Shown: positions 1 to 37,898 of the stretch, in pieces | Layout of the letters: every line of letters begins with the position of its first letter | Numbering within the stretch: position 1 is the stretch's first letter | Virus record (IMG/VR): IMGVR_UViG_3300013006_000003 | Span: 1-37,898 of that record | Strand: one strand, 5' to 3' | DNA from: a virus | Length of the DNA stretch: 37,898 nt | Program-made: the position numbers and the translations under genes | The notes under the pieces: generated by a model | Databases searched by the model: none | Told to the model about the DNA's origin: nothing | The model's input: the letters and a program-made list of their open reading frames with translations, nothing else

Positions 1-123
1 CTGATTGCTTGTTCCATCCGTTGCCGGTAACGTCCACAGCACATCAGCCGCGATTGTTGCTGGTGCCTGAAAGCCAACGTAGTTCGTCCCATTTGCAGTT
101 GCTTCACGGAATCGTGCATCAAC
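1..123. repeat. Terminal direct repeat, left copy
   Basis: The first 123 bases are identical to the last 123 bases (37776-37898). The fibre reading frame continues in phase through both copies, so this is the closing overlap of a circular assembly or a terminally redundant molecule, not an internal duplication. The unique genome length is therefore 37,775 bp. An odd-length exact overlap is also what a k-mer assembler leaves at a circular join, so the physical ends of the virion DNA cannot be read from it. Confidence 0.95.
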
Positions 124-2469
124 CTGATTATCTAAAATTACATTGCCTGTTAGTGTGCCGCCTGCTAATGGCAAGTTGTTGGATGCCGTACCAGTTAAAG
201 CCGCTGTAATTGTGCCAGCCGTAAAGTTGCCGCTTGCATCCCTGGCGACGATTGCCGATGCTGTGTTTGCGCTTGCCGCAGTAGTGGCGCTATTGCTTAC
301 CTTGCCAGCCGTTGCGATGGTGGCCAGCTTGGTATCTACAATCCCAGCGCTGGCGTTTATATCAGCGTTAAGTATTGTGCCATCTAACAACATTGTGCTA
401 GTGACTGTACCGCTATCGCCAGTTGTTATTACAGTTCCAGTAGTTGCAGGTAACGTAATTGTCGTTGTGCCAGCAATTGCAGCCGGTTGAACAGTTACCG
501 TGCCAGAAGTAGCGCCAGGTAATGCAACGCTGCTAATGCCAGTTAAACCTTGATTAGCGCTAGAGCGATTTAATGCTAGAGACGTAGTGCCAACAAAAGT
601 TGTTCCGCTAAACGTGCCAGTAATCGTGCCAGCAGTAAAGTTGCCCGAAGCGTCCCTTGCGACGATCGCAGATGCGGTGTTTGCACTTGTAGCAGTAGTA
701 GCTGAATTGGATACCTTAAGAGCCGTTGCAATAGTTGCAAGTTTGGTATCATCAATAGCAGCGCTGGCGTTTATATCAGCATTAAGTATCGTGCCATCCA
801 ACAGCATGGTGCTGGTTACGGTGCCGGTGTCGCCAGTCGTTACGACCGTGCCGGTGACATTTGGCAGTGTGATTGTCCGATCAGCCGTTGGATCTACTAC
901 CGCAATGGTTGTCTCAAAAGCGTTTGCGGTAGAACCCTCAAAGCTCAAACTACCAGCAGTACCAATCTCTAAGTTGCCTGTTACCGTACCGCCCGCAAGC
1001 GGTAGTTTTTCTGTATCTAATTCTTCAATTGCAGCTTGTACGTTACTAGAAGCAAGGCTACCAAAAGGCGTAAATGATACTTGGTTTGCAGTTACAGTTG
1101 TAAAAGTTTGTGAGATATCAATTTCTGTCCATGATGTGCCATTAGATAAAATAATATCTGGGGGGTTCAATGCTGCGTGAGGCGCATTGCCGGTAGTAAC
1201 TGTACCGCCTGTACTTACTACCACATAATATCTAGAATTACCAACAGATGCCGCTGGTAAAGCCGCGCCAATAGTAAGGCCAATGGCAGTCCCCTCTGCA
1301 GTTACGGATGTAATAAGGCCCGTGCCACTACCTGTAGAAGCATTAAATGTACCAGCAAATACAATCTCACCAACGCTAATACCAATTGGTTGGTATACAT
1401 TGCCGTCGTACAAGAAAAGATCTTTACTGAGCGGGTTGAAAAAGAATTGCCCAATACAGTCAGCGGTTGGCGTAGTATCTCCAATTTTGCTGATAGCGTA
1501 ATTAGCTAACTTGGCACCTGTAACTGTATTAGCTGCAATACGCGCAATATCTAAACTGCCGCTTGTGATTTGTGATGCTGCAAGGTTTGGTATATCACCT
1601 GCCGATAATACCGTGCCAGCAGTTGCAATGCCTTTGCTATTTATTGTTACTTTTGTATATTGACCAGCGGCAATACCAGCTTGAGCTGCAAGCGAGATCG
1701 TGCCAGTAGATACGGCAAAATCACTACCTGCAATAACACCACCTAATGCTGCATTGGTCGCGGCAGTTACAGCTAAAATGCCATTACCGTCTACGGATAA
1801 ACCTGTCCCAGGTCGTACTGCACCTCTGACGCTACTGGTGGCAATAGGTAAATCAGCGCCAGCTAAAGCAACCGTGCCAGTAATATGCCCTTGGGCGTCA
1901 TAAGTAAAGCCGCTTGTTGTGCCAGCCGTGATGCTACTGGTGTGATTTAGTACGCCGCCACCTGTAACGCTAAGCCCGGTGCCGGGTGACATTACGCCGA
2001 CGGTGCCAGATACTGCAATCGGCAAATCCGCTGCGGCGATGGCTGCACCAACAGTGATATGGCCTCGGGTATCAACCGTCAGCTTTGTGTACGTGCCAGC
2101 AGTCACACCGCTGGTTGCGTGTTCAAGGCTGCCAGTGCCAGCGTTACGAACAATCGGGCTGGTCGGTGCTACCAGTTGCAGATTGCTGCCACTGACTGTT
2201 ATGCCGCCTGTCGCTGGTACCGTAGCTGTGTCAAATTTAGATGCTGCAACGGTGCCAGCCGATAATTGGGTGCCGCTGATGCCGCTGAAATCAACCTTTG
2301 CAGATGGTATGGACGCATTATCAATAAGTGATACTGCCTGCTGTACAAAAGCTTTTGCTGTTATTTTCTTTGTTTGACTGGCACTTAAATCTGCTATGGG
2401 TAACGGATCAGTAGCAGCTAAATCCCCACCGGCAAGGGACGTAAGCTCTGTAATCCTAAGGTCTGCCAT
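1..2469 (-). CDS. Tail fibre protein, 5' 823 codons (gene continues across the circle junction)
   Basis: An uninterrupted minus-strand frame runs from ATG at 2469 to base 1 without a stop and continues in phase at 37775 to a TGA at 37682-37680, giving 854 residues once the circle is closed. The start has a strong Shine-Dalgarno sequence (GGAGGG, 2477-2482), which overlaps the end of the upstream gene. The product is low in charge and rich in Ala, Thr, Gly, Ser and Val. It carries short motifs typical of phage fibres, such as GQYTKVTINSKG, PGTGLSV and LPLAGGTLTGNV, and two 138-residue-spaced copies of a module containing ILNADINASA and TASAIVARDASGNFTAG. It probably forms a trimeric fibre on the tail tip with a host-recognition role; the receptor is unknown. 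It follows the tail-tip genes and precedes other adhesin-like genes. The plus-strand Ala/Val-rich frames across it are antisense artefacts. Confidence 0.9.
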   Translation of the reverse strand, partial: MADLRITELTSLAGGDLAATDPLPIADLSASQTKKITAKAFVQQAVSLIDNASIPSAKVDFSGISGTQLSAGTVAASKFDTATVPATGGITVSGSNLQLVAPTSPIVRNAGTGSLEHATSGVTAGTYTKLTVDTRGHITVGAAIAAADLPIAVSGTVGVMSPGTGLSVTGGGVLNHTSSITAGTTSGFTYDAQGHITGTVALAGADLPIATSSVRGAVRPGTGLSVDGNGILAVTAATNAALGGVIAGSDFAVSTGTISLAAQAGIAAGQYTKVTINSKGIATAGTVLSAGDIPNLAASQITSGSLDIARIAANTVTGAKLANYAISKIGDTTPTADCIGQFFFNPLSKDLFLYDGNVYQPIGISVGEIVFAGTFNASTGSGTGLITSVTAEGTAIGLTIGAALPAASVGNSRYYVVVSTGGTVTTGNAPHAALNPPDIILSNGTSWTEIDISQTFTTVTANQVSFTPFGSLASSNVQAAIEELDTEKLPLAGGTVTGNLEIGTAGSLSFEGSTANAFETTIAVVDPTADRTITLPNVTGTVVTTGDTGTVTSTMLLDGTILNADINASAAIDDTKLATIATALKVSNSATTATSANTASAIVARDASGNFTAGTITGTFSGTTFVGTTSLALNRSSANQGLTGISSVALPGATSGTVTVQPAAIAGTTTITLPATTGTVITTGDSGTVTSTMLLDGTILNADINASAGIVDTKLATIATAGKVSNSATTAASANTASAIVARDASGNFTAGTITAALTGTASNNLPLAGGTLTGNVILDNQVDARFREATANGTNYVGFQAPATIAADVLWTLPATDGTSNQ
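206..444 (-). repeat. Intragenic fibre repeat, copy 2
   Basis: This segment matches 620-858 at a constant offset of 414 bp (138 codons), for example in the shared block gcgctggcgtttatatcagc. In translation both copies read a TMLLDGTILNADINASA segment followed by a VARDASGNFTAGTIT segment. The copies differ mainly at synonymous positions, which suggests an old duplication kept by selection on the protein. Confidence 0.85.
620..858 (-). repeat. Intragenic fibre repeat, copy 1
   Basis: This is the partner of 206-444, nearer the N terminus of the fibre protein. The bases of the two copies have diverged but the amino-acid motif is retained, so the repeat is best read as a structural module of the fibre shaft. 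Confidence 0.85.
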
Positions 2470-2472
2470 GTT

Positions 2473-3357
2473 TTAGCCCTCCAAAAGGACACTGCCCGTG
2501 TTGTCCTCCAGTCTAACCCGGAATGCGTCTTCTTGAAGAAGGTATTCAGGGTCTGCCACTTGTATGCGTAGTTTGATTTCTCCTGTGGTAACAAAACTAA
2601 TCGTAGAAATCATCGCTGTATCGCTATTGCAATTAATTCCTGCTTGCGTAATTATTCCATCAATTTCATGCCATATCTCGTCATTGCCTTCCTGCCCATA
2701 ACCTTGACCTAAAATATATAATCTAGCCTTAAAGCCAGAACCAAATCGTTGCCTTAACAGCAAGGTGTGTAAGTACAAAGACAGTTCAGGAAACCCAGTA
2801 GGATAATTACTGGAGCTTTGATAACGATAATCAAATAAGCAAGTTAGCTGGCCGCTACCTGTGATTAAAGTGCTGTATTGATTCCTGAACTCATCACCTA
2901 AACTTGATGTATCTACAGTTTCACGATCTGTAGTAAACTCGTAAGATGTAATCTGCCCAACAGGTCTTAGCGTGTCATTTATTACCGACGCGGTAATTGG
3001 TATGTCTCTGGCTATTGTTACAAGATCTACTCTGCCTGTAGCTTCACCTGCTATTGATTGATCGAAAGTTGAATATAACATAATACCACCTATAAAATCT
3101 ACGTTCACATACCAGTTGCCATCAGGGAATACGCTGCCTGCGCTCCATCCTGATGCTGCAATAAAATCTAAATTTGTCCCGTCAGTTGTTTGTAATTTTA
3201 CAAAATCACCGGTAATCAAAGACCCTTCGGGAAATTCAAAACTAAATCTGTTGCTTGTTGCGGCTATATCACTAGGATTTACAACGCTTAGCAAACCTTC
3301 TGCAATGCCGCTACGAATTAGCTCAACTCTGCCTGCATTGCCTAGGTAAACAGTCAT
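2473..3357 (-). CDS. Putative tail protein, tail-tube-like fold in part
   Basis: This 294-residue protein has no assignable family by eye. Its middle (around residues 130-180: TSYEFTTDRETVDTSSLG followed by ITGSGQLTCLFDY) follows the same pattern as the two tail-tube-like proteins of this genome, an E/D-T-T/S stretch and then a G-S-G/A strand. That pattern suggests a tube-fold or baseplate-hub relative. It is preceded by a β-rich N-terminal region of unknown role. Its ATG overlaps the TGA of the upstream gene (ATGA), so translation is probably coupled, and it sits between the tip proteins and the fibre. A structural role at the tail tip is inferred from position. Confidence 0.65.
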   Translation of the reverse strand: MTVYLGNAGRVELIRSGIAEGLLSVVNPSDIAATSNRFSFEFPEGSLITGDFVKLQTTDGTNLDFIAASGWSAGSVFPDGNWYVNVDFIGGIMLYSTFDQSIAGEATGRVDLVTIARDIPITASVINDTLRPVGQITSYEFTTDRETVDTSSLGDEFRNQYSTLITGSGQLTCLFDYRYQSSSNYPTGFPELSLYLHTLLLRQRFGSGFKARLYILGQGYGQEGNDEIWHEIDGIITQAGINCNSDTAMISTISFVTTGEIKLRIQVADPEYLLQEDAFRVRLEDNTGSVLLEG

Positions 3358-3749
3358 AGTGTTACGCCTGTTGGTGCGCCAGTAAATTGGAACTGGATGC
3401 TAGCCTGCATTACTTCACCAACAGCACAACTTAATTCTGCGCTGGTAATGATGCAATTGCCTTGAATGAGTTTGGAACCCCAACCAAGCTTGATAGCTAG
3501 TATGTCAGACTCACTAACTACAGCAGTTTTTACCACACGCTCTAGCAGTGAAACCGGCGCTGAATCATAATAAAACACAGTGGCACTACCGCTTATAGTT
3601 CTAAGCCCTGGGACATAGCTGCGGTCACTTTCTGTTAATACTGTGGTTTCGAGCGTATCAACTGTGCTAGATACGCTCCAGTTGCTGACCTTAGCCACCT
3701 GAGTGCCGTTATAAGTCAATGTGCCGTCTTTGCCGCTGTAATACGTCAT
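3354..3749 (-). CDS. Tail-tube-like protein (second copy in genome)
   Basis: This 131-residue protein reads like a compact phage tail-tube protein. VAKVSNWSVSSTVDTLETT is followed by a PGLRTISGSATVFYYD segment and a final β-rich region. The same order occurs in the main tail tube at 12572-13306 (NWSFNITRAEIDTTT, then SYIPGFAEGDGSASVF). Its location is downstream of the J-like tip gene rather than with the tape measure, so it is more likely a tip or fibre-anchoring ring than the tube itself. ATG and TGA overlaps join it to both neighbours. The fold similarity is my pattern reading; the role is inference. Confidence 0.7.
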   Translation of the reverse strand: MTYYSGKDGTLTYNGTQVAKVSNWSVSSTVDTLETTVLTESDRSYVPGLRTISGSATVFYYDSAPVSLLERVVKTAVVSESDILAIKLGWGSKLIQGNCIITSAELSCAVGEVMQASIQFQFTGAPTGVTL

Positions 3750-4171
3750 GCGTCAAGCACCCCTGTTAATTTAATTGTAACCGACATACGGCCAGGTTTT
3801 ACACTGTTGAATTGTGGCGGCTCAGCGTAGCGATACTGCAACCCAAACGGGGCTGCTGAAAATCTATTGGTGCTGCTGAGTGGTGTAATGCCTGCATCAA
3901 AACCGGGGTTGCCACTTTTGCTGGTGCTGCCCAGGCCAAACAGACCTAACGTGCCACGGCAATTAGCGTAATGGTCATGGATTAAAGCTGCATCGGCATC
4001 GCTGATATTATCAAACGATAGTGATAGTTCTGTATTAGTGCGCCTGCTGCCATATTGCACACGGCTTTCCATGCCGTTCTGTGCTGTAAACGTAGTACCT
4101 GGAAAATCGCCTGCATTTAGCGACCTTGAGGTAGGTGCAATACTAGGAAAAACCGGACCGACAAAACTCAT
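3746..4171 (-). CDS. Minor tail protein, tail-tip associated
   Basis: This 141-residue protein contains TNTELSLSFDNISDADAALI and ends with PPQFNSVKPGRMSVTIKL. This arrangement is common in small phage distal-tail or fibre-attachment proteins, where a β-sandwich repeats an NISDADA-type helix followed by a PPxxxSVxPG strand. The start ATG overlaps the stop of the J-like gene (ATGA), indicating translational coupling. I cannot name the family with certainty. The tail-tip role rests on the motif pattern and on its place between the J-like protein and the tube-like proteins. Confidence 0.65.
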   Translation of the reverse strand: MSFVGPVFPSIAPTSRSLNAGDFPGTTFTAQNGMESRVQYGSRRTNTELSLSFDNISDADAALIHDHYANCRGTLGLFGLGSTSKSGNPGFDAGITPLSSTNRFSAAPFGLQYRYAEPPQFNSVKPGRMSVTIKLTGVLDA

Positions 4172-7100
4172 TGCTCGTTTTGCACCTCAAATAAGCTTTC
4201 AGCTAAGTTTAGGTAGGTGATCTTGCCGCTTGGCTCTTGCGGTACATGGCTGCCAGTTATTTCTACCATCCCTTCCTCATCATAACTAATGAGTTCAGCC
4301 TTGTATACCCGTGCGCTTTGGGCGTCTGCATACACCGTAAAGACTGCGCCAGCAAATTTATTATCCGTCACATACCCATTGCCATCAATTGTCATGGTGC
4401 CTTGCTCAACTTCCAACTTCCCAGATCGCCACCAGTAAACCGTATTTGAGCCGGTTAATTCGCTGCTCGTCACAACTCGGCCATCATCTAGTACATAACC
4501 GTTTTGAAATTGATCCACATGCCTTGCCTGGCTTGCCAGTTTAAAATACGCGCCAGGCGCAAGTGCTAAGCCTTCAGGGAATGTTTTAAAAGTAACCGTA
4601 TGCGTTACATAACGACGAGTTTGGATTAGCAATTTAGCAAAATCAACTGCATGGTTTGCGCTAGTGCAAAAGCCAGTAAAATCAACTGCTTCCACTGGTG
4701 CTGATTCTGAATCTGTTTGCTGTGATTCAGCTAACCGCACAAGAATATTACGGGTTTCAGCAAAGCCATCTTCTACCTCATCGCGTAATGTAATTAATAC
4801 TTGCGGCGCTAAACGTTGCTCTGCTGGATACCAACTTACTTGCAACGAATCCTCAATGATATTGCCATCAGTAAATAACGCTGAAATTGTAGGTAGTCGG
4901 TCGTAAGCACCAGATAATGTGTAGCCCTGCAAGCCCTGGGTAGGGCTTACTGGGAATGTTGGTTGCAAGGATAACTTGCCACCTAAAATAAGGAAATCCA
5001 AGAAGAAATATGCTGCATTTTCGTAAGCCCATTCGCGGATATTAACTGGCGATGCCAGCACTCCATCCCAGAACCATTGATTAGCAATACAAACTTTACA
5101 AGCTTCTTGGAAGCCAGGCCAGTCAATCATTGATTCAGGTATTAATTTATTTGCGCCAACCAATGGTGATCGCAATAAAGCACGTAGTATTTCAGGGAAT
5201 AAATGAGTAGGGCCGATGATGCCAGAGGTTGGTGAATAGCCTGTTGTGGTGCCAGCTACTGGATCAATCATCCGCACCGTTTCACGGCCTTGCTTAGCGT
5301 AATAAGTAAGATTACTAAAATCGCTCCACTCTTTACCGCTACGCAATTGCAAGCCTATCATTGCCATGCGGTCGTATTGCGGTGCAAATTCTTCTGGTCC
5401 GTATAAACCTTTTCTATAGTTTACCCGTTGCTCATTGATATAAACTACTTGGTGCTCAGGACCATTCTGATGGCTACCTTCTTGTTGATCATAATAGTAC
5501 ACATCTGTAACAGCATCAAAAGGTTCGGCTACACGTTGCTGAGCAGTAGAGCGAAGCGCTGCAACTCTCATTGGAGGTAGTGGGCTAGCCGTTCCAACCA
5601 CTTGAATATTATCCCCGATTTTATAATTAGATCCACTTTCTTGTACAACTACATCAGCTATCCAGACGCTTGACCCTTCCACGGCAACACTTACTTGCGC
5701 CTGTACTGTCCCGTTTATTGGTGTTGCCGAGTTAGAAGGTTTATCTAGTACATAAGTGCCTGCAACTATATTTTCGCCTGAATTTCTGCCATAGCCAACA
5801 ATCGTGACAAAACTTCCAGCGGCATTGGCATTAACCCACATGTAACCTGTTCCACCTGTATCTATGTAACCTGCATTAAAACCAGTAATATTTAATATTT
5901 GGCTAGTTAAAGTCATTTTTATTGTTATCATGCTTCCAGAAGCGGGATGGGTAAAAACGGCTTCATTTGTATAGCGTTGACCTTCTCCATTTGGATATGG
6001 TGCTCCTAATATATCCATATGCAGCCAGCGAGTACCAAAGCCGGTTATTACTGTTCCTTTTGGTTCCTGAGTCGCAGTTTCATATGAACCTGCGCTTACT
6101 TTTAAGCCACTGCCAGATCCTCCAGTGGTAGTGTTATAAAGACCTGGCGCTATATAGCCGGTAGTTGAATATTCAATAGCTGCTAATGATTCAACAGCTC
6201 CTTGCGTCGGTTTACCTCCGTAATACATAACATTATTTGTTGCGGCTTGTTCTTCTATTGTTTCTCTATATCCTTTGTAATAAACTGTAACCGGCCCCAG
6301 AACTGTATCTACTGTGTGGTGTACCGGGCCGCCAGATCTTGCATCTAATACGCAGATTCGGTTACCGGCCACCCTGCCATAAGTAAGATAACCCCCACCT
6401 GATATAGGTCGCAATCTGATTTCATACTGCAAATCAGGATTTGGGAAACGAATACGAATAAAATTAAATTGATCTATTGGTGTGCGACCTTTAACGCAAA
6501 AAGGTGAACCTGACTCAGGATCGAGACCAATCCAGCTATCATCACCTTTTTTGCGAATTTGAAGTCTAAAAATAGAATATCTTAATCCATAATCAGAATA
6601 GGTCCCCACATTATAACTATTGCCGCCAGCCTCAAGCGCTTCTAATGTGCCATCATCAGGTATTGCGGCAAAGTTTGCTATGCCTGTAAACCTTTTCCAT
6701 ACTTGTGATTTTATGCCAATTTCAACTTGATTTAATTTACGTGTTGTTGTTATATTAGCTAATGCTAGTTTTGAAATTGTAGGGCCATCGGCAGGGTTGC
6801 TATAACTGGTTAAGTTTTGCCCACGAAAATCAGGATGAGGAATTACAATTTGTTCTGACACTAACCGCACATTGCCTTCTGCTAACACTTTAAAATAGTA
6901 TTTTTTACGTGTAAATGTATTCCATAGAGCTGTTGCAGGGTCGGAGCCTGTACATGTCGCTTCCGCCCCACCTATCAAATAGGTTTCGCCTATTATAAGA
7001 ACATCATCACATGATTGCCGGTAATTATCGTCTTTTGCTGCTATATCTTGCACACCAAAAGAACCAAATAAATTTATAGTATTGCCTTCATACATATGAA

Positions 7101-8148
7101 ATTCAATTGTATCGTTTGGATATACAAAAATGGTTTTTGTTCCTTGCCCTAGCGTTTCATTATTGACTTTCATGATCCCAGTTCTGCACCCGTAGTGCGA
7201 TTCAACCTTGCTTCTTTCTAAATTTGCATTATTTGCACTTGTTTGCTCTTTCCCCCATTGTTCAGGATCTTTTGCGAAGAGAGAAGAGTGCGGATAAGCT
7301 ACACGTACTCGCTTAAATGGCAGCCGCCAATGTTGCCCATTACGCAATGGCTCTGATGTACCAAATTGCGTCATTGTTGTTGGTATTCTCACGCCACTGA
7401 ACAATGGCTTCAGTTCTTCTGTACTGCCTAGTTGAGCTTGGAATACATCTTGACCTCTTGCGCTAAGTCCACCTGCAATTTTATCTGCTGCTGTTATGCG
7501 GCCTTCGCCGGGTTGTCCACGTTGGAAATAAACAGCAAATTTATTCTCTTGGTAACCGCGCAACAAGCTATCGCCAATAGCAAAGCCTTTAAATTCTGGG
7601 GTACTGGCAGCCGCTAACTGGCCTGCACTAGCTAAAAATAAAGCTAGCAGCTCTTGCCCGTCGCCTTGGCTTAGTAATTGCGACCATACTAATTTGGTTT
7701 CTACTCTTACACCACCGTAATATTTGCCATAAAACTCTTGCCGATTAGCAAATACCAATGGCATCACCTCGCCAAGCCTTGCTAAAGGTTGTACTGATGT
7801 AAAGCCATCTACATTGGTAAACCTATTCTCAACATTTACGCTGGGACCTGTCAAGTCAGCGCCACTTTGATTTCGCCCTGGGTCGGATTGTTTTGGTAGC
7901 TTTGGCTTTGGCGCTAATGCCTGCGCGGCAAAGCTAAGGCCAGCTCCAACTACTGTTGTAACAATACCAACTGTTATTGGATCACATACCACATGCGGCA
8001 CATGGTCATAAGCTGGATCGCGTTTAGGGCGATGATTAGCTACCTCGTTTGCGTACCAGTTATATTCTTCAATCGTCAGCCCTAAAGTATCAATTAGCTG
8101 CTTTTCCCATGGCAATATCGCGCTTCGTATTTGACGACTGGTGACCAT
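4168..8148 (-). CDS. Tail tip attachment protein, lambda J-like
   Basis: The 1,326-residue product has the size and position of the central tail-fibre/host-specificity protein of lambdoid siphophages. Near the N terminus a hydrophobic stretch (ITVGIVTTVVGAGLSFAAQA) precedes a Pro/Lys-rich linker, a layout typical of J-like tip proteins, and the C-terminal part is β-rich. I place the start at ATG 8148 because GGGTGAT lies just upstream; the longer frame from 8184 would overlap the K-like gene by 91 bp. A low-charge Gly/Ser-rich block at about residues 680-856 (beginning GGSGSGLKVSAGS and ending in SGSNYKIGDNIQVVG) resembles modules of baseplate and fibre proteins from other cyanophages and may be an insertion. 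It is likely the hub through which the tail contacts the cell. Confidence 0.85.
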   Translation of the reverse strand: MVTSRQIRSAILPWEKQLIDTLGLTIEEYNWYANEVANHRPKRDPAYDHVPHVVCDPITVGIVTTVVGAGLSFAAQALAPKPKLPKQSDPGRNQSGADLTGPSVNVENRFTNVDGFTSVQPLARLGEVMPLVFANRQEFYGKYYGGVRVETKLVWSQLLSQGDGQELLALFLASAGQLAAASTPEFKGFAIGDSLLRGYQENKFAVYFQRGQPGEGRITAADKIAGGLSARGQDVFQAQLGSTEELKPLFSGVRIPTTMTQFGTSEPLRNGQHWRLPFKRVRVAYPHSSLFAKDPEQWGKEQTSANNANLERSKVESHYGCRTGIMKVNNETLGQGTKTIFVYPNDTIEFHMYEGNTINLFGSFGVQDIAAKDDNYRQSCDDVLIIGETYLIGGAEATCTGSDPATALWNTFTRKKYYFKVLAEGNVRLVSEQIVIPHPDFRGQNLTSYSNPADGPTISKLALANITTTRKLNQVEIGIKSQVWKRFTGIANFAAIPDDGTLEALEAGGNSYNVGTYSDYGLRYSIFRLQIRKKGDDSWIGLDPESGSPFCVKGRTPIDQFNFIRIRFPNPDLQYEIRLRPISGGGYLTYGRVAGNRICVLDARSGGPVHHTVDTVLGPVTVYYKGYRETIEEQAATNNVMYYGGKPTQGAVESLAAIEYSTTGYIAPGLYNTTTGGSGSGLKVSAGSYETATQEPKGTVITGFGTRWLHMDILGAPYPNGEGQRYTNEAVFTHPASGSMITIKMTLTSQILNITGFNAGYIDTGGTGYMWVNANAAGSFVTIVGYGRNSGENIVAGTYVLDKPSNSATPINGTVQAQVSVAVEGSSVWIADVVVQESGSNYKIGDNIQVVGTASPLPPMRVAALRSTAQQRVAEPFDAVTDVYYYDQQEGSHQNGPEHQVVYINEQRVNYRKGLYGPEEFAPQYDRMAMIGLQLRSGKEWSDFSNLTYYAKQGRETVRMIDPVAGTTTGYSPTSGIIGPTHLFPEILRALLRSPLVGANKLIPESMIDWPGFQEACKVCIANQWFWDGVLASPVNIREWAYENAAYFFLDFLILGGKLSLQPTFPVSPTQGLQGYTLSGAYDRLPTISALFTDGNIIEDSLQVSWYPAEQRLAPQVLITLRDEVEDGFAETRNILVRLAESQQTDSESAPVEAVDFTGFCTSANHAVDFAKLLIQTRRYVTHTVTFKTFPEGLALAPGAYFKLASQARHVDQFQNGYVLDDGRVVTSSELTGSNTVYWWRSGKLEVEQGTMTIDGNGYVTDNKFAGAVFTVYADAQSARVYKAELISYDEEGMVEITGSHVPQEPSGKITYLNLAESLFEVQNEQ

Positions 8149-8513
8149 ATCACCCGGTTGGTTTGTGCGCTGCAATGGAGCCATCCGGTGTCGTAGAAAA
8201 CAGCTAGTCCAAAACTGTCAACAGCTTGCACTAACGCAATAATACCAGTTTCGGCTGGTGTTCCCCATAAGTCTAATTGCTCCTTGAATATGGAGGTGTC
8301 GCCTGCATGTAAACGCCGATACCAATTACGGGCTGGCACTGGTGCTTCAATGCCATACCATGCCAATACCCACCGGCACAAATTAATACAGTCGGTAGCG
8401 CCATGCCGTGCTGGCTCAGCACCTAAGCGGTAAGGCAAGCCAATGAGATCAGCCGGACCTGATAGCACCCGTGCTTGGCAATGCTCCGACCATTTCGTGG
8501 GTAATTCTGGCAT
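8094..8513 (-). CDS. NlpC/P60-like tail assembly protein, lambda K-like
   Basis: The 139-residue product carries the K-type core GLPYRLGAEPARHGATDC with a candidate catalytic Cys42, then the helix CINLCRWVLAWYGI and a GWLHCS segment with His113. This Cys/His pattern is that of NlpC/P60 cysteine peptidases (C40) found at siphophage tail tips, where they may open peptidoglycan during DNA entry or process tail proteins. The ATG at 8513 (MPELPTKW) is my choice. The frame is open up to 8609, but that would overlap the L-like gene by 161 bp, and no convincing ribosome site settles the start. The order L-K-J matches lambda, without a separate gpI. Confidence 0.8.
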   Translation of the reverse strand: MPELPTKWSEHCQARVLSGPADLIGLPYRLGAEPARHGATDCINLCRWVLAWYGIEAPVPARNWYRRLHAGDTSIFKEQLDLWGTPAETGIIALVQAVDSFGLAVFYDTGWLHCSAQTNRVIWSPVVKYEARYCHGKSS

Positions 8514-8913
8514 TTGGCGCTTGCGCACCAAGCGCATCAAGGGCACTGCTAAGCTGAAGTTCAACGGCTTGTGTGTTATATCCAAGCCCGGTGGCAATCC
8601 AGAATTCATGACCTAACCGTGATCCAGGTGAGTAAGTGTCAGTTAGTTGATATGTTTCGACTTCAGCCATCCAGCTACTATTAACAGCATCTTGCACCCA
8701 GCTTAATGTAAGTGGATTAGCAGGTAACAATAGTTGGCTACTGATATTATCGCCGCCTTTAGTTTTTTGCGCACCACGATAAACAAACGGCAAAAGGTTC
8801 CAGTTCTGACCGTTGAATGAAACGGCGCCTTCTGTAAAGAAATTTTGCCATCGTTGCACTGCACCTGTTGGCGCTGTGAAAGTAACAAAATTACCGATTA
8901 CAAATAAACTCAT
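8449..8913 (-). CDS. Minor tail protein, lambda L-like / DUF1833 type
   Basis: This 154-residue protein ends with a TQAVELQLSSALDALGAQAP stretch followed by a short C-terminal tail. The same L-S-S-x-L-D pattern is diagnostic of lambda gpL and DUF1833 minor tail proteins. Residues 1-120 form a β-rich domain with several Trp residues. Unlike lambda gpL, no cysteine cluster for an iron-sulphur centre is visible at the C terminus. It lies directly after the tape measure (ATG and TGA overlap by 4 bp) and before the K-like peptidase, the canonical tip-complex order. Confidence 0.8.
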   Translation of the reverse strand: MSLFVIGNFVTFTAPTGAVQRWQNFFTEGAVSFNGQNWNLLPFVYRGAQKTKGGDNISSQLLLPANPLTLSWVQDAVNSSWMAEVETYQLTDTYSPGSRLGHEFWIATGLGYNTQAVELQLSSALDALGAQAPNARITHEMVGALPSTGAIRSG

Positions 8914-11900
8914 CGTAGACCTACCTGTCTGCGGTAAGCAGGTGAATTACGCATCTGTGATGATACCTGAGCAGCACCAGCCTTAGCACCTGCGCTAACA
9001 GCCCTCTTCTCTGTTGCCATCATCGCTGCCTGCAACTGGTCAGTGCTGACATAATCCTGCCCCAAGAACCTAGTTGTTTCAAAGCTCATTGATAATACAG
9101 GAGTTGCCGCTGCGTCAGCGCCCATTGCATCACTGCTGCTATTACCGCTGCTACTACCGCCTTGGCGCTGGTAACGCGCCATTGCTGCTGCCGTAGCGTC
9201 GGCTGGGACAATAGTGCCCGAGGTGCGTGGCACGAACAACTCAGGGCCTTTCTCGCCGACCAGTGATGCCTTGCCAATTGGTGGATTGCCGCCAGCGGCG
9301 AATCCTGGGATGCTCATGCCACCGAAAGCGGTGCCGGTGCCAGCGCTAAAAATAGAACTTGAGGCTGCACCGCCATAAGTACTGCCCCCAGCGATAGCAC
9401 TGCCGCCACCGCCAAACAATCCAGCTAGTGATTTTGCTATCGCGATTGCAGTGTAAGTAGCAATCATCTTTGTGCCTTCCTGCATTAAAATGTCGCCTAT
9501 AGATTTAAGGAAGTCAGAGAATACTTGTTGCGCTGTTGTTGTGCCTTCAACTAAACCTTGGATGCCTTTTGTTAATGAATTGCCAACAGCATCGCCAATA
9601 CCTTGCGATACACGAACAGCCACAGACTCAAGGTCTTTTAGTTGTGTTTGAGCAGATCCAATGAATTGCTGTATTGGTGATGATGCGGCGGCAACGGCTG
9701 CTGTATATGTTTGAATTGCTACCGCAGCGGCTTCTGCTGCGGTTTTTATTCCGTCAGTAGCATCCGCATATTGGACTTGCGTCATGGTGCCAGTAGCTAA
9801 TAGTTCGTTAAAAGGTTGCAACCTGTCATTTAATTGTTGCCTTACTTCTAATAATTTCAATTCACCTTCTATCAGTTCAGGCTTAACGCCTTCCATCTGT
9901 AAACGATTGCGCAGTGTAAATGCTTCTGTTTGATGTACTAATTGCGCAGTTTGCTCTCGGAATGCAGATGTGCTTTTTAGTATAAATCCTGTTAAATCTA
10001 CCGCTGTGAATGATTTCGCTTGCGATTTAATTAGTGCAAGCTGTTGCGTTAAACCTTGAATTTCTGCTTTTGTTTGATCTACATTTTCGCCAGGTACGCC
10101 GCCTGCTAGGCCGCCGCCTGCCAGACCGCCACCACCTGCTTTCGATTGAGGCAAGCCATGCAGCATCCTATTGCCTGTTGCTAATGATGTTGCGGTATAT
10201 CCACCTCTGCCCTGCATGGAAGCCGCACCAGCAACCACAGGCACCTTGGTACCTGACGGCACGGATATATCAACTGCGTTTCCACTGCTTCCTACAGGTC
10301 TCCCTCTTGTGACATCATGAGCCATTTGCTCCTTACGTAATGCTTGTAATAATTTCAATTCATCAAGCATATTTTTTACATTTATTTTTGCATTTGGTAA
10401 TTCAATATAAGGCAATCCTTGCTTTTGCCATACTTTTATAATTGCAGCCGCTTCCCTGATTACGCCTTCACGGTCAGAACCACGCAAATCTAAATGTGGC
10501 CCACTGCTTGCACCTGTGCTACCAACAAGAAACCCGCCACTGCCCCTACTACCACTAACGGTAGTAGATTGCACTTCATTCATCCTTGTGCCTGATTGCA
10601 ACCTTTGCTGCGCTTCTTTGATTTTGTTTTCTAATTCTTTAATCTGTGTATCAAATGCCGCTGAGCCTAATACTGCTGACTGTATTATGCCTGCTTGTTC
10701 TCTGGCTACGCCAGTAAATTTATTTACAAAGTTATCAAGTTGTTTTTCTTGCAATTGGCGTTGCAGGTCATAGCGTAATTTATCAAGATCAACTTGATTT
10801 CTAAATACTTGACCATCAATTTGCATTTGGTATTGTGCTGAATCCATAGCTAATTGCTTAGCCAATTTTGCTGCTTTTTCTGCTTCACGTGCCGCTTTAT
10901 CTTTGCTGCCTTTTTCTTCAAGTAATTGTGGAACTGTTAATTTTACATCTTCTTTTGCTGCTTTTGGTAAATTTAATTCTTTAAGTCGGCCCTCTAGATA
11001 AGTTGCTTTTTTAGTTAATTCTGTTAATTCTGCTTTCATTATTGGCAAGACTGGTGCGCTAGGAATAATTACGTTATTATCAATACCTTTAACTTCTAGT
11101 CCTTTAGACATGCCAATGCCAGCTTTTTCAGCGGCTTTAATTTCTGTTGTAAGTTTTTTTACTTCGGCTCTAGTATTAAAAAGTTCATTATTAGCTGTTT
11201 TTTTGTCAGGCCCAGCCATTGCCTCATTGATTTTATCAATAACAGTAATGCTAAGATCTAATATTCTTTTTAACGTAGGTTCAAGAATTTTTCCTATTTT
11301 TTTAGCTAACATTTCTATGTTATCTATCAATGTACTAAATTTGCCACCAAGTGTATCACTTTGCGCAATAGCGCCATTTGCGTATTTGCCTCCTTTTTCG
11401 GTAAGCCTGTTAATTGCAACTTCAACAGCTTCTGCGCTTATACGCCCTTTCTCTAATGCTTTTCGTAATTCCTCCCCTGATAACCCATACATCTTTTGCA
11501 GTTCACCCTGCAATGCAACGCCACGTTCTTGGAACTGCAACAGCTCCTCGCCTTGCAGCCGACCTTTAGCTTGCACCTGGCCGTAGGCTGTAACTAACCC
11601 TTGCAGCTCAGCGCCTGTAGCACCAGAAACATCAGCTAATCGTCTTGTAGTTTGAACTACTTTGTCGGTTTCAACGCCAAACGCTTGCAGTCGTTTAGCT
11701 GAATCAATTAATTCGCTTGATGTAAATGGCGTTACAGCACCAAGTTGCTGCAATTCTCGAATAATTTGCTTTGCTTTTGTTGCGCTACCTGTAAGAACTT
11801 CTAAACTACGTGTTTGGCTTTCAAGCTCAGCAGTTTTTACAAATACAAATTTAACTGCTTGTATCGCGCCAAGTGCAATAGCTAATTTGCCAACCGTTTT

Positions 11901-12014
11901 AAATAAACCAGATACAGCATTATCAGTTGCCTTTACTCCCTGCTGAAATTGCCGTAGCTGTTGCTGTGCGCCACTGCTGTCAAGATTAATGGCAACATTA
12001 GCAACAACCGACAC
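8910..12014 (-). CDS. Tail tape measure protein
   Basis: At 1,034 residues this is the expected ruler of the tail; in siphophages its length sets tail length and it is ejected ahead of DNA. Residues 60-235 (SRSLEVLTGSATKAKQIIRE and the region through DTLGGKFSTLIDNIEM) match the conserved N-terminal tape-measure domain. Long charged helical and coiled-coil stretches occupy about 270-480. A hydrophobic segment lies at about 40-58, and another (around TAIAIAKSLAGLFGGGGSAI) is near the C terminus. Residues 498-600 contain an M23-peptidase-like pair of motifs in reversed order (GASSGPHLDLR, then AVDISVPSGTKVPV), with two expected metal ligands missing. The gene follows the G/GT chaperone pair, as in lambda. 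Confidence 0.93.
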   Translation of the reverse strand: MSVVANVAINLDSSGAQQQLRQFQQGVKATDNAVSGLFKTVGKLAIALGAIQAVKFVFVKTAELESQTRSLEVLTGSATKAKQIIRELQQLGAVTPFTSSELIDSAKRLQAFGVETDKVVQTTRRLADVSGATGAELQGLVTAYGQVQAKGRLQGEELLQFQERGVALQGELQKMYGLSGEELRKALEKGRISAEAVEVAINRLTEKGGKYANGAIAQSDTLGGKFSTLIDNIEMLAKKIGKILEPTLKRILDLSITVIDKINEAMAGPDKKTANNELFNTRAEVKKLTTEIKAAEKAGIGMSKGLEVKGIDNNVIIPSAPVLPIMKAELTELTKKATYLEGRLKELNLPKAAKEDVKLTVPQLLEEKGSKDKAAREAEKAAKLAKQLAMDSAQYQMQIDGQVFRNQVDLDKLRYDLQRQLQEKQLDNFVNKFTGVAREQAGIIQSAVLGSAAFDTQIKELENKIKEAQQRLQSGTRMNEVQSTTVSGSRGSGGFLVGSTGASSGPHLDLRGSDREGVIREAAAIIKVWQKQGLPYIELPNAKINVKNMLDELKLLQALRKEQMAHDVTRGRPVGSSGNAVDISVPSGTKVPVVAGAASMQGRGGYTATSLATGNRMLHGLPQSKAGGGGLAGGGLAGGVPGENVDQTKAEIQGLTQQLALIKSQAKSFTAVDLTGFILKSTSAFREQTAQLVHQTEAFTLRNRLQMEGVKPELIEGELKLLEVRQQLNDRLQPFNELLATGTMTQVQYADATDGIKTAAEAAAVAIQTYTAAVAAASSPIQQFIGSAQTQLKDLESVAVRVSQGIGDAVGNSLTKGIQGLVEGTTTAQQVFSDFLKSIGDILMQEGTKMIATYTAIAIAKSLAGLFGGGGSAIAGGSTYGGAASSSIFSAGTGTAFGGMSIPGFAAGGNPPIGKASLVGEKGPELFVPRTSGTIVPADATAAAMARYQRQGGSSSGNSSSDAMGADAAATPVLSMSFETTRFLGQDYVSTDQLQAAMMATEKRAVSAGAKAGAAQVSSQMRNSPAYRRQVGLR

Positions 12015-12041
12015 AGCTAGCCACCTACTACTAAATCCAGT

Positions 12042-12565
12042 CTAGCGTCGCCGTCGCATCGCAGCTTCTTGCTCGTCATTGCTTAATTCAAAATAAGCTG
12101 ACCACAGAAGCAATTCTTCCATAGTCAGCTCTGAATTTAACTTAGCTAACGTATAGCCTAATTCTTTAGCTACACCAAGCTGGAGCCTAAGCAGGTTATC
12201 CTTTTTAAGCTCCGCCTTTATTTTTTTGTATCCACCTCTTCCTTGATGTCTTCGCTGATAACAGCAAGCATCAATAATTGCAGGTCAGCATCACGCACCT
12301 CGTTTTTTAGCTCCGCAATTTCACCAGCAGCAAATATCCGCTGGCCGTTTTCATCTGTTGCTTTTTGAACTAGCAGTTGCAATGCAAAAGCATTTACATC
12401 ATCGGATGCAGCATCCTTTTGTGCTCGTTCGCGTTCGGCCATTGTTAATGGTGAACGGTAGAACACAAACTCAACGCCATCAGTTAGTACAACCGTCTTT
12501 TTGACGGGCACTAAATTAGCAGCTTTCTTTAGCCGGTCTATTGCCCTGATTGCAGTGGATGCCAT
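12042..12565 (-). CDS. Tail assembly chaperone, frameshifted long form (GT-like)
   Basis: This is the -1 frameshift product of the gene at 12218-12565. Ribosomes slipping on A-AAA-AAA (12227-12221) avoid the TAA at 12220-12218 and read 59 more codons to the TAG at 12044-12042, giving about 174 residues. The extension contains AKLNSELTMEELLLWSAYF and ends with DEQEAAMRRRR. That ending, a W-x-A-Y-F segment and then D-E-x-x-A-A-M plus an arginine tail, is what T domains of siphophage tail chaperones look like. The extension has no start codon of its own. The long form would bind the tape measure and recruit tube subunits. The coding is join(12565..12221, 12221..12042). Confidence 0.88.
12218..12565 (-). 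CDS. Tail assembly chaperone, short form (G-like)
   Basis: This 115-residue protein is acidic overall and mostly helical, with a β-strand (KKTVVLTDGVEFVFYRSPLT) near the N terminus, as in G-type chaperones (PF-type phage tail assembly chaperones). It ends in DTKK just after the slippery run. It lies between the tail tube and the tape measure, the fixed chaperone position in siphophages. It is expected to be the major product, with the frameshifted long form made at a lower ratio. It would keep the tape measure soluble and is absent from the finished virion in known systems. Confidence 0.88.
   Translation of the reverse strand: MASTAIRAIDRLKKAANLVPVKKTVVLTDGVEFVFYRSPLTMAERERAQKDAASDDVNAFALQLLVQKATDENGQRIFAAGEIAELKNEVRDADLQLLMLAVISEDIKEEVDTKK
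12221..12227 (-). promoter_or_regulatory. Programmed -1 ribosomal frameshift site A-AAA-AAA
   Basis: The minus strand reads ACA AAA AAA TAA in the zero frame. The heptamer A AAA AAA fits the X-XXY-YYZ rule and sits directly before the zero-frame stop. After the slip the next codons are ATA AAG GCG, opening the 59-codon T extension. I did not find an obvious strong downstream hairpin by eye. Confidence 0.85.
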
Positions 12566-12571
12566 TAGTTA

Positions 12572-13306
12572 TCAAGCAGTGGTAGAGAAGTCGAATGTAG
12601 GAACACCGTTTGGACGGAAAGTGATTTCCACTATCTGTGCATCATCAGGGTTGATACTGCGTGAGGCGCTTAGTAGTGTAGCTTCCATCGCGATACTGCG
12701 AGATAAAGCTTCAGTTGAACCCTTATCGGTGTACAACTTAAATGCTGCGCCTACTTGCTGACGTTGTAACACGTCTTCCACCATGCGGTTAGCTAGCGCT
12801 GTATCGTCACTTGTTATAAATACGGATGCACTACCATCACCCTCGGCAAAGCCTGGGATATAGCTTCTGAATGGTGCATACTGACCAACGGCTTGACCAA
12901 TGGTTGTGGTGTCAATTTCAGCACGGGTTATATTGAAACTCCAGTTTTGCACTGAAGCTACAGCAGCATAATCGGTGTAAGCGATGGTTGCAAATAAAGC
13001 GCCAAAACCTGAAGGTAGTGCTGTTGCAGTTAGCGCCGCGCCGCCTGCGGTAGCACTTAATGCCAACACACCAGTAGATGCGTTGTAGGCTTGAACAAAT
13101 TTAGCGCCTGCTGCAATGCAGTTGGTTGTGGTTGCGCCAGCGGGATAGGTCAATGTTACGGGGTCGTTTACCTTAAAACCTAAATATGCACCAACCTGAA
13201 TACTGGAACCAGATGCAGGAAAAGCGGATGCCGCCAATTCAACGCTAGTACCAGCGGGCTTGTAGTAAAGAGCACCGGAAGTGCCGGAAAGGACGGTAAC
13301 GGCCAT
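12572..13306 (-). CDS. Major tail tube protein
   Basis: This 244-residue protein has a β-rich N-terminal part (about 1-110, very rich in Ala, Thr and Gly) followed by the tail-tube core: VASVQNWSFNITRAEIDTTT, then SYIPGFAEGDGSASVFITS, a helix with ANRMVEDVLQRQQ, and final strands ending VEITFRPNGV. The core is the usual tube-subunit fold that stacks in hexameric rings. The extra N-terminal region may be a surface-exposed decoration. It sits between the tail terminator and the G-like chaperone, as expected for the main tube gene, and two smaller relatives occur at 2473-3749. Confidence 0.85.
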   Translation of the reverse strand: MAVTVLSGTSGALYYKPAGTSVELAASAFPASGSSIQVGAYLGFKVNDPVTLTYPAGATTTNCIAAGAKFVQAYNASTGVLALSATAGGAALTATALPSGFGALFATIAYTDYAAVASVQNWSFNITRAEIDTTTIGQAVGQYAPFRSYIPGFAEGDGSASVFITSDDTALANRMVEDVLQRQQVGAAFKLYTDKGSTEALSRSIAMEATLLSASRSINPDDAQIVEITFRPNGVPTFDFSTTA

Positions 13307-13342
13307 TGATTTAGCAGATGATTGGCTTGTTTTAGTATAGCG

Positions 13343-13798
13343 TCAATCCAAGTAAGCTTCAAAAGTTGCGGTTAGCTGTGTTTGGAAATATGCAGCCGCT
13401 AGTCCACTGCTTGCGCTAGTGCCGGTTTCAATCACACCAGCACCTACGGTTGCTGGCCCCGATGCGGCATCAAATATAATGCTTGAGAACTTAGCCCGAT
13501 CAAATAAATCCTTGATGCGTTCAGCAATGGTGTAGTTCGCTGCTGCGCCAACACCAACGGGCGTGAATACATTTACTACAAGCACACCGTTTTGGCGGTT
13601 GAACCCTACACCGCCTGTAGGTAGCAGCGTTGCATAAGCATTATCGCCAAACCGTATTGATGCTTGCAGCCACGGTGAATTACCTGGTGGCGTAAATGGT
13701 ACGTTTTGATAGCTGACCGGATACACAGGCGCAACTGCCATTTCAGTAGCAATACGGCCTTCAATAGCAGCGCGGACGTTGTTGTAGGTGCTGCTCAT
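13343..13798 (-). CDS. Tail terminator protein
   Basis: This 151-residue protein starts with a helix (YNNVRAAIEGRIATEM), followed by VYPVSYQNVPFTPPGNSPWL and a β-rich remainder ending in a helix-strand pair. That pattern is typical of gpU-like and DUF4128 tail terminators, which cap the tail tube and join it to the head. The ATG overlaps the stop of the gp10-like gene by 4 bp, and the tail tube gene follows. The family assignment comes from pattern and synteny. Confidence 0.8.
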   Translation of the reverse strand: MSSTYNNVRAAIEGRIATEMAVAPVYPVSYQNVPFTPPGNSPWLQASIRFGDNAYATLLPTGGVGFNRQNGVLVVNVFTPVGVGAAANYTIAERIKDLFDRAKFSSIIFDAASGPATVGAGVIETGTSASSGLAAAYFQTQLTATFEAYLD

Positions 13799-14193
13799 GA
13801 CTCCCTGCCGATACGGTCGGCAGCTATCCGCACTCTGCCTTGAACGTCTTTGGCTATACCTTGAATAAAGCCTCTGTCGGCTTGCTTGCTACTGCCATTA
13901 GCAAGCGATTCCGCATATGGCAGGTTGTTATGCACGCTGTAGATATTGCCGAGGCGTTCTTGGCTGTAACCAATGCGGTCTAATGCTGGTATGCCTGTGT
14001 AGTTGCCCGACGCTTTAATGCCCCCTGGTGCTGAGTTTTCACCTACCTGCCAGCTAGCGCGAAATCTGCCAGTATCAACTGGGCTTGCTTGTTTCAATAA
14101 ACTATCAGTTTCTAATACTGCTGCACGTAATAGCTTCTCCATTTGATTATTGGCGTAATCACCAATCTGGTTTAGCCGGATAGTACCTGCCAT
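13795..14193 (-). CDS. HK97 gp10-like head-tail/neck protein
   Basis: This 132-residue protein contains a helix ending in LLKQASPVDTGRFRASW, the hallmark P-V-D-T-G-x-x-x-x-S-W of HK97 gp10-like tail-completion proteins, and a later NNLPYAESLANGSSKQA segment that corresponds to the family's Y-A-x-x-L-x-x-G-x-S motif. In known phages these proteins are located at the neck and link the connector to the tail terminator. The start overlaps the preceding stop by one base. It lies between the head-closure candidate and the tail terminator, the usual place. Confidence 0.85.
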   Translation of the reverse strand: MAGTIRLNQIGDYANNQMEKLLRAAVLETDSLLKQASPVDTGRFRASWQVGENSAPGGIKASGNYTGIPALDRIGYSQERLGNIYSVHNNLPYAESLANGSSKQADRGFIQGIAKDVQGRVRIAADRIGRES

Positions 14194-14549
14194 CAGACCC
14201 TCAGAATCAGTTCATAGGTTATCGCCGTGTTGTCTTGCTCAGTGGTTACAACGCTGATTATTTGATGCACTACTGATGCAATCAGCACTTTATCCGCTGG
14301 TGTTGGTGCATTTGCAACATCTGCTGCGGCAATCGTTAACCGCTTATCGCCAGCTTGGATTAGATCATTCACCTCGCGCAAATTAACGTCTTCCAGTACA
14401 CCGCGCACTACGGTATCAGCAGCAGTTTCTGCTGCTGTGCCAGTAGCTGGATCGTACGCGCCCATCGTAATACGGCGGATGGTCGCTACGCCGCCAAACT
14501 TAGCCATCAGCTTCGATGCGACCTTACGTAGCGGGGTTGATAGTGCCAT
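14193..14549 (-). CDS. Head closure / head-tail joining protein
   Basis: This 118-residue protein has the layout of small head-closure proteins. An N-terminal helix (LRKVASKLMAKFG) is followed by β-strands with an ATIRRIT segment, an acidic loop and a C-terminal strand (ITYELILRV). It begins at 14549, sharing one base with the end of the upstream gene, and is followed by the gp10-like protein. Lambda gpFII and SPP1 gp16 equivalents occupy this position. No catalytic motif is seen. The assignment rests mostly on order and size. Confidence 0.7.
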   Translation of the reverse strand: MALSTPLRKVASKLMAKFGGVATIRRITMGAYDPATGTAAETAADTVVRGVLEDVNLREVNDLIQAGDKRLTIAAADVANAPTPADKVLIASVVHQIISVVTTEQDNTAITYELILRV

Positions 14550-14797
14550 CAGAGCTTATATGCAACGCAGTGGCCAGCCGACAGGTTAATGCTGGTGAAA
14601 ACACCATAAATCGTTACTCCAGCGGTAGGAGTATGGCCGGCCAATGATGCCCCGTCATAGTTGGTGCTAATGATTTCAGTGATTGCTGCGTTGCCCAAAA
14701 AAGTAATCGCACACCAGCGGCCAGTCACTGTTGTTGCGGCGTCAACAAAAGTTGCGCCTTTGGAATAATCAATGCCAAGAACACTGGAGTCGCTCAT
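14549..14797 (-). CDS. Small virion-type protein, paralogue B
   Basis: This 82-residue protein shares its plan with the preceding 74-residue gene. Both have an N-terminal FxDxxxxxTGR segment, a central strand containing I-x-x-x-x-Y-x-G-x-x-L, and a C-terminal G-V-F-T-S-I-x-L-x-x-G-x-x-x-A-Y-K ending. Ending motifs of this kind occur in small phage proteins encoded near capsid genes. The role is not established; head decoration or fibre attachment is possible. The two genes are separated by only 2 bp, which suggests a tandem duplication. Confidence 0.65.
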   Translation of the reverse strand: MSDSSVLGIDYSKGATFVDAATTVTGRWCAITFLGNAAITEIISTNYDGASLAGHTPTAGVTIYGVFTSINLSAGHCVAYKL

Positions 14798-14799
14798 GG

Positions 14800-15024
14800 C
14801 TAAATCTTGTAAGCGATAACAGTGCCGCTAGTTAATGTGATGCTGGTGAATACACCACACATCTCGCAGCTTGCTTTGATTGGAATGGCTGTAAGCGCGT
14901 TACCGGTATAATCCAGCGCCGTAACGCTTGCAATCACTGAATCCTCTAATGCCACAATCTCGCCAAACCTGCCGGTATGAGCAACAGTATCGTCAATGAA
15001 CTCAGCGCCTGGGTATTCGCTCAT
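14800..15024 (-). CDS. Small virion-type protein, paralogue A
   Basis: This 74-residue β-rich protein has a CEMCGVFTSITLTSGTVIAY ending that closely parallels the next gene (GVFTSINLSAGHCVAYK). Two cysteines (C-x-x-C, residues 53-56 approximately) are present here but not in the paralogue. The start overlaps the stop of the upstream connector gene by 4 bp (ATGA), so the pair is co-translated with head-completion genes. The function is unknown. It is probably structural, since everything around it is. Confidence 0.65.
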   Translation of the reverse strand: MSEYPGAEFIDDTVAHTGRFGEIVALEDSVIASVTALDYTGNALTAIPIKASCEMCGVFTSITLTSGTVIAYKI

Positions 15025-15581
15025 GATCGTTTGATGGAGAAATTGCCTGGTCCGCTTATTCTAAGCCCTGTTAGGTAACGTTCCACCATCGGCGGGATTT
15101 TATCTGCCCCCACGGCGCCGCTAAAATTTGGCGTCACGTCAAGGCTACCGATTTTTACATTCTTGAAATCTTCTAGCCCGCTAAGCCCAATGCCATCAGT
15201 GTTGTTATTTAGGTATGCCGCAAGCAAGACCTGTGCATATTGCACCTGCGGCGGAATTTCGTTGTCGTTAAAATAATCGGTGGTAATGCGAAATGGGAAA
15301 CCGACGGCATAAGTATTGATATAAGTATCGGGCCTTCTCACGCCAGTCCGCGGCCATTGCAGCGACTGCGTATCAGTTGCCCTAGCACCTAGGAAACGTT
15401 CACGATCTAATCGTTGTGTTGCGGTGTAAAGTGCACGATTTTTGGCGTCTGTAGTAGCAGAGCCCCATGCTGTAATATCTGCGTCTTGCACCAACCCGTC
15501 AACTATCAACTGGGCATTCGCCAGCGTTATGTACGAGTTTGCGTCGGCGGCGTTTGGGGTCGCCACTATCACGATTGCCAT
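15021..15581 (-). CDS. Head-tail connector (adaptor), DnaT-like family annotation
   Basis: This 186-residue protein starts with ANSYITLANAQLIVDGL and then has an AxxDAKNRALYTATQRLDRE helix and a LQWPRTGVRRPD segment. The first-strand ANSY-x-T/S-L-A-x-A motif, the helix ending in LDR and the W-P-R-x-G are characteristic of phage head-tail adaptors that databases often label putative DnaT-like ssDNA-binding protein. It probably joins the portal to the closure protein. The start is unusually well supported: AGGAGG at 15588-15593 lies six bases before the ATG, although this places the start inside the preceding small gene. Confidence 0.8.
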   Translation of the reverse strand: MAIVIVATPNAADANSYITLANAQLIVDGLVQDADITAWGSATTDAKNRALYTATQRLDRERFLGARATDTQSLQWPRTGVRRPDTYINTYAVGFPFRITTDYFNDNEIPPQVQYAQVLLAAYLNNNTDGIGLSGLEDFKNVKIGSLDVTPNFSGAVGADKIPPMVERYLTGLRISGPGNFSIKRS

Positions 15582-15687
15582 CAGTAGCCTCCTCTGGTAT
15601 TAGTGTAGGCTCCGCAATAGGAAATGAGGCCACCTCCTGGGAGATAGCCTCACGTTCACGCATTCTGCGGAATGCAAATAAACCCAT
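15499..15687 (-). CDS. Small basic protein after the capsid cluster
   Basis: This 62-residue protein begins MGLFAFRRMREREA and has a basic KRRRRK run near its C terminus. The start (TGATG overlap with the upstream stop) and the F-A-F-R-R-x-R-E-x-E-A opening resemble small uncharacterised proteins that I associate with the region after major capsid genes in other phages. It overlaps the connector gene by 83 bp in another frame, so its last ~27 residues are constrained by two frames. Function unknown. Confidence 0.6.
   Translation of the reverse strand: MGLFAFRRMREREAISQEVASFPIAEPTLIPEEATDGNRDSGDPKRRRRKLVHNAGECPVDS
15588..15593 (-). promoter_or_regulatory. Shine-Dalgarno AGGAGG deciding the connector start
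   Basis: The minus strand reads AGAGGAGG, then CTACTG, then ATG at 15581. Most genes here have weak ribosome sites or overlap-coupled starts, so this strong one both fixes the connector start and implies independent initiation within the overlapping gene at 15499-15687. Confidence 0.75.
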
Positions 15688-16100
15688 CAGGCAGCAGCAG
15701 CAGCAGTAGAACCTAGGCCATACAACGTAATGGCTTCAGAACCAGCAGCTACAGCAGTAACACGGCCAAGGAATACCTTGGAAGCATTCTGCACAACAGT
15801 TGCTACGCCGCTAACTGTTACGTCAGTACCACCAGCAATAGTGATGGTATTAGCGCCAGCCGATGCGTTAATAACAACCACCATAAAAGTGGTGCCAATA
15901 GCGCAGTCACCGCCGATAGCAGCCACAATTGCCGCAGCCGTAGCTGTGGTATATGTAGCAGCAGCAGAAGGAACGCCACGGATAATGACGTTGTAGCTGT
16001 TAGCTGTACTTAGGGTTGCAGTAGCAGTAGGAGCTGCTAAACCCATTTGCCCAGGCAGAAGGCCGCCTGGAATGTCGCCAAGTTCAAAGATACTTGCCAT
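15687..16100 (-). CDS. Putative head decoration protein
   Basis: This 137-residue protein is almost free of charged residues and very rich in Ala, Thr, Gly and Val, ending in a run of five alanines. The N-terminal segment FELGDIPGGLLPGQMG is Pro/Gly-rich, followed by alternating β-type residues. It starts 5 bp after the major capsid stop. A capsid decoration or stabilising protein directly after the coat gene is common (lambda gpD itself precedes it). No family motif is seen, so this is a positional inference. Confidence 0.6.
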   Translation of the reverse strand: MASIFELGDIPGGLLPGQMGLAAPTATATLSTANSYNVIIRGVPSAAATYTTATAAAIVAAIGGDCAIGTTFMVVVINASAGANTITIAGGTDVTVSGVATVVQNASKVFLGRVTAVAAGSEAITLYGLGSTAAAAA

Positions 16101-16105
16101 GACTA

Positions 16106-17125
16106 TTAGTAGTTAGAGGTACAAGTAGCGCGTACAATACCAATATTTTTGGTTTCATACACTTTGGTCCAGTTGCCAATAGTGGCAAGCTGAGCCTGAG
16201 TTGGGTTTACGGTAGTTCCCCACTTAGCACCAATTGGGTGGTAGCAGTAGTGCAAATCAATTGCCATAGCATCACTCTTGGCGAGGATGTCACGGTCAGT
16301 TTCAGTGCGCAATGCCATTTGCTCACCAGAAGCGATAGCGCCTGCGGTGAAGAAATAAACAGGATAGTTGGTGCTAGTTGGTGCTAAATCGTCGGAAACG
16401 ATAACACGCAAGCCCATGAATGTTGGTACTGAATTGTCACCGGCATAAGCAGATGCAATAGAACCAGCAATTGCGTTGATGGTGCTAGCACCAGTCGCAG
16501 CAGTGCTTAGGCGTGCCTCGGTGTTAGTAATGTAATCAATTGCCTTGCGTTCTACTAGGTCGTAGTAAACAGCAGAGTGCATAGCAACAGCAGTTAGCTT
16601 GTCGCCTTGATCACCTAGCAATGCACGGGCTTTAGCTACTTGGCGGGGACCAAGTGCTGTTTGGCCAGTCTTATCAAAAGACAAATCAATAAATGCAGCG
16701 CCGGTGTTGGAGGTCAAGCCGCCAAATACACCTTCAAGGCACTTGATGAGATCTTTTTGACGTTGGTTAGCTACATAGGCGGCAACCTTAGTAGCGATAG
16801 CGGCCATAGGATCAGCGCCAGCAGCAAGAGCGGCAAGATCGCGTGATTCAAATGCACGGCCACGGTGCAAAACAACACCAACTTGCTTGTTGGCAGTGAT
16901 TTTGCCAGGTGTTAATGAAGAACTGTCAGTCAGTACCTCAAAATCACCGCTTAAGTTAGCTGAAAAGAATGGAACGTTGATGAAATCACCGCCTTCGGAA
17001 GCATCCAACTCCGCCATTGGTTGAACTACACCAGACGACAAAAATGCGTCGCGCTGAGTGGTAGCTTCAATCAAATAGGGTGTAAAAATCTCCGGTACGA
17101 TGATGTCAGAGCGAAGTGTCGCCAT
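16106..17125 (-). CDS. Major capsid protein
   Basis: This 339-residue protein begins LRSDIIVPEIFTPYLIEAT and continues with an E-loop-like region (GDFINVPFFSANLSGDFEVL), a VLHRGRAFESRDLAALAAGA helix and a VAAYVANQRQKDLIKCLEGV spine helix. This order (N-arm, V-P-E-x-F, I-N-V-P-F, then the R-x-x-A-F/W-x-x-x-D-L segment) is typical of HK97-fold coat proteins of the gp13-like/P22-like group. The ribosome site GAGG lies five bases before the ATG. A scaffold gene precedes it and a decoration candidate follows. It should be the most abundant virion protein. Confidence 0.9.
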   Translation of the reverse strand: MATLRSDIIVPEIFTPYLIEATTQRDAFLSSGVVQPMAELDASEGGDFINVPFFSANLSGDFEVLTDSSSLTPGKITANKQVGVVLHRGRAFESRDLAALAAGADPMAAIATKVAAYVANQRQKDLIKCLEGVFGGLTSNTGAAFIDLSFDKTGQTALGPRQVAKARALLGDQGDKLTAVAMHSAVYYDLVERKAIDYITNTEARLSTAATGASTINAIAGSIASAYAGDNSVPTFMGLRVIVSDDLAPTSTNYPVYFFTAGAIASGEQMALRTETDRDILAKSDAMAIDLHYCYHPIGAKWGTTVNPTQAQLATIGNWTKVYETKNIGIVRATCTSNY

Positions 17126-17190
17126 GAGATCCTCAAGAATTAGTGGTTTGCAAGTTCGGGCACAACCCTAGCCAGCACAACTGGATGCAA

Positions 17191-17850
17191 TTATGCTAGC
17201 GCCTTTAACCTGTCATACATATCACGGTCTGTCTTAAACAGCCTTGATTGCTCCGTCAGGTTGAATGTTTCAGGTGCAAATGGGTTTTTGATACCTGCTA
17301 ATTCACTGGTGCTACGGCCTGATGGTGCGCCGCTGCCTTGTGGTTTTGGTTGCTTTTGCATCCATGCTGGTAGCGTTTTAGCCCATTCAGCTACTGGTGT
17401 GCGTTGGTAGCCATCTACTACAACAACAGTGCCATCAGGTTCACGTTCAATTTTATCGCTGCTTAACTTAGTTTTAAGCACCATATCTGGATCATGCACT
17501 AGATCTGCTAATGCTGTTACTGCTGGTGTGATGAGTTCAAGTTCACGGCATTTGGCTTCAAGTTCAATAATGCGCTGGTCCTTTTCCGCCGACGCCTCAC
17601 GGTACTGCTGCTCCAATACCTGCCTTGCTTCGGTGTACTTGCCTTGAGATTCAAGGGCAGTTTGCTCGGCTTGGCGCTTGAATTCCAACAGTTCATCTAC
17701 ATTGACACCATCAGGTATGGCCTTAGCTTGTGCTACGGCTTTTTTATAGTCATCTAGCAATTCAGCATTCTTGCGGCGTAAAGCCTCTAGTTCTGCTTGG
17801 ATTGCTTGTGTGTCGGGAGCTGTTGATTGTTCTTCGGTCATTTTGTGCAA
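17191..17850 (-). CDS. Capsid scaffolding protein
   Basis: This 219-residue protein is dominated by charged helices predicted to form coiled coils (about residues 12-110, e.g. QAELEALRRKNAELLDDYKK). A helix-rich C-terminal region follows, including a Pro/Gly-Ser linker (KQPKPQGSGAPSG) and a short basic end (SRLFKTDRDMYDRLKALA). Placed immediately before the coat gene, it fits an assembly scaffold whose C terminus binds coat subunits. No protease domain is present, so removal would rely on exit or on another protease. A 65-bp gap to the coat gene contains only the coat ribosome site. Confidence 0.85.
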   Translation of the reverse strand: MHKMTEEQSTAPDTQAIQAELEALRRKNAELLDDYKKAVAQAKAIPDGVNVDELLEFKRQAEQTALESQGKYTEARQVLEQQYREASAEKDQRIIELEAKCRELELITPAVTALADLVHDPDMVLKTKLSSDKIEREPDGTVVVVDGYQRTPVAEWAKTLPAWMQKQPKPQGSGAPSGRSTSELAGIKNPFAPETFNLTEQSRLFKTDRDMYDRLKALA

Positions 17851-17875
17851 ATCGTTTGCAATCTTATGTTATCAG

Positions 17876-18148
17876 TTACCACTTAACTTTGTCAGCCCAA
17901 TAAGCAGCACTCATTTTTCCTTTAGCGATATTCTCGGCATGGCGAGCCTTGAATGATGCACGCCTAGCTTTGTCTGCTGCTGATTCGCCTTTTGCTGCTG
18001 GTGAGCCCGATACACCTTGCTGGCCAAAACGTATCAACCGAACGGTTTCGCCTTCTTTAGCTAATACCGCATGGGATTTACTCTCATGCTGCGGTGTCCG
18101 CTTGGGTTTGTTATAACCCTCGAATTGCTCACCGCGATAGTTGATCAT
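17876..18148 (-). CDS. Conserved phage hypothetical protein (KARHAxNIAKGKxSAAYWA type)
   Basis: This 90-residue basic protein begins MINYRGEQFEGYNKPKRTPQ and ends with FKARHAENIAKGKMSAAYWA plus a few basic residues. Both ends match a short protein family I recognise from phage and cyanophage genomes, with no known function. The ATG overlaps the previous stop (ATGA). Lys/Arg and Ser richness suggests contact with nucleic acid or capsid interior, but nothing proves it. It lies between the MuF-like gene and the scaffold, so an internal head protein is possible. Confidence 0.75.
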   Translation of the reverse strand: MINYRGEQFEGYNKPKRTPQHESKSHAVLAKEGETVRLIRFGQQGVSGSPAAKGESAADKARRASFKARHAENIAKGKMSAAYWADKVKW

Positions 18149-18375
18149 TTGCGCTTGGGTGCTGCTTTTACCTCAGAACGTGGCTTTAGCACTGGGTTAC
18201 CAGTGGATTCGGATTTAATACGCAGCACTGGATCTTCCTTAGTACCTAGCCGCGTTACCTTGCCGCCGCTAGGGCCAGTGATAGTAGCGCGAGTGCCAGC
18301 AGTGCTAGTAACCACGCCATAAGTGGTCTTACCTTGATACTGCCAAGAGACGCGGGAGCCAACGCCGATAGCCAT
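18145..18375 (-). CDS. DUF2945 / Tudor-like small protein
   Basis: This 76-residue protein reads VGSRVSWQYQGKTTYGVVTS, then ITGPSGGKVTRLGTKEDPVL and LRIKSESTGNPVLKPRSEV. The G-x-x-V-S-W opening, the central strands, E-D-P-x-L/Y-x-I-x-S-x-S-T-G and the final K-x-x-S-x-V match the hypervirulence-associated/DUF2945 small β-barrel family. Family members are widespread and their role is poorly known. In phages they often sit next to portal and head genes, as here. It starts 2 bp after the preceding short gene's stop and overlaps the next gene by 4 bp. Confidence 0.7.
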   Translation of the reverse strand: MAIGVGSRVSWQYQGKTTYGVVTSTAGTRATITGPSGGKVTRLGTKEDPVLRIKSESTGNPVLKPRSEVKAAPKRK

Positions 18376-18376
18376 T

Positions 18377-18514
18377 TTACTTTTTGGGTTTGCGACTTTT
18401 GCCAGCTTTAGCGTAGGCGATCGCTACTGCTTGCTTAGGTGGTTTGCCAGCTTTGATTTCAGCCTTGATGTTCGACTGAATCATGTCCTTGCCTTTACCT
18501 TTCTTTAATGGCAC
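18377..18514 (-). CDS. Very short basic protein, KKGK...GKPPKQAVAIA type
   Basis: A 45-codon minus-strand frame starts at GTG 18514 (20 bp inside the end of the MuF-like gene) and ends at TAA 18379-18377. It reads VPLKKGKGKDMIQSNIKAEI, then KAGKPPKQAVAIAYAKAG and a basic tail. This K-K-G-K...S-x-N-I...G-x-P-x-x-Q-A-V-A-I-A pattern is a recurrent short protein of phages and plasmids with no known function. The ATG at 18484 would give only 35 residues and lose the conserved K-K-G-K start, so GTG is preferred. Confidence 0.75.
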   Translation of the reverse strand: MPLKKGKGKDMIQSNIKAEIKAGKPPKQAVAIAYAKAGKSRKPKK

Positions 18515-19688
18515 CGTAACGCTTGCGGAGGTCATCTAATGATAGCTCCGACCCATCGTCGCGTACAAGCTTTGCCATTGCATCGCGGGCGCCATGTTTT
18601 TCAGCTAATTTATTGAAATAAACTACTTTATCTTTTCCTAATATTTCTTCCTGCACTGAGCGCGGTTGATCCTTAAGCCATTGGCCATAGCTTGTATTAA
18701 CTGGCACTGGACCATCTTTACTGGCGCGTGTTGCAACTGTTGATGGTGGCAAGATATCAGGATCAATGATTGGTACCGTTGTACTGCGACAATTAAAATG
18801 TTGTGGTGGCATCGGCCCTTTGCCATACTCAAACTCACGCCCATCTAATGCGCGGCATATTGCGCTAGTCCTAGTGTCAAGTGTTGCAATGTAACGATAC
18901 TTTTTAGTTATATCTTGGTTCGCTTCATATACCTGCTGGCTGGCAGCATTAGCAACTTGGTTAATGCTTGTGCGTACAAGCGCCATGATCTGGTTATCAG
19001 CTACCGCCGTGAGTTCACCGCCTGCGGCTGCTAACTGACGTGCCGTTTTTGCGATTTCGCCAAATTGCAATTGCCCAATCAATCGCTTTGCAATATCAGG
19101 TGTGGTTTCACCTGTTAGCAAGCCATTACGCACCACCTGCCCAAACCGCTCAGCTTGATCAACTGCAATACCACGGAACGCTTTGCTTACTACCTCACCG
19201 TTAGGCAGCGTAATCGTTGCACCTTGGGCAGCAGTAAGGCTAAACGTTTGTGGTGCACCTTGTACGGCTGCAAATAAATCATCCGATAATGCCACCACAT
19301 TTAGCTGTGTTGGGTCAGTTGTAACTACTGATTGCGCAAATTGCGGGCTTATTTCAACTGTATTAACTGCAGTACGTGCGCCTGCCGGTAATGCCTTTCG
19401 TAGCTCTTCAGTAACGAAATCAGATTGCAATTCTGCTAATCCTTGCAATTCTGTAGATAGTGCAGTAATACTATCGCCCGACCATGTATTAAGGCTGTCT
19501 TTAAGCTGGGCTAATATCGCACGCAACCTTGCTGCTTTTACTGGTGCTGCTAACTCATCAATCGTTCGCAGTTGATTTACAGCATCAATAATAATATCAT
19601 TATAAGTTGTAATTACTTGACGGCCTACACTATTGCTATAACGGTTTAAATCAATTGCGTTACGAAATAGGGCTGCTGGTATTGTCAT
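18495..19688 (-). CDS. Minor head protein, Mu gpF / SPP1 gp7-like
   Basis: This 397-residue protein is helical over residues 1-260 and then carries the MuF core: ALVRTSINQVANAASQQVYE and YRYIATLDTRTSAICRALDG, followed by a PPQHFNCRSTTVPII ending (about residues 235-305). The T-L-D-x-R-T-S-x-x-C ... P-x-H-x-N-C-R pattern is the conserved MuF (PF04233) signature. In relatives these proteins bind the portal inside the head and may influence DNA ejection. It overlaps the portal gene by 29 bp, the normal order. The C-terminal ~90 residues are charged and of unknown role. Confidence 0.88.
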   Translation of the reverse strand: MTIPAALFRNAIDLNRYSNSVGRQVITTYNDIIIDAVNQLRTIDELAAPVKAARLRAILAQLKDSLNTWSGDSITALSTELQGLAELQSDFVTEELRKALPAGARTAVNTVEISPQFAQSVVTTDPTQLNVVALSDDLFAAVQGAPQTFSLTAAQGATITLPNGEVVSKAFRGIAVDQAERFGQVVRNGLLTGETTPDIAKRLIGQLQFGEIAKTARQLAAAGGELTAVADNQIMALVRTSINQVANAASQQVYEANQDITKKYRYIATLDTRTSAICRALDGREFEYGKGPMPPQHFNCRSTTVPIIDPDILPPSTVATRASKDGPVPVNTSYGQWLKDQPRSVQEEILGKDKVVYFNKLAEKHGARDAMAKLVRDDGSELSLDDLRKRYGAIKER

Positions 19689-21045
19689 TCAGCCCTCCGT
19701 TAGCAGTTGCGCTTAGCTCTTCTTCTACATCAAAATCATCGCCTAGCACTTCACCATTAGCAAGCTGTTCTAGTAATGTTTCCTGGGTGATAGTGCCAGC
19801 AGTATAAAGCTGGAGCAATGCTTGAATCTCCTGAGGTTCTAGTCTTGCGCCAATAAAATCACGATTTACCAAGCAACTGCCAGCCGATTCAGTAGTACCG
19901 AGATATTCAGCATGAAAGCGTAAACAGTTATCGATCATATCTTGCATATTCTGCGCAATTACCATCATGGTGCTATCGCCTTGGCTGCGGTCAATACGCT
20001 TTGCTTCTGCTGTTTCCGCGCTGAGTTTTTGCCCTAATACTGCTGATAGACCAAGCTCATTAATCTGCCCTGCAAGCTGCTCTAGCCGTTTGAATTGGTA
20101 CTCAAAACTTGCACCACCTGGTTCTATAAATTCCGCCCTTCCATTCTCGGGAAAGGCTATAGCCTCTCCTGGACCTGCTGATACCTCTTCCGCTGCTGAC
20201 GGGAAACCAAAGAATGCCAACATCGGCACTGCTGATATATGTAGCTGGTTGTCAAGATCTGATTGTATTTGATAAGTTTTAAGGTTTAGTTCTGCAATAT
20301 CTTCTAATGGTGGCCTTGATTCTAAATAACCAACGCGGTTGCTGTATGCAACGCTGAATGGTATCTCGTTAAGGCTTGTATTACCTTCTTCTACAATCTT
20401 AAACTCGCTGTTATCTTGCTTTTGATGTAGCTCGTATGCGCCTGGTGTTAAGACTCGAACCTGCTGCACTGCCTTCTCACCGTAATCACCATCAGGCACA
20501 ATCACTGATTCCAGCAATCGCAACATCGTAAGTTGCTGCTGCCCGTCTTTTGCTTCAGTACGCCAACCTAATATTTGCCGTGGTGTGTAGGTGCACCAAT
20601 ACGGCCTGCCGCCATCTGATGGTGCATCAACTAGTGTTCCAATGTGGCCGTAACGCACCAACTTGCGTGCAGTTTCATAAGTCCAGACGTTAAGATCATT
20701 CCCTTGCAGGTCAACGTCAAATAGTTGTTCACGTATGTTGTCGCTGGTATCATTTAACCTAACGGGCTTACGTGTTAACATTCCCGCTAACATACGCTCT
20801 AAGCGTTGATAGTACGGCGGAACTACGCTACGTGCTAAGCGATTATCGTAAGACTCATCTTGTTCGCGTGGCTCTTGCGGCAGGTAGCGGCGGTGCCTGC
20901 GCCTCATCCCGTAGGTGCCTTGAATGAGGTCCTCAATCAGCATCCAATGTGGTTCTTGCGCATACCATGCAGTATTCGCATCGTGAACGCGAGTGACCTT
21001 ACGGTCAGCAGTAGGCCGGTCGTAGAAAGAAAAACCTGAATACAT
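19660..21045 (-). CDS. Portal protein, DUF4055 type
   Basis: This 461-residue protein resembles DUF4055 portals, with a DESYDNRLARSVVPPYYQRL segment near residue 60, LAGMLTRKPVRLND near 90, a central β-wing region and a C-terminal helical part containing LGLSAVLGQKLSAETAEAKR. The last motif (S-A-E-T-A-E-A-x-R-I-D, followed by S-x-M) is diagnostic for this portal family. It should assemble as a dodecamer at one head vertex, taking DNA from the terminase. It lies between large terminase and MuF-like protein. The ATG at 21045 follows the terminase stop by 15 bp. Confidence 0.87.
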   Translation of the reverse strand: MYSGFSFYDRPTADRKVTRVHDANTAWYAQEPHWMLIEDLIQGTYGMRRRHRRYLPQEPREQDESYDNRLARSVVPPYYQRLERMLAGMLTRKPVRLNDTSDNIREQLFDVDLQGNDLNVWTYETARKLVRYGHIGTLVDAPSDGGRPYWCTYTPRQILGWRTEAKDGQQQLTMLRLLESVIVPDGDYGEKAVQQVRVLTPGAYELHQKQDNSEFKIVEEGNTSLNEIPFSVAYSNRVGYLESRPPLEDIAELNLKTYQIQSDLDNQLHISAVPMLAFFGFPSAAEEVSAGPGEAIAFPENGRAEFIEPGGASFEYQFKRLEQLAGQINELGLSAVLGQKLSAETAEAKRIDRSQGDSTMMVIAQNMQDMIDNCLRFHAEYLGTTESAGSCLVNRDFIGARLEPQEIQALLQLYTAGTITQETLLEQLANGEVLGDDFDVEEELSATANGGLNDNTSSPIS

Positions 21046-21060
21046 GCAACCGGCCTTTGG

Positions 21061-22404
21061 TTAATAGATTCTAATGCCTGTACCGCGGCCAGCCCCAGCG
21101 TGTAGCGGGTTGAACTCACGCCATACTAGATAGCCCAATGCGTCTGTCATGTGGTCGTGCCCGCCCTCTTTATCTGGCGTGCCGTTATCGTTATAGCATT
21201 GTAACTCTAAACATTCAATCATGCGTTTGCAGGTGCTGCTGACTTGCAACCGGTGCTCCCCCTTACCGTTTTCAAGTAATGCCTGCACTGCCGCGACGCG
21301 ATCGCGCACAGGTGGATTGCTTTTAGGCGATTGGTTACTGATGCCATATTGCTCCAATATCTGAATATCCGTTTGCGTTGCATTTGTAGAACGATTGCCG
21401 CCACTAGCGTCTGGGTAGCCATAAAGCCGATGAGTTGGATATCGCCTACGAATCTCGGCACCTAATGCGTCGGTATCATGCGCGCCGCTGATCTCGTCGA
21501 TTATTAATAAACCTTTACCGCTACGAATGCCAATAACCGCCGACATGTTGCCGATGTTAAAGTCAACGCCAATACGCAATGGTTCTTCACTGTAATCCGC
21601 CAATTGCGTTACTACATGTTTAACCCTATCAAACCTGTCGTAAACAGTGCCAGTCGTAAGGTTAATAAACTCGCCATCAAGATATGCACGTAATAAGTTT
21701 GGGTCGTAGTTAGCCTGCAACCGCTCAATAAAATCAGCCGGTAAGTGCGGATTATCAGCAGTGCGCATCTTGATCAGCTTTCGATCAGTACGTGATAATG
21801 CGTCCTCACTGGCAAACGTATTAAACATCCAACGGAATCCCTCTGGAGTGGATGCAGCGCCAAATTGCCTTATGTTGCCAGCACGTAAGCGACCAAGGAT
21901 TTTGGGAAATGCACGACTCGCGATAGATGGCGCAACAGTATCGATCTCATCTGCTAATACCCACGCAAGGTTCAAACCAATAATACGTGTCCAGTTCTCA
22001 AAGCTACGGCATAGGATCTTGGTATCACCTAACGGTAAATGCAACACATATTCAGGTAATGGGCTAGCGCGATAAGAATATGGGATATTGTAGGACTCAA
22101 GAAAAGCATCAAAGTCATTTACAAAAATGTCCCGAATCAGCGGACCAGTGGGCTCTAGCACGCAGCCAATAAAGCCTTGGTTAGCTGCTGCAAGATGTAC
22201 CGCTTTAGCGCATAACGCTCTGGTCTTGCCTGCGCCATAGCCTGCTGATACGCCAAGGATTTGGGTTGTATGGTCATTTACAAAATCAAGCTGGCCTGGA
22301 TGCAAATCAGCTTGGATTTGTCTTAATGTATCAGGTAAATCAAATGTTTCAATAAATGTTTGGTTTAATTCAATTTGTGCTAGCCGTTTAAGAATCTTCG
22401 ACAT
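21061..22404 (-). CDS. terL: Terminase large subunit
   Basis: This 447-residue packaging motor has a Walker A (SAGYGAGKT, about 53-61), a Walker B (WVLADEID, 148-155) and a coupling motif region (FGAASTPEGF). The C-terminal RNase H-like nuclease follows, with Asp281 in RIGVDFNIGN, Asp332 in GYPDASGG and Asp421 in GGHDHMTDALGY. All three acidic nuclease positions are present. The nuclease cuts concatemers and the ATPase pumps DNA through the portal. It overlaps the small subunit by 17 bp. Whether packaging is cos or headful cannot be decided here. Confidence 0.95.
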   Translation of the reverse strand: MSKILKRLAQIELNQTFIETFDLPDTLRQIQADLHPGQLDFVNDHTTQILGVSAGYGAGKTRALCAKAVHLAAANQGFIGCVLEPTGPLIRDIFVNDFDAFLESYNIPYSYRASPLPEYVLHLPLGDTKILCRSFENWTRIIGLNLAWVLADEIDTVAPSIASRAFPKILGRLRAGNIRQFGAASTPEGFRWMFNTFASEDALSRTDRKLIKMRTADNPHLPADFIERLQANYDPNLLRAYLDGEFINLTTGTVYDRFDRVKHVVTQLADYSEEPLRIGVDFNIGNMSAVIGIRSGKGLLIIDEISGAHDTDALGAEIRRRYPTHRLYGYPDASGGNRSTNATQTDIQILEQYGISNQSPKSNPPVRDRVAAVQALLENGKGEHRLQVSSTCKRMIECLELQCYNDNGTPDKEGGHDHMTDALGYLVWREFNPLHAGAGRGTGIRIY

Positions 22405-22867
22405 CGACTAACTGCTCACCTGTTTTTGATTGTATTCGCAATAATAAATTACGTTCCTGTTCTGGTGATAGCTCAGATTCTGCTAATGCCTGCACTGCCA
22501 GTTCAACCCCTTCCTGCCTAGCGCGAACGATTGCAGCATTATCACTGTAATGTTTACGAAATGCAGGCGAATGCGTGAGCATCCACTGTGCATCTTTAGT
22601 GCTGCCTTCATCTGCTGCCTTTGCAATAATATTAGCCAGCCGCATTCCACCTTTAGCGCGACCTTCATCAATAGCTTGCAAAAGCAGAATTTCTAGCTGT
22701 GTGCCTTTATCTGTTTTAGCGTTGGCAATCCATTCATTTAGTGCTCGATATGAGACGCCAACAGCGGCTGAGATGTGCTCTAACGGCCCGCCAAATTCAG
22801 ATAAAATACGCACCTTTTCTATAAGTTCATAATTGAGCTTATAGTGTTTGCGCATTAAATTAGCCAT
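22388..22867 (-). CDS. terS: Terminase small subunit
   Basis: This 159-residue protein has an N-terminal helix-turn-helix (ILSEFGGPLEHISAAVGVSY followed by ALNEWIANAK), a central helical oligomerisation region and an acidic C terminus (EQLVDVEDS), the standard arrangement for DNA-recognising small terminases. Immediate overlap with the large subunit supports the call. It would bind the packaging site, which is often in or near its own gene. Confidence 0.88.
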   Translation of the reverse strand: MANLMRKHYKLNYELIEKVRILSEFGGPLEHISAAVGVSYRALNEWIANAKTDKGTQLEILLLQAIDEGRAKGGMRLANIIAKAADEGSTKDAQWMLTHSPAFRKHYSDNAAIVRARQEGVELAVQALAESELSPEQERNLLLRIQSKTGEQLVDVEDS

Positions 22868-22914
22868 TAGTTCCTAACTTGAAAAGTTGAGCTATTTGAA
22901 TTTATTGTAACCGG

Positions 22915-23142
22915 TCAGCCGATACTGCACGCGCCATTGCCTTGGGCGGGTTCCATGTGGAATGCTTCATCTAATAAATCTAGGACGGTTTGGTAAGCAG
23001 CAATCAAATCAATCAGCTCAGCAGCATCCAATGGCTCGCCGTCATCTTGCGCGTTATCCCGCACGGCAGCAGCTACAGCGGCTGCTTCCCCCATCAGGTG
23101 GTGCAGACGTTCAATCACTGGTGCTTGTTTGGCTGAGGGCAT
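22915..23142 (-). CDS. Hypothetical protein before the terminase genes
   Basis: The 75-residue product from ATG 23142 (MPSAKQAPVIERLHHLMG) is helical, rich in Ala and acidic residues, with a DAAELIDLIAAYQTVLDLLD helix. A TTG at 23187 would add 15 residues. No ribosome site separates the options and no family is recognised. Its position between the repeat region and the small terminase fits a packaging or late-regulatory accessory, but this is only positional. Confidence 0.55.
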   Translation of the reverse strand: MPSAKQAPVIERLHHLMGEAAAVAAAVRDNAQDDGEPLDAAELIDLIAAYQTVLDLLDEAFHMEPAQGNGACSIG

Positions 23143-23202
23143 TGTGGAGGCGCTGGCAACGGTGTGATGGTAGTTCGCTGTGGTCAATCGGGCAAGGGTT
23201 TG

Positions 23203-23470
23203 GTTTCTTACGCTTCTTACGGTCTCTTACGGTAAGCGTAAGACTAAGATCACCCGCCAGCACAGTGATTTTCCTCTTTCTTACGTTTCTTACGGTAAAA
23301 AAGGTATATAGATAGACTAGAGAAGCAAAAAAATAAAAGGTGTTTCATTTTATTTTTTTTATTTTCTATTTATAGAGAGCTATACCTTGAAAAGCGTAAG
23401 AAGCGTAAGAAGCGTAAGAAATGAGTGGTGGCAAGGGTTTTCAGTCTTACGGTCTCTTACGTTTCTTACG
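23203..23470. repeat. Iteron-like CTTACG repeat region with AT-rich core (origin candidate)
   Basis: The hexamer CTTACG starts at 23207, 23216, 23226, 23280, 23289, 23446, 23456 and 23465. Its complement CGTAAG starts at 23237, 23395, 23404 and 23413. Within clusters the spacing is 9-10 bp, and the units usually read TTCTTACGG/C. The clusters flank a strongly AT-rich core (about 23295-23390) that also has an outer inverted pair, AAGGTATA near 23301 and TATACCTT near 23381. Direct iterons, dyad symmetry and an AT-rich stretch beside the primase-helicase gene are what a replication origin looks like. A regulatory or termination role is also possible, since the region separates the primase gene from the late genes. 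It is the longest non-coding stretch in the window. Confidence 0.75.
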
Positions 23471-25952
23471 CTTGTATGGCTTCTAACGGTATTTTGACGG
23501 CACGACCTGACATACCAGAGCCTTTGAAATAAATTACGCCAGCTTTTACAGCGTTAGGAATACGAGCCAAAATCACGGACCAACAATTTGCCCAGGCCGT
23601 ATCACGCAAGATATTGCCGATTGCGTCGGCAGTATTTGACACGTAGATGGCGGCCTCCTCGGCTTTGATGCCATTACGCCCAAGCACTGCCTGTGCCTCG
23701 TTGGCGCCGACGTGAATGTCGGTTGCATGGTTCAGCGCAATATCTATCAGCTCGCCAATGGTACGGGTTACGGCCTTGTCACCTTCAACGCGGAATTGAT
23801 GCTGGAGGATCTTTTGAAGGCAACGCTTTTCATCTGATATTTCAACTGATTGGCTGTAAGACTCCCAGTTGTTTTGCTCAATTAATTTCCATGCTTGATC
23901 ACGGGTTACAACTTCAGAAGATTGTAACGACCATGCACCAGCAAGTAAGGTGCCATATTGATCACCAAGCCGTTGGCTGTCAAATACTTCAGCGGCGGCA
24001 CGGGTAAAGATCGCAATTGATTGGCGTATGATTGGTATTAATGCAATTGTACGCGCTTGTAACCGACGGCCAATTGCATCGCTTATGTATTTATCAAGGT
24101 CGCGGTCTAATGATTCCCAATGAGCTAAACGTTCAGCTTTTGGTATCTCATTGTGGCTGCGTAATGTTAATTGTGCAAATCTCGATTTATCAGCTCCTTG
24201 CTTTAATGCGGTGGCAATAGATGACATCATAAACATACTGCGAATGGTGTAACGCTGGGTATCACCTTCTGGGCTGCCTTTCAGTGTATGCGCTCTTGAT
24301 TCACTAGATGCGACACGCGCAAGGCCAAGTATTGCTTGCATACGTGCTTGATCGTTGCGTTCGTTTGATTCGGCTTCATCAAATACAACAGGCAAGGCAT
24401 CAGCACGTAAGGCTTGACGGATACCAGGTTCAGTTGTGTTGCCGGTAACGATTAAACCCATATCACCTAATAATGGCGTTACATAACGCGCAAGCACTGC
24501 TGACTTACCAGAGCCAGCGGATGCTGTCAGCCATACATGGGGGCGCCAATCCAATGCACCGCAGATGGGGCCTAGCACTACCCAACCGGCAAGCAGTAGG
24601 CCAGATGCAGGCACTTCCCAGTGGAAGCGTTCTGCTAATTCAGCAATTGAAAAGGCTTCATTATCGGTTAATGGCTCGGCACCAGCGCAGCCACGTAAGG
24701 CGCTAAGGCGTTGATATAGGTACGGGCTGCCGTTGATCCCATCACGTATGGGCCGATTTATGCCATTAACAACTAATTTATCGCCGAGGTGTAAGACAGA
24801 TTGCTTTTGATCCCACCATGCACCACGGCCACGGATGCGATCAGGTGAGTAAACTCCAATATCAGCCTGGCGTGCAAATAGGCTAGATGCGGCGGCGGTC
24901 CAGTTTACACCAACTTTTGATGGGTATAACGATTCCCAATAAGGCAACGGCGCTAGTGCTACTAGGTTTACACCTGAGTGAGCTGAACGTGAAAGGCGTG
25001 TGACCTGGCCGGTGCTATGGGGTTGGTAATAGTAAGCATCAGCATCAAACCCGAGGCATAGGAATGATTCATCGGCTTTCGGTAAAGGTGGCGGCTCTAG
25101 TGCAGGTTCCGGTAAGGGTTCAGCTTTAATTACGGCTGGAAATTCAATCGGTGGCGTGCGGTTGGCTTTGTAATAAGCACCAGCTTCGGCTGCGGTCCAA
25201 TCGCAATCTGCAAGGTCCCAACCGCTTTCAACATCAGAAGGCGGCTGGACCATACGTATTTGATCGGCACCAGCGGCAATAAGTCGCGGCACTAATTTCG
25301 CCATTGCGTCGCGGCCTGCGTCATCAGCATCAGGCCATAACACGCATTTACGATTTGCTATTGGTGCCCAATTGGCTTTGCCATGCGCTTTGCAACCGCT
25401 AGGCCATGTAATTACTACAGCATGTGGGAACAGCTTGGCGGCTGCATCAGCGGTCTTTTCGCCTTCAACTATTAATACAGGTGCATCAGGCCGTTGGCTT
25501 AGCGAGTCAAGGTTGTACAAAGGGCGAGGCACTGGAGGTGCGGTCCACTTCCATTCGGTGCCGTTAAACCAAAGCGGTCTGATGCGCTTGCCAAGAAACC
25601 TGCAAACATAAAAATCATCGTTGTATCGCCAAACATGCTCAGCGCCTTTAGTTGGCGGCTCAGGCTTGATATTTAAGTGCTGCTCGATAAGCTTGCAGGC
25701 TTCAGGATAAGTGAGACTCGTGCGACGCATTAGCATATCCATACCACTTCCGGCGCCGCCGGATTGATCTTTACCGCCGCATTGATTGCAGAACCAAGTG
25801 CCGTTGCCTTCTAAATCATCAAACCTGTAGCGGTCTTCACCGCCACAAAGGGGGCAGGGCTGGTGCTTATCGGTGAGTTGCTTTGCTGTAAGGCCGCAAA
25901 AATGCGCCAGCAGGTCCGGCCACCTGCCTTGAGTGAGTTCTTGAATATTCAT
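23466..25952 (-). CDS. DNA primase-helicase
   Basis: This 828-residue protein combines a zinc ribbon (Cys33, Cys36, Cys55, Cys58 in CPLCGG...CNQCGG), a Toprim domain (VEGEKTA with Glu163; WPDADDAG with Asp208/Asp210), a Pro-rich linker near 275-292, and a C-terminal ATPase with Walker A (TASAGSGKS, 476-484) and Walker B (PVVFDEAE, 521-528). This is the P4-alpha/Toprim-primase plus superfamily helicase design. It should prime and unwind phage DNA while the host polymerase copies it, since no polymerase is encoded. The ATG overlaps the stop of the RHH gene, and its 3' end touches the last iteron. Confidence 0.92.
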   Translation of the reverse strand: MNIQELTQGRWPDLLAHFCGLTAKQLTDKHQPCPLCGGEDRYRFDDLEGNGTWFCNQCGGKDQSGGAGSGMDMLMRRTSLTYPEACKLIEQHLNIKPEPPTKGAEHVWRYNDDFYVCRFLGKRIRPLWFNGTEWKWTAPPVPRPLYNLDSLSQRPDAPVLIVEGEKTADAAAKLFPHAVVITWPSGCKAHGKANWAPIANRKCVLWPDADDAGRDAMAKLVPRLIAAGADQIRMVQPPSDVESGWDLADCDWTAAEAGAYYKANRTPPIEFPAVIKAEPLPEPALEPPPLPKADESFLCLGFDADAYYYQPHSTGQVTRLSRSAHSGVNLVALAPLPYWESLYPSKVGVNWTAAASSLFARQADIGVYSPDRIRGRGAWWDQKQSVLHLGDKLVVNGINRPIRDGINGSPYLYQRLSALRGCAGAEPLTDNEAFSIAELAERFHWEVPASGLLLAGWVVLGPICGALDWRPHVWLTASAGSGKSAVLARYVTPLLGDMGLIVTGNTTEPGIRQALRADALPVVFDEAESNERNDQARMQAILGLARVASSESRAHTLKGSPEGDTQRYTIRSMFMMSSIATALKQGADKSRFAQLTLRSHNEIPKAERLAHWESLDRDLDKYISDAIGRRLQARTIALIPIIRQSIAIFTRAAAEVFDSQRLGDQYGTLLAGAWSLQSSEVVTRDQAWKLIEQNNWESYSQSVEISDEKRCLQKILQHQFRVEGDKAVTRTIGELIDIALNHATDIHVGANEAQAVLGRNGIKAEEAAIYVSNTADAIGNILRDTAWANCWSVILARIPNAVKAGVIYFKGSGMSGRAVKIPLEAIQA

Positions 25953-26098
25953 TTCTGTGTGCGCTTGGCCTGCCGCATGGCTTCTTCAACCACTAGGCGT
26001 ATTACGGCACTACGGGTTAAACCTGCTACGCGTCGGCTGTCCAGCCACGCTACCTGCTCTGGCGTAAACTGCACTGCTAATGGATGGGATAGGGTCAC
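25949..26098 (-). CDS. Ribbon-helix-helix (CopG-like) regulator
   Basis: A 49-codon frame starts at GTG 26098 and ends in TGA 25951-25949, overlapping the primase ATG by 4 bp. It reads LAVQFTPEQVAWLDSRR, then GLTRSAVIRLVVEEAMRQA. A β-strand, a T-P-E-Q helix and a second helix with R-S-A-V-I-R-x-x-V-E-E-A-M form the classical RHH/CopG DNA-binding fold. It probably binds its own upstream region, where two CTAGCGG repeats lie 20 bp apart. No ATG alternative is available, and the reading was missed by length filters. Confidence 0.8.
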   Translation of the reverse strand: MTLSHPLAVQFTPEQVAWLDSRRVAGLTRSAVIRLVVEEAMRQAKRTQK

Positions 26099-26166
26099 GG
26101 GCGCTAGCGGTTACTTGCAGACCCTAGCGGATAGTGTTATGGTTAGCAAGCAACTGAGATTAATTT
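26099..26166. promoter_or_regulatory. Divergent control region with CTAGCGG direct repeats
   Basis: This 68-bp gap separates the leftward RHH-primase genes from the rightward early genes. CTAGCGG occurs at 26104-26110 and 26124-26130, exactly 20 bp apart, about two helical turns, as expected for cooperative RHH binding. On the plus strand TTGCAG (26115-26120) and TATGGT (26138-26143) are 17 bp apart and could be a weak promoter, with the second repeat in its spacer. Confidence 0.45.
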
Positions 26167-26772
26167 ATGCGCGGACGCGGGCTGACGGGCCAATTTGCGA
26201 ACTTAACTTGCAAATACGAACACGAGATACCAATGGGGGTGCTTTTACCTGGCGATGGGCCAGTTAGGCCCACAATTACTGGCACTGATGTTGATGGTGT
26301 AAGAGAGGTCAGCGGGATTGTTGCTATCCATGAAGCAAAAGCTGTTGGAGCGCAATCCCCAAGTGACGGGCAGTTGCGTGCTATGAAGTCAATGGGCGAT
26401 TTTTTTATTGGCAGCAGATGGGTTTATGCAGAAGTTCATCAGCCACCAAGGACAAAAGAGGAGGATGTTGCTTATAAACACGGCTACAAGAAAAATGCAA
26501 CGCCGTTAAGCGCTGTTATATGGGCAAAAAAAGACGAGGGGCATAGATGGCTTTATAGATATTTATTTGATTGCGGTTTCGCAATTTCGTCTACCCAAAA
26601 TAATGGATATGCAATACAATTTGAATTGCCTTATGAAAATCTGCAAAATTATATATTTCGACCAACTAAGCAATGGCTTTCTATTGCTTACATTCCCGAT
26701 TATTATTATCTATTCAAAACTAATAAATATTGTTACCCCGAAACTAATTTTATGGATTCTTCTTCTTTCTGA
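26167..26772 (+). CDS. Unknown protein coupled to the methyltransferase
   Basis: I do not recognise this 201-residue protein. Residues 50-90 contain SGIVAIHEAKAVGAQSPSDG and a helix LRAMKSMGDFF. An E-x-K following a hydrophobic strand is faintly reminiscent of PD-(D/E)XK nucleases but is insufficient on its own. The C-terminal third is rich in Tyr, Asn, Phe and Ile, and its DNA (26540-26770) is visibly more AT-rich than genes on either side. Its stop and the next start share TGATG. The start is uncertain: ATG 26167 has no clear ribosome site and ATG 26233 (MGVLLPGD) is possible. Composition and coupling suggest that it entered together with the methyltransferase. Confidence 0.6.
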   Translation: MRGRGLTGQFANLTCKYEHEIPMGVLLPGDGPVRPTITGTDVDGVREVSGIVAIHEAKAVGAQSPSDGQLRAMKSMGDFFIGSRWVYAEVHQPPRTKEEDVAYKHGYKKNATPLSAVIWAKKDEGHRWLYRYLFDCGFAISSTQNNGYAIQFELPYENLQNYIFRPTKQWLSIAYIPDYYYLFKTNKYCYPETNFMDSSSF

Positions 26773-27416
26773 TGTCTTATCAACTCATTTTAGCTGACCC
26801 GCCTTGGACTTACAGCTACGCAAAATCAAATTCTGGTAACGAAACCGCTGGAAGAGGTTGCGCCAATGCACAATACAATTTACTAGATAATGCTGCAATT
26901 GCAAAAATGCCGATACAAAATATAGCAGACCCAGACGGCTGCATCTTATTTTTATGGTCATCTGGAGCGTTGCTTAAAGATTGTATGGCTGTTCTTGAAG
27001 GCTGGGGGTTTGACTATGTAACTATGGCAGTATGGACCAAGCATTGTCGCGGCAATGTTAGCAAAGATAGGCTTGGCGTTGGCTATTGGTTTCGTAGTAA
27101 TGCAGAGCCTATTCTTGTTGGCAGGTCTGGCAAAAAACCTGCAACGCGCAGAACAAACAAATCTAATCATTTAAGTGAAGAAAATTCTTCAGAAGTGCAG
27201 CTCGATTGCCTTGGGCATATTAGAAGCGAGCAGCTAGGGCATAGTAAAAAGCCAAATGTTCTGCATGAAATAATTGAACAAACATGGCCTGAATTAAAAA
27301 AAGCAGAGTTGTTTGCCCGCGAATCAAGAAGCGGATGGGATTGCTGGGGCGACCAATGCCCAGATAATTCCAAAGAGCTTGAAGACGCGTTTGGCGGCGC
27401 AACATGGCAACCATGA
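26772..27416 (+). CDS. MT-A70 family N6-adenine DNA methyltransferase
   Basis: This 214-residue protein has the catalytic DPPW at residues 9-12 (LILADPPWTYSY), the FLWSSGALL segment after DGCILF, and later GYWFRSNAEPILVGRSGKKP and KPNVLHEIIEQTWPELKKAE, all features of MT-A70-like enzymes in phages. It would transfer a methyl group from S-adenosylmethionine to adenine N6, plausibly protecting phage DNA from restriction or marking it for regulation. The C terminus (SRSGWDCWGDQC) is the usual family ending. It is coupled on both sides, by TGATG upstream and ATGA downstream. Confidence 0.9.
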   Translation: MSYQLILADPPWTYSYAKSNSGNETAGRGCANAQYNLLDNAAIAKMPIQNIADPDGCILFLWSSGALLKDCMAVLEGWGFDYVTMAVWTKHCRGNVSKDRLGVGYWFRSNAEPILVGRSGKKPATRRTNKSNHLSEENSSEVQLDCLGHIRSEQLGHSKKPNVLHEIIEQTWPELKKAELFARESRSGWDCWGDQCPDNSKELEDAFGGATWQP

Positions 27417-28816
27417 ACCTCCGCCCATACCAGACCGGTGCTGCTATCAGCCTGGTTGCAATTTTGCAGCAGCACGGCATTGCCTACCTACGTGGCGAGG
27501 TGCGTGTTGGCAAGACGCTAACCGTATTTGATGCACTGAAACGGCTTGGCGTTAAGTCCTGCCTTTTTGTCACTAAGAAAAAAGCCATTGCCTCTATTGA
27601 GGCAGATCGTGATGCAATCGGCCTATCTGAGGCAGTTACTGTTACCAACTATGAACAGGTGGCAAAACGGGCTAACTGCTTCTATGAGGTGTTGATCGTT
27701 GACGAAGCACATGGCGTTGGGGCATATCCAAAGCCATCAAAGCGGTGGCATGACCTAACTGCTATCCGTTACAAGTATTTAATACTTATGTCTGGCACCC
27801 CGTCGCCGGAGTCCTACAGCCAGCTATACCACCAGTTCCGGCTTGGCCGTTCCATCTGGTCTGGCTACACAAATTTCTACGAATGGGCAAAGGCTGGTTA
27901 TGTCTCCATTGGCACTAAATACGTTGGCACTGGCCAGCAGGTGAACGATTACAGCAACGCCAATGAAGCCCGCATCCTGGCCGATATTGAGCCGCTAACG
28001 GTTACTGTCACCCAGCAGCAGGCAGGATTCACCACAGCTATTGAGGAGCAGGTGCATATGGTGCAGATGAGCCGACGCACCTACCGGTTAGCGTTGCGGA
28101 TTATAAAAGATGGTGTGATTGGCCGCCCTGACTGCCGCTCGGTCTTAGCTGATACTGGCGCAAAAGCCATGTCAAAGCTGCGCCAGATTTATTCCGGCAC
28201 CGTCATCACCGAAGCCCATGGTGCAGTCATATTCGACAACACAAAAGCAAAATACATAATGGAAAACTTTTCTGGAAAATTGGCCATTTTGTATTGCTTT
28301 AAGGCTGAGGGCGACATGTTGCGTAAAATGTTTGGCCCCCTCGCCACCGATTCACCAGAGCATTTCAATGCCAACCCAGATGCCGTCTACATCGGTCAGA
28401 TACTCTCGAGTCGTGAGGGCGTCAACCTATCCACGGCAGATCACCTGATTTTTATAGGCATTGACTATTCAGCTCTTAGCTATCTACAGGGCCGCGACCG
28501 CGCCAGCTATTTTGGCCGCGACCGTGCCAACCGTGTGCATTTCATTTTTGCTGAACGGTCGGTTGAATCGCGTGTGTATCGTTCTGTAAAAGAGAAACAA
28601 ACCTACACGCTGAAACATTTTGACACGGACCGAGGCCAGCTATCAGTCGAAGCTAATCAAGCGTTACGAGGGCGAGGGGTGGTATGTGCTGAAGTTGATT
28701 CAGACAAACAAGCCGGGCATACCGGACCTGGTACTGATGAAACCAGACCAGATTCGATTTGTGGAGGTCAAATCAGCATCTGGCCGCTTATCGAAAATCC
28801 AAGCTTATCGGCATGA
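27413..28816 (+). CDS. DEAH/SNF2-like superfamily 2 helicase
   Basis: From ATG 27413 (ATGA overlap with the methyltransferase; the longer ATG 27404 is less likely) this is 467 residues. Motifs are a Q-like start (MNLRPYQTGA), Walker A (GEVRVGKT, 28-35), DEAH (97-100), motif III (LMSGTPSP) and, near the end, QGRDRASYFGRDRA as motif VI. These are SF2 helicase motifs as in the phage SNF2-like proteins that are usually paired with a VRR-NUC nuclease. The last ~65 residues, after TYTLKH, look like translation of another gene's frame, because the nuclease gene overlaps here by 197 bp. The functional protein may effectively end near residue 405. Confidence 0.88.
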   Translation: MNLRPYQTGAAISLVAILQQHGIAYLRGEVRVGKTLTVFDALKRLGVKSCLFVTKKKAIASIEADRDAIGLSEAVTVTNYEQVAKRANCFYEVLIVDEAHGVGAYPKPSKRWHDLTAIRYKYLILMSGTPSPESYSQLYHQFRLGRSIWSGYTNFYEWAKAGYVSIGTKYVGTGQQVNDYSNANEARILADIEPLTVTVTQQQAGFTTAIEEQVHMVQMSRRTYRLALRIIKDGVIGRPDCRSVLADTGAKAMSKLRQIYSGTVITEAHGAVIFDNTKAKYIMENFSGKLAILYCFKAEGDMLRKMFGPLATDSPEHFNANPDAVYIGQILSSREGVNLSTADHLIFIGIDYSALSYLQGRDRASYFGRDRANRVHFIFAERSVESRVYRSVKEKQTYTLKHFDTDRGQLSVEANQALRGRGVVCAEVDSDKQAGHTGPGTDETRPDSICGGQISIWPLIENPSLSA

Positions 28817-28868
28817 GCAATTGAGGCTCGCGGGGTTTGATGTTGCCGTGGAATGGGATAAGCCCTGA
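28620..28868 (+). CDS. VRR-NUC domain nuclease
   Basis: This 82-residue protein from TTG 28620 (TRTEASYQSKLIKRYEGEGW) contains IQTNKPGIPDLVLMKPDQI followed by RFVEVKSASGRLSKIQAYRH. The G-x-P-D and E-V-K elements are the PD-(D/E)XK metal-binding motif of VRR-NUC nucleases, and the Q-x-x-x-x-x-x-L-R-x-x-G-F-D-V end is typical. Stand-alone VRR-NUC proteins of this size accompany SNF2-like helicases in many phages, suggesting joint action on branched or stalled DNA. The long out-of-frame overlap with the helicase is unusual. Confidence 0.88.
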   Translation: MTRTEASYQSKLIKRYEGEGWYVLKLIQTNKPGIPDLVLMKPDQIRFVEVKSASGRLSKIQAYRHEQLRLAGFDVAVEWDKP

Positions 28869-28895
28869 TTTATTAAGCATTACAACCGACTAGGG

Positions 28896-28923
28896 TTGAC
28901 AGGGGAGGCTTAGGGTGTAGGAT
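28896..28923 (+). promoter_or_regulatory. Sigma-70-type early promoter
   Basis: A perfect TTGACA (28896-28901), a 16-bp spacer and TAGGAT (28918-28923, T-A-x-x-A-T) lie in the 101-bp gap between the nuclease gene and the small early genes. Predicted initiation near 28930 would give a transcript running through the RecE/RecT/SSB/sigma genes. The quality of the -35 fits recognition by the host housekeeping sigma factor. Confidence 0.6.
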
Positions 28924-28929
28924 ATGCGA

Positions 28930-28945
28930 GCCGGAGGACACCGGC
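28930..28945 (+). promoter_or_regulatory. GCCGG/CCGGC hairpin at the transcript start
   Basis: GCCGG-AGGACA-CCGGC forms a 5-bp GC-only stem with a 6-base loop exactly where transcription should start. The loop holds AGGA, part of a ribosome site. It may stabilise the 5' end or act as a translation switch. Eight Ts follow at 28959-28966, too far away for an ordinary intrinsic terminator. Confidence 0.4.
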
Positions 28946-28969
28946 GCTATCCCTTTGCTTTTTTTTGCT

Positions 28970-29152
28970 ATGACCCTTGAGCAAATCGACGAGCTTAATT
29001 CATCGCTAATTGAATTAGTAAAATCTTATCACTTGATGGCTGATGAGATTACAGAAGAACAACTGGAATCATTTGCTGATAACCATCCGTTAGCTGATGT
29101 GTTGTTTGAAGCTGAAGCTTACCTTGAGCAAATGGAGTTAATCAATGCTTAG
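28970..29152 (+). CDS. Small acidic early protein
   Basis: This 60-residue protein from ATG 28970 (MTLEQIDELNSSLIELVKSY) is strongly acidic and helical. TTG at 28955 would add five hydrophobic residues. No ribosome site is close. Its first position behind the early promoter suggests an anti-host or regulatory role, without any family match. Confidence 0.6.
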   Translation: MTLEQIDELNSSLIELVKSYHLMADEITEEQLESFADNHPLADVLFEAEAYLEQMELINA

Positions 29153-29261
29153 GTTTTTATGCGTTGCGATTGTTGCAGCTACTACTTATTTAGTGGTAAC
29201 TGAGGTTGGCAGCCAGCCTTACCCGTATGCAAATCCTGTTCCTGTTGTTTATCCTTCATGA
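29145..29261 (+). CDS. 38-residue secreted or membrane peptide
   Basis: ATG 29145 lies inside the end of the preceding gene and the frame runs to TGA 29259-29261, overlapping the next ATG (ATGA). The product is MLRFLCVAIVAATTYLVV, a single hydrophobic helix after one arginine, then a Pro/Tyr-rich tail (NPVPVVYPS). Tight packing with both neighbours supports its reality. It could be a membrane peptide acting during early infection. No family is recognised. Confidence 0.55.
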   Translation: MLRFLCVAIVAATTYLVVTEVGSQPYPYANPVPVVYPS

Positions 29262-29452
29262 CTGATTCTGACATTTATTGGACTTTTGTATCTGCTAGTA
29301 AATATGGCGGATCATTTTGGCAACGGTTAGCTGATGCTGGTTTGGCTGCTGACACACAAAACAAGCGCCGCATACTTAATGAGTTCCATGAGCTGATTGA
29401 GCATTACGGCCCATCAAAAGGTTTACATCAACTATTGCGGAATCCTAAATGA
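29258..29452 (+). CDS. Hypothetical early protein
   Basis: This 64-residue protein (MTDSDIYWTFVSASKYGGSF and a helical remainder with RRILNEFHELIEHYG) shows no catalytic motif. The amphipathic helices and the coupled position directly before the RecE-like gene (ATGA overlaps on both sides) suggest a small regulatory or accessory protein of the recombination operon. Confidence 0.6.
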   Translation: MTDSDIYWTFVSASKYGGSFWQRLADAGLAADTQNKRRILNEFHELIEHYGPSKGLHQLLRNPK

Positions 29453-30243
29453 CTGTTATTTCAAACGAGAAGTACCACGCTGATCCAGCTATTAGTGCCA
29501 GCCAGCTAAAGGAAATTGGCCGCAGCCCTTTTCATTATTGGAAACGGTACGTTGACCCTGATAGATCACCATCAGAACCGACTGCTGCGATGCGCTTGGG
29601 CAGCCTTGTGCATTGCGCGGTGCTGGAGCCTAAGGAATTGCTGCAACGGTACGCCGTAGGCCCTGACAGGCGTACTAAGGAGGGTAAGGCAACGGCTGAG
29701 CGGATGCTTGCTGATGGCATCGAGCCAGTTAGCGCTAGTGATTTTGAGCAGGCATTATCAATGGCAGCGGCTGTGCGTAGCCACCCGACAGCAGGTTTAT
29801 TGCTGGCCAATGGCGCCGCAGAAACCTCGCACTGGTGGGATGACATAGCAACTGGGCTGCGGTGTAAATGCCGCCCCGACTGGTTTGATGGTGAACTAAT
29901 TGTTGACCTGAAGACCTGCCAAGATGCCAGTCCAGCATTTGGCAAGGCGGTGGCAAATTTTGGCTACCAAATCCAAGCCGCTCACTACCTGGCGGGCACT
30001 TTGGCCAAACGCTTTATTTTTGTTGCGGTAGAGAAAACCTACCCATTTGGAATTGGCGTTTATGAGCTTGACGCTGAAGCATTAGTTCATGGCAGCATTG
30101 CCCGCCACAATGCGCTGCAACGTATACAGGATTGCCGGGCTATAGGCGAATGGGGCCATGGTTATACCGATGGCATTCAAACGCTACAGCTTCCCGGCTG
30201 GGCGCTAAAAGACAACACTTCCATCACTTCAGAGGATTTCTAA
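29449..30243 (+). CDS. RecE-like 5'-3' exonuclease (PDDEXK)
   Basis: This 264-residue protein shows the exonuclease VIII/DUF3799 core: SQLKEIGRSPFHYWKRYV, MRLGSLVHCAVLEP with His55, CKCRPDWFDGELIVDLKT with Asp144, Asp153 and Lys155 as the metal-binding set, and GYQIQAAHYL with Gln174. It would degrade one strand of duplex DNA to make 3' overhangs for the annealing protein encoded next. Its stop overlaps the RecT-like ATG (TAATG), consistent with the two acting as a pair. Confidence 0.9.
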   Translation: MTVISNEKYHADPAISASQLKEIGRSPFHYWKRYVDPDRSPSEPTAAMRLGSLVHCAVLEPKELLQRYAVGPDRRTKEGKATAERMLADGIEPVSASDFEQALSMAAAVRSHPTAGLLLANGAAETSHWWDDIATGLRCKCRPDWFDGELIVDLKTCQDASPAFGKAVANFGYQIQAAHYLAGTLAKRFIFVAVEKTYPFGIGVYELDAEALVHGSIARHNALQRIQDCRAIGEWGHGYTDGIQTLQLPGWALKDNTSITSEDF

Positions 30244-31001
30244 TGAGCGCCATTACATGGACACCGGAGCAGCAACAGCTAATCAGCTCCACAATTGCTC
30301 CAAATTGCACACCAGACGAGCTGAAATTGTTTGCTTATGCGTGCCAACGCACCGGGCTAGATCCGTTCAGCCGCCAAATCTACGCTATCAAGCGCGGTAG
30401 AATGACGATCCAGGTTGGCATTGACGGCCTGCGCAGCATTGCTGAACGCAGCGGCGAGCTTGATGGGTCGGCTACTTACTGGATAGGTGACACAGAAGGC
30501 AGCCAGTGGAGTGATGTATGGCTTGGCAGCAAACCGCCTGCCGCTGCTAAAACTATTATTTGGCGCAAAGGATGCAGCCATTCGTTTACCGCGACTGCAC
30601 GTTTTCAGGATTACAACGCCGGTCAAGGTTTATGGAGCAAAATGCCAGCCGCGATGATTGCCAAATGCAGTGAGGCACTGGCGTTACGAAAGGCGTTTCC
30701 GGCTTGCGCGGGCCTCTACACAGTGGATGAAATGGAGCAGGAAACCGTCACAGTAACGGCAACACCTGCGCCAGCCCTGGCACCTGCTGCATTTGCCGGT
30801 GATGCCAAGATCTTTGCCGCTGGTAAGGCAGCAATTGCTAAATGCAGCACGTTAGACGAGCTAGAAGTTGTTACCAAACGGCTAGAGGCACGCCAAAACG
30901 ACCTGAGCGCTGAGCAGTATCAGGAGTTATTGCAGATGGCAGTAACTAAAGAAGATGCTATGGAAACCCGGCAAGAGGCTGACCCATTCGCTGATGACTG
31001 A
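30243..31001 (+). CDS. bet: RecT/Bet-family single-strand annealing protein
   Basis: The 252-residue product begins SAITWTPEQQQLISSTIAPN and has the Bet core: LFAYACQRTGLDPFSRQIYA, then MTIQVGIDGLRSIAERSGEL and a late PAAMIAKCSEALALRKAFPA segment. These match lambda Bet-type annealases, which pair complementary single strands and promote phage recombination and concatemer formation. The C-terminal 60 residues are variable, ending in acidic PFADD as seen in proteins that contact SSB. The start at 30243 is chosen over upstream frames because it is coupled to the exonuclease stop. Confidence 0.92.
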   Translation: MSAITWTPEQQQLISSTIAPNCTPDELKLFAYACQRTGLDPFSRQIYAIKRGRMTIQVGIDGLRSIAERSGELDGSATYWIGDTEGSQWSDVWLGSKPPAAAKTIIWRKGCSHSFTATARFQDYNAGQGLWSKMPAAMIAKCSEALALRKAFPACAGLYTVDEMEQETVTVTATPAPALAPAAFAGDAKIFAAGKAAIAKCSTLDELEVVTKRLEARQNDLSAEQYQELLQMAVTKEDAMETRQEADPFADD

Positions 31002-31206
31002 GCCCCACCTGACTACTGACCAGTTAGCTGCTAGGTGGGGGCTGCGGCCCTCCACCTTAAAATCTCAACGTGCGCGTGGGGTTGGCCCACCGTATGAAAC
31101 CGCTGAACGCCTAGCCTCACCGCTTGGTGCTCCACGTGTTCGGTATTCGCTAGCACAAATCCTGGCCTTCGAGGCTGCACACAACATCACCCCATTAGAA
31201 CCATGA
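30994..31206 (+). CDS. Small MerR-type helix-turn-helix protein
   Basis: From ATG 30994 (overlapping the end of the annealase gene) this is 70 residues. LTTDQLAARWGLRPSTLKSQ is a clear helix-turn-helix of the MerR/excisionase (HTH_17) group, followed by GVGPPYETAERLAS, matching the family's recognition-wing G-x-G-P-x-y motif, and a VRYSLAQILAFEA end. It may regulate early transcription or act in DNA bending. No integrase accompanies it, so an excisionase role is unlikely. Confidence 0.75.
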   Translation: MTEPHLTTDQLAARWGLRPSTLKSQRARGVGPPYETAERLASPLGAPRVRYSLAQILAFEAAHNITPLEP

Positions 31207-31553
31207 GTTTATTTGCTACCGGCATTGTTCGTATCATCACGCAACCCACCATCCGCACGTTTGATAATGGCACGCAAGTTGCTAACCTGTTCGGCGGTAT
31301 CGGTGAGGGCAAAGATAAAAATGGAGAATACATTAACAATGGTATCGACTGCGAAATATGGGGCAAATCGGCTGAATTAATATGCGATAAATGCAAAAAG
31401 GGTGACAGCATTCAAGTTACTGGCACCATACGGCGTCAGGAATGGGCAGATAAGCAAACAGGTGAAAAGCGTAGTAAACATATAATAAGTGTCAGCAGGT
31501 TTGAATTTTTACCAAGGGCTGCTAATAATACAAGCGAACTCGACGCTTTTTAA
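31203..31553 (+). CDS. Single-stranded DNA-binding protein
   Basis: This 116-residue protein is an OB-fold type: LFATGIVRIITQPTIRTFDN, GIDCEIWGKSAELICDKC, and KGDSIQVTGTIRRQEWADKQ, ending with a short acidic/phenylalanine tail (LDAF). The usual SSB sequence L-x-G-x-I/V-x-x-x-P and G-D-x-I-x-V-x-G-x-I-R-x-x-x-W are all present. It would protect single strands made by the exonuclease and the primase-helicase. It overlaps the HTH gene by 4 bp and lies 3 bp before the sigma factor. Confidence 0.88.
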   Translation: MSLFATGIVRIITQPTIRTFDNGTQVANLFGGIGEGKDKNGEYINNGIDCEIWGKSAELICDKCKKGDSIQVTGTIRRQEWADKQTGEKRSKHIISVSRFEFLPRAANNTSELDAF

Positions 31554-31556
31554 CCC

Positions 31557-32444
31557 ATGACTGCTGATGCAATGCGCGATTACCTAGAGGCCATCTCTAG
31601 GTATCCGTTGCTCACGACACAGCAGGAAATACAGTTGGCACGTAAAATCGCGCAGTACATGGAACTGCGCGATAACACTAGCCCAACACTTTCTGAGCAA
31701 CGGCTGATAAAAGCTGGCCTTAAGGCACGGGCTACCATGGTAAACTGCAATTTACGTTTGGTTGTACATATTGCCAAGCGTTATACAGGCAGAATTAAAT
31801 CAATGGATATGTTGGATTTATGCCAGGAGGGTAATATTGGCCTTCAACGTGCAGCAGAAAAATTTGACGCATCACGTGGATATAAGTTTTCGACCTATGC
31901 GTACTGGTGGATACGTCAATCATTAAAACGTGCTATTGATAGCAAGGAGCGCATGATAAAAATACCGATTCATATGATAGACCGTACATTTAAGGCATTA
32001 CAGATTGAAACAGAATACATGAAAGAACATGGCCGCAAGCCAAGTAAAACAGAATTAGCTCAAGTTATGGGTTTAACGATAGAGCAATTACTAGCATTAG
32101 TCGATTGCAATAGCGTTCATATTAGTTTAGACGAACTGATAACAGATGATGGCAACTCATTGCTTGATTTAATTGCTAGCCCTGAGGTGGGTATTGATTT
32201 TGATTTGGACCGTAGTAAGGAACACGTGCAGCTTGCACTGTCTTATTTAACTGATATGGAGCAAGATATGATAAATAAACGTTACCATGAAGATTTAACT
32301 TTAACAGCTATTGCAAAGGAGCATAATGTATGCCGCGAGCGTATAAGGCAACGCATGGCACGAACGCATCGTAGATTAAATAGATTAATGTCTAAATCAC
32401 ACGTCTCCACCACGGGCGCTTTGATTGTTGAAGATATAAAGTAG
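31557..32444 (+). CDS. Sigma-70 family RNA polymerase sigma factor (group 1/2-like)
   Basis: This 295-residue protein has region 1.2 (MRDYLEAISRYPLLTTQQEI, residues 6-25), region 2 (LRLVVHIAKRYTGRIKSMDM ... LCQEGNIGLQRAAEKFDASR ... KFSTYAYWWIRQSLKRAID, 66-128), region 3 (140-220) and region 4 with its helix-turn-helix (LTLTAIAKEHNVCRERIRQR, 247-266). These are host-type primary or group-2 sigma features, strongest in region 2, which closely follows cyanobacterial sigma factors; T4 gp55 is far more reduced. Region 4 is diverged, which may give a different -35 preference. It lacks the acidic region 1.1. As the last early gene it may redirect host polymerase to late promoters. Confidence 0.92.
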   Translation: MTADAMRDYLEAISRYPLLTTQQEIQLARKIAQYMELRDNTSPTLSEQRLIKAGLKARATMVNCNLRLVVHIAKRYTGRIKSMDMLDLCQEGNIGLQRAAEKFDASRGYKFSTYAYWWIRQSLKRAIDSKERMIKIPIHMIDRTFKALQIETEYMKEHGRKPSKTELAQVMGLTIEQLLALVDCNSVHISLDELITDDGNSLLDLIASPEVGIDFDLDRSKEHVQLALSYLTDMEQDMINKRYHEDLTLTAIAKEHNVCRERIRQRMARTHRRLNRLMSKSHVSTTGALIVEDIK

Positions 32445-32634
32445 CTTCTAAAGCTGCTATATGATGTACGGCTTGCTTTATTAATTTAGATTGATGTGCG
32501 TTTTGTTTTATTAAGTTACTGCATAATTTAGCGACCTGTTCACGGTCAGGGCAGTTCAAGGCAATTCTGCTCTGGCCTTCGAGTGCAAGCTGCTCCTCTA
32601 GACTGAGCTGCACCACCATCCACTCCATCATCAC
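32392..32634 (-). CDS. Hypothetical coiled-coil protein convergent with the sigma gene
   Basis: This 80-residue protein (LSLEEQLALEGQSRIALNCP, then LIKQNAHQSKLIKQAVHHIA) is helical, with an L-E-E-Q-x-x-L-E-x-Q-x-R-x-A-L-N-C-x-D-R-E opening that resembles small cyanophage proteins I have seen, of unknown role. The last 53 bp overlap the end of the sigma gene on the opposite strand. MVVQLSLEEQ may be the true start instead of the first Met. It is likely the terminal gene of the leftward unit. Confidence 0.6.
   Translation of the reverse strand: MMMEWMVVQLSLEEQLALEGQSRIALNCPDREQVAKLCSNLIKQNAHQSKLIKQAVHHIAALEATLYLQQSKRPWWRRVI
32440..32458. terminator. Weak bidirectional hairpin at convergent gene ends
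   Basis: AGTAGCTT and AAGCTGCT (one G-T pair) can form an 8-bp stem with a 3-base CTA loop. The sigma gene's TAG lies in the stem, and on the minus strand a TTTATATCTT stretch follows. It could terminate both convergent units, but it also lies inside the minus-strand coding frame and lacks a strong U-run, so it is tentative. Confidence 0.3.
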
Positions 32635-32663
32635 TACATTTAGCAGTTATCCGCATTCTAACA

Positions 32664-32936
32664 ATGAAAACACCAACTATCAAGCGCGTTAAGTCTAAAG
32701 ACGGCAATTATATATGGCAGGTGACTTATGCCAATGGCAAAATAATAGAGCATTCTCAAGCTTGGCAAGCGCTTATATATTATCATCAGGCGATGGAATG
32801 CAATCAACGCGACGCAGGTAGCTTATCAACTTTACAGCTCTCTCAAGACTCCATTCTGGATGCTGCGTCCACCAGCTCCATAATTCCGAATGCCCCTTCT
32901 GGCGATTATGCACCGAGCAGCATGGAGAAAGATTAG
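32664..32936 (+). CDS. Hypothetical protein overlapping the HNH gene antisense
   Basis: This 90-residue frame starts MKTPTIKRVKSKDGNYIWQV and continues with YANGKIIEHSQAWQALIYYH, which look like genuine protein. From 32773 onward it is antisense to the HNH gene and reads as low-complexity Ser/Ala/Pro. Either a short real gene has a non-functional extended C terminus, or the whole frame is spurious. No ribosome site is obvious. Confidence 0.4.
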   Translation: MKTPTIKRVKSKDGNYIWQVTYANGKIIEHSQAWQALIYYHQAMECNQRDAGSLSTLQLSQDSILDAASTSSIIPNAPSGDYAPSSMEKD

Positions 32937-33117
32937 ATTTTGCTGTATGCCCACCAGCTTTTTTAGGTACAATATGGTCTAATGTAATATTGGTAAATTG
33001 TTCACCGCAGATGTAACAACAACTATTCCATTCTTCAATAATAGATTTGCGAAATTTGTGTTTAGTTACCTTACGCGATACCAGCTCCTGATTCTCTTCG
33101 TTGATGTGGTGGCTCAT
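32773..33117 (-). CDS. HNH endonuclease
   Basis: This 114-residue protein has a zinc site (CYICGEQF, Cys34/Cys37 and later CCSVHN) and the HNH core TLDHIVPKKAGGHTAKSNLS with Asp47/His48 and Asn62, closing with HNRQKG. These are the metal and DNA-cleaving residues of HNH nucleases. Small phage HNH proteins can aid terminase cutting or act as homing nucleases; here it lies at the far end of the late unit rather than beside the terminase, so its role is uncertain. It overlaps the upstream gene by 47 bp. Confidence 0.85.
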   Translation of the reverse strand: MSHHINEENQELVSRKVTKHKFRKSIIEEWNSCCYICGEQFTNITLDHIVPKKAGGHTAKSNLSPCCSVHNRQKGHSELWSWWTQHPEWSLERAVKLISYLRRVDCIPSPDDNI

Positions 33118-33280
33118 AAGGCTCCGGCATTTCGAATGGAAGTATTTCGTAATCTAATAAATGAGCGTTTGACTGTGCGATTTCCTCTATCCTAGCGGCG
33201 ATGCCGATTGCTACATCATCTGATGAGTACTCGCTATCCACTACCATCATGGCGCTTATCTCTACTAGGTAGCGGTTCAT
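33071..33280 (-). CDS. Hypothetical small acidic protein
   Basis: This 69-residue protein (MNRYLVEISAMMVVDSEYSS) has a β-strand then a helix (VAIGIAARIEEIAQSNAHLL) and a Pro/Glu-rich tail. Its ATG overlaps the end of the phosphoesterase gene. No family is recognised. It resembles the size class of small regulatory proteins found between phage phosphoesterase and nuclease genes. Confidence 0.55.
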   Translation of the reverse strand: MNRYLVEISAMMVVDSEYSSDDVAIGIAARIEEIAQSNAHLLDYEILPFEMPEPYEPPHQRRESGAGIA

Positions 33281-34137
33281 GTTGCAAACTCACAAGATAT
33301 AGCTACTCCACCTTTATCCCTTGGCCGTAACTTTAGCCAAAGTCCGCCCAGCGACTTCGGCATAGCAATCTTTTCGACTGCGAATCCTCCAAACTTGCCA
33401 AATTCTTCCTTGTAAGTTCCACTTTGCAAGTGTAATCTGTCGGTTATTTCTACAGTACCAACAGCATTAGGCATATAGCAAGTATGCGTTACAACTGTTC
33501 TTTCATGGTTGTGGCCATTAAGAACAATGTTTGCTGTTGGGAATATATTAAAGTACCGCGACCCACCAAGGGTGCCTTTGGTTACTACTCCACCCCAAAC
33601 ACCATGGTGAAAAGCCAAGGTAGTCATGCGTACTTTACCTTGTGAGCCGTCTGGATTTTGCTGATAGAATTTGATAAAAATAAAACCTTGATAACTCATA
33701 TGCTCTACTTTAGACCCTTTCTCGCGCATTAAACGGGTTACATTGCGTAAGGGGTCTACCTCATTATGTTTCATAATGGCAGTTTCGTGGTTGCCATCAC
33801 TCATCATGTAGATGTTATCTCCCCACCTGCTAAGAAAATTAGCACCTTCTTCAAATACAGTATCGAAATAAGCACCTTTTAAATGGCCAATACGAATACT
33901 TCCCTTGTCCGCTCTACGATCCTTCGAGCCCTGCATTAAACAAAAAACGTCACCAAAGAAAAGTGATGGTGCATTTTTAGCCTTAGCCTCATCCAAATGC
34001 CGAGCAAATAATTTTCGGTCACACTTGGGATTATCCAAGTGAATATCGGAAGCTAGAAAGAACTCAAACGTTTCCCCGCATTTATATGGGATGCGGAACT
34101 CTAAGACTTCAGGGCTAAGGCGTTTGGTTTCAATCAT
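33277..34137 (-). CDS. Calcineurin-like metallophosphoesterase
   Basis: The 286-residue product has the five-part metallophosphoesterase signature: FFLASDIHLD (Asp31/His33), LFFGDVFCL (Asp63), MMSDGNHETAIM, LAFHHGVWGG and LNGHNHERTVV, i.e. D-x-H, G-D, G-N-H-E, H-H-G and G-H-N-H. These coordinate two metals and hydrolyse phosphoesters; the substrate (DNA ends, nucleotides or host signalling molecules) is not readable. ATG 34137 is preferred because it overlaps the endolysin stop (ATGA); the ATG at 34158 would overlap further. Its presence in the lysis cassette is unusual. Confidence 0.88.
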   Translation of the reverse strand: MIETKRLSPEVLEFRIPYKCGETFEFFLASDIHLDNPKCDRKLFARHLDEAKAKNAPSLFFGDVFCLMQGSKDRRADKGSIRIGHLKGAYFDTVFEEGANFLSRWGDNIYMMSDGNHETAIMKHNEVDPLRNVTRLMREKGSKVEHMSYQGFIFIKFYQQNPDGSQGKVRMTTLAFHHGVWGGVVTKGTLGGSRYFNIFPTANIVLNGHNHERTVVTHTCYMPNAVGTVEITDRLHLQSGTYKEEFGKFGGFAVEKIAMPKSLGGLWLKLRPRDKGGVAISCEFAT

Positions 34138-35273
34138 GGCTTCACCAACAGCGCCCAACCAGTACTAACGCCATCTGGCATCCAACGGCGATTGAAGCGT
34201 TCTCGGCTGTATTTAATACCAGCGCCACCGGTATTTTTGACATAGCCACCATTAACGAGATCAGCCTCACCGTTTGGATCGTTCAGAATCCAATGCTCAG
34301 CAGTAAACCCAATGACGACGCTCCAATGGCCGCCGCCACTTGGTGACTGCGCAGGCCCTTTGTGCAGCCAACCCACGGCCACGGGCCTCCCAGCACGTAA
34401 CTCAAGCTCGAGCAAACCTTCGGCGCAGTTGGTCGCAAACCGGGCTTGTAAACCTAAAGAACGCAGTGTTGCAAGTTGGCTCTGGCTATCGGTCGTATCG
34501 CCAAACTTGGCACGGATGGCATTATATTCATCATCGCTCTTCACTTTGCCGTAAAACTTAGCAATCATCGCGCAACTACTGGAGAAGCATTCGCGGTAAC
34601 CGGTGGGGCCGTTGTCTAGTTGGTATTCATACGGCACCTTGAGTAACACTGATGTTGCCTTTTGGCTGATGCCCCAGAGTTTTGCCTCGGCTTCACGTCT
34701 ACGGCGGAGGCCAGGTTCTGCTGGTGTACCAGCATTTACGTATAGCATCAATGCCGCTGGTACGGCGTCATAGTTTGCCGCATGTAGCGCCTTCGATATT
34801 GTTTTAAAGCCTTCGCTGCCGTAGAAATGCCAACCCACGTTATAGGCAAACGAAATCAACGCATTTTGCCTATGCGCTGATAATGTTTTCCAGCCAGGTA
34901 TTGTTTTTGCTAACGCCGGTACAACCTGAGTTTCTAGCATGTTATCCAGCAATCCATCAGCAGCATCGCGTGTGATGGTATCGCCGATTTTTACTGCTGC
35001 GCCATCAGGCCATCTAGTGGTGCCCCAGCCGATGGTTGGCACACCGGCAGGACAAATGTATGCTACATCACTGAAACCTTCAAACTCGCGGATTAAATTA
35101 GCGGCCTGCTGCCATGCCAATGCTGCCTTGGGTTTTGGGTCAGCCCTGAATTTGCTTAGAAATTCCTGCTGCTCATCTGGCGCTAGTAGCTCCCATGCCC
35201 AGTTCCATGCTGCCTGCTGGTGAGGCAATGGCGCGGGTCTGCTTGTGGCTTTTACGGCGGCGAGAAAATTCAT
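34134..35273 (-). CDS. Bifunctional endolysin: GH24 lysozyme plus C39-like peptidase
   Basis: The 379-residue protein has a short N-terminal helical part, a GH24 lysozyme domain (about 50-205) with EFEGFSDVAYICPAGVPTIG, catalytic Glu65, Cys74 at the T4 Asp20 position and Thr80, plus the NALISFAYNVG helix. A C-terminal C39-type papain-like domain (210-379) follows, with Cys229 in ECFSSSCAMI, His316 in GGGHWSVVIG and Asp332 in LNDPNGEADL. One domain cuts glycan strands, the other probably peptide bonds of peptidoglycan, so both target the wall at lysis. The ATG overlaps the upstream stop. No signal peptide is seen, so a holin should release it. Confidence 0.9.
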   Translation of the reverse strand: MNFLAAVKATSRPAPLPHQQAAWNWAWELLAPDEQQEFLSKFRADPKPKAALAWQQAANLIREFEGFSDVAYICPAGVPTIGWGTTRWPDGAAVKIGDTITRDAADGLLDNMLETQVVPALAKTIPGWKTLSAHRQNALISFAYNVGWHFYGSEGFKTISKALHAANYDAVPAALMLYVNAGTPAEPGLRRRREAEAKLWGISQKATSVLLKVPYEYQLDNGPTGYRECFSSSCAMIAKFYGKVKSDDEYNAIRAKFGDTTDSQSQLATLRSLGLQARFATNCAEGLLELELRAGRPVAVGWLHKGPAQSPSGGGHWSVVIGFTAEHWILNDPNGEADLVNGGYVKNTGGAGIKYSRERFNRRWMPDGVSTGWALLVKP

Positions 35274-35667
35274 GAGCGGTCGTAAGGTGCATGGATTGAA
35301 ATCTCACCACCTAACACGCGACTGGCGCCTGTTTGCAACTCATCGTTGATAGGGTGTTCTATCACGATTGGTGGCGGCGGTAACGGTTGCGCCTTATGCC
35401 ATTCAGCTTCAGCAGCATCCAATTTAGCTGGCAACGTCTTCTCAAACCACCATTGACGGATGGCAAATTCAAGATCACGCTCCCAGGCGGCTTTGCCGAA
35501 GCGGATCAGCCCTTTTTTACGCGCAACAGGTTAAGGATCTGGAACACCAATTGAACGACGCTATTGCTTTTGAGTGGTGACAGGCCGATCAGCTCAGATG
35601 CTGCGGCAACAACAATCCAAAAAGCTGGGTGAGATAGGAAGTCCACAAGAACTGTGGCAAACGTCAC
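35270..35667 (-). CDS. Frameshifted long form of the lysis-region membrane protein
   Basis: Slipping -1 on A-AAA-AAG (35518-35512) in the 53-aa gene bypasses its TGA (35508-35506) and opens 80 further codons ending in TGA 35272-35270, which overlaps the endolysin ATG. The extension reads like real protein: GLIRFGKAAWERDLEFAIRQ, a Trp-rich helix, a PPPP linker and VLGGEISIHAPYD. It has no ATG, GTG or TTG start of its own near its beginning; a CTG at the slip site is the only other option. The long form would be about 132 residues, join(35667..35512, 35512..35270). This is inference from frame structure. Confidence 0.6.
35506..35667 (-). CDS. Small membrane protein, holin candidate (short form)
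   Basis: GTG 35667 opens a 53-codon frame reading FATVLVDFLSHPAFWIVVAA and then SELIGLSPLKSNSVVQLVFQ. Two hydrophobic segments are separated by a short polar turn, and it ends RVKKG. The S-E-x-I-x-x-x-x-L-K-S-N-S-x-x-Q-L pattern recalls small cyanophage membrane proteins of the lysis region. Its size, hydrophobic profile and position before the endolysin support a holin or holin-partner. The final codons contain the A-AAA-AAG slippery heptamer. Confidence 0.6.
   Translation of the reverse strand: MTFATVLVDFLSHPAFWIVVAAASELIGLSPLKSNSVVQLVFQILNLLRVKKG
35512..35518 (-). promoter_or_regulatory. Candidate -1 frameshift site A-AAA-AAG
   Basis: In the zero frame the codons are GTA AAA AAG GGC TGA. 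A-AAA-AAG is the heptamer used by E. coli dnaX. Downstream, GGCT and AGCC with an inner CCG-CTT-CGG can fold into a two-step hairpin (about 35510-35488). The stop follows one codon later, so slipping is the only way to join the frames. Confidence 0.6.
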
Positions 35668-35681
35668 ACTCAGTCTAGCCG

Positions 35682-35921
35682 CTACTTCACCTCTAGCTTG
35701 CTAACCCTGTTTTCCACCTGATTCAACCGGGTAAACATCTCCCTATTGGTTTGCTTTATGTCAACATGCAAAATCTCAAGAGAATTGGCAATATGCTCCA
35801 CGGCGCTTGTCAACCTCACAATTGCGGCAGACGCCTCCTCATTACGACGAGAAAACCCGAACAGCCCCATTGCCGCCACTGAGATGGATGCCCCTAAAGC
35901 CGCTGCGAGAATTTCGATCAC
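35682..35921 (-). CDS. Membrane-anchored coiled-coil protein (lysis cassette)
   Basis: This 79-residue protein from GTG 35921 has an N-terminal membrane segment (IEILAAALGASISVAAMGLF) followed by an amphipathic helix with heptad-like spacing (VRLTSAVEHIANSLEILHVD, ending in NQVENRVSKLEVK). This layout resembles XhlA-like or spanin-like accessory lysis proteins. It lies between a 34-residue membrane peptide and the holin candidate. Its exact role is not identifiable. Confidence 0.6.
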   Translation of the reverse strand: MIEILAAALGASISVAAMGLFGFSRRNEEASAAIVRLTSAVEHIANSLEILHVDIKQTNREMFTRLNQVENRVSKLEVK

Positions 35922-35941
35922 GGCTCAGGCTGACGATGCCT

Positions 35942-36046
35942 CTAGTCTACCTGCTCAGAATCCTGCTGTAGTGCTGCCATTGCTAAAAAGCACCACCCCA
36001 TCAGTAGGAGCAGCGACAACGAGCCCAGTCCTAGCAAAGTAATCAT
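35942..36046 (-). CDS. 34-residue hydrophobic peptide
   Basis: ATG 36046 overlaps the stop of the upstream gene (ATGA) and the frame ends at TAG 35944-35942. The product is a single transmembrane helix, MITLLGLGSLSLLLLMGWCF, with a short acidic tail. Its coupling and place at the head of the lysis cassette suggest a holin, antiholin or pinholin-type peptide. It is short enough to be missed by length cut-offs. Confidence 0.55.
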   Translation of the reverse strand: MITLLGLGSLSLLLLMGWCFLAMAALQQDSEQVD

Positions 36047-36417
36047 GTCAAGGTGTACTCAACCCACTCACCGGCAGCTTCATCCCATCTGTATAGCTCG
36101 TCACCGTCAGGCATTGGCACAGGTGCTTCCCATAGGCAGGAATCTTCATTTAGCAGCCAGCTTGGATATGGCTTTTGTGAAATAAATGCATCGCGGCCTA
36201 CATCGTAGGTGTAGCCAATGCCTGCGTAGTTTTTGCGATACGGTGTGCCGCCGCTGTTATGTATCCCACCAGACGTGTTGTAGCTGGTGCGTTTGCACGT
36301 TTGACCACGAAAGTTGCCGTAATGCACTTCCCAATCGGTGCTTTCTTCGCCTTCATCCTTACCAACAATCACCTCGGTGACAATATTGCTTTCATCCAAG
36401 AATGCGTAGTGTGCCAT
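36043..36417 (-). CDS. Conserved cyanophage structural/hypothetical protein
   Basis: This 124-residue protein begins MAHYAFLDESNIVTEVIVGK and continues with KNYAGIGYTYDVGRDAFISQ, then KPYPSWLLNEDSCLWEAPVP. I recognise this as a very common short family of T4-like and other cyanophages, where it is encoded among tail-fibre and neck genes with unknown function. It supports a cyanobacterial host for this phage. It lies directly after the glycine-rich adhesin, so a fibre-associated role is possible. Confidence 0.8.
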   Translation of the reverse strand: MAHYAFLDESNIVTEVIVGKDEGEESTDWEVHYGNFRGQTCKRTSYNTSGGIHNSGGTPYRKNYAGIGYTYDVGRDAFISQKPYPSWLLNEDSCLWEAPVPMPDGDELYRWDEAAGEWVEYTLT

Positions 36418-36422
36418 GGTGG

Positions 36423-37337
36423 TTACGCGAAGGATATGGTGCCGGTGCCGGCGGTAAATGTTGTCACTTTATCAGAGCTAACTGTTGCAGTGGTAAATGT
36501 AAGCCCACCGCCGGGGTTAGAAATAGTAAGTGTATTAGCGTAGCGAATAATAACAACGCCGGAGCCACCAGATCCGCCAGTATGAAGACCATAGCTCCAA
36601 CCGCCACCACCGCCACCACCTGTGTTTGCGGTTCCAGCGCTACCATTGTTGACTACACCGCCAGCACCGCCACCGCCATCGCCGCCGCCGCCAGCAGGGG
36701 CAGGACTTCCATAACTGCTACCGCCACCGCCGCCACCGTAAGTAGTACTAGACCCTGTTATAGAGGACGTTGCGCCATCTCCTCCTTGGGAGAGTCCGTC
36801 GGTATTACCAGGCTCTCCAGCTCCGCCTCCGCTTCCGCCACTAAGACCTCCTCCAATACCTCCATTAAAACCTTGTGCCGGGCTAGTAGATGGTGTATCG
36901 CCTGATCCGACAGTGCCCCCTCCTCCGTATTGTGTGCCGCCGCCTGAACCGCCGTTCCCGCCTGCCGTGTTACTAAGAGGACTGGGGCCTCCTCCACCAA
37001 AGCCACCGCCTGCCGAAGTAATGAGACCAAAAACGGAACTAGATCCTTGCGTTCCAGAGCTATCAATTGGAGCCCCTGCGCCACCTGCACCAACAGTAAC
37101 TGTGTAACTTGTTAGAGTACTTATTTGAGAAGAAGATTCTCTATAGCCTCCAGCACCGCCACCGCCACCGCCGCCTGAACCGCCACCGCCACCGCCTGCA
37201 ATAACTAAGTAACTGGCTAAAGCAGGAGGCCAAATATTTTGACTTCGCGCTAGCAATACTTCATTTAATGTCCATACGCCAGAGGCAACATATGCAGTAG
37301 GCGTATTGATAACGCCAATAATCCCGCCGTTACTCAT
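36423..37337 (-). CDS. Glycine-rich tail adhesin
   Basis: This 304-residue protein has a short N-terminal attachment region (VASGVWTLNEVLLARSQN), followed from residue 45 to about 270 by glycine runs separated by short polar loops, e.g. GGGSGGGGGGGAGGYRE, SYTVTVGAGGAGAP, SSSVFGLITSAGGGFGGG and finally GGSGGSGVVIIRYA. This is the glycine-rich domain of phage adhesins; in T4-like S16 gp38 such runs form polyglycine-II helices that display receptor-binding loops. Loops between glycine runs are the likely host-range determinants. The proline-rich frame on the opposite strand is its antisense shadow. Confidence 0.85.
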   Translation of the reverse strand: MSNGGIIGVINTPTAYVASGVWTLNEVLLARSQNIWPPALASYLVIAGGGGGGSGGGGGGGAGGYRESSSQISTLTSYTVTVGAGGAGAPIDSSGTQGSSSVFGLITSAGGGFGGGGPSPLSNTAGGNGGSGGGTQYGGGGTVGSGDTPSTSPAQGFNGGIGGGLSGGSGGGAGEPGNTDGLSQGGDGATSSITGSSTTYGGGGGGSSYGSPAPAGGGGDGGGGAGGVVNNGSAGTANTGGGGGGGWSYGLHTGGSGGSGVVIIRYANTLTISNPGGGLTFTTATVSSDKVTTFTAGTGTISFA

Positions 37338-37675
37338 GCTGTAATCTCCAATGCGCTAAGCGTTACTTCCAAATCGCTCGCTACTGAGGCTGTTGCCCTG
37401 ACTTTTTGTGATTGCTTCAATATGAGCTTGTTTGTAACTACCTCTAAGGATGCGTCTGCTGGCACTGCAATAGTGCTAGCTAATGTGCTTAATACTGCAT
37501 TGCTGCCGTCGGTCACTGTAATTGTAATATTGGCTGCACTGGTGCCATCTACGTTGGCAACTAAACAGCTCAGCACAATTGCCCGGTCTGCTGCATTAGC
37601 AGTAGGCGCCTGGTAAATATCTGTTGCACTGGTGGTTGTCAGCTTTACGCTGGCGTTGTTAAAAGTTTCAGCCAT
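37334..37675 (-). CDS. Small tail/baseplate β-protein
   Basis: This 113-residue protein (ETFNNASVKLTTTSATDIYQ, DRAIVLSCLVANVDGTSAAN, TITVTDGSNAVLSTLASTIA, then KVRATASVASDLEVTLSALE) is an all-β, Thr/Ala-rich family that I recall from many phages, including cyanophages, next to tail-fibre genes. The ATG at 37675 lies 5 bp after the fibre stop, and the end overlaps the adhesin ATG by 4 bp. It may be a cap or connector for the fibre or adhesin. Confidence 0.75.
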   Translation of the reverse strand: MAETFNNASVKLTTTSATDIYQAPTANAADRAIVLSCLVANVDGTSAANITITVTDGSNAVLSTLASTIAVPADASLEVVTNKLILKQSQKVRATASVASDLEVTLSALEITA

Positions 37676-37679
37676 GATT

Positions 37680-37898
37680 TCAGGATAGAGCGATTACAAG
37701 GCCAAGGCTTACGCCGCCGCCGCCTGCGGTAGGCGTACTCCAGCTTAGTGTACCAGCACCATCGGTTTTTAGCACCTGATTGCTTGTTCCATCCGTTGCC
37801 GGTAACGTCCACAGCACATCAGCCGCGATTGTTGCTGGTGCCTGAAAGCCAACGTAGTTCGTCCCATTTGCAGTTGCTTCACGGAATCGTGCATCAAC
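37680..37898 (-). CDS. Tail fibre protein, 3' end (continues at base 2469 on the circle)
   Basis: These are the last codons of the fibre gene, without its start. The 123-bp repeat portion is followed by 31 unique codons that end GGGGVSLGLVIALS, then TGA at 37682-37680. Joined in frame to 1-2469, the full protein is 854 residues. The short Gly/Val-rich end does not resemble an intramolecular chaperone or a large receptor-binding tip, so recognition may lie in the separate glycine-rich adhesin. Confidence 0.9.
   Translation of the reverse strand, partial: VDARFREATANGTNYVGFQAPATIAADVLWTLPATDGTSNQVLKTDGAGTLSWSTPTAGGGGVSLGLVIALS
37776..37898. repeat. Terminal direct repeat, right copy
   Basis: This is the exact partner of bases 1-123. 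Removing one copy closes the map in the tail-fibre gene without breaking its frame. Confidence 0.95.

Follow-up and report, generated by a model that had tools for sequence, protein, structure and literature searches.

Why does a dense cluster of short repeats lie at the end of a primase-helicase gene in this virus, and which protein reads it? The DNA examined, a linear IMG/VR virus record of 37,898 bases, is referred to as a whole as the window. A first-pass annotation had proposed a probable replication origin at this place, and the proposal is strongly supported by the recurrence of the array in relatives, by its co-variation with the protein and by homologues on plasmids. The array is almost certainly the DNA-replication start of a freshwater cyanobacterial virus, and we give a probability of about 90% to the whole explanation, in which the array at 23207-23470 is the origin of a cyanophage-like virus and is read by the adjacent primase-helicase.

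We counted exactly 12 exact copies of CTTACG/CGTAAG (at least twelve had been claimed) and, read on one strand, 12/12 extend to the 7-mer CGTAAGA. This is far above chance: the density in the rest of the window predicts 0.13 copies per 264 bp (Poisson p ~6e-20), and 1000 dinucleotide shuffles of the region gave a top 6-mer count of 5 against the 12 observed. As the first-pass annotation described, the copies flank an AT-rich core, six iterons per side, with an A+T content of 77% in the ~105 bp that separate the inner iterons (Table 1). The spacing of 9-10 bp that it gave applies mostly within the clusters, where start-to-start distances are 9-11 bp, but larger gaps of 43, 106 and 33 bp also occur. 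Both arms of the inverted repeat ascribed to the core are present, but the core and this repeat are poorly kept among the relatives in which their conservation was looked for. The two spacers between outer and inner iterons show inverted similarity (74% over 27 nt; z 3.0 in the window). The array and the gene adjoin, as had been noted, the last iteron overlapping the stop codon at the gene's 3' end. A search of the region for structured RNA and tRNA found none. The statement that this is the largest non-coding stretch is not confirmed: two gaps between larger ORFs, at 28817-29448 (632 bp) and 35274-35745 (472 bp), hold no large ORFs and are longer than the origin region, which they outrank unless the small ORFs inside them are real.

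Table 1. Coordinates of the array, of the adjoining gene and of plasmid homologues
Feature	Position	Strand	Content or basis
Outer iterons, distal side	23207..23242		CTTACG starting at 23207, 23216, 23226; inverted CGTAAG at 23237 (-)
Outer/inner spacer, distal side	23243..23279		repeated imperfectly, in inverted form, by the spacer at 23419-23445
Inner iterons, distal side	23280..23294	+	CTTACG starting at 23280, 23289
AT-rich core, putative melting region	23295..23394		holds the inverted repeat AAGGTATA (23301-23308) / TATACCTT (23381-23388)
Inner iterons, gene-proximal side	23395..23418	-	CGTAAG starting at 23395, 23404, 23413 (all -)
Inner/outer spacer, gene-proximal side	23419..23445		inverted-copy comparison
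Outer iterons, gene-proximal side	23446..23470	+	CTTACG starting at 23446, 23456, 23465; last on the stop codon
Primase-helicase, 828 aa	23466..25952	-	domain/family matches and predicted structures
C-terminal domain (705-828), putative reader of the iterons	23469..23840	-	Y808 codon 23529-23531
Arsenophonus plasmids L332 NZ_CP123519.1, L334 NZ_CP123558.1, L336 NZ_CP123540.1	bases 3050-3500		initiator and array

The domain order of the encoded protein is a Zn ribbon with a Toprim primase of DnaG/T7 type (residues 1-~272), an MCM/Cch-like AAA+ helicase (~294-700) and a C-terminal domain (705-828). Its Pfam and PHROGs matches comprise the primase zinc ribbon (Zn_Ribbon_Prim), Toprim-like and DNA primase families. 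A first AlphaFold2 model, of the whole protein, was good at both ends only and poor in the helicase part; at the N-terminal end this model resembles DnaG and T7 gp4 primases (Z 11-13.5), with 4edg at the top of that range (Z 13.5, 160 aligned, rmsd 3.1). A second model, of residues 290-828, used a deeper alignment of 46 sequences down to 26% identity, reached a mean pLDDT of 87.5 and matches the MCM helicase 6mii (Z 15.7, 263 aligned) as well as the SCCmec protein Cch, 5dgk (Z 15.4, 425 aligned, rmsd 8.0, model residues 5-539). As MCM-like entries predominate in the match list of this model and AAA+ folds are widespread, these matches show the fold and not the function. The helicase motifs found are Walker A GSGKS, DExE and an arginine-finger-like one. 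At the level of predicted structure, the protein is a fusion of a DnaG-type primase and an MCM-like helicase, and ends in a DNA-binding-like domain.

A viral scan (IMG/VR) for relatives of this protein gave 80 loci, 77 of which had enough downstream sequence. Directly 3' of the primase-helicase stop, a short-repeat array of 5-12 copies was found in all testable relatives (77/77), and 74 of the 77 arrays exceeded all 200 dinucleotide shuffles; control stretches of the same loci peaked at 3-6 copies. The repeat varies by clade (CGTAAGA, CGTAACA, CGTTAGG, CGTGAGA, CGTTACA, CGTCAG) and the layout is kept, with 44 bp between outer and inner iterons on either side and a core of ~107 bp between the two inner sets. 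The commonest copy split is 5-6 + 6, and the core gap has a median of 97 bp (100 relatives). Conservation and co-variation of the repeat in relatives had been suggested as a check; both were found, the clade-specific repeats tracking the C-terminal domain. An array is also present in Synechococcus phage S-H1, whose protein is 64% identical (array at about 17.7-18.0 kb of MK105819.1), and in Bdellovibrio phage phi1422. Among bacterial genomes, the gene turned up in Cyanobium, Synechococcus and Vulcanococcus and, more distantly, in Burkholderiales and Sphingomonadales; most of these homologues have arrays, some shifted one to several kilobases from the gene. Five named phages that are more distant (Bordetella PBb001, Pseudomonas ZRG1 and Jeremy, Serratia MQ-4, Microcystis Mwe-JY13) showed no array in the stretch read, and the Paraburkholderia protein, used as query in a viral scan, returned zero relatives. 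The picocyanobacterial genome of Synechococcus sp. HJ21-Hayes contains four primase-helicase copies (L086, L087, L112, L118); two were examined and have genes for a DNA helicase and the terminase large subunit as neighbours, in prophage-like regions, and the neighbourhood of L112 includes recT and exonuclease VIII too.

Homologues also occur on plasmids of Arsenophonus nasoniae of 7.9-11.6 kb, where arrays of 12-14 copies of GGTAACA, CATTACA or GTTGTA come right after the gene and flank an AT-rich core. No other replication genes are listed on these plasmids, whose gene tables are incomplete. Since an autonomous replicon that small needs an origin, they provide the strongest non-experimental evidence that the gene and the array together make up a replicon. 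A protelomerase gene is listed on two of the three plasmids examined (L334 and L336) and a terminase small subunit gene on L332 and L336, and the plasmids seem to be phage-derived and satellite-like.

Over about 180 relatives, a single residue of the protein, at position 808, varies along with a single base of the repeat. In a first protein set, this residue and base 5 of the GTNN[G/C] core correspond without exception. In a held-out set of 91 unique proteins from further scans, with the repeats read from a GT anchor, arginine went with C in 38/39 (the remaining one having GTAGAC), tryptophan with G in 27/27 and tyrosine with G in 4/4; the histidine proteins divided into 13 with G, 6 with T and 1 with C, and the single K808 protein was without array. 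The prior prediction (aromatic or histidine with G, arginine with C) failed for 7 histidine proteins, and all held-out exceptions but one were histidine. In the pooled set the repeat was taken as the most frequent hexamer, oriented by GT, which left 25 loci without call. Tyrosine had G in 31/31, tryptophan G in 39/39, always as GG, and arginine C in 94/96, the two exceptions (L126 and L317) carrying GTAGAC. The single case of His808 with C is L302. A distant clade (L227-L231, L240) has His808 and iterons of the CGTAATG form, with T at base 5. With histidine at 808, the code is looser.

The leave-one-out accuracy of predicting the base is 99% from column 808 and at best 82% from any other column. 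On a tree made without the C-terminal domain there were 14 base changes and 15 residue changes; about 8 independent switches fall on well-supported branches, 7.8 of them concordant on average (p ~0.008), the number of switches being approximate because the tree is a quick one with some rows on very long branches. By domain, a partial Mantel test was strongest for residues 705-828 (r 0.22, p 0.001) and weak in the zinc and primase domains too (p ~0.04), so that domain-level statistics alone are not decisive. The co-variation suggests that the C-terminal domain binds the CGTAAGA iterons; residue 808 may contact the DNA directly, the model being one of the protein alone.

The specificity domain is specified by the last part of the gene, right beside its sites, so that a single crossover can swap reader and sites together, and such joint swaps were observed. 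L029 and L040 are 93% identical in the primase and 97.5% in the helicase but 67% in the C-terminal domain, with iterons GTAAG vs GTAAC, reader and sites having been exchanged jointly. Such linked exchange alone might give a correlation over the whole C-terminal domain, but it leaves unexplained the single outstanding column and the displaced arrays that fit. In Acinetobacter phage Acjo_20 the array lies upstream of the gene and the link is kept (R808 with GTTACA); it is also kept in the alphaproteobacterial L131 and L132 (K808 with GTTCC), whose arrays lie ~1.5 kb downstream. We consider it fairly probable, as one joint reading, that residue 808, in a terminal beta-hairpin, sets the last iteron bases (Arg/Lys C, Tyr GA, Trp GG) and that reader and origin form one mobile cassette at the 3' end of the gene; if so, replicon identity would be readable from protein sequence in a large phage/plasmid family and may diversify under pressure from competing or origin-targeting elements. 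The open-access literature that we searched holds no description of the residue-808 link, and a published account elsewhere is possible; a specificity switch by one residue is apparently undescribed before.

The behaviour of the displaced arrays also bears on a pac site, that is, iterated sites for the terminase small subunit. A weak match to this subunit lies ~350 bp off (22388-22867), pac sites are often near terS, and some small plasmids with arrays carry terS. However, in most relatives TerL is 2-3 kb further away or was not found in the sequence searched, the array stays with the primase-helicase and co-varies with it, and the displaced arrays likewise follow residue 808, all of which makes packaging a very unlikely role.

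Phage P4 alpha, which combines primase, helicase and origin binding in one protein and acts on iterated short sites, is similar by description; P4 is a satellite with two separated sites (ori/crr), unlike the arrangement here. The closest likeness is with SaPI/PICI elements (SaPIbov1 Rep, E. coli PICI), and the replicon resembles this rep-ori type but lies inside a complete phage. The two share an origin (here a probable one) immediately 3' of the gene for the initiator-helicase and two sets of short iterons that flank an AT-rich region; the C-terminal domain that reads DNA in those elements has a putative counterpart here, and primase is sometimes fused to Rep, as here (PMC6092414, PMC7581432). 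SaPI Rep was reported to read iterons downstream of its own gene via its C-terminal domain (PMC7581432), and at the PICI origins of E. coli the AT-rich region always lies between two sets of iterons (PMC6092414). In our case the likeness of the helicase to Cch and SaPI Rep is one of fold only, and strong co-variation and module swaps point to the C-terminal domain as the probable reader. Differences are also clear: SaPI/PICI are satellites without virion genes of their own whereas the window has terminase, portal, head and tail genes, the primase of SaPIbov1 and SaPI5 is archaeo-eukaryotic (AEP) and here of DnaG/Toprim type, and the arrays here mostly have 10-12 copies of a 6-7-mer in mirror symmetry, unlike those of SaPI/PICI. 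SCCmec Cch (5dgk), a relative of SaPI Rep, has the same helicase fold including the C-terminal part, and the C-terminal domain of SCCmec Cch2 binds direct repeats (AAGTG iterons) downstream of the operon; yet Cch has no fused primase and belongs to a different mobile element, and the Cch2 site has three iterons only. In PLE RepA, from a Vibrio cholerae satellite, the DNA-binding domain and iterons swap as a module, as here, and origin diversification was linked to an origin-directed nuclease; this initiator is of RepA_N type without helicase or primase, has three semi-palindromic iterons of ~30 bp, and no single-residue link is reported in the passages from which these points are taken (PMC8263062). 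The replicon type is thus already known from satellites and SCC elements; new is that a wide family of phages, infecting picocyanobacteria and others, uses it together with a DnaG-type primase, and new too, apparently, is the residue-808/iteron link.

Iterons of known plasmids can also serve copy control, so the primase-helicase might bind this array mainly for copy control or incompatibility and start elsewhere in the genome. We regard this as extremely improbable, since a conserved AT-rich core lies between mirror sets, like in PICI origins (PMC6092414), and paired repeat copies occur nowhere else in the window. An operator cluster for a regulator of the flanking genes, to which the intergenic location and the multiple inverted sites would be suited, is hardly tenable, as the array contains no promoter-like or terminator-like site, its AT-rich core is flanked at conserved spacing whatever the downstream genes, and its sequence co-varies with a domain of the helicase protein and not with a separate regulator.

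For the origin, a possible course of initiation may be drawn up. The C-terminal domain of the primase-helicase would recognise the CGTAAGA iterons, and, by analogy with SaPI Rep, the six iterons per side, in near mirror arrangement, may position two helicase hexamers. Melting of the AT-rich core would then fall to the MCM-like helicase, which would travel outward while the N-terminal DnaG-type primase lays primers. Their extension would most likely be left to the host replisome, as the scan of the window ORFs recognised no DNA polymerase. Phage S-H1 has a gene with the annotation DNA polymerase III beta subunit, the sliding clamp (L084, 9087-10136), which begins ~500 bp downstream of the primase-helicase, beyond the iteron array; it is consistent with the use of the host polymerase. 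GC skew, proposed earlier as a check, agrees in part: the cumulative curve reaches a local minimum next to the array, at 23,095; skew at third codon positions, however, has no consistent strand bias and gene orientation confounds it, so it lends weak support. We also considered an RSF1010-type oriV with ssi hairpins in the spacers and rejected it, as hairpins showed no excess over shuffles (mean z -0.7 and -0.4, below -2 in 12/109 spacers; window spacers 0.4 and -1.3); the spacer hairpin of L039 is a striking single case.

A literature search for iterons at cyanophage origins found nothing relevant. Most environmental phages have unknown origins. The family of origins described here is recognisable by its sequence in uncultivated phages, by the hundred, in Cyanobium/Synechococcus prophages and in small plasmids, with a repeat that is partly predictable from one initiator residue. 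The code makes it directly testable how initiators change origin specificity, and whether close phages that share a cell replicate independently through it.

Besides the replicon, the window encodes a phage sigma factor for RNA polymerase (31557-32444, phrog_351); genes for SSB and for RecT-like and exonuclease VIII-like proteins lie close by.

Follow-up and report, generated by a model that had tools for sequence, protein, structure and literature searches.

The locus described here raises the question of what a sigma-70 factor does in a small siphovirus whose genome is 37,898 bases long, and where that factor came from. The window analysed is the whole virus record, which has a 123-bp direct terminal repeat. 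A preliminary description had proposed a host-type sigma factor that either steers the host polymerase to late promoters or mimics a host stress sigma, and we consider here the gene, its genomic setting, its likely targets and its ancestry.

The sigma gene and its product

A single open frame running from ATG to TAG encodes the protein (Table 1). Pfam matches to region 1.2 (residues 4-36, 1.1e-9), region 2 (61-132, 6.9e-21), region 3 (149-208, 7.3e-7) and region 4 (227-274, 7.6e-10) all exceed their curated cut-offs and follow one another in that order, which is the architecture of sigma-70 groups 1 and 2; region 1.1 is absent. The top NCBIfam model is TIGR02997, the cyanobacterial RpoD/SigA family, with a score of 238 bits that falls short of the 384.5 bits at which membership is assigned. 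Primary sigma factors in the PDB match residues 2-276 with E of about 1e-50 (phmmer against solved structures), and an AlphaFold2 model built with 29 viral sequences (mean pLDDT 77, pTM 0.47, poor in parts of 188-216 and at 282-295) resembles sigma subunits from initiation complexes along almost its entire length in Foldseek. The high rmsd of these structural matches probably reflects uncertain relative placement of the domains in the model. The gene is confirmed as a real, intact sigma-70 factor, with the single frame and the regions 1.2 to 4 that had been described.

Conservation is uneven along the protein. Region 2 is the best-conserved part, being about 61% identical to cyanobacterial sigmas, and its earlier characterisation as primary or group-2-like stands. 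Region 3 (about 30% identical) and region 4 (34-39%) are diverged, as had been noted for region 4, and yet the helix of region 4 that reads the -35 element is intact. The best cellular matches are all cyanobacterial and 35-42% identical, except for one Lachnospiraceae locus, and a scan for exact peptides of the window sigma across about 85,000 bacterial and archaeal genomes returned no relative.

Table 1. Positions in the window of the sigma gene, its functional codons and the associated features.
Feature	Position	Strand	Basis or remark
Sigma-70 family factor, 295 aa	31557..32444	+	Pfam, NCBIfam and PDB matches, AlphaFold2/Foldseek
WIRQSLKR codons, residues 118-125 (region 2.4 face reading -10)	31908..31931	+	
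Lysine 124 codon (replaces sigma-70 T440)	31926-31928	+	Alignment and PMC2613000
RERIRQ codons, residues 260-265 (region 4.2 reading helix for -35)	32334..32351	+	Conserved
Sigma-A-like promoter TTGACA-N16-TAGGAT, preceding the sigma-containing operon	28896..28923	+	Predicted by match to the consensus
Recombination operon: e29258, exonuclease VIII, RecT-like annealing protein, e30955, ssb	29258..31553	+	Next to sigma in relatives too
Convergent block: endolysin and a gene resembling DNA-repair exonucleases (weak PHROG match)	33277..35273	-	
Terminase, portal, head and tail genes	2473..22867	-	Presumed late targets

Promoter-contact residues and exchange of region 4

In the numbering of E. coli sigma-70, the window sigma retains the equivalents of the core-binding residues D403, Q406 and E407, of the melting residues Y430, W433 and W434 together with Q437, and of R584, E585, R588 and Q589, which read the -35 element; N383, Y425, F427, T429, R436, R441, H455 and R586 are also kept. 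At the core-binding, -10 melting and -35 positions the protein is thus like a group 1 or 2 factor, with the exception of T440, which is replaced by lysine. Further departures are a change of R451 to lysine and differences at the E591 and K593 positions of region 4. Each of the 12 sigmas of the window's clade with a readable site (the window included) has the lysine at the T440 position, and it is seen in none of 79 other viral and 107 cellular sigmas, which mostly have threonine there. In sigma-70, T440 and Q437 are turned toward the major groove at promoter position -12, and the substitutions T440I and Q437H suppress a T:A to C:G change at that position (PMC2613000). We infer a changed -12 preference for the window's clade; our literature search found no assay of lysine at the T440 position.

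Comparison of the window sigma with nine relatives gives dN/dS values of 0.07-0.17, which indicate purifying selection on the protein. Close relatives have exchanged region 4. At the DNA level, the sigma gene of locus L008 is 97% identical to that of the window over regions 1-3 and 80% identical in region 4, where it is instead 91% identical to L009; L009 is itself 89% identical to the window outside region 4. In L008, L009 and a third locus, L010, the gene is altered from about codon 215 to its end, with a mosaic region 4 and a shortened C-terminus from which the last 15 residues are missing. These identities are most simply explained by recombination with a breakpoint near codon 215-240. The mosaic may reflect selection for new region 4 modules, or just a tract reaching in from variable downstream DNA.

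Genome organisation and conserved position

The genes on the plus strand are e26167, a DNA methyltransferase, a helicase, exonuclease VIII, a RecT-like protein, ssb and sigma, with the block order exonuclease VIII, recT, e30955, ssb, sigma; sigma starts 3 nt after ssb and lies tail-to-tail with the lysis genes. The claim that sigma is last in the early operon holds insofar as it ends the recombination block, but a 90-residue open reading frame on the same strand (32664-32936), partly opposite an HNH gene, follows it, and the operon is presumed to be early from its gene content. This small frame matches PHROG 36325 (function unknown) and recurs in several relatives. The view that the genome keeps only essential genes was too strong, as a DNA methyltransferase and an HNH endonuclease are also present. 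No tRNA gene was found in the window.

The late genes occupy the minus strand. Terminase, portal, head and tail genes extend from 22.9 to 2.5 kb; beyond them a long, repetitive tail-fibre frame spans the record ends (2469 to 1, then 37898 to 37680), and the late genes continue with the endolysin and others as far as 33.3 kb. The plus-strand frames opposite the tail-fibre frame, at 143-2377, are probably spurious. Directly downstream of the primase gene, at 23188-23470, twelve copies of CGTAAG/CTTACG surround a stretch rich in A/T; the genome as a whole has 31 copies against 14.3 expected, and none of 100 shuffles had as many. By its sequence this cluster looks like an iteron-type replication origin, and some relatives seem, by eye, to have other repeat words at the corresponding place: GTTACG (G010), TTAGGT (G020) and GGACGCAA (G007 and G012).

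The window's proteins were searched against 85 viral loci that encode relatives of the window sigma; these loci were picked as best matches, and the counts that follow describe this lineage rather than all cyanophages. Upstream sequence of 3.5 kb or more is available for 56 of them, and in 49 of these sigma is preceded by recombination-operon genes in the same orientation. Downstream sequence of that length is available for 66, of which 65 have convergent endolysin, holin-like, HNH or exonuclease-like genes. The window sigma has both neighbours, following its recombination operon and converging with its lysis block.

The terminase large subunit (TerL) shares 77% identity with its counterparts in S-H1 and KBS-S-2A, which infect Synechococcus WH7803, and 70% with those in the Prochlorococcus phages MED4-117, MED4-184 and P-HS2. 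Because the window TerL is this close to picocyanobacterial phages, a picocyanobacterial host is likely, as judged from these relatives. Among 386 genomes of the phylum to which a Cyanobium genome belongs, the best TerL matches reach about 34% identity or less, so these genomes contain no close prophage.

Promoters and a model for sigma action

The sigma-A-like promoter upstream of the operon has a counterpart in L008, which keeps the -35 hexamer, the spacer, the flanking bases and most of the -10 (TAGGGT) despite having a different upstream gene. This preservation suggests that host SigA starts transcription of the operon that ends in sigma. The late region yielded no comparable motif. Sigma-70-like sites between 22 and 37.9 kb number 24, as against 23.1 in shuffled sequences, 7- to 9-mers common to late gaps are not above shuffles (with low power, there being only about 13 such gaps), and alignments upstream of late genes, including terS and terL, gave no convincing promoter. 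An element of 22 bases ahead of terS (near 22891-22912) shows conservation across 21 viral contigs; it was rejected as a promoter, near copies in L257 and L265 appearing by eye to lie inside a coding frame.

We consider it probable that the protein is a functional phage sigma that redirects the host RNA polymerase to phage promoters, likeliest those of the structural and lysis genes. The factor would be made together with the recombination operon from the host SigA-type promoter, early in infection, and would then take the place of SigA on the host core enzyme. Redirected transcription would start at promoters whose -35 is near-canonical and whose -10 may be altered at -12, and the most likely targets would be the structural and lysis genes of the opposite strand, after the early phase. 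The steering to late promoters that was first suggested is, by this reading of the sequence, plausible. The intact regions, the retention of the contact residues, the low dN/dS, the fixed position, the near-consensus operon promoter and the reported effect of the S-CBS3 RpsD4 protein (see below) all argue for such a mechanism. Against it stand the lack of a late motif and the phages S-H1, MED4-117 and MED4-184, in whose records as deposited no frame matches the sigma profile even at E values up to 10 and no sigma is annotated. These three share 14-21 genes with the window, including terminase, portal and capsid, and since they keep homologous structural genes without a detectable sigma, a late module of this type does not always need one. 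Either they use another regulator, or their late module runs on the host sigma.

A more specific version of the redirection mechanism, which we put forward tentatively and think rather doubtful, is that the lysine at the T440 position resets recognition at -12, such that phage promoters poorly read by SigA would be used and host promoters ignored, with region 4 being swapped as a module among near relatives and thereby changing -35 or activator preference. If this were true, a phage transcription switch would have been altered through a single residue.

Origin of the lineage and alternative roles

A maximum-likelihood tree was built from 71 sigmas, comprising viral representatives, the best cyanobacterial matches and the TIGR02997 paralogues of five cyanobacterial genomes, with host SigA recognised through a sequence signature. 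The window sigma falls in a virus-only clade of 36 rows, together with those of KBS-S-2A and S-CBS3 (support 97/91), and host SigA, all sampled host group-2 clades, E. coli RpoD and RpoS, and the RpoD of Microcystis phage MaAM05 lie on the opposite side of the tree. A first quick tree with all 87 rows gave the same result except for the long-branch rows. AU tests on groups named after inspection of the tree reject joining the window's clade to SigA plus MaAM05 (p about 2e-64) and to the nearest Synechococcus/Prochlorococcus group-2 clade (p 0.0008). The sampling of cyanobacteria was not exhaustive, and an unsampled host sister of the virus-only clade is possible. On these sequences the window sigma belongs to an old branch confined to viruses and is not a recent theft from its host. 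The description of the factor as host-type therefore applies to its architecture and contact residues, which are primary or group-2-like, whereas direct host-type descent finds no support, and the tree does not show descent from any named host factor, SigA to SigE. Placement with ECF or T4-type factors was likewise not seen, as the protein has the full group 1/2 architecture and groups with group 1/2 proteins in a tree that was built without ECF or T4 gp55 rows.

One alternative role, which we judge unlikely, is that the sigma acts mainly on host genes, mimicking a host group-2 factor and shifting metabolism for the benefit of the phage. Region 2 is host-like and region 4 has host-like -35 reading residues, and a review reports that growth and acetyl-CoA were both raised when the S-CBS2 RpoD and S-CBS3 RpsD4 proteins were expressed in S. 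elongatus PCC 7942 (PMC10452541, after Sawa et al. 2019). However, heterologous over-expression does not show a role in infection, the protein lies outside every sampled host group-2 clade with the nearest of these rejected, the shared lysine at the T440 position speaks against host -10 elements as targets, and the constant place of the gene, next to recombination and lysis genes of the phage, hints at a part in the phage's own programme. No feature of the sequence speaks for the mimicry of a host stress sigma that the preliminary description had also entertained.

It is very improbable that a host SigA or group-2 gene was captured recently and diverged quickly, for although the cellular matches are almost all cyanobacterial and the best curated model is a cyanobacterial RpoD family, the virus-only clade and the AU rejections argue otherwise, and the MaAM05 sigma, by contrast, does nest with SigA. 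Equally hard to credit is an anti-host factor that competes with SigA for core and stops host transcription without productive initiation, since competition alone would not require the -10 melting and -35 reading residues that are under purifying selection, even if the variation and exchange of region 4 and the C-terminal tail might point to a relaxed use of the -35.

Comparison with known phage sigma factors

The window sigma is not new in kind, as annotated sigma factors are present in KBS-S-2A, S-CBS1, S-CBS3 and P-SS2. Putative sigmas were counted in 65 of 153 cyanophage genomes in a review (PMC10452541); P-SS2 encodes one group 2 and one group 3 sigma (PMC2784084), KBS2A an RpoD (PMC3751600), and S-LBS1, S-CBS1 and S-CBS3 divergent rpoD genes that are under 50% identical (PMC6157547). 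Although such genes have been annotated since 2009, we found no study in the literature that maps the roles of cyanosiphovirus sigmas during infection. Two small details are new here: lysine replaces T440 throughout the window's clade, and near relatives have exchanged region 4.

The sigma of KBS-S-2A (YP_007674984.1), a siphovirus of Synechococcus WH7803, belongs to the same virus-only clade and is likewise convergent with the lysis side, but it has threonine at the T440 position, and an HNH gene and others intervene between ssb and sigma. It is 41% identical to the window sigma over 98% of the query, and the two have thus been long separated. The RpsD4 proteins of S-CBS3 and S-CBS1, small Synechococcus siphoviruses, are annotated as group 2 and encoded near recombination genes, and that of S-CBS3 falls in the window's virus-only clade; they differ in being 39-42% identical to the window sigma, in accompanying a different structural module, and in having serine (S-CBS3) or cysteine (S-CBS1) at the T440 position. 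The group 2 sigma of P-SS2 (ORF 113, PMC2784084) adjoins ssb, as the window sigma does, but is encoded in a 107.5-kb genome and is so divergent that it failed the coverage filter and sits on a branch too long to place.

The MaAM05 RpoD matches the window sigma over residues 4-277 but, in nesting with host SigA, represents a real host-type capture. A Klebsiella phage sigma was dismissed as a relative; in the one record examined (L208, MK422453.1), positions 1882-3723 are the host rpoD between dnaG and mug, which is chromosome at a prophage edge. Late sigmas of the T4 gp55 type are also phage-encoded and redirect the host polymerase. The window sigma is set apart from them by its architecture: it matches full group 1/2 models, includes regions 1.2 and 3, and conserves the -35 helix.

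The sigma lineage described here is old and confined to viruses, occupies almost always the same genomic position and is maintained by selection, and the residue at the T440 position offers a testable site. KBS-S-2A, which has a sigma, and S-H1, which is without one, share the host strain Synechococcus WH7803 and provide a natural comparison.
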